Shown here: piece by piece, positions 1 to 64,000 of the stretch
Layout of the letters: every line of letters starts with the position of its first letter
Numbering within the stretch: position 1 is the first letter of the stretch
The notes under the pieces: model-generated
Told to the model about the DNA's origin: nothing
Databases searched by the model: none
What the model saw: only the letters and a program-made list of their open reading frames with translations
Assembly (NCBI RefSeq): GCF_947039605.1
Contig: NZ_CAMQZG010000008.1
Location: 21,841-85,840, forward strand
Direction: 5' to 3'
Source: an uncultured Clostridium sp.
Lineage (GTDB): Bacteria; Bacillota; Clostridia; Clostridiales; Clostridiaceae
DNA: 64,000 nt
Translations under genes and position numbers: made by a program

Positions 1-201
1 TCTCATATCTTCCATTAGAACTGGTCCTGTAGTTTCTCTAATTCCTGGATAGTTAACTATTTCAGCTGTTGTAGTAACCTGTCCACCAAATCTTTCTTTC
101 TCTATAATAAGGGTACTCATTTTTGCTCTACCAGCATAAACTCCTGCTGATAATGCTGCTGGGCCACCACCTATAATTACTAAATCATATATCTTTTCCA
201 T
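1..201 (-). CDS. Thioredoxin reductase-like flavoprotein, N-terminal part (cut by window edge)
   Basis: The first 67 codons read from an ATG at 201 and run off the window. The start MEKIYDLVIIGGGPAALSAG is the FAD-binding GxGxxG/A Rossmann motif of the thioredoxin reductase/AhpF-like family, followed by an ERFGGQV-type segment and a NYPG motif, both usual for TrxB. The gene lies behind ahpC on the same strand with about 150 bases between them, so it is likely the reductase that regenerates AhpC, directly or through a small redox protein. A terminator-like hairpin (308-334) and a long hairpin (237-287) lie between them, so its level may differ from ahpC. The C-terminal NAD(P)H domain and redox CxxC lie outside the window. 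Confidence 0.85.
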   Translation of the reverse strand, partial: MEKIYDLVIIGGGPAALSAGVYAGRAKMSTLIIEKERFGGQVTTTAEIVNYPGIRETTGPVLMEDMR

Positions 202-236
202 AATTCTTACCTCCTACTAATTTACTATTTAATTCA

Positions 237-287
237 AAATATTATCAAGCATTTCAAGCTCTTTACTTGAAAGGTTTGATAATATTT
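237..287. other. Long nested hairpin between ahpC and the reductase gene
   Basis: A perfect 12-base-pair outer stem (237-248 with 276-287) encloses an inner 7-base-pair stem (252-258 with 266-272) with a 7-base loop. No T-run follows it on the minus strand, so it is not an obvious terminator. It could stabilise or process the mRNA that reaches the reductase gene; this role is inferred. Confidence 0.55.
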
Positions 288-307
288 CTCAATAACATTT
301 TAATTAA

Positions 308-334
308 AAGGGAGCTGCCATTGACAGCCCCCTT
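308..334 (-). terminator. Terminator after ahpC
   Basis: On the minus strand a GC-rich hairpin (AAGGGGGCTG... with CAGCTCCCTT) follows the ahpC stop and is followed by TTTTAATT. It probably makes reductase transcription from the ahpC promoter partial. Confidence 0.65.
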
Positions 335-350
335 ATTAATTTTATATTTC

Positions 351-914
351 TTAAAGTTTTCCTACTAAATCAAGACTTGGAATTAATGTATCTTCACCTG
401 GTTGCCATTTAGCTGGACATACTTGATCTCCATGTTCTGCAACGAATTGAGCTGATTGAACTTTTCTTAATAAGTCCTTAGCATCTCTTCCTATTCCTAA
501 ATCGTTAACTTCGTAAGCTTTAATTTCTCCATCTGGATTAATTATGAATGTTCCTCTTAAAGCAAGACCTTCTTCTTCTATCATAACCTCAAAATCTCTA
601 GCAAGAACTCCTCTTGGGTCAGCTAACATTGGGTATGTTACTTTAGCAATTTTTTCTGATGTATCAGCCCATGCTTTGTGTACGAAATGTGTATCACATG
701 ATACTGAATATATTTCACATCCTACTTTTTTAAACTCTGCATAGTGGTCTTCTAAGTCTTCTAACTCAGTTGGACATACAAATGAGAAATCTGCTGGGTA
801 GAATACTACTGCTGACCAGTGTCCTTTTAAATTTTCTAATGAAACTTCTTTGAATTCACCTGTTTGGTAAGCTTGTACTTTAAAATCTGAAACTTTTTTA
901 TTTATTAATGACAT
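351..914 (-). CDS. ahpC: Alkyl hydroperoxide reductase subunit C (typical 2-Cys peroxiredoxin)
   Basis: A cytosolic peroxidase that reduces H2O2 and organic hydroperoxides. The protein has 187 residues, the usual family length. The peroxidatic cysteine is C47 in FVCPTE and the resolving cysteine is C166 in DQVCPAKW, as in typical 2-Cys peroxiredoxins. A good ribosome site (AGGAGGAATTAATT) precedes the ATG. Its partner reductase is probably the thioredoxin reductase-like gene downstream. A consensus promoter with a possible PerR operator lies at 1043-1071. The next genes on the other strand (alcohol dehydrogenase, Dps) also fit a stress neighbourhood. Confidence 0.96.
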   Translation of the reverse strand: MSLINKKVSDFKVQAYQTGEFKEVSLENLKGHWSAVVFYPADFSFVCPTELEDLEDHYAEFKKVGCEIYSVSCDTHFVHKAWADTSEKIAKVTYPMLADPRGVLARDFEVMIEEEGLALRGTFIINPDGEIKAYEVNDLGIGRDAKDLLRKVQSAQFVAEHGDQVCPAKWQPGEDTLIPSLDLVGKL

Positions 915-1009
915 AATTAATTCCTCCTAATTTTTCTCTCTATTTTTTTATATCTATTTTATATCTAATTTTTATATTTATTCTTATTTATTTTTAGTTT
1001 TAAATTCCG

Positions 1010-1025
1010 TTGATTAATTAATCAA
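1010..1025. promoter_or_regulatory. 16-bp perfect palindrome in the ahpC leader
   Basis: TTGATTAATTAATCAA is a perfect 16-base palindrome just downstream of the ahpC -10 box, near the expected transcription start. It could be an operator; the binding protein is unknown. In AT-rich DNA a chance origin is possible. Confidence 0.4.
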
Positions 1026-1042
1026 ATAATCTTTATGTACTA

Positions 1043-1071
1043 ATAATAGTTCTTATTTAGTTTGATGTCAA
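1043..1071 (-). promoter_or_regulatory. Sigma-A promoter of ahpC with PerR-box-like sequence
   Basis: On the minus strand TTGACA (1066-1071) and TATTAT (1043-1048) are separated by exactly 17 bases. The sequence TAAGAACTATTATTA over the -10 matches the PerR 7-1-7 consensus at about 11 of 15 positions. PerR control of ahpC is known in Firmicutes; here it is inferred from the match. Confidence 0.65.
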
Positions 1072-1242
1072 TACTTAATTGAAAATATCTTTCAATTAGA
1101 TGTAAAATTCTTTGTTCATATATATTTCCTTTTATTATAAATATAAACTTCTATTAACAGTGTTATACATTAGAGATTATTTTATCTCAGTTAACCTAAG
1201 CTATCTTGTAAAATTCTTGATTTTTCATAATATTTATTTTTA

Positions 1243-1300
1243 TAATTTAGTTTAGTGTGAACTACTCACCACTTAGCTAAAGCTTGAAGTGGGAGAATTC
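1243..1300 (-). mobile_element. Orphan IS200/IS605-type end hairpin (remnant)
   Basis: A hairpin pairs CTCACCACTT (1265-1274) with AAGTGGGAG (1287-1295). Read on the minus strand it has the layout GAATTCTCCCACTT...AAGTGGTGAGTAGTTCA, which I recognise from right ends of IS200/IS605 elements in Firmicutes. No transposase gene remains around it. It occupies part of the gap between ahpC and the alcohol dehydrogenase. The rest of that gap (1072-1242, 1301-1445) is AT-rich with nothing else that I recognise. Confidence 0.45.
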
Positions 1301-1463
1301 TCTCAAATTAAGTTAAAATCTTATTTACTTCTAAATATACTATTATCTTTAGAAAAATGAATAATTCTCCATAAAATTCACATTAATAAAGTATAGAATT
1401 AATTTATAATTTTATGAAATTAAATTTAACAAAACTATTTAAAAACAAAGGAGGATTATTCAT

Positions 1464-2624
1464 ATGAATAATTTTGATTTTTATAACCCAACAAAGATAA
1501 TATTTGGTAAGGATAGATTAGCAGAGCTTGATAACGTAGTTCCAAAGAATGCCAGAGTTCTTATAACTTACGGTGGTGGTTCTGTTAAAAGATTCGGTAC
1601 TTTAGATAAAGTTATAGCTTCACTTAAAGGTAGAAAAGTTTTTGAATTTGGTGGAATTGAGCCAAATCCACAATTTACTACATTAATGAAAGCTATAGAA
1701 ATAGTTAAAAATGAAAAAATAGATTTCTTACTTGCAGTTGGTGGTGGTTCTGTTATGGACGGAACTAAGTTTATATCACTTGCTACTTGCTACGATGGAA
1801 ATTCTGAAGATATATTAACAAGCCCAAATAAAAGACAATTACCATTCACAAATGCAATAGCACTTGGAACTGTTTGTACACTTCCTGCAACTGGTTCAGA
1901 AATGAATGCCGGTGGAGTTGTTTGTATAGGAGATGCTAAACTTTCATTTGGAAATCATTTAGTATTCCCTAAATTCTCATTTGTAGATCCAACTCTTACA
2001 ATGACACTTCCAGATAAGCAAGTTGCTAATGGAATCATAGATACATTTATACATGTATGTGAGCAGTATGTAACTTACCCAGCTGAGGGAAGATTCCAAG
2101 ATAGAACATCAGAGGGAATCCTTCAAACTCTTATAGAAGTTGGACCAAAAACTCTTGCTGACAAAGAAAATTATGATATGAGAGCAAACCTTGTTTGGTG
2201 TGCAACTATGGGACTTAATGGTCTTATAGGTTCAGGAGTACCTCAAGATTGGTCATGTCATATGATAGGACATGAACTTACAGCTATGTTTGGACTTGAC
2301 CACGCTGTAACTCTTGCAATACTTCAACCAGCAATTTGGACAATAAGAAAAGATAAAAAACAACCTAAACTTGTTCAATTCGCAGAGAGAGTTTGGAATA
2401 TCACAGAAGGAACAGATTCAGAAAAAGCTGACATGGCAATTGCTAAAACAAGAGCTTTCTTTGAAAGTCTTGGAGTAAAAACACACCTTTCTGATTATAA
2501 TATTAAAGAAGAACAAATCGAAGATATAGTAAAAGCTTTAGAAACTCATGGAATGGTAGCTTTATCAGAAACAGGTGACTTAACACTTGAAGTAAGTAGA
2601 GAAATTCTTAAAAACGCTTTCTAA
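1464..2624 (+). CDS. Iron-containing alcohol dehydrogenase (butanol dehydrogenase type)
   Basis: An NAD(P)H-dependent alcohol/aldehyde oxidoreductase of the type III iron family, 386 residues, usual for clostridial NADPH-butanol dehydrogenases (BdhA/YqhD group). The N-terminal FDFYNPTKIIFGK, the cofactor-binding LLAVGGGSVMDGTK, the LPATGSEMN segment and the metal-binding histidines in CHMIGHELTA and LDHAVTLA are visible. It starts at an ATG behind AAAGGAGGATT. Dps follows closely on the same strand. A role in detoxifying reactive aldehydes during oxidative stress is known for YqhD-like members; fermentation is the alternative. Confidence 0.92.
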   Translation: MNNFDFYNPTKIIFGKDRLAELDNVVPKNARVLITYGGGSVKRFGTLDKVIASLKGRKVFEFGGIEPNPQFTTLMKAIEIVKNEKIDFLLAVGGGSVMDGTKFISLATCYDGNSEDILTSPNKRQLPFTNAIALGTVCTLPATGSEMNAGGVVCIGDAKLSFGNHLVFPKFSFVDPTLTMTLPDKQVANGIIDTFIHVCEQYVTYPAEGRFQDRTSEGILQTLIEVGPKTLADKENYDMRANLVWCATMGLNGLIGSGVPQDWSCHMIGHELTAMFGLDHAVTLAILQPAIWTIRKDKKQPKLVQFAERVWNITEGTDSEKADMAIAKTRAFFESLGVKTHLSDYNIKEEQIEDIVKALETHGMVALSETGDLTLEVSREILKNAF

Positions 2625-2702
2625 TATAGCACATCTTATATAGTTTTGACTTTTGCTAAGTATATTGGTTCTTCAAATAATATATCTAGGGAGGAATTAA
2701 CA

Positions 2703-3137
2703 TTGCATTTAGAAAAAGAATTGAACGTATACCTTGCAAACCAAAGTGTACTTCATACAAAACTACATAATTTACATTGGTATGTATCAGGGGAAGGATT
2801 TTTTACAATCCACCTAAAATTAGAAGAACTCTATACAGCTATGGCTACAGAAATGGATGCTGTTGCAGAACTTCTTCTATCATCAGGTTTTAAGCCAGTA
2901 GCTTCATTAAAAGCTCAGCTTGCTATAACTACTATCAAAGAACTTGCAGATACAAAAGTTAGTGCAAGAAAAGCAATGGAAACTGTTTTAGCAGATTTTA
3001 CACTAATGAAAGATGATGCTAAAAAAATAGCTACTCTTGCTGATAAAGATAAAAAACAAGCTATTGTAGACTTAATGAGTGGCTATGTTGCTGGATTTGA
3101 AAAAGATATTTGGATGCTTAATGCATACCTTGGATAA
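2703..3137 (+). CDS. dps: Dps/ferritin-like DNA-protection protein (TTG start)
   Basis: A Dps-family protein that oxidises and stores iron and protects DNA from peroxide. The conserved block KLHNLHWYVSGEGFF with HLKLEELYTAM supplies the ferroxidase ligands at the dimer interface. I place the start at TTG 2703 (MHLEKELN), because GGGAGG lies 8 bases before it. The frame is open upstream to another TTG at 2646, but that start has no ribosome site. This gives 144 residues. It follows the alcohol dehydrogenase by 78 bases and ends in a strong terminator, suggesting cotranscription. Confidence 0.9.
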   Translation: MHLEKELNVYLANQSVLHTKLHNLHWYVSGEGFFTIHLKLEELYTAMATEMDAVAELLLSSGFKPVASLKAQLAITTIKELADTKVSARKAMETVLADFTLMKDDAKKIATLADKDKKQAIVDLMSGYVAGFEKDIWMLNAYLG

Positions 3138-3148
3138 ATAATTTTAAG

Positions 3149-3179
3149 CAGTCGTATAATTTTTATACGACTGTTTTTT
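3149..3179 (+). terminator. Terminator after dps
   Basis: CAGTCGTATAA...TTATACGACTG hairpin followed by TTTTTT. Confidence 0.85.
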
Positions 3180-3222
3180 ATTGTATAATGTAGAAGTTAT
3201 TTTAAACTTCGGAGGTAAACAA

Positions 3223-3801
3223 ATGAAGAAGCCAGTTACTATACTTATAACAGCGCTTATATCAATAGTCCTATCTTTTGTGATATATAGATTTATGACT
3301 ATAAAATTAATTGACCTTATGTACTTTAATCAAGATTATTTAATTTGGGTGTATCTAGGATTTAATATTGTCCAAGCCATCTTAACCTTTATAATTTTAT
3401 TTTCTATATTAAATAGAAAAATTAATAAAATTAGTATTTTTGCTATAGGTGTACTTTATTTAATAACACTTGTTTTTGTTCTATTTGTAAGACAAAAAGG
3501 TGTACAGGGCTATGAATTTAATTTAGTTACAGACTACTATCAATGGACTGCTAATAGCACTAATATTCTTATTGCACTTATGAATGCAATATTATTCTTA
3601 CCACTTGCTTATATATTTAAAAGAGCAAAATATAGCATAGGAATTATTTCAGGAATCATTATAATTACTCTATGCGAAATAGCTCAGTATATATTCTCTC
3701 TTGGTATATTTGATATTGGAGATATTGTATTAAATAGCTTTGGTTTTATTGTAGGAATTATATTATTCAAAATAATATGCCCAAGAAAAGCTTTTACATA
3801 A
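3223..3801 (+). CDS. VanZ-like membrane protein
   Basis: A 192-residue integral membrane protein with about five hydrophobic helices (for example residues 6-25, 45-65, 69-86, 115-135, 139-175). The overall pattern resembles the VanZ/RDD-type family; the exact function is unknown. I choose ATG 3223 (MKKPVTILIT) because CGGAGGTAAACAA precedes it; the in-frame TTG at 3181 has no such site. It has its own terminators on both sides, so it is probably monocistronic. Confidence 0.65.
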   Translation: MKKPVTILITALISIVLSFVIYRFMTIKLIDLMYFNQDYLIWVYLGFNIVQAILTFIILFSILNRKINKISIFAIGVLYLITLVFVLFVRQKGVQGYEFNLVTDYYQWTANSTNILIALMNAILFLPLAYIFKRAKYSIGIISGIIIITLCEIAQYIFSLGIFDIGDIVLNSFGFIVGIILFKIICPRKAFT

Positions 3802-3843
3802 AAAAATCTACCTATCCTCTTCTAAGGTTAGGTAGATTTTTTT
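3801..3843. terminator. Bidirectional terminator between VanZ-like gene and proA
   Basis: AAATCTACCTA...TAGGTAGATTT stem with A-run before and T-run after, serving both convergent genes. Confidence 0.85.
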
Positions 3844-3850
3844 ATTTTAA

Positions 3851-5095
3851 TTATCTAATTTGTCCATTTCCATAAATAATATACTTACTTGTTGTAAGCT
3901 CTTTAAGCCCCATAGGACCTCTTGCATGAAGCTTTTGTGTACTTATTCCTATCTCTGCACCAAAACCAAACTCGCTACCATCTGTAAACCTTGTTGAAGC
4001 ATTAACATAAACTGCTGCTGCATCAACTCTTTGAAGGAACTTTTCTGAGTTAAAATAGTTAGTTGTGACTATTGCTTCTGAATGTCCTGTTCCAAATTTA
4101 TTTATATGTGCTATAGCATCGTCTAAACTATCAACAACTTTTACTGAAAGTATAAAATCTAAAAATTCTGTATTAAAATCTACTTCTGTTGCATCAACTA
4201 TATTCTCTACTATTGCTTTAGTTCTTGCACACCCTCTAATTTCAACACCTTTATCCATTAACTCTTTTAAAGCTATTGGAAGGAATTTTTCTGCTACATC
4301 TTTATGCACAAGCATTGATTCTGCTGCATTACAAACTCCTGGTCTTGAAGTTTTAGCATTTATAATTATATTCTTTGCCATCTGCATATCACACTCTGCA
4401 TCAACATATATATGACAATTTCCAGTACCAGTTTCAATAACTGGCACTGTAGCATTTTGAACTACTGCTTTTATAAGCCCAGCACCACCTCTTGGAATTA
4501 AGACATCAAGATAATCATTAAGTTTCATAAACTCACTCGCTGTTTCTCTTGAAGTATCTTCTAAAATTTGAACTGTTCCCTCTAAAAGTCCAACTTCTTT
4601 AACTGCATCTTTTATAATCTCAACTATTTTCAAGTTTGAATTTATAGCTTCTTTTCCACCTCTTAAAAGTACTGCATTACCAGTTTTCAAGCAAAGTGCC
4701 GCTGCATCAGCAGTTACATTTGGTCTTGATTCATATATTATTCCTACAACTCCAAGTGGAACTCTTTGAACTCCAATTTTAAGCTCATTCATCATCTTTT
4801 TCATAGAAGTAACTTCCCCGATTGGATCATCAAGTTTTACTATATGTCTAACACCCTCTGCCATTGCCTCGACTCTCTCTTTAGAAAGTTCAAGTCTATC
4901 AACTAAAGATTCTTTAGTTCCTTTTTCCCTTGCAACCTTAACATCTTTTTCATTCTCTACAAGAATTTCATCACATCTCTCACAAAGCTTATCTGCTATA
5001 TTTAAAAGTGCCTCATTCTTTTTAGCTGTTGCTGTTATTCCAAGTTCATAAGCTGCTTCTTTTGCAAGTTTACCTTTAACTATTAATTCACTCAT
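3851..5095 (-). CDS. proA: Gamma-glutamyl phosphate reductase
   Basis: Second step of proline synthesis: NADPH reduction of glutamyl 5-phosphate to glutamate semialdehyde. It has 414 residues, normal for ProA. The catalytic cysteine is in the PGVCNAAE motif, and the aldehyde-dehydrogenase-type signature GSEFGFGAEIGIST is near the C-terminus. The start is ATG 5095 (MSELIVKG). Its ribosome site AAAGGAG lies inside the last codons of proB, and one base separates the proB stop from this ATG, so the pair is translationally coupled. Confidence 0.96.
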   Translation of the reverse strand: MSELIVKGKLAKEAAYELGITATAKKNEALLNIADKLCERCDEILVENEKDVKVAREKGTKESLVDRLELSKERVEAMAEGVRHIVKLDDPIGEVTSMKKMMNELKIGVQRVPLGVVGIIYESRPNVTADAAALCLKTGNAVLLRGGKEAINSNLKIVEIIKDAVKEVGLLEGTVQILEDTSRETASEFMKLNDYLDVLIPRGGAGLIKAVVQNATVPVIETGTGNCHIYVDAECDMQMAKNIIINAKTSRPGVCNAAESMLVHKDVAEKFLPIALKELMDKGVEIRGCARTKAIVENIVDATEVDFNTEFLDFILSVKVVDSLDDAIAHINKFGTGHSEAIVTTNYFNSEKFLQRVDAAAVYVNASTRFTDGSEFGFGAEIGISTQKLHARGPMGLKELTTSKYIIYGNGQIR

Positions 5096-5096
5096 A

Positions 5097-5909
5097 TTAA
5101 TTCTCCTTTCTACCAATAAATAATGTTCCTACTTTTCTATCTTCAATTAAAATATCTCTAAGTATTGCAGGATTCTCACCATTTGCAAGCACCATACTAA
5201 TACCTTTATTAACTACTTTTTCAGCTGCTGAAATTTTAGTTCTCATTCCACCAGTTCCAAGTGATGAACCAGCATCTCCTGCACAGCCTCTAACCTCATC
5301 AGTTATTTCCTCTATCTCATTTATAAGCTTTGCATTCTTATCTTTTCTTGGGTCCCCATTATAAAAACCATCTATATCAGATAATATAACAAGTAAATCA
5401 GCACTAGTTAAAAGTGAAACTATCGCTGATAAATTATCATTATCTCCAAAATTACATATATTCTCTATCTCATCTATAGAAACCGTATCATTCTCATTTA
5501 CTATCGGAATTATTCCTTGTTCAAGCAATGTATCAAATGTATTACAAACATTATCTCTCATTCTTTCATCTTCTATAACATCTCTAGTTAAAAGAACTTG
5601 TGCAACTAAATGCCCATACTCTGCAAAAAACTTACTATATATATTCATAAGGTGACATTGACCAACAGCAGCTGCTGCTTGCTTTCCTTTAGTAGTAGTA
5701 GGCTTTTCTTTAAGACCCATTCTACTAATTCCAACTCCAACTGCCCCTGAAGAAACAAGTATCATTTCTTTCCCCATATTCTGAAGGTCAGATAAAACTC
5801 TTGCAAATTTTTCTATGCTCCCAAGATTTATATTTCCATTCTTATGTGTAAGGCTTGATGTCCCAACCTTTACAACTATTCTTTTTGCATCTTTTATGCT
5901 TACTGCCAT
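5097..5909 (-). CDS. proB: Glutamate 5-kinase, short form without PUA domain
   Basis: First step of proline synthesis: ATP phosphorylation of glutamate. The amino-acid kinase motifs VKVGTSSLTH, LVSSGAVGVG, IVNENDTVS and GGMRTKISAAE are all present. At 270 residues it stops after the kinase domain and lacks the C-terminal PUA domain of longer ProB proteins; such short forms are known in Firmicutes. The start ATG follows AAGGGGCG. It is the first gene of proBA. I see no T-box upstream. Confidence 0.95.
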   Translation of the reverse strand: MAVSIKDAKRIVVKVGTSSLTHKNGNINLGSIEKFARVLSDLQNMGKEMILVSSGAVGVGISRMGLKEKPTTTKGKQAAAAVGQCHLMNIYSKFFAEYGHLVAQVLLTRDVIEDERMRDNVCNTFDTLLEQGIIPIVNENDTVSIDEIENICNFGDNDNLSAIVSLLTSADLLVILSDIDGFYNGDPRKDKNAKLINEIEEITDEVRGCAGDAGSSLGTGGMRTKISAAEKVVNKGISMVLANGENPAILRDILIEDRKVGTLFIGRKEN

Positions 5910-6115
5910 TACTCTATTCGCCCCTTCTTATCTGTATTTTATTAATATTTATTATACCCTATATGTATTTCTTCTATCTATATAATCATACTTTAGAAAG
6001 TATAAATTTCATAATCATTAGTTACCTTTTAGTGCCTTGATAAATTTTTAGTATTAATATAAGCTATTTATAGAAGATAAATTATATACTGAAATAAAAA
6101 AACTTGGGGGTTAAT

Positions 6116-6925
6116 ATGTATAAATTAATAGCAATAGATATGGATGGAACTCTTTTAAATAGTAAGAAGGAAATCACACAAAGAACTAAAGATGCAATAA
6201 AAGCAGCAAGAGAAAAAGGTGTTTATGTAGTTTTAGCATCTGGTAGACCACTTGAAGGACTTTTAAAATCACTAGACCAATTAGAACTTATTACAAAAAA
6301 TGATTATGCTTTAAGTTATAATGGATGTCTTGTGCAAAATGTAGCTACAAAAGAAGTAATCTCAGATATTACTTTAAAAGGTTCAGACCTTATAGACCTT
6401 TTAGCTCATAGTAAAGAAGTAGGAGTTAACATACATAGTTTCTCAAAAGATAGAGGACTTATAACACCTAAACATAGTAAATACACACAAGTTGAAGCTG
6501 ATATAAATGATATAGATATAAATATTGTTTCTCATGATAATATAAATCCAGAAGAAACAATAGTTAAAGTTATGATGATTGATGAGCCAGAAGTTTTAGA
6601 TGCTGCAATGGCTAAACTTCCAAAAGAACTTTGGGATAAATATAGTGTAGCTAAAAGCACACCTTTCTTCCTTGAATTCTTCAACAAAGAATCAAACAAA
6701 GGACTCGCACTTGATAGACTTGTAAAGCACCTTGGAATTACAAAAGAAGAGGTTATAACTATTGGAGATGCAATGAATGACTTCCCAATGATTGAATATG
6801 CAGGAATGGGAGTTGCTATGGGTAATGCAGTACCTGAAATTAAAGCTGCTTCACAGTACATCACAGATACAAACGATAATGATGGAGTTGCAAAAGCAAT
6901 AGAAAAATTAGTTTTAGGATTATAA
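6116..6925 (+). CDS. HAD-superfamily Cof-type sugar/cofactor phosphatase
   Basis: A 269-residue cytosolic phosphatase of the Cof/YidA group. HAD motif I is DMDGTLLNS near the N-terminus, motif II is the serine in LASGRP, motif III is a lysine in the NKGLAL region, and motif IV is GDAMNDFPMI. The large middle cap domain (about residues 85-190) is the C2B type. ATG 6116 is chosen because GGGGG lies just before it; upstream TTG 6104 overlaps that site. The substrate cannot be read from sequence. Confidence 0.9.
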   Translation: MYKLIAIDMDGTLLNSKKEITQRTKDAIKAAREKGVYVVLASGRPLEGLLKSLDQLELITKNDYALSYNGCLVQNVATKEVISDITLKGSDLIDLLAHSKEVGVNIHSFSKDRGLITPKHSKYTQVEADINDIDINIVSHDNINPEETIVKVMMIDEPEVLDAAMAKLPKELWDKYSVAKSTPFFLEFFNKESNKGLALDRLVKHLGITKEEVITIGDAMNDFPMIEYAGMGVAMGNAVPEIKAASQYITDTNDNDGVAKAIEKLVLGL

Positions 6926-6947
6926 TATTTAATTCTGAGTTATAAAT

Positions 6948-6998
6948 AAAAAACCTGTGGATAACTTTTATGAAAAGTTGTCCACAGGTTTTTATTTT
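6948..6998. terminator. Bidirectional terminator
   Basis: AACCTGTGGA...TCCACAGGTT stem with A- and T-runs, between the HAD gene and the mgtA-side microprotein. Confidence 0.85.
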
Positions 6999-7088
6999 TT
7001 ATAAATCTTTTTTTATTAAAATCACAGCTGGTAAAATAATATACGCTATTGCTGCAACTATAAATCCTAATATTGTTAATGCACTCAT
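6999..7088 (-). CDS. 29-residue membrane microprotein behind mgtA
   Basis: An ATG at 7088 preceded by GAGGTGATAACT opens a 29-codon frame: one hydrophobic helix (LTILGFIVAAIAYIILPAVI) ending in a short basic tail LIKKDL. It starts 22 bases after the mgtA stop and runs up to the shared terminator, so it is probably in the mgtA operon. The size and layout resemble KdpF or the small proteins that bind Mg2+ transporters in enterobacteria. Homology to any of them is not shown; the link is inferred from position. Confidence 0.7.
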   Translation of the reverse strand: MSALTILGFIVAAIAYIILPAVILIKKDL

Positions 7089-7110
7089 AGTTATCACCTC
7101 ATAAACTTTC

Positions 7111-9762
7111 TTATAATATTGTTCCAAATCTTTTAAGATAAAGTTTCTTAGCTCCTTGTGTTAAGAAGAAGTAAGCTATTATTACAAATACTATAAATAT
7201 AAAGAAGTATGGTGTAAGTTTAACCATTCCGATTGTATGTCCAAAACTTGTGTATGGTAAGAACCATCCAATAAGAAGTGAAACTACAATTGAAATATTA
7301 AGCTGCCATGATGCATTACTTTGAAGGAATGGAATTTTCTCTGTTCTAAGCATATAAAGAACTAGAACCTGAGTTGTAAATCCTTCTATAAACCATCCAG
7401 TTTGGAAAGTTGCTGCTGAAGCAATAGTAGTACATCCAAATCCAAACCACATAAGTGCAAAAGTACAAATATCAAATATTGAATTTGTAGGTCCAAATAC
7501 AACCATCATCTTACCAATATCCTTAGCATCCCACTTTCTTGGTCTTGCAATAAGCTCCTCGTCTACATTATCCCAAGGTAAAAATACTTGTGTGATATCA
7601 TAAACCAAGTTCTGAATTAAAAGCTCAATAGGAAGCATAGGTACAAATGGTAGGAAAATACTAGCCATAAGAACACTTATAGCATTTCCGTAATTTGAAC
7701 TAGCTGTAATTTTAAGATATTTAGTAGTGTTTGCAAAAACTTTTCTTCCCTCAATAATACCTTCTTTAAGAACCATTAAATCCTTCTCTAAAAGTATTAC
7801 ATCGGCAGCATCTTTCGCAATATCAACTGCTGTATCAACTGAAATTCCAACATCTGCTTCTTTTAAAGCGATTGAATCATTTATTCCATCACCCATGAAC
7901 CCAACTATCTTATCACCGTTTCTTAAAACTCTAACAAGTCTAGCTTTTTGAAGTGGATTAAGTTTTGCAAATATGTTTGTTTTCATAGCAACTCTAAATA
8001 ATTTATCATCATCCATTTCTTCCATTTCTGGACCAAGAACAATATTAGTTATTTCAAAATTTAACTGCTCACAAACTTTTCTTGTAACAAGTTCATTGTC
8101 TCCTGTTAAGATTTTTACATCAACCCCATAATATGCAAGAGCTTTCAAAGCCTCTTGTGTGCTCTCTTTTGGTGGATCTAAAAATCCTATGAATCCAACT
8201 AAAATCATGTCGCTCTCATCTACCGGTGCAAATCTTTTTTCAGGGTCTTGGTCATTCTTAATAGAAACACCAATAACTCTCATACCTTCATTATTAAGCG
8301 CTCTGGCCTCTTTTCTAATTTTTGATAAAATCTTATCATTAATCTCAAGAATTTGACCATCAACCTCAACATATTTAGATACTGAAAGCATCTCCTCTAA
8401 TGCACCTTTTGTAATAATTTTTGCTTTATCTGTAAACTCATCTTTTATTACAACTGACATTCTTCTTCTTGTAAAATCAAATGCTATTTCATCTACTTTA
8501 TTAACTTTACCTTGTAACTCTTTATCAAAGTTTTTTTCTTTAGCAAGGTCCATAATAGCAAAATCTATAACATTCTGAAGTCCACTTTGAAGTGAACTAT
8601 TTATAAATCCGTACTTTAGGACATTATCACATGTTTCACCATTTATATTAATATGTGCTTCAACTGCTATTTTATCATCTGTAAGTGTTCCTGTTTTATC
8701 AGTACAAAGAATTTCCATTGAACCAAAGTTTTGGATAGCACTTATTTTTTTAACAACAGTTTTCTTCTTAGACATTTTAATTGCACCTTTTGCAAGGTTT
8801 TCTGAAACTATAGTTGGAAGCATTATAGGTGTTAATCCAACTGCTACAGAGGCTGCAAACACTAATGAATTCAAGAAACTTTTTGTTTGATACCAATCAA
8901 TAATAAAAACTAAAGGTACCATAATAAGCATAAACTTTAAAAGCATAGATGAAACTTTTTTAACACTTTTCTCAAAGCTTGTTTCCTCATCAATATCTGC
9001 CATTGAGCTTTGCATAGCTCCAAAATATGTGTGTTCTCCAACTCCAATAACTATTGCAGTAGCAGTACCACTAACAACATTTGTACCTAACAGACAAATG
9101 TTTTCATAATTTCCAGCCTCTTTACCTACTATATTATTCTCAACTTTCTTTTCAATTGGCTCAGATTCTCCTGTTAAAGCTGACTGACTTACAAAAAAGT
9201 TTTTACAATTTATAACTCTTAAATCTGCTGGAATAATATCTCCTGTTGTAAGTTTTATAATATCCCCTACAACTATATTAAGCATATCTACTTTTTCATA
9301 TTCACCATTATTTCTTTTAATATTACAAGTAGTAGTAATAAGTTTTTTAAGTGAGTCTGCTGCTTTTTCTGACTTATATTCCTGAACAAATGAAATAATC
9401 CCACTTGTGAATATAAGAATTCCTATAATTATTACCTGTGACCAACTTTCTTGAGCTTTTGGCACAAATACAACATTAGTTAGATATGTAATAATTCCTA
9501 TAATTAAAAGGACTAATACAAACGCATTCGCAAAAGATTTAAAGAGTTGTACCACTACTGGAACTTTCTTCTCTTCTTTTGTATTATTCTTTCCGTACTG
9601 ACTAGCATTTTTAGAAACTTGTTCTGGCTTTAAACCATTCTCTGATGTAGTGAACTTTTCACATAGTTCTTCTTTAGATAAATTAGTGTTTCTTTGTAGA
9701 TGTTTTACAACTCTATCAAAACCCTCTCTATCAAACTGTTTTTTAGCTTTATCTTTTTTCAT
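7111..9762 (-). CDS. mgtA: Magnesium-translocating P-type ATPase (MgtA/MgtB family)
   Basis: An inner-membrane ATP-driven pump expected to import Mg2+. It has 883 residues, usual for the P3B family. Actuator motif LTGESEP, phosphorylation motif DKTGTLT, nucleotide-binding KGALEEM, and hinge GDGINDS are all intact. Two hydrophobic segments lie near residues 70-125, two near 275-320, and six in the last 220 residues, as expected for ten helices. It starts at the ATG behind GGAGAGGATCGCAT. Its leader (about 700 bases) holds a group I intron-type ribozyme, very unusual for a Mg2+ transporter, and a microprotein gene follows it. Confidence 0.93.
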   Translation of the reverse strand: MKKDKAKKQFDREGFDRVVKHLQRNTNLSKEELCEKFTTSENGLKPEQVSKNASQYGKNNTKEEKKVPVVVQLFKSFANAFVLVLLIIGIITYLTNVVFVPKAQESWSQVIIIGILIFTSGIISFVQEYKSEKAADSLKKLITTTCNIKRNNGEYEKVDMLNIVVGDIIKLTTGDIIPADLRVINCKNFFVSQSALTGESEPIEKKVENNIVGKEAGNYENICLLGTNVVSGTATAIVIGVGEHTYFGAMQSSMADIDEETSFEKSVKKVSSMLLKFMLIMVPLVFIIDWYQTKSFLNSLVFAASVAVGLTPIMLPTIVSENLAKGAIKMSKKKTVVKKISAIQNFGSMEILCTDKTGTLTDDKIAVEAHININGETCDNVLKYGFINSSLQSGLQNVIDFAIMDLAKEKNFDKELQGKVNKVDEIAFDFTRRRMSVVIKDEFTDKAKIITKGALEEMLSVSKYVEVDGQILEINDKILSKIRKEARALNNEGMRVIGVSIKNDQDPEKRFAPVDESDMILVGFIGFLDPPKESTQEALKALAYYGVDVKILTGDNELVTRKVCEQLNFEITNIVLGPEMEEMDDDKLFRVAMKTNIFAKLNPLQKARLVRVLRNGDKIVGFMGDGINDSIALKEADVGISVDTAVDIAKDAADVILLEKDLMVLKEGIIEGRKVFANTTKYLKITASSNYGNAISVLMASIFLPFVPMLPIELLIQNLVYDITQVFLPWDNVDEELIARPRKWDAKDIGKMMVVFGPTNSIFDICTFALMWFGFGCTTIASAATFQTGWFIEGFTTQVLVLYMLRTEKIPFLQSNASWQLNISIVVSLLIGWFLPYTSFGHTIGMVKLTPYFFIFIVFVIIAYFFLTQGAKKLYLKRFGTIL

Positions 9763-9895
9763 ATGCGATCCTCTCCAATCATTTTTTTTGGTTTGGTCAC
9801 TTTATAAACATAAATTGAGTCTATAAAATAACAGAGGAAATGTCTGCATATAAAAACAGCCTTCTGTTCTAAAATTTAATTATTCAGTTTTAAAT
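9763..9895 (-). promoter_or_regulatory. mgtA leader, ribozyme-proximal segment with competing hairpins
   Basis: Read on the minus strand, AACAGAAGGCTGTTTTT is a short stem followed by a T-run, like a weak terminator. A little further on, CCTCTGT can instead pair with the ACAGAAGG of the same stem. CCTCT could also pair with the GGAGAGG ribosome site of mgtA. These are mutually exclusive pairings read by eye. They would fit attenuation linked to the ribozyme upstream, but are not evidence of it. Confidence 0.3.
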
Positions 9896-10420
9896 TTATC
9901 AATGAACCTAGGTCATTTTCATAGACATTTCATTCACATAGAATCGCTACTTCTATGCAGTTCTCTTATGAACTTCTTATGTTTTCACATAAGCGTAGAC
10001 TATCTTACCACCTGCTACTATAAAAGTAGTTAGGTGTCCTCCACTTCCACTATCAATAACTTATAGTGTACTGGCATTACGCCATAGTCGTTGAAGTTTC
10101 CTCTATTCGAGGCTTACCTGCTGATTGTCTATTTTCCTTACTTAACCTATTAAGTAATTTAAGTAGTACAGATATTACTACTTTGGACTAGCACTTAGGA
10201 TTTAACCATATGCTATCCAGCTAATTTTTTTTACTTTCGTAACATTCACACCTAGATATATTTCAACCTTATGTTTTAGTTTAGCTAGCTTTAAGAGTTC
10301 CCAGCAATTCAAAGGATTTTGTGTAAGTACAAAATACTTACAACTCAATGCTCTTTACGAACACGGGAGACTTACAGCTTTAATTAATTAAATTTTTGAA
10401 CCTAATTAACTGCTTGCCTC
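9896..10420 (-). ncRNA. Group I intron-type ribozyme in the mgtA leader
   Basis: On the minus strand the conserved group I core elements appear in order: P (GAATTGCTGGGAA, 10298-10310), Q (AATCAGCAGGTAAGC, 10112-10126), R (around TTCAACGACTAT, 10084-10100) and S (TAAGATAGTCTACG, 9994-10007). GCTG of P pairs with CAGC of Q (P4), and GACTAT of R pairs with ATAGTC of S (P7). P9-type hairpins follow (CTTATGT/ACATAAG, then CATAGAA/TTCTATG). A possible P1/P2 region lies at 10320-10420, where GGAGG is opposed by CTCCC. There is no open reading frame inside. Splice sites cannot be fixed by eye. Boundaries are approximate. Confidence 0.8.
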
Positions 10421-10723
10421 CAATAAAAACTTGTGAAAATTTTACTATCGAAGTTAATTTAATAACCTTGAAAAACTTTGCTAAATGCTAAGTCACACTA
10501 AATTATACTATTCTTATCAAAATATTGAAATTGAGTGAATATAACACATTAGCATATATAACTTATTAATATTATAAATTAGAAACTCATTTTCTAATTA
10601 GATTTCTATATTTCTTTTTTTTGCCATTTAATTTCAATAAAATAGCAATTAATGAATTATATTTTTTATATTTTATCAAAAAAAATTCTCTAAATTCATT
10701 AATTTAATTTTTCTTTAAAAAAG
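10421..10723 (-). promoter_or_regulatory. Upstream part of the mgtA leader and probable promoter
   Basis: A TATAAT hexamer lies on the minus strand at about 10503-10508 in an AT-rich stretch, so transcription could begin near 10490 and include the ribozyme. I see no coding frame. I found no recognisable M-box, cyclic-di-GMP or other metabolite aptamer between this point and the ribozyme. Confidence 0.4.
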
Positions 10724-10752
10724 CAAAAAATACTAGAATTGAAATCTAGTAT
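10724..10752 (-). terminator. Terminator of the interrupted dehydrogenase gene
   Basis: ATACTAGA...TCTAGTAT stem followed on the minus strand by TTTTTTGC. Confidence 0.75.
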
Positions 10753-10761
10753 CTTTTATGT

Positions 10762-11374
10762 TTATGTATTAGCAATTTTACCTCCATCTACATGAATAGT
10801 AGTCCCTGTAGTATATGAACCTGCTTGACTAGCTAAAAAGACATAAGGTTCTACAATTTCAACTGGTTGTGCAACTCTAAAGAACTCTCTATTCTCTGCA
10901 AACTTTTTAACATCCTGTGCACTAAATGATGAAACTATAAGAGGTGTCCAAACTGGTCCTGGGGCAACTGCATTAACTCTAATTCCTTTATCAGCTAAAT
11001 TAAGTGCAAGTGACCTTGTAAAACTAGTCAAAGCTCCTTTTGTAGATGAATAATCTATAAGTTTTTCATTCCCTCTATACGCAACTATAGAAGTTGTATT
11101 AATTATAGAAGACCCAAGTTTCATATATGGAATAACTGCTTTTGAAAGATAAAATGCAGAAAAAATATTAGTTTTAAAAGTTTTTAAAAGTTGCTCCTTT
11201 GTAATATCACAAATATCATATTGTGGATACTGAACTGCTGCATTATTTATAAGAATATCAACTGTCCCAAACCTCTCCACACATTGATTCACTACTTCTT
11301 TACACATATCCTCTTCTGTAATATCTCCTCTAACCAAAAGACACTCTCCACCTCTACTTTTTATAATACTTTCT
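10762..11374 (-). CDS. Short-chain dehydrogenase, 3' exon (split by IStron)
   Basis: This is the C-terminal part of an SDR of the YghA/YdaD glucose-dehydrogenase-like group. It reads in frame from about 11374 (ESIIKSRGGECLLVRGDIT...) and continues to a stop at 10762. The catalytic serine-tyrosine-lysine set is visible: STIVAY-type strand (NTTSIVAY), then YSSTK. The NNAAVQ motif and the C-terminal GGK are also present. It lacks the nucleotide-binding N-terminus, which lies at 13840-14108 on the other side of the IStron. RNA splicing of the IStron would rejoin the two halves into a protein of about 290 residues, the family length. Confidence 0.85.
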
Positions 11375-11378
11375 GACG

Positions 11379-11548
11379 TATAAACTCTATAATTCCTTAT
11401 AAATGCTTTATAATTTTTATAGTTCTATTTCCTTTTTCATTGAATCTAGTTTCACTCTAAAGCTACTTCTATTTGATATAATTCTCCAAAGGCTTAAATT
11501 CGACCTCGTCATTGCCTACATATTAGCTTAATCTTTTAATTTGATTTT
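11379..11548 (-). ncRNA. IStron 3' segment: intron 3' end and putative tnpB guide (omega) RNA
   Basis: The 170 bases between the tnpB stop and the 3' exon are non-coding and structured-looking. In IS607/IS605 elements the omega-RNA occupies this place, overlaps the 3' end of tnpB and ends at the element boundary, with the guide in the flanking host DNA. In IStrons the same bases include the 3' splice site, so splicing and guide production compete. Assignment is by position and family knowledge; I have not folded it. Confidence 0.6.
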
Positions 11549-12721
11549 TTAAGCTAATTTATACATTGCTAAGTTAAAACTTGCATTTTTATCTCTATCC
11601 ATTATAAGATTACACTTATCATTTATACATATATAAGTCCTATCTTTTAGTTGCAAGTCTTTTTTTATAGTTCCACAACAAGAACACATTTTACTGCTTG
11701 GAAAGAATCTATCTGCTTTTACAAACTCAATACCTTTCCACTTACATTTATGACTAAGAATAGTTATAAACTTATTGAAACATTGCTCTGAAATTGCTTT
11801 AGCTAAGTATTTATTTTTCATCATACCCTTAACATTTAAATCTTCTACAACAACTCTGCTAGGCTTGGTTTTCACGATAGCATTTGTGCTTTGATGTATA
11901 TGATTTAATCTAATATCTGCAATTTTTTTATGAACAAGTTTAATTTCTTTTTCAAGTTTTATGATATTTTGAGTTTTAATAAGTTTTTGACCTTTTTCAA
12001 AAACTTTGCCATCCTTCAACATATCATATTTTCTTGAAACTTGTCTTTATAGTCTTTTAAGTTTCTTATTTAATCTTCTCATTTCTTTAGATTTGTTAAT
12101 GTTTTTAAAAGTTTTTTCAAAATTAGAAACTATTGCTAAATTCTTAATGCCTAAATCTACTCCTACACTTTCGCCTGTTAGTTCTTCCTTTGTATTATCT
12201 TCACACTCAAAAGCAAGTGCTAAATACCAAAACTTTCCGTTATGTTTTATTCTAGGATTTAAGACTTTAATTTCATCTTTTTTATAGTTTCCAACTGGTA
12301 GTCTATCTTCATCTTTCATTTTTACATAACCTATCTTTTCTAACCTGATATAGTTATCCTCAACAACAAATTTATTGTTTAGGTGAAAGAATGAGGTTTG
12401 ACATTTGCCTTTTCTTTTAAATTTAGGATAGTCAGATTCTTTTTTGAAAAATCGTTGAAACGAATCTCCTAAATCTTTAAGTGCTTGTTGTGGTATCTCC
12501 GAAGAAACTTCTTTCAACCACTTGTATTCTTCTGATTTTCTAATCTCTGTAAAGACTTTTCTTAAATTTCCTATTGATAGAGATTTTTTATTTTCTTCAT
12601 AATAGTTATTTAAATAATTTAGTCCCCAATTATAAGAAAACCTAGCTACACCAGCACTTTTCCACATTAACTCTTCTTGTTTTTTAGTAGGATATAGTTT
12701 TACTTTAATTGCTTTAATCAT
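11549..12721 (-). pseudogene. tnpB: tnpB RNA-guided nuclease gene with an in-frame stop codon
   Basis: The two frames 12047-12721 (224 residues) and 11549-12022 (157 residues) are in the same reading frame, separated by a single TAA at 12047-12049. Reading through gives KLKRL-stop-RQVSRKYDMLKDG, and Q would fit at the stop, so one C-to-T change (CAA to TAA) explains it. The RuvC residues are visible: aspartate in GVDLGIKN, glutamate in VVEDLNV, aspartate in MDRDKNASFNLA. The zinc-ribbon cysteines are CSCC and CINDKC, the second pair with four instead of two residues between. The N-terminal piece would have only the first RuvC residue, so nuclease activity is probably lost unless the stop is read through. 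Confidence 0.85.
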
Positions 12722-13322
12722 TATTAGCCAACTCTTTAATCATAGCTTTAGTTTTCTTTGCTCTCTTTCCTTGAAGCATACAACTAAATACTGTGATTAT
12801 TTGAATTAAATCTTCTACAACCTCTTGTTCCTCTAACTTTTCAGTATTATCAATAACTTCTAGTTCAACAGATTTAAAGTCACATATATTTTCTATAAGT
12901 TCAAATCCAAATCTAACTAATCTATCTTTATACAATACGACAACCTTAGAAACTTCATCTTGTAAAATAAGTTGAATTAATTGATTAAGCCCTTTTTTAT
13001 CATAATTTATACCACTACCAATATCGGTTATTATCTTAAATTGATAACCTTTTGAAATTAAATAAGTTCGTACATTTTCAACTTGTCGTTCTAACGCTTC
13101 TTTCTGTTTAGCACTAGAAACCCTACAATATCCTATAACTAACCTCTCTTTATTACTAATCTCTCCATAAAACTCTTTAAGTTGTTTTTCTGTATAATAT
13201 CTATATCCAGTATCAGAATCAACTACTTGTGGCTTTAACTTTCCATTTTTATCCCAGTTACGGAGTGTTTGTTGTGTTTTATTAATTTTTTTAGCAAACT
13301 GACCTATCGAATATTTTTTCAT
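12714..13322 (-). CDS. tnpA: IS607-family serine recombinase (transposase TnpA)
   Basis: The small serine recombinase that moves IS607 elements. The N-terminus is a MerR-like helix-turn-helix (YSIGQFAKKINKTQQTLRNW, about residues 3-22, then DTGYRYYTEKQL). The catalytic domain starts near residue 60 with YCRVSS, the second serine region being the nucleophile. DRLVRFGFELI and the C-terminal helix typical of the family follow. I choose ATG 13322 (MKKYSIGQ) because AGGAGG is correctly spaced; the GTG at 13331 overlaps that site. It overlaps the start of tnpB by 8 bases. The frame is intact at 202 residues, so the element may still move without an active TnpB. Confidence 0.92.
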   Translation of the reverse strand: MKKYSIGQFAKKINKTQQTLRNWDKNGKLKPQVVDSDTGYRYYTEKQLKEFYGEISNKERLVIGYCRVSSAKQKEALERQVENVRTYLISKGYQFKIITDIGSGINYDKKGLNQLIQLILQDEVSKVVVLYKDRLVRFGFELIENICDFKSVELEVIDNTEKLEEQEVVEDLIQIITVFSCMLQGKRAKKTKAMIKELANND

Positions 13323-13399
13323 TGCGACCACCTCCTACAAATATAATAACACATCTGTATTAGAAGTCTATAAAAATTATAAAGTATTTACATTTAATT

Positions 13400-14120
<721 letters not shown>

Positions 14121-14167
14121 TCAAATTATATTTACTAGTATTATGGACTTTTTCAAAGGAAAATATA

Positions 14168-14226
14168 AAAAAACCATTATATAACTTACTCTTAACCTCA
14201 AAAGTAAATTTATATAATAGTTTTTA
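14168..14226 (-). terminator. Terminator of the 57-residue coiled-coil gene
   Basis: Long-loop stem AAACCATTATATAA/TTATATAATAGTTT with GGTTTTTTTATATTTT on the minus strand. Confidence 0.55.
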
Positions 14227-14277
14227 TCTTAATATAAGTCATTTCAAAGTAACACATTGAAATATACGTCTTATCTT

Positions 14278-14451
14278 CTAGCATCCATAGAAGTCTGGAA
14301 ATGATTTATCTGTGTTGGCCTTTGCATATTCATCTAGACCTTCCTTTAAATCTTCCATTTCATTTTCTAATTCCTCTAAACTTTTCTCTTTTAACTCTGA
14401 TTCAAGTTCTTTTATCTTACCGATTTTCATTTTCAATTCCTCTCCGCTCAT
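14278..14451 (-). CDS. Small charged coiled-coil protein, unknown function
   Basis: A 57-codon frame opens at ATG 14451 behind a well-placed GGAGG. The product starts MSGEELKMKIGKIKELE, is rich in Glu, Lys and Leu with heptad-like spacing (about residues 4-40), and ends KSFPDFYGC with a terminal cysteine. It has its own terminator. I do not recognise a family. It may be a soluble helical hairpin; no function is claimed. Confidence 0.7.
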   Translation of the reverse strand: MSGEELKMKIGKIKELESELKEKSLEELENEMEDLKEGLDEYAKANTDKSFPDFYGC

Positions 14452-14564
14452 AACGTACGCCTCCTAAGTTGAATACTTCTCTATATTACAACATCTCTAA
14501 ATAAAGACAAGTTCCTTAAAATATCATTTTTGCTAGTACAAATTAAATTTACTATTACTGAAAA

Positions 14565-15338
14565 TCAATTTTTTGTCACCTTGCTTTGTATTTTTTTAAC
14601 AATTTTAGCCATTAGTATATAAGGTAATATTTTTGATACCCCAAGTGCTACTTTATTAAAAAATCCTGGAACTACAATTGCCTTATTTTTCATAAGTCCC
14701 TTGTATCCTATCTTTGCAACATCATCTGATGACATAGCATTGCTTAAATCTTCTTTCCCTGCTTTTGTGCAAAACTCTGTTTTAGTTGCACCAGGGCATA
14801 ATGTTACAACACTAATTCCATAATCTTTTACCTCTTCTCTAATCGCTATAGATAAAGATAGAACATAAGCCTTACTTGCATAATAAACACCTATCATAGG
14901 TCCTGCCTGAAAGGCACCTGTTGATGCTACATTTAAAATCTTTCCACATTTATTTTTCTTCATATGATTTATAGCAAGATATGAAAATCTAGTTAAAGCT
15001 CTCATATTCACTTCCATTATATCCTCATGCTTCTCCCATGAAATACTTGGAAATTCACCATTAAAACCAGCACCTGCATTATTTATTACAACATCAACCT
15101 GTGGAAAACTTTCCTCAATACTTATCCACAGACTTTCTAATTTATCTCTATCTGAAATATCTGCTATATATATAGTAGTTTTTATATTAGACCTATTATC
15201 AAAATCTTTTTTTATCGTATCTAACTTTTCTTTATTTCTTCCAACAAGTATTAAATCATAATTATTACTCGCAAATATTTTTGCAAAAGATAATCCAATT
15301 CCACTTGTAGCACCTGTAATTAAAACTTTTTTTTTCAT
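14565..15338 (-). CDS. Short-chain dehydrogenase/reductase (DltE/YqjQ-like)
   Basis: A 257-residue NAD(P)-dependent oxidoreductase. Cofactor motif VLITGATSGIGLSFA, NNAGAG, and the active-site pair YYASK are intact. The C-terminal segment VVPGFFNKVALGVSKILPYILMAKIVKKI is hydrophobic and typical of the group that acts on lipid or wall-linked substrates. It starts at ATG 15338 with a weak GAGGAG-type site. The substrate is unknown. Confidence 0.85.
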   Translation of the reverse strand: MKKKVLITGATSGIGLSFAKIFASNNYDLILVGRNKEKLDTIKKDFDNRSNIKTTIYIADISDRDKLESLWISIEESFPQVDVVINNAGAGFNGEFPSISWEKHEDIMEVNMRALTRFSYLAINHMKKNKCGKILNVASTGAFQAGPMIGVYYASKAYVLSLSIAIREEVKDYGISVVTLCPGATKTEFCTKAGKEDLSNAMSSDDVAKIGYKGLMKNKAIVVPGFFNKVALGVSKILPYILMAKIVKKIQSKVTKN

Positions 15339-15624
15339 TTTCTACTCCTCTATACCTTAATATTAATTATATTAAGTTTATTATTTTTTGAATGATATAG
15401 AAATATAAACTTTCAATAATTAAACTTTTTTCTATTTTCTTTTAAATACCAAAAAAATACAAAGCAATTACAGTCAAGATTATTAAATTTAAATATGTAA
15501 CCTTTTAATTCCTTAAAAACTATAATATAACAAAATAATGTTATAAACTTTAACAAATTAGTGTTTTTTTAGGATGTTTGGTTAGAAAAATCGTAATAAT
15601 TTTATGTAAATGTTTAAATCCTTA

Positions 15625-15653
15625 TTGTGCTATACTTTTTAGCTTGTTATAAT
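15625..15653 (+). promoter_or_regulatory. Promoter of the purine permease gene
   Basis: TTGTGC (15625-15630) and TATAAT (15648-15653) are spaced by 17 bases. The leader (about 70 bases) has a GAAAGT/ACTTTC hairpin and a repeated TTATAATATG. It is not a recognisable purine riboswitch. The rest of the 390-base gap to the divergent SDR is AT-rich and unremarkable. Confidence 0.55.
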
Positions 15654-15729
15654 ATGAAAGTATTATTTGTGGAAACTTTCACTTTATAATATGGGAGGGT
15701 GAGGGCTACAACATTAACAAGGAGAAAAA

Positions 15730-17022
15730 ATGAATAGAATTTTTAAACTGAAAGAACATAACACAAATGTTAAAATCGAGCTTATGGCTGGATTGACTTC
15801 TTTCTTTGCAGCAGTTTATATTGTTGTAGTTAATGCTAGTATTTTAAGTGATGGAGGAAAAGGGATGCAACCGCTAATTATAGCGACTGTTCTAGCATCA
15901 ATAGCAGGTTGCCTGTTAGTTGCATTCATAAGTAATGCACCTCTGGTTATTATGCCAGGTATGGGAATCAATGCTTTATTCACCTACACAATAGTCCAAA
16001 CTATGGGACTAAGTTTTGAACAAGCACTTACAGCAGTAATTGTTTCAGGTATATTATTTACTATTATTGCGGTAACTCCAATATCAAATTTACTTGATAA
16101 AGGAATACCACATTCACTAAAGGCAGCAATAACTGTTGGAATAGGGTTATTTATAACATTCCTTGGTCTTCAAAAAGCAGGACTTGTTATAGCTGATAAA
16201 ACAACTCTTGTAAAAATGGCTAGTCTTGGACAAGCGCATATATTAGTATTTGTTTTAACACTAATTCTTATGGTTATATTATTTATAAAAAAAGTTCCTG
16301 GAAACTTCCTTATCGGAATAATCTTTGGAACAGTATTATCAATAATTCTTGGAGATACAAACTTTAGTACAGCAGGTTTTGCGGTGCCAAGCTTCTCTGA
16401 TTACGGTTCTGTATTTATGCAATTTGATTTTAAAGGAATGGCAAACATGAACTTCTGGGTTGCAGTATTCTCACTAACTCTTGTACTTGTATTCGAGAAT
16501 GTTGGTCTACTCCATGCACAAGTTAACGGAATGCTTGATGCACCACATAAAAATAAAAAAGCACTTATGTCAGTTGCTCTTTCTACAATAGCTTGTGGAA
16601 TATTTGGTACTAGCCCTTCAGTTTCAACAGTTGAAGGACAATCTGGTATAATTTCAGGTGGTAAAACTGGATTAACAGCTGTTTTTGCAGCCTTCTTCAT
16701 ATTACTATCATTATTCTTTATACCAACAATAACACTTATACCAAATGCAGCAATTGCACCAATACTAATAATAATTGGATCACTTATGATGGCTAACATA
16801 AAAGAAATAGATTTTTCTGATTTCTCAGAGTCATTCCCAGTATTCATATTATTTATATTAATACCTTTAACATTTAGTATTGTTGATGGTATGGCATTTG
16901 GATTTATACTTTATCCAATCACAAAAATATGTGTAAAAAAAGGTAAAGAAGTTCCAATTCCTACGTATGTAGTCTCAGGAATTTTCCTAATCTACCTACT
17001 AATGCACGCATTCAATATATAA
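15730..17022 (+). CDS. NCS2/AzgA-type purine permease (hypoxanthine/guanine/adenine)
   Basis: A 430-residue membrane transporter with about 13 hydrophobic helices. The signature MPGMGINALFTYT near residue 78, the GTSPSVSTVEGQSGI segment and the N-terminal ELMAGLTSFFAAVYI are diagnostic of the AzgA/PbuG branch of nucleobase:cation symporters. It starts behind AAGGAG. It is monocistronic, between its promoter at 15625 and the terminator at 17023. Exact substrate among purine bases is not determined. Confidence 0.9.
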   Translation: MNRIFKLKEHNTNVKIELMAGLTSFFAAVYIVVVNASILSDGGKGMQPLIIATVLASIAGCLLVAFISNAPLVIMPGMGINALFTYTIVQTMGLSFEQALTAVIVSGILFTIIAVTPISNLLDKGIPHSLKAAITVGIGLFITFLGLQKAGLVIADKTTLVKMASLGQAHILVFVLTLILMVILFIKKVPGNFLIGIIFGTVLSIILGDTNFSTAGFAVPSFSDYGSVFMQFDFKGMANMNFWVAVFSLTLVLVFENVGLLHAQVNGMLDAPHKNKKALMSVALSTIACGIFGTSPSVSTVEGQSGIISGGKTGLTAVFAAFFILLSLFFIPTITLIPNAAIAPILIIIGSLMMANIKEIDFSDFSESFPVFILFILIPLTFSIVDGMAFGFILYPITKICVKKGKEVPIPTYVVSGIFLIYLLMHAFNI

Positions 17023-17060
17023 GAAAAAGCCTACTAATTTTAAAATTAGTAGGCTTTTTC
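17023..17060. terminator. Bidirectional terminator
   Basis: AAAAAGCCTACTAATTTT hairpin with its complement and a T-run, between the permease gene and hcp. Confidence 0.85.
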
Positions 17061-17081
17061 TATATCTATATTATATTCTAC

Positions 17082-18731
17082 TTAGTTTCCAAGAAACATT
17101 TTCATATCATCTTCTACATTTGTAATTCCACCAATACCAAAGTTTTCAACTAAAACATTAGCAACATTTGGTGATAAGAATGCTGGAAGAGTTGGTCCAA
17201 GATGAATGTTTTTAACTCCAAGATGTAATAATGAAAGCAATACTATTACTGCTTTTTGCTCATACCAAGCTATGTTATAGCTTATAGGCAACTCATTAAT
17301 ATCTGTAAGTTCAAATATCTCTTTAAGTTTTAATGCTATAAGAACAAGTGAATATGAATCATTACATTGTCCTGCATCAAGAACTCTTGGTATACCACCA
17401 ATATCTCCAAGATTTAATTTATTATATTTATACTTTGCACAACCTGCTGTTAAAATAACAGTATCCATTGGAAGTTCTTTTGCAAAATCTGTGTAGTAGT
17501 TTCTTGATTTAGCTCTACCATCACATCCTGCCATAACAAAGAATCTTTTTATAGCTCCAGATTTAACTGCATCTACAACTTTATCTGCTAAAGCAAAAAC
17601 TTGTGCATGTGCAAATCCACCAATGATTTCTCCTGTTTCAATTTCAGTTGGTGACCCACATTTTTTAGCATGCTCAATTAATATAGAGAAATCTTTTACT
17701 CCATTCTCATTAGCCTCAATATGTTTCATACCTTCATAGCCTGCTGCCCCTGTTGTATAAACTCTATCTTTGTAACTATCTTTTGGAGGTACTATACAGT
17801 TTGTAGTCATAAGAACTGGTCCATTAAAACTTTCAAACTCCTCTTTTTGTTTCCACCAAGCATTTCCGTAGTTTCCTACAAAATGACTATATTTTTTAAA
17901 TGCTGGATAATAGTGAGCAGGTAACATTTCACTATGAGTATAAACATCTACTCCTGTCCCTTCAGTTTGAGCAAGTAATTGTTCCATATCTTTAAGGTCA
18001 TGACCTGAAATTAATATTGCAGGATTATTTTTAACTCCTATATTAACCATTGTCATTTCAGGGTTACCATAGCTAGTTGTATTTGCTTTATCAAGAATAG
18101 CCATTCCATCAACACCAAGCTTACCCATTTCAAGAGCCATTCCTGTAAGAACTTCACCTGAAAGTGAATCATCCATTGTAGCTACAAGCATTTTTTGCAT
18201 TTCAAGATTGATATTTGCATTATCATATCCAAGTGCACTTGCATGTTTAAGATAAGCACAAAGTCCTTTTGAACCATAAATTATAAGTTCTCTTAAACTT
18301 CTAATATCTTCATTTTCTGTTGAAAGAACACCTACTGATTTAGCTTTCTCTAACATTTCTTCTTTATTAGCACCTATCCATATTGCAGCATCTACTAAAT
18401 TATCTACATTACCACCATTTATAACAACTTCATTTTTAAGTTCATCTCTAAGTTTTATAGTTTCTTTAACTCTTTCTATAAATACTTCATTATCAAAATT
18501 GGCATTTGTAATAGTTGTAAATAATGATTCTACAATATATTTATTTATAAACTCTTTAGTTATCCCTACCTCACTAGCTTTTACTGTAACCATGCAAAGT
18601 CCCTTAGTCACATATACTAATAAATCTTGAAGCCCTGCAAGTTCTGGGCTCTTACCACAAACTCCTCTTACAGTACAAGCAGAACACCCTGCTGTTTCTT
18701 GACATTGAAAACAAAACATTTTTTTCTCCAT
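17082..18731 (-). CDS. hcp: Hybrid cluster protein (NO/hydroxylamine reductase), class I
   Basis: A cytosolic iron-sulfur enzyme that reduces nitric oxide or hydroxylamine in nitrosative stress. The N-terminal motif [19 protein letters not shown] fits C-x2-C-x8-C-x5-C, the class I form of strict anaerobes. Later residues for the hybrid cluster ([41 protein letters not shown]) are present. The start is ATG 18731 (MEKKMFCF) because AAGGAG is six to seven bases upstream. A palindrome at 18853-18868 may be its operator. Confidence 0.95.
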
Positions 18732-18852
18732 AATAATCTCCTTATCCATTCATATAATTTATATTAATAAACTATCAAAAGATATTTTTTATCCTTTGAG
18801 CTTTAAATTTCTTCTTTATGGCTTTATAATATCAGGTTATCTCATTAAAGTC

Positions 18853-18868
18853 GGTAACTAATGTTACC
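18853..18868. promoter_or_regulatory. Palindromic operator-like site upstream of hcp
   Basis: GGTAACTAATGTTACC is an inverted repeat (GGTAAC/GTTACC), 122 bases from the hcp start, in the region shared with the divergent membrane gene. Crp/Fnr-type regulators such as HcpR control hcp in anaerobes and bind GTAAC-type palindromes in Clostridia, as far as I recall. The assignment is an inference. Confidence 0.5.
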
Positions 18869-19037
18869 AACACTACAATTCACTATAGATTTTCTATGAA
18901 CAAATCTTCACTAAAAATTTACGTATATTTATGCAACTTTTAGGTATTTTATGCATAAATATGTTGATTTACATTTTTTTCTAATATATAATATTTTTAA
19001 GAGTTACGTTAATTTTAAATTTCGAGGGGGAATTAAA

Positions 19038-20411
19038 ATGTTAAATAGTTTAAATACAACTGAAAAAAAAGCTTATTCAGCTTCAGATATATGCAAATTT
19101 ATATTACCATCATTATTAGGAGTTTTACTTTTTATGGTTCCTATAAAAACTGCTGATGGAATAACAATACCAGTCGCATTCTTATCTGGTTTTATAACTA
19201 CTTCATTAGAATCTTATTTACCACTTATACTAACTATAATGATTACAACAATAGCAATATTATCTACGGTTACAAAATTTATTAAACCAAGTTTTATAAT
19301 AAACAATAAAACTTTATATTCACTTTTTAACACATCAAATATTTGGTATTCAGTAAGAATAATTGGTGCTATATTTGCACTACTTACATTCTTTGGAGTT
19401 GGGCCCGAATTTATAATTAGTGAAAATACATCTGGGCTTTTACTTACAGGACTTCTACCAACATTATTTGGAGTTTTCCTTTTTGCCGGATTATTCTTAC
19501 CACTACTTTTAAACTTTGGACTTTTAGAATTCTGTGGAACTATGCTTACAAAAATCATGAAACCTTTATTTGGACTTCCAGGAAGAGCATCTGTAGACTG
19601 CTTAACATCTTGGATAGGAGATGGAACAATCGGAGTTATCTTAACTTCAAGACAATATGAAGAAGGGCATTATACAGAAAAAGAAGCTTGTACTATAGGT
19701 ACTGCATTCTCAGCAGTTTCTATTACTTTCAGTTTTATTATTATTTCTCAAGTTGGACTTCAACATATGTTTGTACCTTTTTATATTACAATTACGTTTG
19801 CAGGAATTATAGCTGCTATAATACTTCCAAAGATAGGTCCTTTAAAAAACAAATCAACAAAATATTATAATGATATGGAACCTCAGTCATCTGATTTAAT
19901 TCCAAAAGGTCATACTTCATTTAGCTATGGACTTGAACTTGCAGTAACTAAAGCTAGTACAAGTACTGGTTTAAAAGGATTTATTTCCGAGGGAATACAT
20001 AATGTCCTAGATATTATGGTCGGAGTACTTCCAGTAGTTATGGCTATGGGAGGAATTGCTCTTATCCTTGCTGAGTACACACCAATATTCAAAATACTTG
20101 GACTTCCATTTATCCCATTATTCTGGCTTTTAAATATTCCACATGCTAGCGAGGCTGCTAGTACAATACTTGTTGGATTTGCAGATATGTTCCTACCTTC
20201 AGTTATAATAGCTCAAGATGGAATTGCAGAAATCACAAAATTTGTAGTTGCTTGTGTATCAGTTACACAACTTATATATATGTCAGAGGTTGGAAGTGTT
20301 ATTCTTGGTTCATCAATACCAATAAATATAAAAGAATTATTTATAATATTTATACAAAGAACACTTATAACGCTACCAATAATTGCGATAATCGCACACA
20401 TATTATTCTAA
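19038..20411 (+). CDS. YjiH-like nucleoside-recognition (Gate) domain membrane protein
   Basis: A 457-residue membrane protein with many hydrophobic helices. It resembles the YjiH/NucRec (Gate domain) family. The segments FILPSLLGVLLFMVPI at the N-terminus, CLTSWIGDGTIGVIL, and the second half VLDIMVGVLPVVMAMGGIAL are typical. I start at ATG 19038 because CGAGGGGG precedes it; the longer frame from 18951 has no ribosome site. Transport substrate is unknown. Related proteins link to spore maturation or nucleoside transport. Confidence 0.8.
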   Translation: MLNSLNTTEKKAYSASDICKFILPSLLGVLLFMVPIKTADGITIPVAFLSGFITTSLESYLPLILTIMITTIAILSTVTKFIKPSFIINNKTLYSLFNTSNIWYSVRIIGAIFALLTFFGVGPEFIISENTSGLLLTGLLPTLFGVFLFAGLFLPLLLNFGLLEFCGTMLTKIMKPLFGLPGRASVDCLTSWIGDGTIGVILTSRQYEEGHYTEKEACTIGTAFSAVSITFSFIIISQVGLQHMFVPFYITITFAGIIAAIILPKIGPLKNKSTKYYNDMEPQSSDLIPKGHTSFSYGLELAVTKASTSTGLKGFISEGIHNVLDIMVGVLPVVMAMGGIALILAEYTPIFKILGLPFIPLFWLLNIPHASEAASTILVGFADMFLPSVIIAQDGIAEITKFVVACVSVTQLIYMSEVGSVILGSSIPINIKELFIIFIQRTLITLPIIAIIAHILF

Positions 20412-20414
20412 AAG

Positions 20415-20450
20415 AAAATGCTACCTCAACTTTGAGGTAGCATTTTTTAT
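20415..20450. terminator. Bidirectional terminator
   Basis: AAATGCTACCTCAACTTTGA hairpin with complementary arm and T-run, between convergent genes. Confidence 0.85.
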
Positions 20451-20453
20451 CTA

Positions 20454-21206
20454 TTATCTTCTTGCATGATTAAACATTGGATCAACCATATTATATTCAT
20501 ATGTCATTCCATTAACTATTCCTACCACCTTCTCACTATCATATAAATCTAGTAAAAACCCAGCCATCTCACTAGCTGTATGGAATTTTTTCATATGCTC
20601 TTTATAACTAAATTCTTTAGTATCAAGTGCATTTATAGCAAACTCAGTTTCAGTAGCTGCTGGTGCTAAAACTTTAACCTTCATTTTTGAACCTCTGAAC
20701 TCAAGCTCTTTTGCAATCCCCTCTGTAAAAGCACTAACATAAAACTTTGTAGCACAATAAGTTACATTATCACCTATCATTGTATAACCACCTGCTGATG
20801 ATATATTTATAAGTTGTGTTCCCTCTACATTCTCATAATCTTTAATATATAAAGTTGATAAAACTGTTAAAGCCTCAATATTTAAAGCTATCATATTATG
20901 TATTTTACTTAAATCAACATCTGCAATTGTAGCTCTATCTCCAAACCCTGCATTATTAATCCAAGTTTCTATATCTAAACTTTTTAAATCTTCATATAAC
21001 TTATAAACATTCTCTAATTTCCCAAGGTCTGAAACTTTGATAATAACATCAAGTTCTTTATTTATCTCTTTTACTTCTGATTTTAAGCTTTCAAGTTCTG
21101 CTTCTCTTCTTGCAACAACAACTAAGTTTTTACCTCTCTTAGCAAACTCCTTAGCTGCTTCTCTACCTATCCCTGTACTCGCTCCTGTTATAACTGTATA
21201 TTTCAT
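20454..21206 (-). CDS. Short-chain dehydrogenase controlled by an adjacent MerR protein
   Basis: A 250-residue NAD(P)-dependent SDR. TGASTGIGREAAKEFA binds the cofactor, NNAGFGD and YCATKFYVS mark the active site. The start ATG lies behind AAGGAGGAATTTTAA. Its promoter has the 19-base spacer and inverted repeat typical of MerR-activated genes, and the merR gene is divergent next to it. Detoxification of an electrophile or a redox role is plausible, the substrate unknown. Confidence 0.88.
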   Translation of the reverse strand: MKYTVITGASTGIGREAAKEFAKRGKNLVVVARREAELESLKSEVKEINKELDVIIKVSDLGKLENVYKLYEDLKSLDIETWINNAGFGDRATIADVDLSKIHNMIALNIEALTVLSTLYIKDYENVEGTQLINISSAGGYTMIGDNVTYCATKFYVSAFTEGIAKELEFRGSKMKVKVLAPAATETEFAINALDTKEFSYKEHMKKFHTASEMAGFLLDLYDSEKVVGIVNGMTYEYNMVDPMFNHARR

Positions 21207-21254
21207 TTAAAATTCCTCCTTAGTGTTCTTATATTTCATTTTTCCTATTCGTTA

Positions 21255-21290
21255 TTCTAAATATACACCTTAGAGTGAACTCTAAGTCAA
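21255..21290 (-). promoter_or_regulatory. MerR-type promoter/operator of the SDR gene
   Basis: On the minus strand TTGACT and TATATT are separated by 19 bases, and the spacer is filled by the inverted repeat CTTAGAGTTCACTCTAAG. An over-long spacer carrying a dyad is the hallmark of MerR-family activated promoters. The adjacent divergent merR gene is the obvious regulator. Confidence 0.8.
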
Positions 21291-21361
21291 TATCTTTTTT
21301 TTATTATTTTTTTAAACTATAATAGCATCATACAAAAGAAAAGATACGAGGTGAAAATCAA

Positions 21362-21730
21362 ATGTACTCAATTAAAGAAACTTCAGATATAACTAATGTT
21401 AGTTCATATACACTTAGATACTACGAAAAAGAAGAGATATTATTTCCAAATCGTGATGCACAAGGAAATAGAACTTATTCAGACAATGATATTAAATGGA
21501 TTAAGTTTGTTGTAAGACTAAAAAATTCACAAATGCCTATCTCAAAAATAAAAGAATATACAAGATTATTTAAAGAAGGTGAGCATACAAGTAATCAAAG
21601 ACTTGCTATCCTGCAAGAACAACAAGAAAATATTCAGCATCAATTAGCGCTATTAGATATCGTTAACAAGGAACTTGAATATAAAATTCAAAATTATAAA
21701 GAATTAATAAAAAAACACCCTGTTAAATAG
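21362..21730 (+). CDS. MerR-family transcriptional regulator
   Basis: A 122-residue regulator. The winged helix MYSIKETSDITNVSSYTLRYYEKEEIL and the NRTYSDNDIKWI segment are classic MerR. A coiled-coil dimer helix follows (about 75-115). There are no cysteines for metal binding, so it belongs to the AdhR/YfmP-like group that senses organic or redox signals. Starts at ATG behind GAGGTG. It is divergent from the SDR gene, whose promoter it likely activates. Confidence 0.92.
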   Translation: MYSIKETSDITNVSSYTLRYYEKEEILFPNRDAQGNRTYSDNDIKWIKFVVRLKNSQMPISKIKEYTRLFKEGEHTSNQRLAILQEQQENIQHQLALLDIVNKELEYKIQNYKELIKKHPVK

Positions 21731-21800
21731 AGCTAAATTCTATCTAACGAGGTAATTTTTTAGTATCTAGTAAAGCTTATTTTAAAGTTAAGAACTAACT

Positions 21801-22139
21801 TTATTTAAAATTACTATTATTATGATAAGCCCATCCATAAGGATCCTGTGCACCATTTTTGACAACACGATTAGAATAATTAGATATAGCTCTATATCTA
21901 TGTGTTCTTGTTGGAGTATATCCAGCTTTTGAACTAACAGCTTTTATTTTTTCATGATATTGTAGATATTGTGAATCCCCTGTAAATCCTCCTGCATTTC
22001 CTTTCCAAGCATTAGATTGATATTCCCAACCACCTTTAGATTTTACCATCGCCTTAGACTGTGATGCAGATGCAATTATTGGTGCTCCAATAGCTCCTAC
22101 TAAAATAGTTGCAGCTAAAATTTTAGATATTTTTTTCAT
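21801..22139 (-). CDS. Lactococcin-972-family bacteriocin precursor
   Basis: A 112-residue secreted peptide. The signal peptide is KKISKILAATILVGAIGAP followed by IIASASQ (cleavage near residue 26). The mature part has GGWEYQS near its start and repeated aromatic/Gly/Asn residues with YGWAYHNNS at the end, the layout of lactococcin 972, which blocks cell-wall synthesis at the septum by binding lipid II. Starts behind GGAGG. The divergent operon (22273-25278) has the two membrane proteins and the ABC ATPase that accompany this class. Identification is by pattern and context. Confidence 0.75.
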   Translation of the reverse strand: MKKISKILAATILVGAIGAPIIASASQSKAMVKSKGGWEYQSNAWKGNAGGFTGDSQYLQYHEKIKAVSSKAGYTPTRTHRYRAISNYSNRVVKNGAQDPYGWAYHNNSNFK

Positions 22140-22180
22140 AAGAAAACCTCCATCAAAACATTTCTATAATTAGTATATTA

Positions 22181-22231
22181 TGTAAACATTACCAACATAT
22201 ATAAATAATTTTTGTAAATATTACCAATATT
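22181..22231. promoter_or_regulatory. Direct-repeat operator-like sites between bacteriocin and exporter genes
   Basis: TGTAAACATTACCAACATAT (22181-22200) and TTGTAAATATTACCAATATT (22212-22231) form a 31-base direct repeat (GTAAAnATTACCAA). The spacing is about three DNA turns, so one protein pair could bind the same face. The region is the shared promoter of the divergent bacteriocin and exporter transcripts. The binding protein is unknown. Confidence 0.5.
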
Positions 22232-22272
22232 ATGATAATTTATTGTATTATTTAATAAAAAGGAGGGTTTTT

Positions 22273-23319
22273 ATGGATAAAAAACTAAATTTAAAATTAT
22301 CTGATTATTTTTTTGTTATTTCATGTTCGGTAATTATTTTTATATTTTCGTTAAGCATATCATTTATTAGTCATGAAATAGGAAAGTATAAAGTCAACAA
22401 CCCCAAATATAATAAACAAATTACATTGCCAAGAGAATCTACAATTCAGTTAAATAATTTATATGAATTGCTAAAAGAAGAAAATATCACCATAAAATTA
22501 AGAAAATATAGAGATGATGATATGATTGTAGAAACCTATTTGAATATCAATGATAATTTTTATCTTCAGGATGTTGCTGAAGGTGAAGTTCTTTCTATGA
22601 AGGATTTTAGAGATGAAAATAATTTTGCTGTATTCAGCAATACTTTTAATGGAGAAAAAACTTTAGAAATAAAAAATGATGTAGGAGTCATTAATAATGT
22701 TAATTTAAAAGAGATTGGAACAGTATATTCTATTGAAGGTAAGATGATTATTTCTAATAATCTCTTTAATCAATTTTTGAAAAGTGAAAACTTAACTAGA
22801 GAAGAAGTAATTATTGTATTATCTGGAGAGGAAAAAGAAATAGCAAATTGTATAAACCTTATAAAGAAAGAATTTCTAAATTTAGATGAAGAAATTACAG
22901 TAAATGATTATTTTACACATGATACTTCAAGCGAATGGACCTCCCTTATATTTTCTTTAGTATTAATATTTTTAATAACATTTTCTAATACTATTGGAAT
23001 TTCATATTTCTTGGTAAAAAGTTTAGAAAAAGAGATAATTATAAAAAAGGTTGTTGGAGCAACTAACCTTGGTCTTATTAAAGAATTTTTTGTTTACTTT
23101 AATAAGATAACTTTAATCTCTTTAGTTATTGCTCTAACATCACATTTTATAGTGAATTTAATTACTAGAGGATATTTAGGAAATATGAATATATCAATAT
23201 CTATTATGAATCTATTTGTTTCATTTATATTTATAATAATTTTTTCAATTATATCTATAATACCGTTTTTAATCTATATAATGAAGATTAAACCCGTAGT
23301 TATTACTAGGAGGTCTTAG
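22273..23319 (+). CDS. Bacteriocin-associated membrane protein (lactococcin-972 group, N-terminal permease)
   Basis: A 348-residue membrane protein with one helix near residues 13-33, a large outside domain, and three helices at the C-terminus (about 222-345, ending in IIPFLIYIMKIKPV). This FtsX/MacB-like layout is that of the integral membrane protein in lactococcin-972 clusters, proposed to take part in export and immunity. ATG 22273 (MDKKLNLK) follows AAAGGAGGG at good spacing. It ends one base before the next gene starts. Confidence 0.75.
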   Translation: MDKKLNLKLSDYFFVISCSVIIFIFSLSISFISHEIGKYKVNNPKYNKQITLPRESTIQLNNLYELLKEENITIKLRKYRDDDMIVETYLNINDNFYLQDVAEGEVLSMKDFRDENNFAVFSNTFNGEKTLEIKNDVGVINNVNLKEIGTVYSIEGKMIISNNLFNQFLKSENLTREEVIIVLSGEEKEIANCINLIKKEFLNLDEEITVNDYFTHDTSSEWTSLIFSLVLIFLITFSNTIGISYFLVKSLEKEIIIKKVVGATNLGLIKEFFVYFNKITLISLVIALTSHFIVNLITRGYLGNMNISISIMNLFVSFIFIIIFSIISIIPFLIYIMKIKPVVITRRS

Positions 23320-24579
23320 ATGTATACGTTAAAGAGAATTAAAAAGATGGGATATTTATTGATATTGATATTATTACAATTATCATTGTCTTTATCAATA
23401 ATAAATAACAGTAGTAATTTATTATTAGCGAATCAAAGTAAAAAGAAAGGATTAGAATCTTTATTTAATGCTAGTAAGTCATATTTAGTTAGATTAGTTC
23501 CAATAGATGGATTTGATAATCAAGATGAAAATTTCGACTATTTTGAATCATTTACAGTAGCTAATGAAAACTATGATGTATTTTTAGACTTGAAAAAAAG
23601 CAATTTAATAAAAAATGATTTTATTTATTATCCAAGTATTATGCCTATAAAAGAAATAAATTTAGAAAACATTCCAAAAAAGCATCAAAATTTATCAGAA
23701 ATTAATCAAATGGAGGCATTATCTAAAATATTAGTATGCGATAATTTTTTAAATAAAAATACTATTAAAGTTTCAAAAGGAAGAACTTTAACAGCAGAAG
23801 ATACAAAAAAAGATTATAAAAAAGATAATATACCAATATTATTAGGAAGCGACTTTAAAGACATTTATAAAATAGGTGATAAAATACCAGCTGAAAATTG
23901 GGCAACTATAGATGAGTTCGATAATATAATGTTTGAAGTAGTCGGAATAATGGAAGATTATGCTATACCTGCTACTAGAAATTATGGAGATGCATTTGCA
24001 AGTAGTGTATTACTCGGAAATGCTTTTACTGTTATTCCAACAGTTGATAATTTTCTTTCCTTATCTCATGGTGCAGCAATAGGTGATAGTGGAGTTATAT
24101 TAGAACTAAATGATAATACAAGTATAAGTTATATAAAAGATTATTTAAACGAAAAATTTAATAAATTAGATTTCAAGGTGGATATATCAGATCTTGGAAT
24201 GCTTAATAATACAGCATTAAATTTAACTAGAGATTATAAATCTTCACTAATTCTTGGAGTCGTATTATGTTTACTCTCTATGATGGGAACTACATGTATA
24301 TTATTAGGTATTATTAAACAAAGGCAAAGAGAATTTGCTATAAAACTAACTAATGGTGCTACTATAAATAATATAATAGATGAATTCAAAAAAGAAATTA
24401 GAGCTATTTGTATTTTAGCGAGTATTATTTCTATAAGTATTTCTATAGGAAAAGTTCCTTCTTTACTAATAATATCAATAAATATAGGTTTAATATTATT
24501 AATTACAATGATAATATCAATTTTGCCTATAAAACATCTAAAAAAACTCAAATTAATAGAATTATTAAAAGAAAACTAG
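23320..24579 (+). CDS. ABC permease of the bacteriocin export/immunity system
   Basis: A 419-residue membrane protein. One helix near the N-terminus (about 11-28), a large extracytoplasmic domain, then helices in the last 110 residues. A MacB/FtsX-type fold is likely. The segment RQREFAIKLTNGAT is the cytoplasmic coupling helix that contacts the ATPase. It starts one base after the preceding gene and 9 bases before the ATPase gene, so the three form one operon. Confidence 0.78.
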   Translation: MYTLKRIKKMGYLLILILLQLSLSLSIINNSSNLLLANQSKKKGLESLFNASKSYLVRLVPIDGFDNQDENFDYFESFTVANENYDVFLDLKKSNLIKNDFIYYPSIMPIKEINLENIPKKHQNLSEINQMEALSKILVCDNFLNKNTIKVSKGRTLTAEDTKKDYKKDNIPILLGSDFKDIYKIGDKIPAENWATIDEFDNIMFEVVGIMEDYAIPATRNYGDAFASSVLLGNAFTVIPTVDNFLSLSHGAAIGDSGVILELNDNTSISYIKDYLNEKFNKLDFKVDISDLGMLNNTALNLTRDYKSSLILGVVLCLLSMMGTTCILLGIIKQRQREFAIKLTNGATINNIIDEFKKEIRAICILASIISISISIGKVPSLLIISINIGLILLITMIISILPIKHLKKLKLIELLKEN

Positions 24580-24588
24580 GGAGGTATA

Positions 24589-25278
24589 ATGATTAAATTA
24601 ATTGATATAAATAAAACTTATAATAAAAATGAGGCAACTAAATTTAAAGCATTAGATTGTTTAAATCTTGAAATAAAAAAAGGTGAATTAGTAGCTATAA
24701 TGGGAGAGTCTGGTTCAGGAAAAACAACTCTTTTAAATATATTGTCATTGATAGATAATGCATCTAGCGGTAAATATATATTCAAGGATAAAGATATAAC
24801 TAAAATGTTATATAAAAATATATGTAAATTTAGAAATGAAGAAGTTGGAATAGTATTTCAAAATTTTAATTTATTGAATAACTACACCATAGTTGATAAC
24901 ATTAGTATTCCAATTATGTACTCTACTAATAAAGATAATATGCATAATAAAGTTGCTAAAATGATTAAACAGCTAGGCTTATATGAGCATAAACATAAAT
25001 TAATTGAAGAGTTATCTGGTGGACAAAAACAAAGAGTTGCTATTGGACGAGCATTAATAAATAATCCAGAATTAATTTTAGCTGATGAGCCTACTGGCGC
25101 TTTAGATAAAAAAACAAAAGATGAAATAATGGACCTATTTTTAGAGATAAATAAAGAAGGGAAAACTGTTATTATAATAACTCATGATATTAATGTAGCT
25201 AAAAAATGTAATAGAATACTAACGCTAGAAGATGGTGTTTTAATTTCTGATACACAACCTTCAGAGAATTTAGTTTAA
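24589..25278 (+). CDS. ABC transporter ATP-binding protein (bacteriocin operon)
   Basis: A 229-residue MacB/LolD-type ATPase. Walker A GESGSGKTT, Q-loop FQNFNLL, signature LSGGQKQR, Walker B LILADEPTGALD and the switch histidine in ITHD are complete. It starts at ATG behind GGGAGG, directly after the permease gene. It powers the two membrane proteins before it. In lactococcin-972 systems such a module gives immunity and/or secretion. Confidence 0.93.
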   Translation: MIKLIDINKTYNKNEATKFKALDCLNLEIKKGELVAIMGESGSGKTTLLNILSLIDNASSGKYIFKDKDITKMLYKNICKFRNEEVGIVFQNFNLLNNYTIVDNISIPIMYSTNKDNMHNKVAKMIKQLGLYEHKHKLIEELSGGQKQRVAIGRALINNPELILADEPTGALDKKTKDEIMDLFLEINKEGKTVIIITHDINVAKKCNRILTLEDGVLISDTQPSENLV

Positions 25279-25317
25279 TATTGTTGATAAAATAAACAAC
25301 TATAAAGAATTAATAAA

Positions 25318-25348
25318 AAGGCAAACCTCAAATAAAGGTTTGCCTTTC
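25318..25348. terminator. Bidirectional terminator
   Basis: AGGCAAACCT...AGGTTTGCCT with flanking A and T runs, between the ABC operon and hom. Confidence 0.85.
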
Positions 25349-25374
25349 CCTATGCTTTAGATAAATTTTATTAC

Positions 25375-26673
25375 CTATCTAAACTCTTCTATTCTAATAA
25401 GATTATCAATCTTTTTGATTTCTTTAATTTCATATATATCATCAATTGCTGATATGATACTACCTTCAGTTGTATGATGAGTTTCAAGAACTAATGTTAC
25501 ATACTGCCCAGTTCTTTTTTTACCTCTTTGAATTATAGACCTAATACTAACTTCATTATCACCAAATGCTTTAGTTATTGAACCTAAAACTCCTGGCTCA
25601 TCAATAGTTGTAATTCTAATATAATATCTACATACAGCATCTTTTATATCTTTAATTTCTTTCTTCCAAAGATTATTTTTAACTACCGGAATATCATTCT
25701 CATGGTCAACATTACTTCTAAGTATAGAGATAATATCACTCACAACCGCACTTCCTGTAGGTAAGTCTCCAGCCCCTCTACCATAAAACATAAGGTCACC
25801 AACTGCGTTACCTCTTATAAATATAGCATTAAATGCATCATAAACATTCGCAAGTGGATGTGTTGCTGGAATCATAGTTGGGTGAACTCTTAAATCAAGC
25901 CCTTTATCATCTTCTTTAACTGTTGCAAGAAGCTTTATTTTAAGACCAAGCTCTTTTGCATATTCAATATCTTGTGATGTAATATTAGTAATCCCTTCTC
26001 TATAAACATCTTCAACCTCAACTTTTGTTCCAAAAGCAAGAGATGCTAAAATAGCAAGTTTATACTGTGCATCATATCCTTCTATATCTGATGTTGGGTC
26101 TGCTTCTGCATATCCCATTTCTTGTGCTTCTTTAAGTGCATCATCAAAATCAACACCTTCAAGTTCCATTTTGCTTAATATATAATTAGTTGTCCCATTA
26201 ACTATTCCATACATTCTTTCTATCTTATTAGCAGTAAGACTCTCATTTATCCCACTTATTATTGGAATTCCTCCAGCTACACTAGCCTCGTAGTTGAATT
26301 TAACTCCATGTTTGTCAGCTTCCTCAAAAAGTTCATCACCCATTTTAGCAAGTAACATTTTATTCGCTGTAACAATATGTTTTCCTTTTTTTATAGCCTC
26401 AAGAATATATCCTTTAGCAGGGTCTATTCCCCCCATAAGTTCAACAACAATTTTGATTTCATCATCATTAATAATATCACTGTAACTTGTTGTTAAAAGT
26501 TCATCTGGAACTTCAACCCCTCTTGGTTTTGACTTATCTCTTACAAGAATTTTTGTAATCTCAACATCATAACCTGAACGTTTTAATACCTCATCTTTGT
26601 TAGACTCGAATATTTTCCATACTCCACGACCAACATTCCCCAATCCTAGTAGTGCAATTTTAATTTTTTTCAT
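25375..26673 (-). CDS. hom: Homoserine dehydrogenase with ACT domain
   Basis: Reduces aspartate semialdehyde to homoserine in the threonine/methionine branch. The NAD(P) motif is GLGNVGRGVW at the N-terminus. GIVNGTTNYIL and the catalytic region AEADPTSDIEGYDA follow. The C-terminal ACT domain starts near residue 345 (ITTIDEPGVLGSITKAFGD) and usually gives feedback control by threonine. I start at ATG 26673 (MKKIKIALLG) behind AAGGGGG; an ATG 33 bases upstream has no ribosome site. 432 residues, normal. Confidence 0.95.
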   Translation of the reverse strand: MKKIKIALLGLGNVGRGVWKIFESNKDEVLKRSGYDVEITKILVRDKSKPRGVEVPDELLTTSYSDIINDDEIKIVVELMGGIDPAKGYILEAIKKGKHIVTANKMLLAKMGDELFEEADKHGVKFNYEASVAGGIPIISGINESLTANKIERMYGIVNGTTNYILSKMELEGVDFDDALKEAQEMGYAEADPTSDIEGYDAQYKLAILASLAFGTKVEVEDVYREGITNITSQDIEYAKELGLKIKLLATVKEDDKGLDLRVHPTMIPATHPLANVYDAFNAIFIRGNAVGDLMFYGRGAGDLPTGSAVVSDIISILRSNVDHENDIPVVKNNLWKKEIKDIKDAVCRYYIRITTIDEPGVLGSITKAFGDNEVSIRSIIQRGKKRTGQYVTLVLETHHTTEGSIISAIDDIYEIKEIKKIDNLIRIEEFR

Positions 26674-26810
26674 ATATATAACCCCCTTTTTTTCTAAATA
26701 CCCCAATATAGAAACTAATCTATAACATTATTATATACTTAGATTCCATATTTTACCACTAAATCACAAAAATAAAATACACTTGTATTTCACACGTGTA
26801 CTTTCATGCA

Positions 26811-26849
26811 AAAAAGCGCCTATTTTTTTATAAAATAGACACTTTTTTT
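26811..26849 (-). terminator. Terminator of the NSS symporter gene
   Basis: AGTGTCTATTTT/AAATAGGCGCTTTTTT stem and T-run on the minus strand. Confidence 0.7.
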
Positions 26850-26861
26850 AATTTAATTAAT

Positions 26862-28226
26862 TTATATGAATGCACCAATAAACACAATAGCTATTAAAAC
26901 TGGTGTAATATATTTTGCTGTAAATAATACTATTTTAGCTATTTTCTCATTTTTAATTGCTCCATAATTCGTAAGTTGATCTATAAAGAACTGTCTTTTT
27001 ATAAAGTAAATTCCAAAGATACACATCAAAATGCAATTAAGCGGTAACATAAATAATTGTACTGCTTTATCATAAAAATCAAAGAATGTATTTCCAAAAA
27101 TCTTTATATGTGAAAGTGGTGCCTGTGAATGTCCTGATAATGCTGCAAGTGACCCAAAACTTAATATAACCACTGCATTTATAACTTGTGCTTTAACTCT
27201 ATCAAGTTTTAACTCTTCAACTAACGCTGCTGTTAATACTTCAAATAAAGATATCATAGCCATTGTTGCTGCCATAGCTGTTAATGTAAAGAATGCAACT
27301 GTAAGAATTTGCCCACCTGGAATTCCACTAAATATTAAAGGTATTGTTTCAAATAATAATCCAGGCCCACTTGTAGGTTCAAGTCCAAATGAAAATACTG
27401 CTGGGAATATAGCAAGCCCTGCAAGTATAGAAACTCCTGTATCAGCAAGTGCAACCTTTGTTGCTGTCCCTACAAGATTATTATCATCAGTATAATAACT
27501 ACTATATGTAACCATTGTCCCAGTTCCAACACAAAGTTTAAAGAATGCTAGTCCCATAGCTGCAACTACAACCCCTAAATTAATCTTTGAAAAATCAGGC
27601 TTTAATAAAAATTCTACACCTTCCATTGCCCCCGGAAGCATAAGACTTCTAATAACACAAAATACTAAAAGACCAATTAAAACTGGCATAAGAGTTTTTG
27701 TTATTTTTTCAATTCCCCCCTTAACACCAAAAGCAAGAATTCCACAAGCAACTATAACTGCAACAACTTGCCAACTTATAGCACTTATTGGATTCGAACT
27801 AGTTTGAACAAATACATTAGAAACTTCTGCTGCACTCATTCCATTAAATAAGCCACTTATTGCTTTAAATATATAAGAATATACCCACCCTGCAACTGCT
27901 GTATAGAAAAATAATATAAATGATGTTGAAATAATTCCTATGAATCCTATCGCCCTAAAAATCTTTTTATTTGTAAATTTTTTTATAGCTCCATATATAT
28001 TTTTTCTAGTTCCTCTACCAATTGAAAATTCAATTAAAAGTACAGGTAATGCTATTAGCAATAGACATATAAAATAAACAAAAATAAAAGCTGCTCCCCC
28101 ATTTTCTCCTGTTACATATGGAAATAACCAAATGTTTCCAAGTCCAACAGCCGAACTTAAAGTAGCTAAGAATACTGCAAGACCTGACGAGAATTTTTCT
28201 CTACCTTTCTCTTTTTTAACTGACAT
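26862..28226 (-). CDS. Sodium:neurotransmitter symporter family transporter (NSS/SNF)
   Basis: A 454-residue Na+-coupled amino-acid importer with about 11-12 helices. The N-terminal FLATLSSAVGLGNIWLFPYVTGENGG is the unwound TM1 Na+/substrate site of LeuT-type proteins, with IGRGTRKN and TM6/TM8 regions following. Starts at ATG behind TAGGGGGATA. It lies behind hom but with its own terminator. Tryptophan/tyrosine/leucine-type substrates are known for the family. Confidence 0.93.
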   Translation of the reverse strand: MSVKKEKGREKFSSGLAVFLATLSSAVGLGNIWLFPYVTGENGGAAFIFVYFICLLLIALPVLLIEFSIGRGTRKNIYGAIKKFTNKKIFRAIGFIGIISTSFILFFYTAVAGWVYSYIFKAISGLFNGMSAAEVSNVFVQTSSNPISAISWQVVAVIVACGILAFGVKGGIEKITKTLMPVLIGLLVFCVIRSLMLPGAMEGVEFLLKPDFSKINLGVVVAAMGLAFFKLCVGTGTMVTYSSYYTDDNNLVGTATKVALADTGVSILAGLAIFPAVFSFGLEPTSGPGLLFETIPLIFSGIPGGQILTVAFFTLTAMAATMAMISLFEVLTAALVEELKLDRVKAQVINAVVILSFGSLAALSGHSQAPLSHIKIFGNTFFDFYDKAVQLFMLPLNCILMCIFGIYFIKRQFFIDQLTNYGAIKNEKIAKIVLFTAKYITPVLIAIVFIGAFI

Positions 28227-28353
28227 ATATTATCCCCCTAACATGTATGTTTTTTACATTATATACTACTAATTTAATAATTTTCAAGATATTTATCTGA
28301 TAATATGAAAATTTATCAATCTAATAACGAATAATCTATCAATAAAATTGCAA

Positions 28354-28380
28354 AAGGGATGTATTTTTAATACATCCCTT
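28354..28380 (-). terminator. Terminator of the 241-residue hypothetical gene
   Basis: AAGGGATGTAT/ATACATCCCTT hairpin followed on the minus strand by TTTTGC. Confidence 0.75.
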
Positions 28381-28385
28381 AACTT

Positions 28386-29111
28386 TTAGACTTTCTCAAA
28401 CTGAATTATATCAACTATATCATCATAAATCTTTAAACTCATTTTAAATTTATCTGTTTTATTTTCTTTAATTACACTCACAAAGAACTCTAAGTTATAT
28501 ATCCCTAAAATCTCTTTACTATCAATTTCTACGAGTTCTATTTCCCCTATTTTATAATCTGTACTCCCGTTATAAAATTCAAACATTTTTTTATCAATAT
28601 GTTCTCTTGTTAATAATTTTATAATTTCTACTTCTCTTCTGTTATATTGTAGAATTATTAAATCTTTTTCTGATAAATACTCTTCTACAGTTCCCCAATT
28701 TTCAACTCGATTATAATAAGGGAGAGCACATTTAAAATAAACAATAATTGGCGATTTAAATAATTCCTCATTTAAACTTATAAGTTTTTTATCTGCATTT
28801 AATATTTTTCTAATATAACCCGCTAGTTTACTTCTAATTATAGAATTTCGCACTGCTATACTTTGAACATTCTCATCAGCCTCTATATTTATATGAAAAT
28901 ATAAAACATATCTATCATCAGATATAGCCCACTGACCTAAAATTTCATTTCTATTTGAACTTGTATTTCTAGAATCAAATCTTAAACCTATAACTAACTT
29001 ATCATTTTCTTCTTTCTCAAGAAATGTATATCTTCTATGATTTACTGGTTGGTCTTGGTTTACAGAACCTTTATAATCACATATAACATTTCTTTTATTA
29101 TTATCTGCCAT
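28386..29111 (-). CDS. Hypothetical protein, 241 residues
   Basis: Starts at ATG behind AGGTGAGAGATAA. No signal peptide or membrane segment. It opens MADNNKRNVICDYKGSVNQ and has mixed alpha/beta-looking sequence with many aromatic and charged residues. I do not recognise a family. It lies alone between the symporter gene and metH, with its own terminator. The codon use looks like the neighbours. Confidence 0.8.
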   Translation of the reverse strand: MADNNKRNVICDYKGSVNQDQPVNHRRYTFLEKEENDKLVIGLRFDSRNTSSNRNEILGQWAISDDRYVLYFHINIEADENVQSIAVRNSIIRSKLAGYIRKILNADKKLISLNEELFKSPIIVYFKCALPYYNRVENWGTVEEYLSEKDLIILQYNRREVEIIKLLTREHIDKKMFEFYNGSTDYKIGEIELVEIDSKEILGIYNLEFFVSVIKENKTDKFKMSLKIYDDIVDIIQFEKV

Positions 29112-29205
29112 TTATCTCTCACCTTTCTTAATTAATTCATATTATTATATGTAATTAAGATTAATGTGTGAGAAATGTTCCCCCTATTTATAATACTAAC
29201 TAATT

Positions 29206-31602
29206 TTATTGATTAAATATTTTCTTTGCTATTTCAACCGACTCCTTAGCATCTCTAGCATAATAATCTGCACCTATCATCTGTGCATAATCTTCTGTTA
29301 GAACTGCACCGCCTACAAATACAGTAGTCTCAAGTCCAGCTTCTCTTATAGCTTTTATAGTTTCTTCCATACTAACTAGAGTTGTGGTCATCAGTGCACT
29401 AAGCCCAACAAGTTTTATATCCTTTTCTCTTGCAACCTCAACAACCTTTTCTATAGGAACATCTTTTCCAAGGTCAATTACATCATATCCATAGTTCTCT
29501 AAAATAACCTTAACTATATTTTTTCCTATATCATGAATATCACCTTTTACAGTTGCTAGTATTAGTCTACCTTTCGTAATTTTAGCCGCTCCACTTTTTA
29601 CTAGGCTTTCTTTTAAAACTTCAAAAGCACCCTTAACTGTTTCCGCTGACCTTATAAGTTGCGGAAGAAATATTTCGCCTTTTTCATATTTTTCACCAAC
29701 AATATCAAGTGCTGGTATCAAATCTTGGTTAACTATATCTAGCTCTACTTTTCCATGATTTAAAAGCTTTTGTGTTGCCCCCTTTGCCTCATCTTTTAAA
29801 CCCTTAACTACAATTGTCAAAAGATCTCGTTCTTCATTATTACTAGATACAACCTTTTTAGTTGGTTCATTATTGGTCCCACCATATATATTTATAAAAT
29901 TCTCAGAATCTTTATCCTCATTACTAAGAACCTTAAATGAATGTACAACATCCATCATCCCCTGAATATTAGGATTCATTATAGGTAAATCAAGACCTGC
30001 ACCAAATGCTAAAGAAAGGAAAGTTTCATTTATAAGTTTTCTATTTGGAAGACCAAATGATATATTAGAAACTCCAAGAAGAGTTCTTACTCCTAATTTT
30101 CCTTTAACTAGTGTTACTGCTTTTAAAGTTTCTTTAACTTCTTTTTGCTGTGCTGATGCAGTTAAAACAAGACAATCTATATAAATATCTTCTTTTTTAA
30201 TTCCATAACTTAAACATCTTTTAACTATCTTCTCTGCTATTTTAAGTCTATCCTCAGCCTTTGGCGGTATCCCATTTTTATCAAGAGTTAGTCCTATAAC
30301 TGATGCTCCAAACTTTTTAATTATAGGAAGAATCGCTTCCATAACTTCTTCTTCACCATTTATAGAATTTACAATAGCCTTTCCATTGTAATATCTTAAT
30401 GCACTCTCTATAACCTCTGGTCTTGTTGAATCTATTTGAAGTGGTACATCAAGAACTGCTTGTATATCTTTTATAACATTTACCATCATTTGTTTCTCAT
30501 CTATCTTTGGTAGCCCTACATTAATATCAAGAATATCTGCCCCTGCCTCAACCTGCTCTATTGCTTGGTTAAGTATATAGTCCATATCTTCATTGATTAG
30601 GGCTTCTTTAAAAAGCTTTTTACCTGTAGGATTAATTCTCTCCCCCACAACTCTAACACCATCTATCTGAATAACTTTTGATGGTGTGCAAAGTGCATTT
30701 TGAATTACTCTCTCTCTTTTAGGTATTTCTCTTCCTTTTAAAATCTCTTTTACTTCACTTATAAATTCTGGAGTTGTCCCACAACATCCACCAATTATAG
30801 TCGCTCCAAGCTTAAAGAAATGCTCTGCCCCCTTTGCAAACTCTTTAGCAGAAATATTGTAAACAGCCTCACCATTAATAATATCTGGAAGCCCTGCATT
30901 GGCCTGAACAATTACAGGTAAATTTGTATGACTTACAATCTCCTTCACAACCGGGAATAACTGTTCTGGTCCAAGAGAACAGTTAACTCCAATAGCATCC
31001 GCACCAAGACCTTCTAAAGTTAAAACCATACTTTGAGCTGTACATCCTGTAAAAGTTCTTCCATTCGCTTCAAAACTCATAGATACTATAACTGGCAAAC
31101 TTGTATTTTCTTTTGCAGCAAGAACCGCCGCCTTTGCTTCATATAAATCAGTCATAGTTTCTATAATAAACAAATCTGCTCCAGCTCTCTCACCTGCAAC
31201 CATTTGATTCTTAAAGACATCATAAGCCTCATCAAAGCTCAAAGTCCCCATAGGCTCAAGCATTTCACCAATAGGCCCTATATCATGTGCTATATAGACT
31301 TTCTTATCACCTCTAGCTCTTTTAGCTATCTCTATAGACTTTGTAACTATATCAGATACACTAAATCCTATTTCATTTAATTTTCTCTCATTTGCACCAA
31401 AAGTATTTGTAGTTACTATATCTGCACCAGCATCTATATATTCTTTATGAACCTCAAATATCTTCTCTTCTTGCTCTATATTAAAAATCTCTGGATTCTC
31501 TCCAAGCTTCAAACCTTTCTTTTGAAGCATAGTTCCCATAGCCCCATCAAAAATCAAAATTTCAGAAGCTATTCTTTCCTTAATCCCCACACTTAACACC
31601 AT
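29206..31602 (-). CDS. metH: Cobalamin-dependent methionine synthase, without activation domain
   Basis: Transfers the methyl group of methyl-tetrahydrofolate to homocysteine through B12. Domains in order: homocysteine-binding barrel (about 1-300, zinc cysteines include GGCCGT), pterin-binding barrel (about 310-580, VVGERINPTGKK), B12 cap and cobalamin domain (about 590-798, lower axial ligand in GDIHDIGKNIV). At 798 residues it lacks the C-terminal reactivation domain, which is supplied by the neighbour 31580-32257. It overlaps that gene by 23 bases. It is the last gene of the SAM-riboswitch operon. Confidence 0.95.
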   Translation of the reverse strand: MVLSVGIKERIASEILIFDGAMGTMLQKKGLKLGENPEIFNIEQEEKIFEVHKEYIDAGADIVTTNTFGANERKLNEIGFSVSDIVTKSIEIAKRARGDKKVYIAHDIGPIGEMLEPMGTLSFDEAYDVFKNQMVAGERAGADLFIIETMTDLYEAKAAVLAAKENTSLPVIVSMSFEANGRTFTGCTAQSMVLTLEGLGADAIGVNCSLGPEQLFPVVKEIVSHTNLPVIVQANAGLPDIINGEAVYNISAKEFAKGAEHFFKLGATIIGGCCGTTPEFISEVKEILKGREIPKRERVIQNALCTPSKVIQIDGVRVVGERINPTGKKLFKEALINEDMDYILNQAIEQVEAGADILDINVGLPKIDEKQMMVNVIKDIQAVLDVPLQIDSTRPEVIESALRYYNGKAIVNSINGEEEVMEAILPIIKKFGASVIGLTLDKNGIPPKAEDRLKIAEKIVKRCLSYGIKKEDIYIDCLVLTASAQQKEVKETLKAVTLVKGKLGVRTLLGVSNISFGLPNRKLINETFLSLAFGAGLDLPIMNPNIQGMMDVVHSFKVLSNEDKDSENFINIYGGTNNEPTKKVVSSNNEERDLLTIVVKGLKDEAKGATQKLLNHGKVELDIVNQDLIPALDIVGEKYEKGEIFLPQLIRSAETVKGAFEVLKESLVKSGAAKITKGRLILATVKGDIHDIGKNIVKVILENYGYDVIDLGKDVPIEKVVEVAREKDIKLVGLSALMTTTLVSMEETIKAIREAGLETTVFVGGAVLTEDYAQMIGADYYARDAKESVEIAKKIFNQ

Positions 31603-32257
31603 CCTTTCTAAATTTGCATGTATTATAATTCAAGCAATTTTCACAAGTTCTTTTAAATCTTTTACTCTCCTCATTTTTAACTCCAAGAATTGCTGTAACA
31701 GACTTTCTTGGAGTTAAAAGATTTGTATTTGTAAGATTTAAACCTATTACTCGCCTTGCATTTAAAGTATCTAAAAATTCACCTTGAACACTAAGTGGTA
31801 AATCTCCATATCCCGGACTATATCTAAAACTAAGACTCTTCCCAAGTTTTTTATACTTTGTATAAATCTCATCTTCAATCTTATCACAAACTGCCTCAAC
31901 GTAAGTTGTTGCAATAGAATCAAGTATAACTGTTTTAGTCATATCTCTTCTTTGTGATAATCTAATCATTTTTTCAATCTCATTTCCAAGAGTCACTGCC
32001 ATAAGAATTACCTTATCACAATTTTCAAGACAACTTGCTATGTCATCACCAACTAATTTAAGTCTTGTCCCTTTAATTTCAATAGCATCATCAATTCTTT
32101 CAATTTCATATGTTTCAAAAACTTGCTTTGGAATTACTTTTTCTTTAACTTCATTTATACAACTATCAATTAATGAATTTAAATCCGCATCTATATCCTG
32201 ACCTTTATGCCCAAGATACCTTAACACTTCTAATTTATCTATAAATATACTCTCCAT
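31580..32257 (-). CDS. Methionine synthase activation (AdoMet-binding) domain protein
   Basis: The separate form of the MetH C-terminal domain that binds S-adenosylmethionine and reactivates oxidised cob(II)alamin. The AdoMet motif RYSPGYGDLPLSVQ and the LTPRKSVTAILGV segment are clear. It ends with a cysteine-rich tail (CENCLNYNTCKF). I prefer ATG 32257 (MESIFIDK), with TTGGTGAT upstream; the longer ATG at 32269 is possible. It lies directly before metH and overlaps it. Confidence 0.9.
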   Translation of the reverse strand: MESIFIDKLEVLRYLGHKGQDIDADLNSLIDSCINEVKEKVIPKQVFETYEIERIDDAIEIKGTRLKLVGDDIASCLENCDKVILMAVTLGNEIEKMIRLSQRRDMTKTVILDSIATTYVEAVCDKIEDEIYTKYKKLGKSLSFRYSPGYGDLPLSVQGEFLDTLNARRVIGLNLTNTNLLTPRKSVTAILGVKNEESKRFKRTCENCLNYNTCKFRKDGVKCGD

Positions 32258-32309
32258 AATAATCACCAACTTATTAAAATAAGACTATCTAAAAGATAGC
32301 CTTAAAAAT

Positions 32310-32762
32310 TTAACCGTATATCTCTAAAGAAAATCCTTTATCTAAAGCATCTTTTGCATATTCTTTTGCTCCAAACAAAGATAAATCCTTATAATTTCCA
32401 CACTGAATATCATTTGCTGCTGGAATTTCTGTAGCTTCTAATACTACCTTTAATGCATTTTCTAAACCTTTTTTTATTTCACTTGGGTCTTTATCTCCCC
32501 AAACACTTAAATAAAAACCAGTTCTACATCCCATAGGTGAAATATCTATAATATCTGTAATTTCAGCTCTTAAGTATGTAGCAAGTAAATGCTCTAACCC
32601 ATGCATCGCTGCTGTTCCAAAACTCTCTTTATTAGGTTGTAAAAATCTTAAATCATACTTACTAACCTTGTCTCCTTTTACCCCATCAAGTGTGCAACAC
32701 TTTCTAACATACGGTGCTTTTACAATTCTATGATCTAACTCAAAACTTTCTACTTTTTCCAT
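32310..32762 (-). CDS. luxS: S-ribosylhomocysteine lyase (AI-2 synthesis)
   Basis: Splits S-ribosylhomocysteine to homocysteine and DPD, the precursor of autoinducer 2. The metal site HGLEH and the catalytic cysteine in MGCRTGFYL are intact. 150 residues, normal. It starts behind AGGAGG, 13 bases after metF. Its homocysteine product feeds MetH in the same operon. A pfs nucleosidase gene is not in this window. Confidence 0.96.
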   Translation of the reverse strand: MEKVESFELDHRIVKAPYVRKCCTLDGVKGDKVSKYDLRFLQPNKESFGTAAMHGLEHLLATYLRAEITDIIDISPMGCRTGFYLSVWGDKDPSEIKKGLENALKVVLEATEIPAANDIQCGNYKDLSLFGAKEYAKDALDKGFSLEIYG

Positions 32763-32775
32763 TTTTAAATTCCTC

Positions 32776-33660
32776 CTAAACTATCTTTCTATTTAAAGAT
32801 GTAACTATAGAAGTTACACTATCATTTATTTTACTTGCTACATAAGCATTATTCATTGTGTAAAGATGTATTCCATCAGCTCCACTAGATGCTAAATCTA
32901 TTATCTGCTCTACAGCATAAGCTATACCTGCATCTCTTAAAGCAATCTTGTCATGACCATATCTATCTACAATTTTCATAAACTTATTTGGAAACTTAAC
33001 ACCACACATAGAAATAATTCTATCAATTTGCTTTCCATTTAAAACAGGCATAATCCCTGCCTGAATAGGTACATCAAGACCTAAGTTTTTAGATTTATCT
33101 AAAAATCTATAAAAATCATCATTATCAAAAAAGAGTTGTGATATTAAATGCTCTGCCCCTGCATCAACTTTTCTTTTAAGCATATCAATATGCTTATCTA
33201 AACTCTCATCTTTATTGTGTCCCTCAGGGTAACAAGCACCAGCTATATTAAAACTTCCAAAATCTTTAACAGTTTTAATTAAATCATCTGAATACCTATA
33301 ATTCCCTCTCAAAGTTTCTCCCTCTGGTATGTCACCTCGAAGTGCAAGAATATTATTCACATTATTCTTCTTTAGATTTTCAAGAATCTCTCTCACTTCA
33401 TCTTCACTTGAGTTTATACAAGTTAAATGTGCAAGTGATTCAATTCCATACTTATTTTTTATAAGTCCTGCTATCTCAGCAGTTCTATTATCCTTACTAT
33501 TTCCACCAGCCCCATAAGTAACGCTAATAAAATCTGGACTAAGACCCTTTAATTCATCTAAAGTTTTATAGATAACATCAATAGATGAACTTGCCTTAGG
33601 CGGAAAAACCTCAAAGGAAAAAACTAATTCCTTACTATCAAAAAGTTCTTTTATTCTCAT
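32776..33660 (-). CDS. metF: Methylenetetrahydrofolate reductase
   Basis: Makes methyl-tetrahydrofolate for MetH. The 294-residue barrel has FSFEVFPPKASSS at the N-terminus, SVTYGAGG, ALRGDIP, AEHLISQLFFD and QAGIMPVLN, all MTHFR motifs. It is the first gene after the SAM-I riboswitch, so it is shut off when SAM is high. In the absence of a MetV subunit nearby the electron donor is unclear. Confidence 0.95.
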   Translation of the reverse strand: MRIKELFDSKELVFSFEVFPPKASSSIDVIYKTLDELKGLSPDFISVTYGAGGNSKDNRTAEIAGLIKNKYGIESLAHLTCINSSEDEVREILENLKKNNVNNILALRGDIPEGETLRGNYRYSDDLIKTVKDFGSFNIAGACYPEGHNKDESLDKHIDMLKRKVDAGAEHLISQLFFDNDDFYRFLDKSKNLGLDVPIQAGIMPVLNGKQIDRIISMCGVKFPNKFMKIVDRYGHDKIALRDAGIAYAVEQIIDLASSGADGIHLYTMNNAYVASKINDSVTSIVTSLNRKIV

Positions 33661-33708
33661 TTAAATTACCCCCAAATGCTTATTGCTAAAACAAAAAAAA
33701 TAAAAAAA

Positions 33709-33735
33709 TGCCTAAAGGGAGTATCCTTTAGGCAC
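33709..33735 (-). terminator. Riboswitch-controlled terminator
   Basis: TGCCTAAAGG/CCTTTAGGCA stem followed by TTTTTTT on the minus strand. It lies between the SAM aptamer and metF and is the expression platform. Confidence 0.9.
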
Positions 33736-33754
33736 GAAATATCGCACAAATTTT

Positions 33755-33858
33755 TACCCTTATCTCTCAGAAATCTGCAGGACTTAGCACCCATAGTAAA
33801 AATACTATTGGTTGCTGGGCTTCATAGGGCCAGTCCCTCCACCACTCTAGATAAGTTA
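33755..33858 (-). promoter_or_regulatory. SAM-I (S-box) riboswitch of the metF-luxS-metH operon
   Basis: On the minus strand CTTATCTAGAGTGGTGGAGG, then GACTGGCCCT, then CCCAGCAACC, then GGTGCTAAGTCCTGCAG, closing with GAGATAAG (pairs with CTTATC). These are the SAM-I conserved blocks in order. A terminator follows. High SAM should stop transcription of the methionine operon. Confidence 0.96.
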
Positions 33859-33989
33859 TTCTTTTTTCTAATATTATACATTATTTCCTTTTAATTGTAA
33901 ATAAATATATTTTAATATCATTTTCAAAAATATTGAATATTATAACTAATAATATAGTTTTCAAAACTAAACATTTTTAACTTGGAGGA

Positions 33990-34781
33990 ATGATGGAATC
34001 TAATGATTTAAATAAACAAACTAGAATCTTTACTGCAAAAACAAAAGAAAATCCTACTATAAATGAATCTAAAAAAAGCAATTGTTCAGAATCCCAAGAG
34101 CCACAAAACTTAAACTATAATAAAACAAAATTTAAAACACCAATGGGCTCTTCTGGACATCTAGTTGGAGTCTTTCCTGTAATTTTATCTGAATTTGAAA
34201 CAGACATATATTGCGAACTTAAATACAAATATCCTATCCACTCTATAAAAACAAAGGAAAGTAAAATCATTGTCAAAAAATTTAAGCTTGTCGCAAAAAA
34301 TAGAAAGCTACTAATTGAAGGTTATGTTGAAAAGAAACTTTTGATATGTTTTGATGTGCAAAGAAAGGAAGAAAATACTCTTATAACTATTCCATTTAAA
34401 ACAATAGTAGATATTACTTATTCAAATGAACCTAAATATGATACAGAATATAAAAGTAATTCAAAAAATAACTGTTCCTCAGAACATTTTTTTTCACCAG
34501 CTGAAAAACTTTTTTGGGTTCATGAATATACTAAACTTAAAGAAGAATTTGAGGAAATAGAATATTCAAATTCTAAAGAATATGTAACAAAACTTATTAT
34601 AACTCTTGGACTTTCTATCCTTCAAAATCAAAAAGTTTTCATACCAGAACCTTGTGGTGATGCTAATGTAGTAGCTGAGTATGATGCTTGTGGAAACATT
34701 AAAACAGCTAATGAAATTGCTCATGTAGAAGTTGGTTTTGATACTAAAAAAGGGCTTGTAGCAAGAATTATTAAACAATAA
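33990..34781 (+). CDS. SPOCS (DUF3794)-like spore-surface protein
   Basis: A 263-residue protein without signal peptide. The centre (about residues 55-120) reads VFPVILSEFETDIYCELKYK...KLLIEGYVEKKL, the pattern of the SPOCS/DUF3794 domain found in SipL and in exosporium proteins of Clostridia. Starts at ATG behind TTGGAGGAATG. The following gene is a cysteine-rich DUF4489-like protein, so both may be spore-surface components. Function of this one beyond the domain is unknown. Confidence 0.7.
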   Translation: MMESNDLNKQTRIFTAKTKENPTINESKKSNCSESQEPQNLNYNKTKFKTPMGSSGHLVGVFPVILSEFETDIYCELKYKYPIHSIKTKESKIIVKKFKLVAKNRKLLIEGYVEKKLLICFDVQRKEENTLITIPFKTIVDITYSNEPKYDTEYKSNSKNNCSSEHFFSPAEKLFWVHEYTKLKEEFEEIEYSNSKEYVTKLIITLGLSILQNQKVFIPEPCGDANVVAEYDACGNIKTANEIAHVEVGFDTKKGLVARIIKQ

Positions 34782-34819
34782 AATATTATATTAAAATTGT
34801 GTCAAAGTAGTTTACCTAA

Positions 34820-34835
34820 CATAGTATATACTATG
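34820..34835. promoter_or_regulatory. 16-bp palindrome containing a sigma-K-like -10 element
   Basis: CATAGTATATACTATG is perfectly palindromic and includes CATAGTATA, an exact CATAnnnTA sigma-K -10 match, 50 bases before the DUF4489-like gene. An AC -35 at the right distance is not present, so promoter assignment is tentative. Confidence 0.4.
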
Positions 34836-34884
34836 CAAAGCAAATAAATTAATAACTTAAGATAAAACGGAGGTAAATTTTATT

Positions 34885-35472
34885 ATGAAACTTAATTATT
34901 GTAACGAAGACCCTAACTGTTGCTGTACACCAGATCCAATTTATTGTGACTGTGAGCCTAGAAAATATTCAAAATGTGTAACTAAACTAAGCCCTTGTGC
35001 TCACCCTGTATTATTTGAAGCTTCTTCTGGTTCAACAACTAATGTTCCTCATTCATTTGATATAACAGGAGCTATCGCTGTAACTGTTAACCCTAAATCA
35101 CTTGTATGTCTAACACTTGATACAAGTTGTTTAAAAAACCCTGTATCTCAAATAGAATTTTCAGCTCAAGTATTTATTAAATTCGCTGCTGCTCAAACAA
35201 TGCCAGCAAGAATAGAATTTGAACTTGTTAAATGCGAAAATGGATGCGAAACAGTTTGTGGAACATGGACTTACTCACACTTTAATCAAGCAGCAGTTGC
35301 TAATGATGAAGTAACACACAACTTTAGCTTCAAAAAAATAGAAGGTAATGCTTGTCCTGCATGTACAACTTATTCAGTAAGAATAGTAAATGTAGTTCAT
35401 ACACCATTAGAGCTTTTAATATTTGATGTTAAAAATCCAACATTATGCGCTATGGCTAAATCAGGATGCTAA
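34885..35472 (+). CDS. Cysteine-rich DUF4489-like spore-surface protein
   Basis: A 195-residue protein, 18 or so cysteines. The N-terminal 30 residues ([19 protein letters not shown]) are nearly a metal-binding or cross-linking tail, then a beta-rich body with [14 protein letters not shown] strands and paired cysteines. It resembles DUF4489 proteins of Clostridia. Starts at ATG behind ACGGAGG. It is followed by its own terminator. The role in exosporium or coat is inferred from context. Confidence 0.65.
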
Positions 35473-35519
35473 TTTAAAGCAAACTCCTGATAATTTATAA
35501 GTGAATAAAAACTTAATAA

Positions 35520-35550
35520 AAAGGGAGGTGCACAGGCAACTCCCTTTTTA
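35520..35550. terminator. Bidirectional terminator
   Basis: AAAAGGGAG...CTCCCTTTTT hairpin between the DUF4489-like gene and the convergent VWA gene. Confidence 0.85.
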
Positions 35551-37734
35551 TTAGTTATATTTATTTATTACCTCATAAAAATCTTCTCTAATTTTTATTC
35601 CATCAAGTTCTTTAAGACTTATCTTAACAGTACCACCAACAACCATATTCTTTTTAATCTCTATATCAGTTTCAATTTTCTTTTTTTCGTTAATAGTATC
35701 CCAAATAAACACACTCTTACCATTTAAACGGTTAGATATTTTAATCATATTAACTATACTTTGTTTATATCTTTTTTCTTTATTAAGTTCTTTGAGTTTA
35801 CTCTTAACTCGTCGATAACTTTCATTTACTTCACCAACAATAAGCATTCTATACTTTTCTAAAGCTATACTTCTCTCTTTTGCTCTTGGGAATTTTTCTA
35901 TCTTCCAATCAACTACTTTTGATATATAAAATTCATACGGTCTATCTAAATCTTTTTCAATTTTCAAAGGATTATACACACCTTTACTATCAACTCTAAA
36001 TAACCTTCTTGCCTCAACTTCTTCTTCTGTCACATATCTTAAATCAAATTTTTCATCTTTTTCTTTAAATATCTCTTTTACAAACTTATCTAAAACCCAT
36101 GTTTCACATTTTAATTTTTCTATATCATAAAGATATCTTGCTATTGTTTTCTCATCTATTAAATTTGAAATTTTCTTATTAGTAAGTTTCATATTTTTCA
36201 GATTTATTATACAAACCTCTTGGTTATAAACTTTTATAATACCTTTTATAAGTTTTTCTTTTCTTAAAATCGACTTAGCATTTTTAGAAAGAATACAACA
36301 AACTTCATCTGTATTTATATTTCCATTAACAACTAATTTATAATCTCTATATATGCAAGCATCCAATTTTAATTTATTAACCTGATTTTGAACTTCACCT
36401 TTAATCTTAACTCTCATACCTATATTCAGTTTTTTATCACCAATAGTTATATCTGTTACTTCACCAAATCCAACCTCTGGTCTTTGAAACTCATACTTAT
36501 CCTTAACTTCTTTTTCCTTAACCCCAATCCTCCTATACTTATATGAATAATCCCATAAAAGCTTACATTCATCATCACTCATAATTTCATTTAAAAGTTC
36601 TAAAAGACATATTGGCTCTTTATCTTTTATAATCTTAGTATTTTTTTCACCCAACTTAAATCTTTTATCCCTATCATTTACAAGTGACTCTAGAAGTTCT
36701 ATTGCTCTGCCTTTTTCTATAAAAGAATTACAATTAACTAAGCTATCATATACAAATTGATCACCACTTAGCTCTATGGCATTTTCCATATTGTGCATAT
36801 CATCTACAGCAACATAATATCTTGCTAACGCATAACTTAAATCATCAAGATACTCTTTCTTAATAGCCTTTTTAGTTGATTTAACTTTAAGGTCATTAAT
36901 AACTAAATCATCATTTAACACAACAATTATATTTTCCTTGTTTAAACTTAAAGTCTCTATTTTTTTATTATCATAAAACATTCTCTTTTCATTTACTATA
37001 AAGAACTCATCATTGCTTATCTCTATATTTACTTCCTCACTATTATTGACTCTTTGAACCTCACTTATAGCAACTTTATAATAGTCCTTAATATCACTAA
37101 TGTGATTAAAACTCCCATTATACGAATAACTCGACACTTCCTTTAGAAAACTTCTATCATAATAAAACCCAAGTCCTATAGCACTAAGTGATACTTGTCT
37201 TTTTCTTAATCTTTTAACTATATCAAAACAACTTTTTCTCTCAGCTTTTTGGTTATCTAGCTCTGCTATATATCCATCTGTAAATAAAATTATATGTTGC
37301 TTTACGCCCTCTATATCCATATCTTCAATTATTTCTTCAGTTCTTTTTAAAGCACTAGAAAGCACAGTATTTTCTCTTGAATAAACTTCTTCATCTATGT
37401 TCTTATATATTCTTGTTAACCTATATGAATTATCATCACACTTAATAGCCCTTGCAATAAGAGTAACATCTTTCTCTCCTGAATAAAGAATTATAGAAAC
37501 ATAGTTGTTTTCTTCTTTTTTCAAAACTTTCAAAGTCTCTTTCATGCTTTTTTTAAGCTTATCAATAACATCCCCCATACTCTTTGAAACATCAATTAAA
37601 AGTATATGGTGATTTATACAATTTGTTGATTCAGCATTTAACTTTAAAGAATAAAACTTACAATTTTTATTATTACTTTCGAACATCAAATTTTTTTGGC
37701 CTAAAAATTCAATATTAGTCCTTCCTACCTTCAT
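35551..37734 (-). CDS. VWA-domain protein, 726 residues
   Basis: A cytosolic protein with a von Willebrand factor A domain near the N-terminus (about residues 40-230): the MIDAS motif is LLIDVSKSMGD, and IILFTDG gives the second strand. It is followed by a long charged region of unknown fold. No signal peptide. I start at ATG 37734 (MKVGRTNIEF) because AGGAG is 8 bases upstream; the frame opens 13 codons earlier without a ribosome site. VWA proteins often pair with AAA ATPases or TerD-type proteins, but no such gene is adjacent. Function unknown. Confidence 0.8.
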   Translation of the reverse strand: MKVGRTNIEFLGQKNLMFESNNKNCKFYSLKLNAESTNCINHHILLIDVSKSMGDVIDKLKKSMKETLKVLKKEENNYVSIILYSGEKDVTLIARAIKCDDNSYRLTRIYKNIDEEVYSRENTVLSSALKRTEEIIEDMDIEGVKQHIILFTDGYIAELDNQKAERKSCFDIVKRLRKRQVSLSAIGLGFYYDRSFLKEVSSYSYNGSFNHISDIKDYYKVAISEVQRVNNSEEVNIEISNDEFFIVNEKRMFYDNKKIETLSLNKENIIVVLNDDLVINDLKVKSTKKAIKKEYLDDLSYALARYYVAVDDMHNMENAIELSGDQFVYDSLVNCNSFIEKGRAIELLESLVNDRDKRFKLGEKNTKIIKDKEPICLLELLNEIMSDDECKLLWDYSYKYRRIGVKEKEVKDKYEFQRPEVGFGEVTDITIGDKKLNIGMRVKIKGEVQNQVNKLKLDACIYRDYKLVVNGNINTDEVCCILSKNAKSILRKEKLIKGIIKVYNQEVCIINLKNMKLTNKKISNLIDEKTIARYLYDIEKLKCETWVLDKFVKEIFKEKDEKFDLRYVTEEEVEARRLFRVDSKGVYNPLKIEKDLDRPYEFYISKVVDWKIEKFPRAKERSIALEKYRMLIVGEVNESYRRVKSKLKELNKEKRYKQSIVNMIKISNRLNGKSVFIWDTINEKKKIETDIEIKKNMVVGGTVKISLKELDGIKIREDFYEVINKYN

Positions 37735-37868
37735 CACAATTTCTCCTAAACTATTACTACAAAATTCCTTCATTTTATTTAAATATATGAAGAATAGAAC
37801 TTTTTAATGTATTTTTTTGATTCTATATTATTTTTTAATATTTTAAAGAATCAAAATTTATAAAAAAT

Positions 37869-37898
37869 AAAAAGATTGCACTCTCATGCAATCTTTTT
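37869..37898 (-). terminator. Terminator of the YhgE/Pip tandem
   Basis: AAAAAGATTGCA/TGCAATCTTTTT hairpin, 10 bases after the last stop. Confidence 0.85.
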
Positions 37899-37907
37899 AC
37901 CTTATTT

Positions 37908-40067
37908 TTATAATCCTGATTCTTTAAATTTAGTTTCCATAAAGTGTGTTTGCTTATGAAGCAGTGGCTTTAAGAATCCAAGTAAGAAGAATACTCCTGC
38001 AAATATTAATAATGATATAACATCATTTTGCACATAACTCCAAATCGGACCTGCTATTGCCTCTCTAAATCCATCAAGCGCATATTTAAATGGCCATAAG
38101 AACTCAAGTTGTCTAAATATTTCTGGGTTTGTTTGAATTGGATATATAGCCCCAGACCCTGCAACTTGGAATACCATGATTACAACACATAATGCTTTTC
38201 CCATGCTTCCAAATAATGAAACAAGAGTATAAATTATCATTGTAAATGTGAATGAACATAGCCAAGCTATTCCCATCATAAGCCACATATTATAAGGACT
38301 AAAACCTAAAACAAATTTATCTCCAAGAGTTACTATAGTTGTCTGAACAAATGATAATGTTAAGAATAGTAACATCTTTCCAAAATGAACTTGTAAATGA
38401 TTAGGCTTATCCTCCTCATTGTTTTTTGCTTCTACTGTAAATAATGAAGTAAGTAAAAGTGAACCTACCCATATTGCAAGAACAGTATAGAATGGCATAA
38501 TTCCAACACCAAATGCAAAACTACCATAAATTTCTTCTTGTTTAACATTTATAGGTGAAGCTAAGAATGAAGAAATTTTCCCTGGATTTTTACTAAGCAT
38601 ATCTATCATTTTATTTAAATCTGCATCATTAACCTGCCCTGCTTTTTCTTGCAGTTCGTCAAGTGTATTTTTAAATCCATTAATCTTTGTCTTTAATTCA
38701 TTAGCTTTTGAAACTGTCATATCACTTGTTGAAATACCAAAGTTTGCAAGTGATTGAAGTTGTGGAACTAATGATTTACTGCTTTCTAACAATGAATTTG
38801 CATTGTTTAAACCTTGTGTAAGATTTGATGATAAATTATTTACAGTTGGAACCACACTTGAATACATGTTACTTGATAGTGCAGTTACACTATTCATAAG
38901 ATTTGTATTCATAGTTTGAAGTCCTGTAAGCTTAGCATTTACATCTGCTGCTTTAGCTTCCCCTTTTTCATATAAACCTTTTATAGAGCTAAGTTGATTT
39001 TGCTCTGCAACAATAAGAGCTTTTACATCATTTAGCTTTTGAATACCAGCTGAAATTATAGGATTTTTAAACTGATTATTTATTCCCTCTAAAAGATTTA
39101 TATTTTTATCAACTGCTGCTATAAGTTTATTTGTAACACCAATTGCATTATCAATTATAGCTTTTTGACTAGAATTATCACCCGCAGTATCACTTAACTG
39201 CTTTAACTGACCTATAAGATTGGATAATTCATTATTAGTATTTGTAATATTGGGAGTATTACTACTTATTGAACTAGCAACTGAATTTACATTATTCTGT
39301 GTTGAAGAAATAAGACTTTTACTAGCTTCAACTACTGATTGTAATGAATTTATTTGTCCTGTTATTTGAGGTAAATCATGTTTCATAATATCAAGATAAT
39401 TAGAAAGCTTTGTTGCACTCTCACTTGAATTATTTATGTTACCCTTTATCTCTGAAATTTTTGTATCAGCTGAATCCATAACACTTTTAAGCTGATTTAA
39501 AACTGGCTCACTAGTTTTAAGTTTTTTACCTAAACTATTTCCAAGTGCTATAGTTTGCTCATTAACTGCTTTTACAAAATTATCTGTAATCTGATTAGTT
39601 AACTGTTCATTTGCTACCTCTGTAATTTTTGTAGCAATAATATTAGTCTTATCATTAACTTTATATATTATTGTTGGTCTCATAGTATTAGCTGTTGTAA
39701 GTGATGCTAAATCTTGTGAAAAATCTTTTGGAATTATAATAAGTGCATAATACTTACCATCCCTAAGTTGTGCATCCCCAGCCTCTACAGTTGTAGGCTT
39801 CCAACCTATACTTGTATTGGTTTTAAGCTCATCCATAACTTGATCTCCAACATTCATAATCTTTCCATTAACTATTGTCCCCATATCTTCATTAACAACA
39901 CCAATAGCTATATTAGCTGTATTCACATATGGATTCCAGTTAGCTTTAAGAGTGATCCAAGCATATAGTGAAGGAATAAAACATATCCCAACTATAACAA
40001 GTATCGCCGCTCTATTCGTAAATATCTTTTTTAAATCTTTAGTAAAAATCTTAAATATCTTTTTCAT
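37908..40067 (-). CDS. YhgE/Pip-domain membrane protein (second of tandem)
   Basis: A 719-residue protein of the Pip/YhgE family (phage infection protein). One helix near residues 20-38, a long extracytoplasmic coiled-coil region rich in Asn/Ser/Leu (about 170-490), then about five helices at the C-terminus (from about 515) ending in FFLLGFLKPLLHK. It is paralogous to the gene upstream, 11 bases away, with the same start VFK/IFK...NRAAILVI. ABC2-type permease relationship is known. The role may be export of small lipophilic or wall molecules; not determined. Confidence 0.88.
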   Translation of the reverse strand: MKKIFKIFTKDLKKIFTNRAAILVIVGICFIPSLYAWITLKANWNPYVNTANIAIGVVNEDMGTIVNGKIMNVGDQVMDELKTNTSIGWKPTTVEAGDAQLRDGKYYALIIIPKDFSQDLASLTTANTMRPTIIYKVNDKTNIIATKITEVANEQLTNQITDNFVKAVNEQTIALGNSLGKKLKTSEPVLNQLKSVMDSADTKISEIKGNINNSSESATKLSNYLDIMKHDLPQITGQINSLQSVVEASKSLISSTQNNVNSVASSISSNTPNITNTNNELSNLIGQLKQLSDTAGDNSSQKAIIDNAIGVTNKLIAAVDKNINLLEGINNQFKNPIISAGIQKLNDVKALIVAEQNQLSSIKGLYEKGEAKAADVNAKLTGLQTMNTNLMNSVTALSSNMYSSVVPTVNNLSSNLTQGLNNANSLLESSKSLVPQLQSLANFGISTSDMTVSKANELKTKINGFKNTLDELQEKAGQVNDADLNKMIDMLSKNPGKISSFLASPINVKQEEIYGSFAFGVGIMPFYTVLAIWVGSLLLTSLFTVEAKNNEEDKPNHLQVHFGKMLLFLTLSFVQTTIVTLGDKFVLGFSPYNMWLMMGIAWLCSFTFTMIIYTLVSLFGSMGKALCVVIMVFQVAGSGAIYPIQTNPEIFRQLEFLWPFKYALDGFREAIAGPIWSYVQNDVISLLIFAGVFFLLGFLKPLLHKQTHFMETKFKESGL

Positions 40068-40078
40068 ACACTCACCTC

Positions 40079-42232
40079 CTATTCCCCAATTCCTGACTCT
40101 TCAAATTTCTCTTCAAATTTAGTTAACTTACCATGTAACTTAGGTTTAAAGAAATATCCTAAAAGTAAGAATATAATTGAAAACGTAGCGAGTGCAATCA
40201 AATCACTTGCCACATGAGAGAATATAGGTCCTGCAATTGCTTCTCTAAATACATTTACTGCATAACTAAAAGGCATTAAAGGTTCTATAATTCTAAAGAA
40301 TAATGGTAAAACTTGAATTGGATAAGTCCCACCAGTTCCTGCAATCTGAATAACCATTAAAACTATCGCAATAGCTTTTCCAAAGTTTCCAAAAATAGAA
40401 ACTAAAGTAAAGATTATAATACTGAAAGTTATAGCGGTTGCTATTGATACTCCAACTAATAATGGAACACTAGCTGCTTGAACTCCTAAAAGATACTTAT
40501 CTCCTAGTGCAACTATTATAGCCTGAATAATTGCTATAACCATAAATGTAAGTAACTTTCCAAAATATCTTTCTCTAATACTAATTTTCTCTAATCCTTC
40601 AAAATTAGGAGGATTAGTTTTTAAAAGTGAAGTTAGTAAAAGTGAACCAACCCAAAGTGCTAACACTGTATATATAGGTGTCATTCCTGAACCATAATTA
40701 TCAATTTTAAATATTGATTCTTGGTGTATATTAAATGGTGTTGAAATGAAATTACCCATAATAGCTGGATTTCCTTGAAGTACAGCTATCATTTGGTCTA
40801 AATTATCATTACTTATACTTCCAAGATTTTTTGCAAGTTCTGATATAACTCCAGTAAATTGATTTAATGTAGTTTTTAAACTTGCAGCTGTCCTTGCGGC
40901 CATCTGTGTATTTGAACTAGCTGAATTAACAACATCCTGAACTTTTCCTACAAGCCCATTAGCCTCATTTATAAGGCCTGCTGCTGTTTTAGTTGTATTT
41001 GAAAGGTTACTTCCTATTGATTGAAGTTGACCCTTTGTATTGTTGTTATAATTATCTATAGCATTTCCAAGTGAATTAGAAATTGAATTAGTTCCATCAG
41101 TTAAACCTGTAATAACTGATTCTTTAACTTTTCCTGCTTGGTCAATACTACCTGATGCAATTCCTAAACTTTTAATTTGATTAGAAACTGAATTCTTAAT
41201 ATTTGTAACATTAGTAATCATTTGTGTTACATACTTATTATTTACTGTCCCATTTATCTTTTCTAAGAAAGTAGTAATAGCACTCAGTGATGTCTCAACA
41301 TTAGTAAGTCTATTCTTTGCATTAGCAATTGTAGCCTTTGCTTGCTCTGCTGTAACATTATCTGTATTAAGACCTGCTAAAGAATTTTGAACATTTTGGA
41401 CATTCGCTTTCGCAGTACTTAAATTCACACTAATATTATTAAATGCTGAATTTAAAGTAGAATTTGTATTATCAATAATTGAACTTGTATTTACTGTAAT
41501 ACTTTGAACATTACTAAGACTTGAGCTAATTGCTGGCAATGCAGTTTTAACTGTATTTATATATGTCCCAAGACTAGTTGCTCCTGAACTAACACCATTT
41601 AAAACATTATTTATAAGTCCCATATTATTATTAATATTAATGATTGACTCTTTAAGATTAATTATATTTTGCTTATTCTCATTTAATTTATCACCAACCG
41701 CATTTAATTTTGTAAATAACTCTGAGTTAACAGATTCAACAAAACTCGTTTTAATTTGAGTGACTAATGTTTGTTCAGCAACTTCCGTAATTTTATTTGC
41801 TACCGGGTTTACCTTTGTATTAACTTTATAAATAATATCTGCTTTTGTAGGATTTTCTGTAGTTATACTAGCTAAACTTTCTGAAAAGTTTGCTGGAATT
41901 TCAATCATAGCATAATACTTACCATCAACAAGACCTACATTTCCTTCTTCCTTGCTCACAAACTTCCATCCAATTTTATCATTTGAATGAAGCTCATCTA
42001 TTATACCATCACCTATATTTATGTTTTTCCCTGCAAGTGTCGCACCTTTATCTTCATTAATGACCGCAACTGGTAGTGTTCCTGTATTTGAATACGGATC
42101 CCAAGCTGCTTTTATATTAATCCAAGCATACAAAGATGGAATAATGCAAAGCCCTACAATTATTAAAAGTGCTATTGGATTTGTAAAAATACTCTTAATA
42201 TCTCTTTTAAAAACTTTGAAAACATTCCTCAT
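40079..42232 (-). CDS. YhgE/Pip-domain membrane protein (first of tandem)
   Basis: A 717-residue paralogue of the preceding gene, with the same topology and the shared motif LYAWINIKAAWDPYSNTG near residue 35. Starts at ATG behind AGGAGGCGATGTTAC. The two probably form a heterodimeric or sequentially produced pair. The region 42236-42385 upstream holds the promoter. Confidence 0.88.
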   Translation of the reverse strand: MRNVFKVFKRDIKSIFTNPIALLIIVGLCIIPSLYAWINIKAAWDPYSNTGTLPVAVINEDKGATLAGKNINIGDGIIDELHSNDKIGWKFVSKEEGNVGLVDGKYYAMIEIPANFSESLASITTENPTKADIIYKVNTKVNPVANKITEVAEQTLVTQIKTSFVESVNSELFTKLNAVGDKLNENKQNIINLKESIININNNMGLINNVLNGVSSGATSLGTYINTVKTALPAISSSLSNVQSITVNTSSIIDNTNSTLNSAFNNISVNLSTAKANVQNVQNSLAGLNTDNVTAEQAKATIANAKNRLTNVETSLSAITTFLEKINGTVNNKYVTQMITNVTNIKNSVSNQIKSLGIASGSIDQAGKVKESVITGLTDGTNSISNSLGNAIDNYNNNTKGQLQSIGSNLSNTTKTAAGLINEANGLVGKVQDVVNSASSNTQMAARTAASLKTTLNQFTGVISELAKNLGSISNDNLDQMIAVLQGNPAIMGNFISTPFNIHQESIFKIDNYGSGMTPIYTVLALWVGSLLLTSLLKTNPPNFEGLEKISIRERYFGKLLTFMVIAIIQAIIVALGDKYLLGVQAASVPLLVGVSIATAITFSIIIFTLVSIFGNFGKAIAIVLMVIQIAGTGGTYPIQVLPLFFRIIEPLMPFSYAVNVFREAIAGPIFSHVASDLIALATFSIIFLLLGYFFKPKLHGKLTKFEEKFEESGIGE

Positions 42233-42389
42233 GTAACATCGCCTCCTCTTTTGTTTAATATTATAGTGTCTTCTTATTTAGTGAAATTTATTTAAAATAA
42301 ATTTTATTTCTTATATTAAATATATCAAAAATTAGTTTACAAGTAAACTAATTTACACTTAATAAAACCTTACTAACACTAAACACAAA

Positions 42390-42425
42390 AAAATAGCTTA
42401 CTAATCCGCATTAGTAAGCTATTTT
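42390..42425 (-). terminator. Terminator of antiporter 1
   Basis: AAATAGCTTACTAA/TTAGTAAGCTATTT hairpin with T-run on the minus strand. Confidence 0.85.
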
Positions 42426-42432
42426 ACTCTAT

Positions 42433-43665
42433 TTAATAAACTTTCTCTCTAGTTACCGTCTCATACTTATCAACTAAACTAGTATCATCTTCCCCATTGC
42501 CTTTATCATCATTTCTAAATATAAATTTAAGCATTACTGGTGTAACTATAGTAGTTACAACAACAACTATGACAACTGGTGCAAGAAACTTAGGATTCAT
42601 AAGCCCAACAGCTATCCCTTTACTTGCAACGATCAAGGCAACTTCACCTCTTGAAACCATTCCCGTTCCAATTTGGAAAGCCTCTTTATTATTATACTTA
42701 CAAAGTTTTGCACCTAAAGCACAACCAAATACTTTAGTTGTAACTGCTATTATTAAAAGTAACAATGTAAATAATACTATAGTACCATTCATCTCTGTAA
42801 GTTCAACTTTTATCCCAATACTCGCAAAGAATATAGGTGATAAAATCATATATGATAAGGTTTCAAATCTAGCATTTATATAATGTGTTTTTGCTGTATT
42901 CGATATAATCAGACCTGCTATAAAAGCACCTGTTATATCTGCTACTCCAAAGAACTCCTCAGCAACAAATGAAAGAAGTAAACATAATGCAAAAGCAACT
43001 ATAACAAATCTTCTTAAATCAGCCTTATAATTTGCAACCCACTTCATGAAAACAAAATGGAAAACAACCCCCATAATAGCGGCAAATACAAAGAATAAAA
43101 TTATCTTTAGAAGAACTATTCCCACATTTACAGAAGAATCTGCCATACTTGTTATCAAAGTAAGACCTATTATTCCAAGGATATCATCTATCAGTGCTGC
43201 TCCAAGTATTGTATTACCAGCTCTTGTATTAAGCTTACCAAGCTCTTTTAAAGTTTCAACAGTAATACTTACTGAAGTTGCAGTTAAAATAATCCCTATA
43301 AAAATATTTTCTAGCATAGCTTTTCCACCTACACCATCATTAAAGAAATGTGATACTATAAATCCCCCGATTAAAGGTAACAAAACTCCCATTATAGCAA
43401 CGCAAAATGAAACTTTCCCTGTCTTTTTAAGTTCTTTTATATCTGTTTCTAGTCCTGCTGTAAACATTAAAACTATAACTCCAAGTGACGCAATTTGCTG
43501 AATAAAATCAGTTTCATGCAAAATATCTAATGCTGCAGGTCCAAGTACAAGACCTGCAATTAAAGCCCCTACGACTTGTGGCATATGCAATTTTTTTGTA
43601 ATTAAGCCTAAAAGTTTAGTGCTTAGCAAAATAATTGCAATGTCTAGCAAAAATTTATGTGACAT
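42433..43665 (-). CDS. CPA2-family cation/proton antiporter (paralogue 1)
   Basis: A 410-residue membrane exchanger with about 12 helices. LITKKLHMPQVVGALIAGLVLGP is the family start, AALIDDILGI holds the acidic ion-binding pair, and ASIGIKVEL is conserved. It likely exchanges Na+ or K+ for protons. The protein is about 70 percent alike by eye to the one at 45291, so the two come from a duplication. No ligand-binding RCK domain follows. The gap 43666-44079 (about 410 bases) is AT-rich and I see no gene in it. Confidence 0.9.
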   Translation of the reverse strand: MSHKFLLDIAIILLSTKLLGLITKKLHMPQVVGALIAGLVLGPAALDILHETDFIQQIASLGVIVLMFTAGLETDIKELKKTGKVSFCVAIMGVLLPLIGGFIVSHFFNDGVGGKAMLENIFIGIILTATSVSITVETLKELGKLNTRAGNTILGAALIDDILGIIGLTLITSMADSSVNVGIVLLKIILFFVFAAIMGVVFHFVFMKWVANYKADLRRFVIVAFALCLLLSFVAEEFFGVADITGAFIAGLIISNTAKTHYINARFETLSYMILSPIFFASIGIKVELTEMNGTIVLFTLLLLIIAVTTKVFGCALGAKLCKYNNKEAFQIGTGMVSRGEVALIVASKGIAVGLMNPKFLAPVVIVVVVTTIVTPVMLKFIFRNDDKGNGEDDTSLVDKYETVTREKVY

Positions 43666-44079
43666 TACAATTGTCCCCCTTAAATTGAATTCTAAAGAAA
43701 ATTATATTCCTATTTTAACTTCTCTACAAACCCCCTTTTTATCCCTTTCTTTAGATTTCTATCTATTTTAATTCATTGTTACCTTTACATAGCTAAAATA
43801 CATTTCTATCCTCTGTGTACCTCTCTATACCTCCATTTTTTGTATTTATTAACAATTATTAACACTTTATTAAAGGTTTATATATTATTTTTTAATAAAT
43901 TTCTGATATTTCAACTTATATATTTCTGATTTCAAAAATATTATCTCATACTTCAACTGTTTTTCTTAATCAGAAACTATAAATTCACATAAACTTTATC
44001 TAATATTTTTTAATATCTATTAAAACTTGAAATTTGTATACTATAATAAGGAAAGATAAAAAATGATGGAGGTGAAATA

Positions 44080-44109
44080 TTGCTAAATAATAGCAATACA
44101 TATATATGA
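44080..44109 (+). CDS. Possible 9-codon leader peptide before the HxlR gene
   Basis: A TTG at 44080 sits right behind GGAGGTGAAATA and opens MLNNSNTYI, ending in TGA that overlaps the HxlR ATG as ATGA. The HxlR ATG itself has no ribosome site of its own at a usual distance (the GGAGG is 33 bases away). Translational coupling through this short frame would explain that. Confidence 0.4.
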   Translation: MLNNSNTYI

Positions 44110-44426
44110 TAATAAGAGATAAATTCACATGCCCACTAGAATTATCCCTAGATTTGATAAAAGGAAAATGGAAACCAATAATTATATGGATTTTAAGACA
44201 TGGACCATACCAATTATCATATCTTGAGAGAAATATAGAAGGTATTAATCAAAAAATGCTTATACAGCATTTAAAAGAATTAGCAGAATTTGATATAGTA
44301 GATAAAAAAGTCTATGATGGTTATCCATTAAAAGTAGAGTACTTTTTAACAGATTGGGGTAGAAGATACCTTGATGGACTTATTATTTTTCAACAAATAG
44401 GAAAAGAGTTCTTAGAACAGCAGTAG
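44106..44426 (+). CDS. HxlR-family transcriptional regulator
   Basis: A 106-residue winged-helix DNA-binding protein. CPLELSLDLIKGKWKPIIIWILRHG with the single cysteine near residue 9, and LERNIEGINQKMLIQHLKEL (recognition helix), are HxlR hallmarks. The cysteine may sense thiol-reactive compounds. It starts at ATG 44106, coupled to a short upstream frame. It lies between two antiporter genes and the PEBP-like gene, which it may regulate. Confidence 0.93.
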   Translation: MIIRDKFTCPLELSLDLIKGKWKPIIIWILRHGPYQLSYLERNIEGINQKMLIQHLKELAEFDIVDKKVYDGYPLKVEYFLTDWGRRYLDGLIIFQQIGKEFLEQQ

Positions 44427-44510
44427 TACTCTGTTCTTAGAACTCTTTATTATATAATTCAAATTTGGAATTTTAGATTTTTTTTAGTTTTGGTCTTTTA
44501 GGATTTTCTT

Positions 44511-45023
44511 TTACTCGTGTCTATATAATCCAGTTAAATGAGCTTGCTCTAAGATGTGACCTCTCATAGCACTGTAAAGATCATTTACAAAGAAGTTCTC
44601 TTCTAAGTTTAACTCACAGTCTAATGCATAAACTCTTAGCTCATATGTGTGTGTACAGTTAGGTGGAGCCATTCCGCCATATGCTGCTGCTTCTTCTCTT
44701 GATAAAGCATTTTCACCCATCATTGCTGCACCCCAGCTATTGATTCCTTGAAGGAAATCTGTTGCTGTAATACTTTCATTTTCTGCAACCTTAGTTCTTT
44801 TAAGATTTGCTCCTGCCCAGTGTACCCATGTGAATCCACATACTGGCATAGCATCATGGTCATCTAATACAAATGCAAAAGTTTTTGTTCCTTCTGGTGC
44901 TCCTTCTATTTCAAAATCTATTGATCTTGATGGCATTCCCTTTGTGAAATCTTCACCATGCTTACCGAACTTGTCCTCAAAGTGACCTTGTGCATTTATA
45001 GAGTTACTTAATATTTTCATCAT
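44511..45023 (-). CDS. YbhB/YbcL (PEBP-like) family protein
   Basis: A 170-residue cytosolic phosphatidylethanolamine-binding-like protein. VLDDHDAMPVCGFTWVHW is the DxD/H anion-binding pocket motif, and GGMAPPNCTHTYELRVYALD is the second family signature. Starts at ATG behind AGGAGG. Function of bacterial members is poorly known. Confidence 0.92.
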   Translation of the reverse strand: MMKILSNSINAQGHFEDKFGKHGEDFTKGMPSRSIDFEIEGAPEGTKTFAFVLDDHDAMPVCGFTWVHWAGANLKRTKVAENESITATDFLQGINSWGAAMMGENALSREEAAAYGGMAPPNCTHTYELRVYALDCELNLEENFFVNDLYSAMRGHILEQAHLTGLYRHE

Positions 45024-45290
45024 TGAAAATTCCTCCTCTTATGTTTATCTATTTTATTCTTAGTTGTCAATTTTACTCTGCTAATATTATTATTCATTAT
45101 TACAAGTCTTTTATACTTGTCTTAAAAGCAACTTGTGTGTCGCTTACAAATATTATTATATCCTACCTACAAATTTTTAAAAGTACCGACTTTTTTGTAA
45201 GTAACCTTTATTTGTGCTCTAACTCTAAAAATAAAAAAAGAAAAGCTACTATTCATGCTATTTCTAGCACTATAATAACTTTTCAAAATT

Positions 45291-46529
45291 TTATTCTATT
45301 CTTTCACTAGCTACTTCAACATAGTCTTTTACAAGTTGAATACTTTCTTCTCCTGGGTCATTTTGACCTGGTTTATTTTTGAATACTATTTTTAATAATA
45401 TTGGTGCTGCTATTGTAGTTGCAATAACCATTATAACTACAGGAACTAAAAACTCTGGTGCCATAAGCCCAACCGCCATTCCTTTATTTGCAACTATAAG
45501 TGCAACTTCACCTCTTGAAACCATTCCCGCCCCAACTTGCATTGCCTCTCTATTGCTATAACCAAAGAACTTGACTCCAAGCCCTCCACCTATAATCTTC
45601 GTTAGTATAGCTACTACTATTAAAACAATTGTAAATATGATAGTTTTCATATCCATAGAATCTACATTTAGCTTTATACCTATACTTGCGAAGAATATTG
45701 GGGATAATAATATGTATGATAATGTTTCAAATTTCTTGTTTATAAAGTGGGTTCTCTCTGTATTAGATATAACCATACCTGCAATAAATGCACCTGTTAT
45801 ATCTGTAACTCCAAAGAACTCCTCTGCTATGTATGATAGTCCTAAACACAATACAAATGACATGATAACAAATCTTTTCATATCTTTTCCATGCTTTGCT
45901 GTCCATTTTATAAATAATTTTCTTACTATAAATCCTACAATTCCTGCAAAAACAAAGAATAATACAATTTTAAGTAAAACTATTCCTATACTAACTGTTG
46001 AATCAGCCATACTTGTAACCACTGTAAGCCCTATGATTCCAAGGATATCATCTATAAGTGCTGCTCCAAGTATTGTATTTCCAGCTCTTGTACTAAGTTT
46101 TCCAAGTTCTTTCAGAGTTTCTACAGTAATACTTACTGATGTCGCTGTTAATATAATTCCTATAAATACATATTTAAGCATTACATTAGAACCTGAACCT
46201 TCATGGAATACCATTGCTAATATTATTCCAGCTACAAGTGGAATAATAACTCCTAAAAGAGCTGCTGCAAGAGATGCTTTACCTGTTTTTTTAAGTTCTG
46301 CTACATCCGTCTCAAGACCTGCTGCAAACATTAAAACTATAACTCCAAGTGATGATAATTGATCTATAAAATTAGTTTCATGTAATATTCCAAGTACAGA
46401 TGGTCCTAAAATAACTCCTGCAAGAAGTGCTCCCACAACCTGTGGTAACTTAAACTTTTTTGTTAATAGTCCAAATAATTTTGTACTTAGAAGTATTAAT
46501 GCAAGGTCTAATAAATAACCATGTGACAT
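45291..46529 (-). CDS. CPA2-family cation/proton antiporter (paralogue 2)
   Basis: 412 residues, same topology and motifs as the antiporter at 42433: KKFKLPQVVGALLAGVILGP, AALIDDILGI, ASIGIKLNV. The C-terminal tail (NDPGEESIQLVKDYVEVASERIE) differs only in detail. A duplication separated by the HxlR and PEBP-like genes. Starts behind AAGGGGAAG. The gap 46530-46813 upstream is AT-rich without a visible gene. Confidence 0.9.
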   Translation of the reverse strand: MSHGYLLDLALILLSTKLFGLLTKKFKLPQVVGALLAGVILGPSVLGILHETNFIDQLSSLGVIVLMFAAGLETDVAELKKTGKASLAAALLGVIIPLVAGIILAMVFHEGSGSNVMLKYVFIGIILTATSVSITVETLKELGKLSTRAGNTILGAALIDDILGIIGLTVVTSMADSTVSIGIVLLKIVLFFVFAGIVGFIVRKLFIKWTAKHGKDMKRFVIMSFVLCLGLSYIAEEFFGVTDITGAFIAGMVISNTERTHFINKKFETLSYILLSPIFFASIGIKLNVDSMDMKTIIFTIVLIVVAILTKIIGGGLGVKFFGYSNREAMQVGAGMVSRGEVALIVANKGMAVGLMAPEFLVPVVIMVIATTIAAPILLKIVFKNKPGQNDPGEESIQLVKDYVEVASERIE

Positions 46530-46813
46530 TAAATCTTCCCCTTTCGGTTTTATCTTATGTTTTGTAATTTAATAATATTTTATATATTATTTTTGAATTT
46601 TTTAAAATTTTGTCATAATTTATTAACAAAAATTCTCCTTTTATGTGATTGATATTGATTTACCTTTAGTATAAACCATTTTTGTTATATTTTCTATATA
46701 ATCTTAGTAGTATTACTTTACTCATTAATATTTTTACACAAATTGATATATCTATCCCTACTTTTTTACCATAAAAATAAAAGATGTAGAATCCTATACC
46801 TTTAATATATTTT

Positions 46814-46981
46814 TTACAAATTAATAATTGCCCTACCTATATAAAAAAGTGCTATCGCAATCATTATCCAAGTAGCAAGGTAATATAGCGCCTCTCCTTT
46901 TGCAAGCTTCTTCTTATCAAATAATTTTGCACCTTTATCTGTAAAGAATTCTAAAAATTCCATCATTATCAGTTTTATCAT
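46814..46981 (-). CDS. 55-residue single-helix membrane protein (cistron 2 of a micro-operon)
   Basis: ATG 46981 overlaps the TGA of the upstream small gene as ATGA, so translation is probably coupled. The product starts MIKLIMMEFLEFFTDKGA, has a basic stretch (FDKKKLAKGEA) and one C-terminal helix (YYLATWIMIAIALFYIGRA). I do not recognise a family. Size and topology resemble small transport- or stress-associated membrane proteins, but no function is claimed. Confidence 0.6.
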   Translation of the reverse strand: MIKLIMMEFLEFFTDKGAKLFDKKKLAKGEALYYLATWIMIAIALFYIGRAIINL

Positions 46982-47106
46982 CTCTCATTCTTCCAACAGT
47001 CTTTATATCTAATATTTTTTCTCTTCCTTTTGAATACTAAGTTAGAATATAAATCTATAACATAACTTAACATTTCTAAATCCTCTATATAATTTAATTT
47101 CACCAC
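46978..47106 (-). CDS. 42-residue basic peptide (cistron 1 of a micro-operon)
   Basis: A GTG at 47106 lies 6-7 bases behind GTGAGGGG and opens a 42-codon frame, MVKLNYIEDLEMLSYVIDLY, ending in a very basic tail with KRKRKNIRYKDCWKNER. The stop overlaps the next ATG. The helix-like acidic/hydrophobic first half and basic second half suggest a folded or membrane-associated peptide. I do not recognise it. Upstream, to pnuC on the other strand (47107-47302), the gap is AT-rich and must hold both promoters. Confidence 0.55.
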   Translation of the reverse strand: MVKLNYIEDLEMLSYVIDLYSNLVFKRKRKNIRYKDCWKNER

Positions 47107-47302
47107 TTATAACCCCTCACTTACATTTGAATGCTCAATAATATAGTCGCAAGCTTTCACTTAATCCTTTCATTCTTTTTGAAATTATTTTTTAACTATT
47201 TTGTATTTGAAATCCTTTTCATAAACAGTTAAAATAAAAAATGTAATAATTAATCGTAAACAAATTTTTAATAAACTTTAAACAAAGGACGAGGTATCAT
47301 AA

Positions 47303-48100
47303 ATGGAAAATAAAAAATTCACGCCATTCCAAATAGGTTTTATAGTATTTTTCTCAATAATAAGTATTATCGTATTCTTACTTCCAGCTTGGACACATAG
47401 TTCAACATGGGGAGAAGTATTTGGAATAGTTTCAATTATAAGTCTTATTTCAGCAGTCTCTGGAGTATTTAACTCAATCTATATCGCAAGAGCAGATATA
47501 GGAGCTTACTTCTTCTGGATAATAAATACTTTAACTTATGCATTTATAGCATATAAGAGTCAATTTTATGGACAAGTTATACAAAATATTGTTTTTATTT
47601 TCCCACTAGAAGTTATTGGTCTTATTTCATGGATGAAAGCTTTAAAGAAAAAGAAAGCATCAAATAATCAAGATGATAGTATAGATGTTAAAAAATTCGG
47701 TTCAAAAGAATGGATTCTTACAATAATTGGGCTTGTAATATTTTGGGTAGCATATGCTGCATTCACTTATTATCTACCAAATATAATGGAAGCATTATTC
47801 CATGTTAAAATAGCTCCTGATAGTGATCTTATACTAGATTCACTTACAGCTATCCTAACAATATATGCCGTTTGGTTAACAGGACAAAGATACTTAGAGC
47901 AATGGACATTCTGGTTATTATCTAACGGAATAGGAGTTGTTTTATTCTTAAAACCAGTAGTAATGCAACTTATCCACCACGGAACTGTAAATGTAACAAC
48001 AATGTCAGGTGCTGTAGGTTGGATTCAATACTTAACAAGTGCTATCTATGGATTCATTTGTTGGAGAGCTTTATACAAAAGAAAACATGCAAAAGCTTAA
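47303..48100 (+). CDS. pnuC: PnuC-like nicotinamide mononucleotide/vitamin transporter
   Basis: A 265-residue membrane protein with about seven helices. FNSIYIARADIGAYFFWIINTLTYAF in the first half and ILTIYAVWLTGQRYLEQWTFWLLSNGIG in the second half are PnuC-type repeats (WxxN/QW residues line the substrate site). It imports nicotinamide riboside or a related B vitamin by facilitated diffusion. No riboswitch is recognisable in its leader. A strong terminator follows. Confidence 0.9.
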   Translation: MENKKFTPFQIGFIVFFSIISIIVFLLPAWTHSSTWGEVFGIVSIISLISAVSGVFNSIYIARADIGAYFFWIINTLTYAFIAYKSQFYGQVIQNIVFIFPLEVIGLISWMKALKKKKASNNQDDSIDVKKFGSKEWILTIIGLVIFWVAYAAFTYYLPNIMEALFHVKIAPDSDLILDSLTAILTIYAVWLTGQRYLEQWTFWLLSNGIGVVLFLKPVVMQLIHHGTVNVTTMSGAVGWIQYLTSAIYGFICWRALYKRKHAKA

Positions 48101-48109
48101 TATAATATA

Positions 48110-48153
48110 AAAAATGTGGATAACTTTTATTAAAAGTTATCCACATTTTTTTA
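48110..48153 (+). terminator. Terminator of pnuC
   Basis: AAAATGTGGATAACTTTT hairpin with its complement and T-run. Confidence 0.85.
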
Positions 48154-48165
48154 TCTTTATAAAAG

Positions 48166-48203
48166 AAAAAGGCTATCAAAATGCACTAGTTTCGATAGCT
48201 TTT
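48166..48203 (-). terminator. Terminator of nrdB
   Basis: AAAGGCTATC/GATAGCTTTT stem and T-run on the minus strand. Confidence 0.75.
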
Positions 48204-48215
48204 GTATTCTATATT

Positions 48216-49250
48216 TTATAGATCATCTACTAAAGCTCCAGCCTTTGCATAAGCTGTTGACTTTGCTTCAAAGAAATCTGTTTTAACCATATTAGGATCT
48301 GAATATTGGTCTACCCATTTAGCTGGATTTTCTGTATGTTCTGGATATAATATTTCAAAGCCTAAATCTTTAAGTCTTAAATTCCCTATATATTTAATAT
48401 AGTTCTCTATAAGAGTTTCATTCATTCCTTTAATTCTATTTCCAATTACATATTTACCCCAGGCTATTTCACTTTCAACTCCAGTTTGAACCATACCTCT
48501 AAGTTCTGCTACAAACTCCTTAGTAAATATCTCTGGCATTTCTCCTATAAGTTCTCTTATCATATTTCTAAATAACCAAAGGTGAGTATTTTCATCTCTG
48601 TTTATATATCTGATTTCTTGAGCTGAACCTGGCATTTTTCCATTTCTCTCAAGATTATAGAAAAACATAAATCCTGAATAGAAGTAAACTCCCTCAAGAA
48701 TATAGTTAGCCATTACAGATTTTATAAAAGTATGCATTGTTGGATTTTCTATAAATCCATTATATAAATCACCAATGAATTTATTTCTTCCAAGAAGAAC
48801 TTCATCATCTTTCCATTGATATAATATTTCATTTCTTTGCTCTGGTGAACAAATACTATCAAGCATATAGCTATAACTTTGTGAGTGCACCGCTTCTTGG
48901 AATGCCTGAATTGTAAGACATAAATTAACCTCTGATGCTGTAACATAGTTATTTATATTCCCAAGGTTAGCTGTTTGAATTGAATCAAGGAAAATTAAGA
49001 AAGAAAGTATCTTATCATAAGCAGTTTTTTCATCATGTTCAAGCAATTTATAATCCTTTAAATCTTGTGCAAGGTTTATCTCTTCTGGTATCCAGAAGTT
49101 ATTCATTGCTTGTCTGTACCAATCTGAAACCCATGAATACTTCATATTATTAAAATCATTAAGGTTAGTAGTATTACCATTAACCATTCTTTTTTTAGAT
49201 ACTTCTATATCTCCAAACTCATTAAATAGAGCTTTCTTATTAATTATCAT
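48216..49250 (-). CDS. nrdB: Class I ribonucleotide reductase beta subunit
   Basis: A 344-residue ferritin-like subunit that makes the radical for ribonucleotide reduction. The metal ligands are in EKTAYDKILSFL, EAVHSQSYSYML and the second helix pair ENPTMHTFIK...ILEG and NRDENTHLWLF. Starts at ATG behind AAGAGGTGTGTA. It is downstream of nrdA with 159 bases between, an unusually long gap for this pair, which holds an IS200/IS605-like end. Confidence 0.93.
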   Translation of the reverse strand: MIINKKALFNEFGDIEVSKKRMVNGNTTNLNDFNNMKYSWVSDWYRQAMNNFWIPEEINLAQDLKDYKLLEHDEKTAYDKILSFLIFLDSIQTANLGNINNYVTASEVNLCLTIQAFQEAVHSQSYSYMLDSICSPEQRNEILYQWKDDEVLLGRNKFIGDLYNGFIENPTMHTFIKSVMANYILEGVYFYSGFMFFYNLERNGKMPGSAQEIRYINRDENTHLWLFRNMIRELIGEMPEIFTKEFVAELRGMVQTGVESEIAWGKYVIGNRIKGMNETLIENYIKYIGNLRLKDLGFEILYPEHTENPAKWVDQYSDPNMVKTDFFEAKSTAYAKAGALVDDL

Positions 49251-49261
49251 TACACACCTCT

Positions 49262-49405
49262 TTATATTTATAGAAACTTAAACCCCAATTTTTAAATTGG
49301 GGACTAAATTTATTTATTATCTATTTTATAATTGCTATTTTCTTCTTTAAAAGAAACCCTTCGCTAGCTGGGTAAGTTCCACTATCCAAATCAAGATTGG
49401 GGGTG
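49262..49405 (-). mobile_element. Orphan IS200/IS605-type end with omega-RNA-like hairpins inside the nrdAB operon
   Basis: The gap holds a perfect hairpin CCCCAATttttAAATTGGGG-type (49283-49302) and a second hairpin ACCC...GGGT (49356-49373) around TTCGCTAGCT. On the minus strand the order GTGGAACTTACCCAGCTAGCGAAGGGTTTC then AGTCCCCAATT...TTGGGGTTTAAGTTTC resembles the tnpB-proximal RNA and right end of IS200/IS605 elements. No transposase or tnpB remains. It sits within a transcript of two essential genes. Confidence 0.5.
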
Positions 49406-49409
49406 TCAC

Positions 49410-51632
49410 TTATGCTGAGCACATTGCGCATTCTTCTATTTCAAGAGACTTACTTCTTACGTAGTAAATACTTTTAACGCCTTGATTACATGCCTGAATA
49501 TAAAGATTAGCTATTTGTCTCATAGTTAAATCTGTTGTTATATAAAGGTTAAATGATTGTGCTTGGTCTATATGTCTTTGTCTTATAGCTGCAGCTTCTA
49601 CTGACCACTGTTGGTCCATGTCATATGCTGACATATATAAGTATCCATTATCTGCTGTTAAATTTGGTGCAGTTTTAGGAATTATACTTCCCTTTTTCTC
49701 TTCTAGCCAGAACTTAGCCATTACTGGGTCTATTCCCTCTGAAGTTCCTGCTATTGTAGCTGTTGAGCCATTAGGAGCAACTGCAAATAGGTAACCATTT
49801 CTCATACCAAACTGAGATATTTCTTCTCTTATATTATCCCATTTTTCTGTATTATATCCTCTAAGCTTAAAGTAATCTCCATTATCCCAATCAGAACCTT
49901 CAAATAAACTATATCTACCTTTTTCCTTAGCTATTTTAATACTAGCCTTGATAGCATAATAGTTAATATCCTCATAAACTTTATCAACAAAAGCAAAGTG
50001 CTTCTTACTATCCCAAACAATTTTATTGTTAGTTAGCATATGATGGTATCCTGAAGTCCCAAGACCAATTGCTCTGTATCTTTTATTAGTTACCTCTGCA
50101 TATGGTACTGAATAATAATTAAGGTCTATAACATTATCCATAGCTCTAATTTGAGTTTCAACTATATCTTCAAGTTCTTCCTGTGAGTTAACATCAACAT
50201 TACCTAAAACAACTGATGATAAATTACAAACAACAAAATCTCCAGCCTTAGTTTTCTCAACTATTATCTTATCTCCATTTTCATCAACTATTTCAGTTTG
50301 CAACACCTCCGCAGCACTCATATTTTGCATAATCTCAGTACATAAGTTTGATGAATAAACCATTCCCTTATGCTTATTAGGATTCATTTTATTTACTGTA
50401 TCTCTAAAGAAAGCAAATGGAGTTCCTGTTTCAGCTGCACTCTTAATTATAAGTCTTACAACATCTCTAACTTCCATAACTCTCTTATCTATTGCATCAT
50501 TTTCTACACAATCATAGTATTTTGTTTCCCACTCTTCTCCATAAAAATCTTCAAGTGAATATCCCATAACTTCTTTTATTTGGTGTGGACACATCATATA
50601 CCACTTAGATGACATATCCTTCTCTGCAAGTTTCCAAAATAAATCTGGGTAGCAAATACCAGGGAAAACATCATGTGCTTTCTTTCTATCATCTCCATTA
50701 TTAGTTCTTATCTGTAAAAACTCTGCTACATCCTTGTGCCAAGCATCAAGCCATATAGCAACAGAACCATTTCTAACACCAAGTTGATCAACTGCAATAG
50801 CAGTATCATTCATAAGCTTAACCCAAGGTATAATTCCACCTGAAGCCCCTTTAAACCCTCTTATTGAAGACCCAAGCGCTCTAACTTTACCAATATAAAT
50901 TCCCATTCCACCACCGAACTTAGAAACTTTAGCAAAATTGTCCACAGTCTTATATATTCCATTTAAACTATCATCAACTGTATCTATAAAGCATGAGCTT
51001 AATTGATAAAAAGGCTTTCTAGCATTTGACATTGTAGGTGTTGCCATTGTTGCTTTAAGCTGACTTAATGAATTATAAAATCTCTTAGCCCAGTATAATC
51101 TATCTTCCTTCTTCTCTGGTATAGCAAGGTGCATAGCAATTCCCATAAACATCTGCTGTGGAAGTTCTGTTTTACTTCTATCAAAATTCTCAACTAAATA
51201 TCTTTCAGCTAAAAGTTTTATTCCGCTATAAGTAAATAAGAAATCTCTCTCTGGTTTTATTGCACTCTCTAATTCTTCTATATCTTCTTTAGAATAATTT
51301 TCTAATATATATTTACCATATAATTTTTTCTCTGTTAGTTCTTTTACAAGCTCATAATAATTATCATAAGCTACCTCGCTACTTCTCTCTCTATTTTTCG
51401 CGATGTCTTCTCTTAGGTTTAGGACATATATATGTGAAGCTATGTCCTGCCAATTCGGTTCAAACTGAGTTGTCAATTCTAACGCTGTTTGTATAATAGA
51501 ATTGTTAATTTCTCTCTCATTCATATTCGATGTTAATATATTCTCTAATGCTGCTTTTAAATCCCCCTCTGAATAGCTTTCAGATCCCTCTCTTAAATAG
51601 CCCATTGCCTGTGTACATGCCTTGTTTATCAT
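49410..51632 (-). CDS. nrdA: Class I ribonucleotide reductase alpha subunit
   Basis: A 740-residue catalytic subunit. The barrel has QLSSCFIDTVDDSL with the first active-site cysteine, NLCTEIMQN with the thiyl-radical cysteine, and ends with the redox CAMC in EECAMCSA. The N-terminal region (about 1-60) is short and a full ATP-cone is not obvious, so overall-activity regulation may be missing. Starts near ATG 51632 behind GGGGGATT. An NrdR box lies upstream. Confidence 0.94.
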   Translation of the reverse strand: MINKACTQAMGYLREGSESYSEGDLKAALENILTSNMNEREINNSIIQTALELTTQFEPNWQDIASHIYVLNLREDIAKNRERSSEVAYDNYYELVKELTEKKLYGKYILENYSKEDIEELESAIKPERDFLFTYSGIKLLAERYLVENFDRSKTELPQQMFMGIAMHLAIPEKKEDRLYWAKRFYNSLSQLKATMATPTMSNARKPFYQLSSCFIDTVDDSLNGIYKTVDNFAKVSKFGGGMGIYIGKVRALGSSIRGFKGASGGIIPWVKLMNDTAIAVDQLGVRNGSVAIWLDAWHKDVAEFLQIRTNNGDDRKKAHDVFPGICYPDLFWKLAEKDMSSKWYMMCPHQIKEVMGYSLEDFYGEEWETKYYDCVENDAIDKRVMEVRDVVRLIIKSAAETGTPFAFFRDTVNKMNPNKHKGMVYSSNLCTEIMQNMSAAEVLQTEIVDENGDKIIVEKTKAGDFVVCNLSSVVLGNVDVNSQEELEDIVETQIRAMDNVIDLNYYSVPYAEVTNKRYRAIGLGTSGYHHMLTNNKIVWDSKKHFAFVDKVYEDINYYAIKASIKIAKEKGRYSLFEGSDWDNGDYFKLRGYNTEKWDNIREEISQFGMRNGYLFAVAPNGSTATIAGTSEGIDPVMAKFWLEEKKGSIIPKTAPNLTADNGYLYMSAYDMDQQWSVEAAAIRQRHIDQAQSFNLYITTDLTMRQIANLYIQACNQGVKSIYYVRSKSLEIEECAMCSA

Positions 51633-51691
51633 ATTTCTCTAAATCCCCCTATACAACATATAGTATCCTTTTATTTACGTCCAACTATTAA

Positions 51692-51707
51692 ACACTATAT
51701 CTAGTGT
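51692..51707. promoter_or_regulatory. NrdR box upstream of nrdAB
   Basis: ACACTATATCTAGTGT matches the NrdR consensus (ACACwATATATwGTGT) at nearly every position. It lies 60 bases before nrdA. A second, weaker match ACAACATATAGTATCC is at 51653-51668. NrdR represses ribonucleotide reductase genes when dATP is high. Confidence 0.85.
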
Positions 51708-51974
51708 TTTGCCTTCTCTATTATAGTTATTAAATTACCCCTTGTAAAACCAACTTTGTTTTGTTTTCTAGTGAAAACATTATGTAATCTTATGCTACTT
51801 AAAAATACCTCTATATTTAATGTATATCTGTAATAACTATTAAAAATTTATTATTATATTATTTTTCCACAAATAACTTTTAAAGTAAATATTTTTTTAT
51901 AAAATTAACATCTAAAATATATGAAAAAAATGCCGATAATTTTATCGACCTTATAAATTTGAAAGGAGAAATTT

Positions 51975-52157
51975 ATGGATGTAGGAAGAATGTCTATGTC
52001 AATGAGTCAAAACTCACTTAAAAGTGCAGTTTCTATATCATTGCTAAAAATGACAATGAATAATAATCAAGAAGTCGCAAATGGAATGACTCAAATGTTA
52101 GAATCAATAATGGTAACAGACTCAAATCGTGGAACTAAACTAGATACTAGAGCATAA
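51975..52157 (+). CDS. YjfB-family small protein
   Basis: 60 residues, MDVGRMSMSMSQNSLKSAVS, matching the YjfB family of small proteins that occur near motility genes and are of unknown function. Starts at ATG behind AAAGGAG. It ends in a strong bidirectional terminator. The gap 51708-51974 is otherwise AT-rich. Confidence 0.85.
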   Translation: MDVGRMSMSMSQNSLKSAVSISLLKMTMNNNQEVANGMTQMLESIMVTDSNRGTKLDTRA

Positions 52158-52189
52158 AAAAATCTGTGGATAATTTCCACAGATTTTTT
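52155..52189. terminator. Bidirectional terminator
   Basis: AAAAATCTGTGGA/TCCACAGATTTTT hairpin. Confidence 0.9.
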
Positions 52190-52192
52190 TAA

Positions 52193-52453
52193 TTATTTTA
52201 AATAGTTTAGTTGTCTAGCATCAGTATCAACAACTTCCTTAATTATTGATTTTATCTCAGTCTTAGTTATTTCAAGTTCTGAAAAACCACCAATTTGACA
52301 ACCAAAAATCATCTCCATATTATTATAAATCATAGCATAAACATGCTTTTTTGCCTCAACAACTTCATCATCAGAAAACATTGAATCATACAATGTTTTT
52401 GCTTCATTTCTTACATACTTAATATCCTTTTCTTTGTAATTTTCCATCTCCAT
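52193..52453 (-). CDS. Hypothetical small protein, 86 residues
   Basis: Starts at ATG 52453 (MEMENYKEKD) with GTGAGGCGT just upstream; a longer frame from 52495 has no ribosome site. Mostly helical, charged, with MIYNNMEMIFGCQIGGF in the middle. No recognised family. It is convergent with yjfB and shares its terminator. Confidence 0.65.
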   Translation of the reverse strand: MEMENYKEKDIKYVRNEAKTLYDSMFSDDEVVEAKKHVYAMIYNNMEMIFGCQIGGFSELEITKTEIKSIIKEVVDTDARQLNYLK

Positions 52454-52590
52454 ACGCCTCACTTTCTCATTTGTTCTACAAGTGTCTAAAAGCACTCTCT
52501 CTTTTTTTATTATTTACTTACTATTATCCTAAAAAAATATGTGTAATTTATAAAAAAGAGCTACCCTTTTAATAAAGGTAACTCTAAATT

Positions 52591-52971
52591 TTAAAAATCC
52601 ACTCTACAAGGAGCGTGCATTGACTCATTAAACATTTCAGATCTTCTTTTTTTATTTATAATATTTGTAGCTCTCATCTTAAATCTCTCTACTTCTTTAT
52701 ATGAATAAAAAGTAGCTAAATCAAGTGCTGCAAATAAAACATCCATCACTAGATATTTTAAATCTTGAAGATTTTGCATATTAGCCTCATCAACCTCTAC
52801 AACATCAGCTTTTATTTTTATATCCTCAAACTTAACTTGATAACTTTTAAGTTTATCTAAAATCCCCTCATTCTCACATTTCCCTAAATCTGAATCAACA
52901 AGGTCAGATATATATGACATATATTCCTGTGAATATTTTTTATACTCATTATATAAAGTTACTAAATCCAT
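52591..52971 (-). CDS. Hypothetical helical protein, 126 residues
   Basis: All-helical, with a conserved-looking tail (RRSEMFNESMHAPCRVDF) and no membrane segment. I start at ATG 52971 (MDLVTLYNEY) because AGGAG sits 12 bases upstream; the ATG at 52983 touches that site. No recognised family. The upstream gap 52972-53278 is AT-rich with a long T-run near 53205-53220 and no gene that I can support. Confidence 0.65.
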   Translation of the reverse strand: MDLVTLYNEYKKYSQEYMSYISDLVDSDLGKCENEGILDKLKSYQVKFEDIKIKADVVEVDEANMQNLQDLKYLVMDVLFAALDLATFYSYKEVERFKMRATNIINKKRRSEMFNESMHAPCRVDF

Positions 52972-53278
52972 CTTTTTAAACATCTCCTATCAAATAAAAT
53001 TCTTATTATTTCATTATACAATATTTATCAATACTATTCGTATATTTAATATTTAATCATCTTATACTATTGGAAATATATAGAATAAAGATATCTTTTT
53101 TATACTAAAAATATTTTTTTAAACTTTTAGCTTTGCTAAAGGTAAAAAAAGTTTAAAATCACTTTAATTTCATCAATTTATTCCTTAAATAGATTATAAT
53201 AGGCTCATTTTTTTTTTTTTACATTCTAAAATCCAAGTGATACTATGTAAATATATTAAAGAGTAGAGGTGATTAGAC

Positions 53279-53452
53279 ATGGGTCATACAGGTGATAGAA
53301 AATTCAAAGAAAATGCAATACACACAGAAAAAACTAAATTAAATGAATTAAGAAGAGAAGAACAAAGAGAAGAATTAAAAGAAGAACACAAAGAAAGTTT
53401 TAAAGAAGAACATAAATTTGGTGGCGAAGCTTTTGATCATCACAAACACTAA
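53279..53452 (+). CDS. 57-residue highly charged peptide, unknown
   Basis: ATG 53279 follows AGAGGTGATTAGAC. The product is MGHTGDRKFKENAIHTEKTK then a repeated Glu-Lys-Arg motif (REEQREELKEEHKESFKEEHK), ending in FDHHKH. Predicted as one long charged helix. No family recognised. The next gene starts 34 bases later on the same strand and may be cotranscribed. Confidence 0.65.
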   Translation: MGHTGDRKFKENAIHTEKTKLNELRREEQREELKEEHKESFKEEHKFGGEAFDHHKH

Positions 53453-53486
53453 TCAGTAATTTTTTTAATCAAAGGAGGACCTAGAA

Positions 53487-53921
53487 ATGGAATTATTATA
53501 TACAGAATTAGAATTAGAATTAGATACATTATTTAATAAAAAATCAGACTTAGTAGAATTTGAAAAATTCTTAAAAGCTTACGGAATAGAGGATAGTCTT
53601 GAGGACGTAACTTTAAAACACACAAAAAAAAGATTAGAAACTCTTTTAGCAATTGCTGAAGAAGGAACTGATATAAATCTTGTGGCTAAAAAAGATATTC
53701 TTAAAAAATTATTAGAAAATCTTAAAAACCATAAAGAACAAAGAGAAGCTATGAAAGCTGTTAGAGAAGTTTACACTAATGAAGCTACTAAAGATCATAT
53801 GGATATAGCAGAGCTTGATAAAAGTATTAAACACTCATTAAGAGAGTATAAAAAATACGAGCACTTCAAAAAACACGAACAAAATATAGCTGATAAATGG
53901 ATAAAAACACTTAGTAAATAA
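53487..53921 (+). CDS. Hypothetical helical protein, 144 residues
   Basis: Starts at ATG behind AAAGGAGGACC. Almost entirely charged helix with two heptad-like regions (about 1-70 and 85-140). No signal or membrane segment. It may form a complex with the preceding 57-residue peptide, which is similarly helical. No recognised family. Confidence 0.75.
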   Translation: MELLYTELELELDTLFNKKSDLVEFEKFLKAYGIEDSLEDVTLKHTKKRLETLLAIAEEGTDINLVAKKDILKKLLENLKNHKEQREAMKAVREVYTNEATKDHMDIAELDKSIKHSLREYKKYEHFKKHEQNIADKWIKTLSK

Positions 53922-53932
53922 GGTATCAAGCA

Positions 53933-53995
53933 ATTTATTGCTTTTTATAAATCCCAAATATACTCCACAATATATTTGGCGAAAATTTTTTGTCA
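53933..53995 (+). terminator. Small terminator and second hairpin
   Basis: AAGCAATTTATTGCTTTTT is a short terminator after the 144-residue gene. A second stem CCAAATATA/TATATTTGG (53955-53982) follows. Confidence 0.6.
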
Positions 53996-54064
53996 ATATG
54001 TTTTTTGATTAATTACCCCTAATTTAATTAATTAAAAAAGCATATGACACTCCTAAATGTCTAC

Positions 54065-54098
54065 AAAAAAAGCACAACCTATACAGGTTGTGCTTTTT
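54065..54098 (-). terminator. Terminator overlapping the end of the 181-residue gene
   Basis: AAGCACAACCT/AGGTTGTGCTT hairpin with an A/T-run; its left half overlaps the last codons of the gene. Confidence 0.8.
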
Positions 54099-54624
54099 CG
54101 ATTGTAACTATCTCACAATCACTAATATCAATTTCCCCCTCATGTAAAAACAAATATGTACCTGCAAATAATAAAGATCTTAACCTCGTGCTATTTAACA
54201 TAATGTTTTCCCAATACTCTTTTGCCTCCTGGGTATAACTCATATATTTATCAAATTTTTTCAATGTCTTGTCATTTACAGGAAAGAATTCACTCTCATC
54301 ATCTGGATCAAAATTTAAGTATATGCACATTTTTTTTCTATCAAGTTTATTTAAGTCAATTTTATAAAAACTAGTTCCCTCAAAACTAATTCCAACTCGT
54401 CTTTTAAGTTCTTCCTCTAAAATATTTGGTGGAATAGGTGTCATAAAAATCACATCTCTTTTTTCACAATTAAGTACACCAACCTTTTGATTTTCACGCT
54501 TATATTGATTTGGAAATTTAGACATTTTACCCTTATATAACTCTTCGCTTGTTTTACACAAATCTCTCATTGGAACTATTTTCTCACTAAGCATATCTTC
54601 CCTAACAGCATGGTATACGTACAT
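54079..54624 (-). CDS. Hypothetical protein, 181 residues (possible ADP-ribosyltransferase-like fold)
   Basis: Starts MYVYHAVREDMLSEKIVPMRD, has a TPIPPNILEEE segment and an FFPVNDKTLKKFDKY segment. The opening 'YHAVREDML...I' resembles the first strand of RES/DarT-type folds in form, but no catalytic motif is clear. ATG 54624 has only a distant AGAGGATGA. Function unknown. Confidence 0.6.
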   Translation of the reverse strand: MYVYHAVREDMLSEKIVPMRDLCKTSEELYKGKMSKFPNQYKRENQKVGVLNCEKRDVIFMTPIPPNILEEELKRRVGISFEGTSFYKIDLNKLDRKKMCIYLNFDPDDESEFFPVNDKTLKKFDKYMSYTQEAKEYWENIMLNSTRLRSLLFAGTYLFLHEGEIDISDCEIVTIEKAQPV

Positions 54625-54654
54625 ATAACTTCATCCTCTTTTATTTATAATTAT

Positions 54655-54945
54655 TAGTATAATTGACACTCCACACCACTAAAGCTGGTGGGATTCTATA
54701 AGCTAATCTTAGTGTATTTCTACCAAAGAAAACTCTTATAGGTAATTATAAACAAATTTATAAAGTAAATAAATCCCTTTCAGTGAATCGCTAACTTAGG
54801 TTCTGCAAACTATAGCTATATAACCTTAGCGAAAGCTAGTATCTTTCCACACTCTTTGAAATGCTTAAAAGGCTTAAAAGCCTTCTAAAAGGTATTTTTA
54901 CCATTGCTATTTGTATTATATTGGTATATTTTAAAATCCCATAAA
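54655..54945 (-). mobile_element. Orphan IS200/IS605-type element remnant with omega-RNA-like fold
   Basis: Right-end-type hairpin CACCA...TGGTG (54671-54692); on the minus strand GAATCCCACCAGC...GGTGTGGAGTGTCAA. Inside, CGCTAAGGTT pairs with AACC(taag)TTAGCG (54789-54794 with 54826-54831; 54799-54802 with 54822-54825). This compact fold sits where an omega-RNA would be upstream of the right end. No tnpA or tnpB remains. It fills the 355-base gap upstream of the RNA methyltransferase terminator. Confidence 0.5.
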
Positions 54946-54949
54946 AAAA

Positions 54950-54976
54950 CTACCACTATATTTTAGTGGTAGTTTT
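54950..54976 (-). terminator. Terminator of the RNA methyltransferase gene
   Basis: AACTACCACTA/TAGTGGTAGTT hairpin with T-run on the minus strand. Confidence 0.75.
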
Positions 54977-54979
54977 AAA

Positions 54980-56011
54980 TTAAGCTTTAATAGCGACTAT
55001 TAAGTTTCTGTTTATTGATTGGTCTACTCTATGTAGGTAATCATTATATGGTTCCTCATCAAGAACTTTGAATCCCTTTTCTTCCATAAGAACTGCAAGG
55101 TCTTCTCTTTTCATTGTAAATTCATTAAATGAAAGTACTATTGACCCTTTTGCTTTTAAAGCTGTGTGCCAAGCAGGTAATGCTGACTGTAAAAGCCATA
55201 AAGGATTTCTCTCCATATTTGATACTCCCTGATTTTTACTTCCATGCTGAACACCGTATGGTAAATCAGAAACTATAATATCACATGATTTTTTCTTTAA
55301 AATCAAATCTGATTTTCTAGTATCAGCAGAATATAACTGCATTGTTTGGAAATCTCCGTTTAAGAAATCTTCTTTTTCAACTGCTGCTGTTAACGTAAAG
55401 CTATCAGCCATCTTTTTGCCATTAGGTCCTGGTATTTTAGCTGTTTGTATTCTATGTTTATACTTTCCTGTTTTCATAAATCTAACTATGAAAGTTTCTA
55501 TTTCATGTACCCATTTCTCATCTATCTCTATACCAACAACATCAAGCCCTCTTATTAATCCCTCATATAATGTAGTTCCCTTACCACACATAGGATCTAA
55601 AAGTTTTAAAACTGGTGCTTTAGTTTCACATGCACTAACTGCAAGATTAACCATAAGTCTTGTGAATTGCTCATTTGTCTTACCGTTATATCTAAGTATT
55701 TGTGTCATACTCTCTGGGAATGTTTTAAAATCTTCTGGTGATATTGGTTTTAATAAAGCACCCTCAACAATTTCAAATAAAGCATAATATATAGAAGATG
55801 TTCCTATAGCTTTTAATATTTCTGCTGTTAAAGGTTCTTTAGTTTTAAAGCATATACAAGCTGGAAGTCCTATATTTCCCTCTTCCACTTCCATAAGTTC
55901 TATTTCATAGCCTGATGTTATAGCCTTTAACTCTGAATAAGCTATACTCATAGCCGCATCAAAATATATTCTGTTATGTCCTGGATTTGCTAAAATTGCA
56001 TATTGATTCAT
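54980..56011 (-). CDS. Class I SAM-dependent RNA/DNA methyltransferase (TRM11/UPF0020-like)
   Basis: A 343-residue enzyme. SAM motif DPMCGKGTTLYEGLIRGLDVVGIEID and catalytic DLPYGVQHG (the NPPY-like motif of N2-guanine methyltransferases) are clear. N-terminal 130 residues resemble the THUMP-linked RNA-binding domain without the motif being obvious. It probably methylates guanine in tRNA or rRNA. Starts at ATG behind a GAGAGGTAC-type site. Confidence 0.9.
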   Translation of the reverse strand: MNQYAILANPGHNRIYFDAAMSIAYSELKAITSGYEIELMEVEEGNIGLPACICFKTKEPLTAEILKAIGTSSIYYALFEIVEGALLKPISPEDFKTFPESMTQILRYNGKTNEQFTRLMVNLAVSACETKAPVLKLLDPMCGKGTTLYEGLIRGLDVVGIEIDEKWVHEIETFIVRFMKTGKYKHRIQTAKIPGPNGKKMADSFTLTAAVEKEDFLNGDFQTMQLYSADTRKSDLILKKKSCDIIVSDLPYGVQHGSKNQGVSNMERNPLWLLQSALPAWHTALKAKGSIVLSFNEFTMKREDLAVLMEEKGFKVLDEEPYNDYLHRVDQSINRNLIVAIKA

Positions 56012-56086
56012 TCTTTTGTACCTCTCTCATTTCTTTATAATTATATTTACAATATTACATTACATAATATAAAATTGCTAGAAAAA

Positions 56087-56108
56087 AGAGCTAGTAAAAA
56101 CTAGCTCT
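56087..56108 (-). terminator. Terminator of the phnA-like gene
   Basis: AGAGCTAGT/ACTAGCTCT hairpin followed by T's. Confidence 0.8.
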
Positions 56109-56113
56109 CATGA

Positions 56114-56449
56114 TTATAACTTTTTAACAAACTCTGATTTTAAGCACATAGCTCCAAAACCATCTATTTTACAATCTATGTTGTGGTCACCATCAACAAG
56201 TCTTATATTTTTAATTTTTGTACCTTTTTTAAGTGCAAATACAAATCCCTTAACTTTAAGGTCTTTGATCATTGAAACTGAATCTCCTGATTGAAGTATG
56301 TTTCCGTTTGAATCTTTAACTACTAAAGCAAACTCATCTACAACTTCTTCACCTTGACCCCACTCGTGAGCACATTCTGGACAGATATATAAACTTCCAT
56401 CCTCATAAACATATTCTGATTTACACTTTGGACAATTTGGTATACTCAT
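56114..56449 (-). CDS. PhnA/YjdM-family zinc-ribbon protein
   Basis: 111 residues. The N-terminal zinc ribbon is CPKC...CPEC, followed by the PhnA domain ([23 protein letters not shown]). I start at ATG 56449 (MSIPNCPKC), with TAGGAGGAA before it; the longer frame from 56545 has no site. Despite the name the family is not tied to phosphonate breakdown; its biochemical role is not settled. Confidence 0.9.
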
Positions 56450-56704
56450 TCTAAAATTCCTCCTAATAGCATTCTTTAAGAATAACTTTATCTTATATTT
56501 CGTATTTTTTTGCAAATTGAATTCCTGCTTATATTTGCTTAACAAATTAAACTAAACAATTAAGCCTAAATTTATTTTACCCAAATATAAGTTATGTACT
56601 AATTACTAATGCAAAAAACATATAGGCATTTCCCTATAGGAGTATATAATATCATAGTCTTACAATATTGACAAACTAGCCCCTTTTCTTCCATATTAAG
56701 TAAA

Positions 56705-56743
56705 AAAGTAATCTAAGTTTTTAATACTTAGATTACTTTTTCA
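56705..56743 (-). terminator. Terminator of the exosporium-like gene
   Basis: AAGTAATCTAAG/CTTAGATTACTT hairpin with T-run. Confidence 0.85.
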
Positions 56744-56768
56744 TCAATTAACACTTACTAATCTAAAA

Positions 56769-57389
56769 CTAACAAATTTTAAAAATACTAATATTAGCTT
56801 CTATTCCAAGATCAGTACAAAGATGAATGTGATCTCCTGGGCCATCTGGACTACAATTTCTTAAAGTTATTGCAGAACAAGCACTAAGACAAAGAACTAA
56901 ACTACCAGTAATTGTTGTACATAATTTATTATCAGGACCTGGATTAGGAACTAGAGACCCACCTCTACTACAATCTTGAATTAAATCATTAACATATATG
57001 CACATTTGATTATTTATACTTCCATCATAATCAGCAATTCCAATAATTTCATTATGAACCATATATGAAATATAATACACGCCCGCTTCACATACTTCTA
57101 TATGTCTATCACGCCCTCTTCTTCCACCTCTTACTAATTTAATACCCTCAATACAATTACTACCTTTATCAAATCTAACTTCCTCACCTCTATAAACATG
57201 TTGTTCTAAATTTTCAGTACAAAATGTTGCATATGAATGTCCACTACTATTTGTATTATCACAATTTCCATAATTCATATTGTTGCAACTTCCATAATTT
57301 GATTTATTACATCTACAAGGATTGCACCCACAAATATTACAGTTACTATTACTGCTACAACTACAATTTCCATATTTATCTCTTCCCAT
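56769..57389 (-). CDS. Cysteine-rich exosporium/spore-surface protein, BclA C-terminal-like
   Basis: 206 residues. The first 55 residues are Cys/Asn/Gly-rich (NICGCNPCRCNKSNYGSC), the remaining 150 form a beta-sandwich-like domain with SGHSYATFCTE and GVYYISYMVHNEI, the TNF-like pattern of exosporium proteins such as BclA. ATG behind GAGGAGC. A sigma-K-like promoter lies 34 bases upstream. A role in the outer spore layer is inferred. Confidence 0.75.
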   Translation of the reverse strand: MGRDKYGNCSCSSNSNCNICGCNPCRCNKSNYGSCNNMNYGNCDNTNSSGHSYATFCTENLEQHVYRGEEVRFDKGSNCIEGIKLVRGGRRGRDRHIEVCEAGVYYISYMVHNEIIGIADYDGSINNQMCIYVNDLIQDCSRGGSLVPNPGPDNKLCTTITGSLVLCLSACSAITLRNCSPDGPGDHIHLCTDLGIEANISIFKIC

Positions 57390-57422
57390 TTTTTGCTCCT
57401 CTTTCTAATTATTTTTATACTA

Positions 57423-57450
57423 TATACTATTCACTACAATTAAATTATGT
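57423..57450 (-). promoter_or_regulatory. Sigma-K-like promoter of the exosporium-like gene
   Basis: On the minus strand AC (57450-57449), a 17-base spacer, and AATAGTATA (57431-57423), matching AC-17-(C/A)ATAnnnTA. The stretch AAAGAGTAACATAATT around the AC is shared with the next promoter at 57772-57799. Mother-cell (late sporulation) expression is inferred. Confidence 0.7.
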
Positions 57451-57478
57451 TACTCTTTCATCTGCTTTACATAAAAAA

Positions 57479-57532
57479 AAGAGAGTAATTCCCTCCTTTT
57501 TAAAGGTTTAATTACTTCTCTTTAAATACTTT
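57479..57532 (-). terminator. Terminator of the 60-residue cysteine-rich gene
   Basis: AAGAGAGTAATt/AATTACTTCTCTT long-loop hairpin with T-run. Confidence 0.7.
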
Positions 57533-57548
57533 ATCACTATTAGTATCT

Positions 57549-57731
57549 TTAATTACAACAACCACAGCATCTTTTTTTGCACTTACATGGATCTACCTTA
57601 CCTATAAAGTTATACTCATAACAACAAGTACATGGATTATACTCGTAGCTATAAACACATCCATTTATTAGGTAATATTTGCAAGAATAACACCCACAAC
57701 ATCCACAATTATAATTATTATACATTCCCAT
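57549..57731 (-). CDS. Small cysteine/tyrosine-rich spore coat-like peptide
   Basis: A 60-residue peptide MGMYNNYNCGCCGCYSCKYY with 17 or so cysteines in pairs and a C-terminal KCKKRCCGCCN. Such compact Cys/Tyr-rich peptides are typical of cross-linked coat proteins. I start at ATG 57731 because AGGAG is 9 bases upstream; TTG 57740 overlaps it. It has its own sigma-K-like promoter and terminator. Confidence 0.75.
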   Translation of the reverse strand: MGMYNNYNCGCCGCYSCKYYLINGCVYSYEYNPCTCCYEYNFIGKVDPCKCKKRCCGCCN

Positions 57732-57771
57732 AACCAACAACTCCTATTATTATATTAAAATTTCTTTAATA

Positions 57772-57799
57772 TATAATATTACACGCCGCATAATTATGT
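57772..57799 (-). promoter_or_regulatory. Sigma-K-like promoter of the cysteine-rich coat-like gene
   Basis: AC at 57799-57798, a 17-base spacer, and AATATTATA (57780-57772). Same architecture as at 57423 and 59290, with AAAGAGTAACATAATT upstream. Confidence 0.7.
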
Positions 57800-57838
57800 T
57801 ACTCTTTTTTTTACTTTACCTAATAAAATTTTCATAAA

Positions 57839-57863
57839 AAAAAGAGCCCTAAAGCTCTTTTGA
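57839..57863 (-). terminator. Terminator of the SH3b hydrolase gene
   Basis: AAAGAGC/GCTCTTT hairpin with T-run. Confidence 0.75.
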
Positions 57864-57866
57864 AAT

Positions 57867-59156
57867 TTAATTAATTCCTGTTGTATATGATGAATATATC
57901 CATCCCATTTGCCCATTATATTCTACCTTATACCAACTACCTACTTTTGAATAAACTTTAACCTGCGCCCCTGTAGGTATCTTTCCTAAGATTCCATAAC
58001 TAGTTCCATAACCAGCTCTTAAGTGTAACCATCCAATAGAACTATCTATTCTAGTAGACCCTAAAGTATCACTTTTAGATTCTTGACTTACCCCTGTTGT
58101 ATAACTTCCAGATATCCAGCCAATTTCACCATTATAGCTTACTTTATACCAGCCATTCTTTTGACCAAGTACATTCACAGTTGTCCCTGTAGGGATTTTT
58201 CCAATCTCTGAATAATTAGTGCTACTTCCACGTCTAAATCTTAACCACCCTATAGAACTTTGAATAGTTGTATTTCCACTTACATTTGTTGATTCCCCAG
58301 ATCCTCCAGACCCTTGTGAATCTGAATGTATTCCATTAGTATAATCACCCGAAATCCATCCTATTTCTCCATTATATTTAACTTTATACCAGCCATTACT
58401 TTTACCTATAACTTCAACACTTGTACCTGTCGGTATCTTTCCAAGCTCTGAATAGTTTGTACTATTTCCACTTCTAAATCTTAACCATCCTATAGAACTC
58501 TGAATAGTTGTATTTCCACTTATAGCTTCCACATTTCCTGATGAATCATGACTATCATTTGCTGGAGTCATATAATAAGTCGCTCTAACATAAGAACATC
58601 TATTACCCTCACCTGGGATTGTCCCATTACTATGAGCTCCTTTTAATCTTCTTTCATAAGAAACTCTATTATCATAAGCAGCCATCTGCTCATCATTAAC
58701 ATTTGCAATTAAATCACTTTTATCAGCCCAAGATAAAAACATATAAGCATGTGTATCACCAGAGAAAACTACATCTCCTGGCTTTAAATTACTCATATTT
58801 GTACTTCTTTTCCATCCATTTTGACCAAGCCAATCTCCAAGACTTGTTGTATATCCAATCCAACTTGGAACATGAACCCCAGCCCCTCTTAAAAGACTTG
58901 CTAAATAATAAGTACAATTATTTTTTCTATTTCCGCTATGAAGTCTTACAGCTTCATTCCAAGCACGATTTCTATTGCTTGCACTGATTGTATAATTTGC
59001 AACAGTATCACCAACATTATGTCTTGCTAATAATACTACATTACTTTCTATATGTTTTGTCTCCTTAACCTGTGCATTAGCTTGTCCACTATACGTAATT
59101 CCTATAACACCAAGCGTTAGACTTGTTAACATAACCACTAATTTTCTTTTGTTCAT
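57867..59156 (-). CDS. Secreted cysteine-peptidase-like wall hydrolase with three SH3b domains
   Basis: A 429-residue exported protein. Signal peptide is MNKRKLVVMLTSLTLGVIGI (cleavage near QANAQ). The catalytic domain (about 60-200) has NNCTYYLASLL with the nucleophile cysteine and DTHAYMFLSW with the histidine, like NlpC/P60 or CHAP-type hydrolases. Three bacterial SH3 repeats follow (about 225-285, 305-365, 370-429), each with WLRFRSG-type and GWYKVKYNGEIGWI strands. SH3b repeats bind the wall. It could be an autolysin or a spore-germination hydrolase. Confidence 0.88.
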   Translation of the reverse strand: MNKRKLVVMLTSLTLGVIGITYSGQANAQVKETKHIESNVVLLARHNVGDTVANYTISASNRNRAWNEAVRLHSGNRKNNCTYYLASLLRGAGVHVPSWIGYTTSLGDWLGQNGWKRSTNMSNLKPGDVVFSGDTHAYMFLSWADKSDLIANVNDEQMAAYDNRVSYERRLKGAHSNGTIPGEGNRCSYVRATYYMTPANDSHDSSGNVEAISGNTTIQSSIGWLRFRSGNSTNYSELGKIPTGTSVEVIGKSNGWYKVKYNGEIGWISGDYTNGIHSDSQGSGGSGESTNVSGNTTIQSSIGWLRFRRGSSTNYSEIGKIPTGTTVNVLGQKNGWYKVSYNGEIGWISGSYTTGVSQESKSDTLGSTRIDSSIGWLHLRAGYGTSYGILGKIPTGAQVKVYSKVGSWYKVEYNGQMGWIYSSYTTGIN

Positions 59157-59289
59157 AATAATACTACCTTAATCCTTTGTTTTTTTATTCTTTTTACATT
59201 TTACCATCATTCTGCTTTTTCTTCCAATTTCCAAAGAATGTTTCAATCTTTTACCAAAACAAAATTATTACAAAAAATATTAAACATGC

Positions 59290-59317
59290 ACAGAATTATG
59301 TTGAGTCGAATAGTATA
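59290..59317 (+). promoter_or_regulatory. Sigma-K-like promoter of the 74-residue gene
   Basis: AC (59290-59291), 17-base spacer, AATAGTATA (59309-59317), 34 bases before the start codon. Identical layout and distance to the promoters at 57423 and 57772. Confidence 0.65.
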
Positions 59318-59350
59318 TATTATAAACTTTGAATATTTAGGAGGACTTTT

Positions 59351-59575
59351 ATGGGAGCTACCTTAAGAGATTTTATAAATCAAGAAATTACACTTCATTT
59401 ATCTATAGATCATAGATTAATAGGAAAAATTATTGCAATAAAAGGGACTGTACTACAATTAATCATAACTAACACATCACCAAGTCTAAGCCCACCAGCA
59501 AATACCACTGTATATATAGATATAGAAAAAATCGTATTTTTCTATCCTGGTATGAGCTATTATCACCAACCTTAA
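59351..59575 (+). CDS. Small exosporium-like protein, 74 residues
   Basis: MGATLRDFINQEITLHLSID then a beta-rich LIGKIIAIKGTVLQLIITN segment and a proline/aromatic tail (FFYPGMSYYHQP). The shape resembles the small DUF2642-like coat/exosporium proteins of Bacillus, by pattern only. Behind AGGAGGACTTTT. The sigma-K-like promoter supports a spore role. Confidence 0.7.
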   Translation: MGATLRDFINQEITLHLSIDHRLIGKIIAIKGTVLQLIITNTSPSLSPPANTTVYIDIEKIVFFYPGMSYYHQP

Positions 59576-59589
59576 AAAACTATAAAAAA

Positions 59590-59632
59590 ATAAGAGGCTA
59601 AATCACTTTAAAATGATTTAGCCTCTTCTGCT
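59590..59632. terminator. Bidirectional terminator between the 74-residue gene and tRNA-fMet
   Basis: AGAGGCTAAATCA/TGATTTAGCCTCT with A- and T-runs. Confidence 0.85.
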
Positions 59633-59639
59633 TTTCTTC

Positions 59640-59715
<76 letters not shown>

Positions 59716-59858
59716 ATATTAATTTGTTCTCTCAAGCTATGTACTCAGTATAACCTCCATCTTTTATTAAAGCAAAGATGTATTACTCTCTATAACAACC
59801 TCACCTCACTTAGACTCTACCTAGTGCTTATTAAACTCTTAATGCTACCAATATAATA

Positions 59859-59887
59859 AGCCATATTATCACTAAATAATATGGCTT
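59859..59887 (-). terminator. Terminator of the GGDEF gene
   Basis: AAGCCATATTAT/ATAATATGGCTT hairpin, downstream of the stop on the minus strand. Confidence 0.75.
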
Positions 59888-59895
59888 GTACAAAT

Positions 59896-61698
59896 TTAAT
59901 CACATATTCTATTCTTCCCTTGATGCTTTGCCTCATATAAAAGCTTATCAGCCTCATCTACTAATACCTCAATAGATTCATCAGTCCAACTTTTAAGACC
60001 ACCACTTATGGTAAGTGTAAGATTTTCTGAGAATATACTTTTCTCAACACAACTTCTAAAATCATTTAATAATTTTAAACCATCTTCTTTCGAACACTCT
60101 AAAACTATTAAAAACTCCTCACCACCATATCTCATAGAAGTTCCTACACCATCAAAACTATTATTTAAAATGTTTCCAAGCATTTTCAAAGCTTCATCTC
60201 CAACTAAATGCCCGTACGTATCATTTATCTTTTTAAAATTATCTATATCTATCAAAGCTACTGAAAACTCTTTTCTCTCTATTATCAAGCTCTCAATCTT
60301 ATCAACCCCATAAATTCTAGAATAACATTTAGTTAAAAAATCTCTATCTACAATCTCTTGTAATTCTCTCTCATATTTTTTTCTGTAAGCAACTTCTTTT
60401 TTTAGTTTAATCATTACAATAATTAATAGAAACATTGCAGAAGTTAAAATAATTATAAGTTTTTCTCTATCCTCATTAGACCTCTCAATTGCTACTTTCT
60501 CTTGTTCTCTAAATAAAAGTTTACTTTCATAAGATTTCTCGTTGATTTCTTCCATTGTACTAAATAAAGAAGCTAAACCACTATCTCCATTCTTATCAGC
60601 ACTTAAATTAAGTTCAACATACTTATTCAAATATCCATCAATATCTACATCACTCTTTCCAAGTTTATGAGCTTTTTGAATATCCTCAATCGTCATTATT
60701 TGATACGAGCTAAATTTAGCATCAACTGAATATAAATCATATGCCTTAATATAATTTTCTAAAGCCTTATCGTACTTACCCTTTGCTTCAAAATATTCAC
60801 CATAAACCACATAAACATTAGCTAATGAAGTTCCCGAACTATTTTTTTCATAAAATTTCTCTGAAACTAGAATATGTTCTAAGGCCTCATCTGGTCTGCC
60901 AGCTCCAACTAAAGCTTTTCCTACATTCATCCTAAGCCCCTGAGCCTTTTCACTTCCACGTTCTTCTGCAAGTTCCTGATATTCTAAAGTTAATTTTAGT
61001 GTTTCATCAAAATTTTCAATTGCATCATTGTAAACCATCTTACTAAATACTAAAAACTTCTTATTGTCCTCATAAATATCATCGCCTTTTTTATAATCTT
61101 TTATCTCGTTATAATACTTTTCTGCTTTCTCTGGTAATCCATTATAAATGAATATATTTATAAAATTACAATCTATAATAACCTTAAAACCTTCTTTTAA
61201 ATCATCTGCAATATATTTACTATCTTCTGAATCTATAATTTCAACAGCCTCGTAACAATACTTTAAAGCTAAATCATAATCATTCTTTGAAATTGCATTA
61301 CTTATCATATATGAATAAGTTTGAAGCACTAAAGGCAATCCTTCCTTAATACTTTTATAATCTAAAATAGCATCTAAAGCTAGTTCTTTATGCTTTTCAT
61401 AATCTCCTTCTCTCAAATAATAATAACTTAAAGCATTTTTATATGTACCAGTAGCTAGAATATTTTCACTACTCCCAAGTTTTTCATTTAACTCCTCATA
61501 AACTCCCTCTTCTCTCTTATTTATCTTCCCTGTATAATCAACAAGCATTGGATAATATATAGAATAATTTTCTTCTATGGTAGTCCTTAAATCCTCTTCT
61601 GTTTTTTTCTCTATAAAGCCACTAAAAATACTTCCTATAGAAGAAATAATAATCACACTTATAATTAAAACTACTACCTTTTCTTTTGCCCTTTTCAT
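59896..61698 (-). CDS. TPR-domain membrane diguanylate cyclase
   Basis: A 600-residue protein. A helix near residues 8-27, an extracytoplasmic region of TPR-type repeats (about 85-330, for example YGEYFEAKGKYDKALENYIKAY), a second helix (about 413-432), then a GGDEF domain (about 440-600) with the active RYGGEEF. The I-site RxxD four residues before it is absent (the place reads DGVGTSMR), so product inhibition is probably missing. It makes cyclic di-GMP in response to an extracellular or peptide signal bound by the TPR region. Start at ATG behind TAGGGGG. Confidence 0.93.
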   Translation of the reverse strand: MKRAKEKVVVLIISVIIISSIGSIFSGFIEKKTEEDLRTTIEENYSIYYPMLVDYTGKINKREEGVYEELNEKLGSSENILATGTYKNALSYYYLREGDYEKHKELALDAILDYKSIKEGLPLVLQTYSYMISNAISKNDYDLALKYCYEAVEIIDSEDSKYIADDLKEGFKVIIDCNFINIFIYNGLPEKAEKYYNEIKDYKKGDDIYEDNKKFLVFSKMVYNDAIENFDETLKLTLEYQELAEERGSEKAQGLRMNVGKALVGAGRPDEALEHILVSEKFYEKNSSGTSLANVYVVYGEYFEAKGKYDKALENYIKAYDLYSVDAKFSSYQIMTIEDIQKAHKLGKSDVDIDGYLNKYVELNLSADKNGDSGLASLFSTMEEINEKSYESKLLFREQEKVAIERSNEDREKLIIILTSAMFLLIIVMIKLKKEVAYRKKYERELQEIVDRDFLTKCYSRIYGVDKIESLIIERKEFSVALIDIDNFKKINDTYGHLVGDEALKMLGNILNNSFDGVGTSMRYGGEEFLIVLECSKEDGLKLLNDFRSCVEKSIFSENLTLTISGGLKSWTDESIEVLVDEADKLLYEAKHQGKNRICD

Positions 61699-61766
61699 TT
61701 TATGTCCCCCTAAATAAACCTTCTTAACATAGTATTAAAACCTACTATTTTATTATCTATATAAAT

Positions 61767-61797
61767 AAAGCCACCTTTAGTAAAAAAGGTGGCTAAT
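61767..61797 (-). terminator. Terminator of the FUSC gene
   Basis: AGCCACCTTT/AAAGGTGGCT hairpin on the minus strand. Confidence 0.75.
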
Positions 61798-61827
61798 AAG
61801 CAAATTTATTTTATATCACTGCAAATT

Positions 61828-63792
61828 CTAAATTAAAGCTAATATTTTCTTTCTAGTAATATCACTTTCTTTATTTAACTTTATCATCAAGAATACATCT
61901 AAATATATAATTTTCTCCTCGATTGTTTGAACTCCATTAATGTATTTATTAAATGTAACATTAAGTATATCCTCATCTTCTAATGGGATATATTCTAACT
62001 CTTTTGACATATGCCAGAGCTTCTCCATTTTATCCTTAACATTAACAACTGGATTTGCTTCAACATACTCAATTCGATTTAATATATTATGTATCTTATT
62101 TAGAAATAACCTTTGAGTCATTCTATATTTTTGTAGCATTACAGGGTCAATTTCTATATCATTAGCTATAATTTTACTCTCGATACTTTTAGCTAAAATA
62201 ATATCATTTTTCATTGATTCTACATCACTCTTTTTAGAATGAAGATCAAAAACTCTATTTAAAATATCCAAACATGTATCCTGATATTTATCTATAAGAA
62301 GTTTTGTTTCCTTCTTTAGATTATATGGAAAAACAAATTTATTAGCTATTAGTACAGCTATAATACCAATGACTATATACATAATTCTTGCTGGTCCATA
62401 GTAAAACATATTCTCTATATTAATAGTTACAATACCAATAAATAATATTGTTAACATAGCAATACTATACATATATTTTTTAAAACTTATCATAAGGAAT
62501 ACTGCTATTGCAATTATAATAATCCTTGGTTCTTTTGCAGTAAATATCATAGCTAATGGAACATAAATAACAACACCTATAACTGTACCAAGAAATCTCC
62601 CTTTAGCACGTTCTCTAACAGTATCATTATAAACTTGTGATACTGATGTTATAGTAAATAATGACCACTTAGCAAGTGGATAATCAAAGTATCTTAAAAG
62701 AAAATAACATCCTGCTACTAAAAGAGCTGTTCTAAAAGCAAAAATAAATCTCACAGAATTTATATTAAAGTCATTAAAACTTTCAATTATAGAACTCTTA
62801 ATTTCTTTAAATATTAAACGAATACTAAAAACTCTTCTTCTCTTAATATTTCCAAGCTCAACTAATCTATAAGTTAATCTATCCATAATTTTTAAAACTT
62901 CTAAAACTTCATATATTTCAACATCATAATCTATATTAGATAACTCGTAATTTCTAGATATTCTGTTTACTTCTTTTCTTAAGTATTTTATATTACTCTC
63001 ACCGTTAATAAACTCTTTTAACTCAATTAATAAGATATTTATATCACTTAAAATATGAGTGTAATTTATTTTTTCTCTTTGGTTCTTATCTGAAAATCCT
63101 TTAGCCATATGAGCTATATTTTCAAGTGATGCAATCAAATCCAATTCTAAATTTTCTTTTTCACTTAAATAAGTAGTATTATTTCTTATCTCAAGAATTT
63201 CTCTACTCCATTCACCAGTTTTTCTTTTAAATTCTTGAACCTCTGCATCAGAGAACTTACCATTAACTGCAAGCTCTATTTTTCCTCTTAAAGATTCTAT
63301 TAGTTCTAACAGAACTCTATTTTTAACCTCTTTTTTTTGTTTGTATTTAATATATAATATCTGAAAAGTTACAGCTATAATTGCAACTCCAATCATGCCT
63401 AAAACTCTAAGAGTTAAATCTCTACCAGTTACATTACTAGTTAAAAGTAATGTATAACCAAAAAGAAAAGGAAAATATATGGTTTTATTAAAAGTATATA
63501 CAACCATATATATCATAACAAAAACAGCTATGAAATTAATGAAGAATCCACTAAACACATTTGCATTAATAAAATATGGAACTCCACCCATTATTAATGT
63601 TAAAAATAATACTTTTAACCCAGACCTAAACGGTGTTCTTGAAAAATCTTTGTTTAATATAGCTATTAAAATAAATAATCCACTAACTCCAACCATCAGA
63701 TTATTATGACCTAAATATCTCACTGAAACAAAAATCATAATTGCAGATAATATAAATATAATTGTACTTCTAATTACTGACTCTTTACTCAC
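61828..63792 (-). CDS. FUSC-family membrane protein (aromatic acid exporter-like)
   Basis: A 654-residue protein with six helices in the first 160 residues and six more at about 345-480, and long cytosolic helices between and after. This duplicated layout is that of the FUSC/AaeB-like family. Start is GTG 63792 (MSKESVIRST) behind AAAGGAG. Substrate unknown. Confidence 0.85.
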   Translation of the reverse strand: MSKESVIRSTIIFILSAIMIFVSVRYLGHNNLMVGVSGLFILIAILNKDFSRTPFRSGLKVLFLTLIMGGVPYFINANVFSGFFINFIAVFVMIYMVVYTFNKTIYFPFLFGYTLLLTSNVTGRDLTLRVLGMIGVAIIAVTFQILYIKYKQKKEVKNRVLLELIESLRGKIELAVNGKFSDAEVQEFKRKTGEWSREILEIRNNTTYLSEKENLELDLIASLENIAHMAKGFSDKNQREKINYTHILSDINILLIELKEFINGESNIKYLRKEVNRISRNYELSNIDYDVEIYEVLEVLKIMDRLTYRLVELGNIKRRRVFSIRLIFKEIKSSIIESFNDFNINSVRFIFAFRTALLVAGCYFLLRYFDYPLAKWSLFTITSVSQVYNDTVRERAKGRFLGTVIGVVIYVPLAMIFTAKEPRIIIIAIAVFLMISFKKYMYSIAMLTILFIGIVTINIENMFYYGPARIMYIVIGIIAVLIANKFVFPYNLKKETKLLIDKYQDTCLDILNRVFDLHSKKSDVESMKNDIILAKSIESKIIANDIEIDPVMLQKYRMTQRLFLNKIHNILNRIEYVEANPVVNVKDKMEKLWHMSKELEYIPLEDEDILNVTFNKYINGVQTIEEKIIYLDVFLMIKLNKESDITRKKILALI

Positions 63793-63825
63793 TTTCCCCG
63801 CTCCTTTTATAACTTATCTTTTGAT

Positions 63826-63870
63826 TAAAAAAGATGATCTCGGTTAATTCGAAATCATCTCTAATATGAT
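63826..63870 (-). terminator. Terminator of the gene entering the window at the right end
   Basis: AGATGATnTC/GAnATCATCT stem; weak. Confidence 0.45.
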
Positions 63871-63923
63871 AAAAACCTTTTTATATTATAGCCAAATATT
63901 TATTTACATATTTTAAATTCCCC

Positions 63924-64000
63924 TTAGAAGTTTACATCTTCACCATTATAAACTGCTATGAATAATTTCTTCATTTCTTCAACTGAAACACTTCTTGGGT
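63924..64000 (-). CDS. C-terminal fragment of an unidentified gene (cut by window edge)
   Basis: The last 25 codons of a minus-strand gene: PRSVSVEEMKKLFIAVYNGE then DVNF and TAA at 63924. I do not recognise the family from this fragment. Its terminator-like hairpin follows at 63826. Confidence 0.7.
   Translation of the reverse strand, partial: PRSVSVEEMKKLFIAVYNGEDVNF

What the first reader, a model, noticed from the sequence alone, without database searches (positions are those of the whole stretch)
9896..10420. Self-splicing-type group I ribozyme placed in the leader of a Mg2+ transporter gene
All four group I core elements (P, Q, R, S) with P4 and P7 pairing are visible directly upstream of mgtA on its strand. 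There is no reading frame in it, and it lies between the mgtA promoter region and the start codon, so it does not interrupt a protein gene. Group I ribozymes need Mg2+ to fold, and mgtA-type genes need to respond to Mg2+. The ribozyme could therefore itself be the Mg2+ sensor: splicing or cleavage when Mg2+ is high could change access to the ribosome site or a terminator. Known riboswitch-ribozyme pairs (cyclic-di-GMP-II with a group I ribozyme in C. difficile) show that such regulation exists, but I know of none for a Mg2+ transporter.
Basis: partly seen in the sequence, partly recalled or inferred. Interest (0 to 1): 0.85.

Follow-up and report, generated by a model that had tools for sequence, protein, structure and literature searches.

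The report
Self-splicing intron inside mgtA's ribosome site
A group I intron related to a family of bacterial jumping genes lies between a ribosome-landing-like sequence and the start of a likely magnesium-import gene, and it is predicted to cut itself out so that the gene would be translated mainly after splicing; nothing found here shows that it senses magnesium.

Summary
In detail: a group I ribozyme (IA2-type, P4, P7, P7.1, P7.2, P8, P9) lies on the minus strand directly before an 883-aa MgtA-type ATPase gene. Its extent is probably wider than claimed, 10416 to 9775. The nearest relative of its core is the intron half of a TnpB-bearing IStron in the same genus; this copy has no transposon genes. 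Its 5' exon ends in a Shine-Dalgarno-like GGAGG|C. The only 3' end that fits a P9.0 rule, obeyed by 24 of 25 repeat-anchored relatives, is TTGG|AGAGGATCGCATATG, just before mgtA. In the precursor the mgtA ribosome site and AUG are predicted to be locked in a stem whose 5' arm lies in the intron; splicing would free them. A second species has an intron at its own mgtA, splitting GGAG from AUG; the two introns are not sisters (AU p=0.012). Of 40 copies with both ends assigned (window included), 11 split a Shine-Dalgarno from its start codon, and a c-di-GMP-II/group I locus, probably the known C. difficile one, has the same anatomy. So: a new variant of a known kind, splicing-gated by inference. 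The magnesium-sensor idea is unsupported, and its sign would be wrong for an importer.

The parts
10417..10421 (-). 5' exon end: Shine-Dalgarno-like GGAGG; predicted 5' splice site between 10417 and 10416
   Evidence: Can pair with the internal guide UCUCC 10370-10366 (P1; C10416-G10371 continues it); junctions of the same kind (mostly GAGG|TAAC, GGAG|CAAC, GGTG|CAAC) were found by script in 43 other copies
9775..10416 (-). predicted group I intron, 642 nt, no ORF of 60 aa or more in it
   Evidence: RF00028, model R1, ORF list, end rule
10366..10371 (-). internal guide sequence G-UCUCC, 3' strand of P1
9976..10370 (-). Rfam Intron_gpI match
   Evidence: 50.9 bits, E 9e-12
10084..10089 (-). P7 5' strand GACUAU (element R)
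9998..10003 (-). P7 3' strand AUAGUC (element S)
9994..9995 (-). P9.0 5' strand CG, predicted to pair with UG 9777-9776 before the terminal G 9775
   Evidence: 24 of 25 repeat-anchored 3' ends of relatives obey the rule; only one YGG in 9935-9760
9775..9935 (-). 3' tail of the intron after P9.2, holding the 5' arm of the masking stem; alternative 3' splice site AAGG|CTG at 9860|9859
9756..9856 (-). predicted stem (5' arm 9856-9819, 3' arm 9809-9756) that hides the mgtA Shine-Dalgarno (AGAGGA 9774-9769) and AUG (9762-9760)
   Evidence: segment 9960-9740: z -3.52, 1 of 200 shuffles as stable; unpaired probability at most 0.06
10418..10453 (-). predicted 5' exon hairpin (CUUCGAUA 10453-10446 with UAUUGGAG 10425-10418) that competes with P1 for GGAG
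7111..9762 (-). mgtA, 883 aa, Mg-translocating P-type ATPase
   Evidence: TIGR01524 1042 bits
11373..13846 (-). neighbouring full IStron in an SDR gene: group I part, IS607 tnpA 13331-12714, tnpB interrupted by a stop 12721-11549, RAGATH-18 11492-11429
   Evidence: joining the flanks gives an open SDR frame of about 290 codons

Best explanation
This is a group I intron without transposon genes, sister in its core to a TnpB-bearing IStron intron and lying between a Shine-Dalgarno-like GGAGG and mgtA, and it is predicted to splice itself out, which would join GGAGG to AGAGGAUCGCAUAUG and so likely switch mgtA translation on. In the unspliced RNA the mgtA ribosome site and start codon are predicted to be paired in a long stem whose 5' arm belongs to the intron. 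Splicing (guanosine-dependent, as known for group I introns) would remove that arm. The insertion is most simply explained by the GG target of group B IStrons, for which Shine-Dalgarno sequences are natural targets; the intron is then a tolerated selfish element that has made mgtA depend on ribozyme activity. Shown by calls: ribozyme core, relatives, guide complementarity, end rule, stem prediction, recurrence at a second mgtA and at other Shine-Dalgarnos. Inferred: splicing itself, the exact 3' end, and the effect on translation.
For: Core. Nearest relative is the intron of a TnpB-bearing IStron (G005C10, 85% over 285 columns, support 95/90), whose ends are fixed by its host gene (joined frame 1219 codons). 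A P1 of the published group B register (junction after G, first intron base paired with the guide; Tourasse 2014, PMC4227781, sections 14-16 and part 1 of 20 read) was found by script in 44 of 50 copies. P9.0 rule: CG to CGG| (15), UG to CAG| (5), AG to CUG| (4), 24 of 25 repeat-anchored ends (ends read by eye); in the window the only fit is TTGG|AGAGG. 11 of 40 copies with both ends assigned put a start codon 6 to 12 nt behind the junction of a Shine-Dalgarno, among them csrA, spoIIID and a ferredoxin. G004 mgtA: GGAG|AAATATTTT-ATG, anti-SD duplex -7.3 spliced against +0.2 unspliced. Window: ribosome site unpaired probability at most 0.06 unspliced; AGAGG 0.47-0.96 and AUG 0.70-0.83 spliced. 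Positive control: the c-di-GMP-II/group I locus L178 shows GGAG|TAAC...TATCAG|GAGAATT-TTG.
Against: No splicing data. In the fold of the full precursor with 54 nt of 5' exon (10470-9740) P1 has pair probabilities of only 0.17-0.18, a 5' exon hairpin holding GGAG 0.71-0.77; P1 wins in 10470-10320 (0.88-1.0) and in 10440-9740 (0.93-0.96). After splicing the first four bases of the joined GGAGG are mostly paired (0.05-0.14 unpaired). The first intron base is C, not U as in its nearest relatives (but C is the rule in the GGAG|CAAC subtype, which includes TnpB-bearing copies); the guide has a G.U at -1, and P9.0 uses a G.U. mgtA has its own AGAGG, so the anti-SD duplex changes only from -6.4 to -9.3: the gating rests on the masking stem, a prediction. 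That stem survives if the 3' site is 9860|9859. The published 3' termini CGG/CAG and a terminal AU-rich inverted repeat were not found in this copy.
Confidence: 0.64

Rival explanations
1. The intron splices at AAGG|CTGTTTTTATATG (9860|9859). The junction would then build a Shine-Dalgarno for a 15-codon leader ORF, MQTFPLLFYRLNLCL (9849-9802), whose translation would open the stem that hides the mgtA ribosome site.
For: Terminal GG, the base at position 3 after P7 pairs, spacing of 10 nt to the AUG, and the ORF covers most of the 5' arm of the stem.
Against: Breaks the second P9.0 pair (G opposite A), which holds in 24 of 25 repeat-anchored relatives; the tail 9859-9776 shows no significant likeness to the intron-less leader of C. 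mediterraneense (92 of 300 shuffles as good), and that leader has other short ORFs but not this one.
Confidence: 0.14
2. A decayed relic: the ribozyme no longer splices, and mgtA is read from its own AGAGG when the stem breathes or when an upstream ribosome opens it.
For: Changed first base and guide, no canonical 3' end, own ribosome site; P1 not favoured in the full-length fold.
Confidence: 0.12
3. The ribozyme is itself the Mg2+ sensor of mgtA.
For: Two insertions at mgtA leaders of one genus that look independent; this mgtA clade has no M-box match while 15 of 20 mgtA loci searched do.
Against: Sign: splicing would switch an importer on when Mg2+ is plentiful. Same intron family in many other genes. 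Four further mgtA genes of the clade have no ribozyme match.
Confidence: 0.05
4. An allosteric ribozyme with an unrecognised aptamer or anti-P1 switch in the 5' exon, like the c-di-GMP-II one of C. difficile.
For: A hairpin CUUCGAUA/UAUUGGAG (10453-10446 with 10425-10418) would hold the GGAG that P1 needs (z -2.84 alone, 2 of 200 shuffles), and in the full precursor fold it beats P1 (0.71-0.77 against 0.17-0.18).
Against: z only -0.79 with more flank; P1 wins in the 151-nt segment 10470-10320; such folds leave out tertiary contacts of the ribozyme; G004 shows no such hairpin; no Rfam aptamer at E up to 1.
Confidence: 0.09

Closest known systems
Group B IStrons (BcISt1, CbISt, CsISt1; Tourasse, Stabell and Kolsto 2014, PMC4227781) and their ORF-less BcISt1 variants
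   Same: IA2-type core with P7.1/P7.2 and several P9 hairpins, insertion after GG, last exon base G, first intron base can pair with the guide; nearest core relative here is a TnpB-bearing copy
   Different: No IS607 genes, no terminal inverted repeat found, first base C and end TGG instead of U and CGG/CAG; sits in a Shine-Dalgarno-like leader sequence and not in a coding frame
Turicibacter group IA2 intron with homing site GGAGG (mentioned in PMC4227781, section 16)
   Same: GGAGG site, no terminal inverted repeat, no IS
   Different: Its gene context is not given in the text read; not compared by sequence here
C. difficile c-di-GMP-II aptamer plus group I ribozyme (Lee 2010, Chen 2011: not held, recalled and as told in passages of PMC3984707 and PMC9481103)
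   Same: A locus of that build (L160/L178) has the same core family (157.6 bits on R1) and GGAG|TAAC 5' end; by the reviews splicing puts the ribosome site before the start codon
   Different: No c-di-GMP-II or other Rfam aptamer before the window's intron; different gene
M-box Mg2+ riboswitch (RF00380)
   Same: Leader RNA of mgtA-type genes in the same family
   Different: No match in the window, in L028 (G004) or in the four other mgtA loci of this clade

Membership tests
Group I introns (subgroup IA2) | P4 and P7 with R and S elements, guanosine site in P7 | tested here: met
   RF00028 50.9 bits; covariation
Group I introns (subgroup IA2) | P7.1 and P7.2 hairpins and extended P9 domain | tested here: met
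   GGC/GCC, CACUAU/AUAGUG, CUUAUGU/ACAUAAG, AGUUC/GAACU
Group I introns (subgroup IA2) | U.G pair at the 5' splice site | tested here: not met
   Last exon base G, first intron base C opposite G; the shifted register is that of group B IStrons, and C is common in one subtype. Published as nearly but not wholly universal (PMC4227781)
Group I introns (subgroup IA2) | Self-splicing | not testable with these tools
   needs transcript
Group B IStrons | Insertion after a GG-ending site, shifted P1 register | tested here: met
   GGAGG|C; P1 itself competes with a 5' exon hairpin
Group B IStrons | IS607-type tnpA and tnpB inside the intron | tested here: not met
   No ORF of 60 aa in 9775-10416, tnpB search negative
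Group B IStrons | 3' end CGG or CAG after an AU-rich inverted repeat | tested here: not met
   Best end is TGG; no matching repeat found
c-di-GMP-II allosteric group I ribozyme | c-di-GMP-II aptamer directly before the intron | tested here: not met
   Only RF00028 in 9700-10760 at E up to 1
Mg2+ riboswitches (M-box) | RF00380 aptamer in the leader | tested here: not met

The most novel reading that the evidence does not exclude
Group B IStron-type introns are a standing supply of splicing-gated ribosome sites: because they land in GG motifs they repeatedly split Shine-Dalgarno sequences from start codons (mgtA twice independently, csrA, spoIIID, a ferredoxin, ABC transporters), the C. difficile c-di-GMP ribozyme is only the one copy that gained an aptamer, and at mgtA the ribozyme has been kept as a real control element whose splicing yield reports guanosine and Mg2+ state.
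Probability: 0.15. Interest if true: 0.86.

Novelty: new variant of a known kind. Interest (0 to 1): 0.6.

Why it matters
The C. difficile c-di-GMP-II ribozyme has been described as the only natural allosteric ribozyme of its sort (PMC9481103, section 39). If its aptamer-less relatives commonly sit in Shine-Dalgarno sequences, its origin becomes plain: a mobile intron lands in a ribosome site, translation becomes dependent on splicing, and an aptamer can be added later. It also gives ready test cases, two of them at an Mg2+ transporter, for whether bacterial gene expression is limited by ribozyme activity.

Tried and rejected
Mg2+ sensing by the ribozyme: no evidence and wrong sign. A shared origin of the two mgtA-leader introns: both have an extension on the P5 side, which at first suggested it, but the core tree separates them and the AU test rejects a common clade (log-likelihood 35.6 lower, p 0.0116; one alignment of 320 columns, and the pair was named after the tree had been seen, so the p-value is optimistic). 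First reading of P1 as the hairpin CCCGUGUUCGUAAAGAGCAUUGAG (as Rfam aligns it): dropped because the junctions fixed by IStron boundaries lie upstream of it, 46-83 nt before the guide; it is P2. 3' end at AACAG|AAGG (9864|9863): breaks the first P9.0 pair. Homology of the 3' tail to the intron-less leader of Clostridium mediterraneense (L038): not significant (92 of 300 shuffles). An anti-masking pairing of 9926-9912 with 9832-9819: 9.7 kcal/mol worse than the masking fold. Metal-transporter theme: the G006 copy lies before a metal-binding-protein-like gene, but a terminator-like hairpin seen by eye lies between and no P1 was found, so it was not counted. The search for related loci with MgtA gave only 4 loci. 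Enrichment of transposon-free copies at Shine-Dalgarnos: not claimed; transposon-bearing copies are there too. Excess over chance is modest: 38 of 263 GGAG and 35 of 254 GAGG sites of the window look like Shine-Dalgarnos, so 11 of 40 has P about 0.02, not corrected for kinship; in 42 fetched loci of relatives the rate was 87 of 1193 and 81 of 881. A promoter and a terminator: scan negative for both in the leader on the intron's strand, apart from one weak promoter-like site at 9902-9873.

Full report
What is there. On the minus strand, directly before an 883-aa gene that matches the Mg-translocating P-type ATPase model (TIGR01524, 1042 bits), lies a group I ribozyme. Rfam RF00028 matches 9976-10370 at 50.9 bits (gathering score 50), although the scan of the whole window and the genome search with that family did not report it, so the match is at the edge; the gathering-threshold scan also missed close relatives. 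A core model built from seven related sequences (R1; the window is one of them, so its own 185 bits are partly by construction) rests on an alignment with 97.2% standard pairs, 19 of 36 pairs with changes on both sides, and no shuffle of 500 as good.

What it belongs to. R1 found matches in 49 of 194 genomes of the family (E up to 1e-4), in 29 of 225 of the order and 11 of 391 of the class (E up to 1e-15; the samples overlap). I took the 50 distinct matches of 105 bits or more of the family search (the contig C12 duplicate of the window left out). By tblastn with seven TnpB proteins within 2600 nt, 36 of 50 have TnpB behind the core and 14 have none, the window among these. In a tree of 49 of them (one cut by a contig end left out) the window's nearest relative is the intron of a TnpB-bearing IStron of the same genus, G005C10 (support 95/90). 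The label 'no TnpB' needs 13 changes on that tree, at least 10 by well supported branches, and is not clustered at all (500 of 500 shuffles as low): most simply, the transposon was lost many times.

How the ends were found. In the IStron G005C10 the broken host gene fixes both ends: GAAGAGG|TAACTAAC...GCAACGG|ATGC (joined frame 1219 codons). Tourasse and co-workers describe just this for group B IStrons: insertion after GG, last exon base G, the critical pair shifted by one position, ends CGG or CAG (PMC4227781; sections 14-16 and part 1 of 20 read; other passages). A P1 of this register was found by script in 44 of 50 copies: mostly GAGG|TAAC, GGAG|CAAC and GGTG|CAAC; two of the missing six are cut by contig ends. 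The window reads GGAGG|CAAG with guide UCUCC. At the 3' end I noticed that the third and fourth bases after P7 (AUAGUC) pair with the two bases before the last intron base: CG with CGG (15 copies), UG with CAG (5), AG with CUG (4). In one search a repeat-anchored end could be read in 25 of 50 copies; 24 fit, and the 25th (G021C114, with A in the fourth place, ending in a run CCAGGGG) does not fit fully. Two others with A there (G160, G113) had no anchored end. In the window the bases are CG, and between P9.2 and the start codon there is exactly one YGG, ending at 9775. This gives an intron of 642 nt and a spliced leader ...UUAUUGGAGG|AGAGGAUCGCAUAUG.

What splicing would do. In the precursor a stem pairs 9856-9819 with 9809-9756, over the mgtA Shine-Dalgarno and its AUG. 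The 221-nt segment is more stable than all but one of 200 shuffles (z -3.52). Predicted unpaired probability is at most 0.06 for the Shine-Dalgarno and 0.05 for the AUG in the segment, and no higher in the full precursor. After splicing the 5' arm is gone; AGAGG is 0.47-0.96 and the AUG 0.70-0.83 unpaired, though the first four bases of the joined GGAGG are then largely paired within the 5' exon (0.05-0.14 unpaired). So the claim is that splicing unmasks mgtA; it is a prediction from thermodynamic folding.

A point against. The same 5' exon hairpin competes with P1. In the fold of 10470-9740 P1 has probabilities of 0.17-0.18 and the hairpin 0.71-0.77; in 10470-10320 and in 10440-9740 P1 wins (0.88-1.0 and 0.93-0.96). 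Such folds ignore the tertiary contacts of a group I ribozyme, but the hairpin could slow splicing, or be a switch; I have raised that rival for it.

Recurrence. Genome G004 of the same genus has an intron of the other subtype at its own mgtA: GGAG|TAAC...GACAG|AAATATTTTATG. There the precursor has no ribosome site of note before the AUG (anti-SD duplex +0.2 against -7.3 spliced). The MgtA tree puts the two proteins in different branches of one six-member clade (midpoint root, the deciding fork has 90/89 and is not fully supported), and the introns are not sisters (AU p 0.0116, pair named after seeing the tree), so these look like two independent insertions. Four other mgtA genes of the clade have no ribozyme match (G001, by its coordinates C. 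mediterraneense; G173; G006; G000:C4). The clade also has no M-box, which 15 of the 20 mgtA loci have (the five without are these four and one locus cut by a contig end); window and G004 have none either. Across the 40 copies with both ends assigned, 11 place a start codon 6-12 nt behind a junction in a Shine-Dalgarno: mgtA twice, csrA, SpoIIID (whose TTG start agrees with the SpoIIID model), a ferredoxin, a glutamine-amidotransferase-like hydrolase (below its model's cut-off), two ABC ATPases and three others (names; the 108-aa protein matched nothing at 1e-10, the other two were not searched). Four of the 11 carry TnpB. One further case (G059C2a) was ambiguous and not counted; for four of 44 no 3' end was assigned. 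For seven of the 11 the 3' end is anchored by the repeat (one of them G021C114, with its ambiguous run); for the window, G004, G005C55 and G160 it rests on the P9.0 rule or the terminal motif. G213, found later, repeats the 108-aa case.

Positive control. In the class search an unnamed 4.26-Mb genome gave L160, fetched larger as L178: a c-di-GMP-II aptamer (RF01786, 76.6 bits) directly followed by GGAG|TAAC, a core of 157.6 bits, and TATCAG|GAGAATT-TTG before a 692-codon frame. From memory this is the C. difficile locus of Lee 2010; the original papers are not held. Reviews state that with c-di-GMP the processing there moves the ribosome site next to the start codon (PMC3984707, passages) and that the authors found the pairing in no other species (PMC9481103, section 39 and passages). 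The known case thus has the anatomy deduced here without it.

Is it chance? Sites that look like Shine-Dalgarnos make up about 14% of GGAG and GAGG sites in the window and 7-9% in 42 fetched loci; 11 of 40 is about twice the former (P about 0.02, no correction for kinship). The GG target explains most of it. Two hits on mgtA suggest retention at that gene but the numbers are too small to claim it.

Print. Searches for group I intron or ribozyme with mgtA, IStron with ribosome binding site or Shine-Dalgarno, IStron with splice site, group I ribozyme with ribosome binding site or Shine-Dalgarno and riboswitch and IStron with TnpB listed nothing that I recognised as a description of group I introns split into Shine-Dalgarnos other than the C. 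difficile case. The library holds open-licence papers only; I saw listings, and sections or passages of six papers (PMC4227781, PMC3073962, PMC3984707, PMC9481103, PMC3649979, PMC6435816). Tourasse 2014 names a Turicibacter intron with homing site GGAGG, but its main text has no occurrence of 'untranslated' or 'start codon'.

Verdict.

Noticed in passing
11373-13846: A full IStron with IS607-type tnpA (CAG|TAAC...GTCAG|) splits an SDR gene upstream; its tnpB has an in-frame stop.
   Followed up: partly
11429-11492; also L034 5708-5769, L027 665-737 and 8650-8712: RAGATH-18 (RF03064) recurs behind tnpB at the right end of IStrons, so this Rfam family is probably part of the IS607-type right end or its guide RNA (inference).
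   Followed up: partly
L122 (G091:C9): A TnpB-bearing IStron sits in the Shine-Dalgarno of csrA, 7 nt before its start once spliced.
   Followed up: partly
L132 (G160:C26): A transposon-free intron sits in the Shine-Dalgarno of spoIIID, whose start would be TTG 8 nt behind the junction.
   Followed up: partly
G000:C12:44000-59995: 16 kb of another contig is identical to window 1-15996, probably an assembly redundancy.
   Followed up: yes
G000:C6:30282-30565 and 31239-31511: Two further group I intron matches about 1 kb apart in the same genome (only the first is above the cut-off).
   Followed up: no
mgtA leaders of the window's clade (L043, L044, L046, L072): No M-box riboswitch, unlike 15 of the 20 mgtA loci searched; G001 has a short ORF MEDVPGQFSITHSWNSCNLVWSEY in its leader.
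   Followed up: partly
33757-33857: SAM riboswitch, 80.4 bits.
   Followed up: no
6944-6997, 17015-17069, 48105-48154: Inverted repeats of about 50 bases, two of them similar to each other.
   Followed up: no
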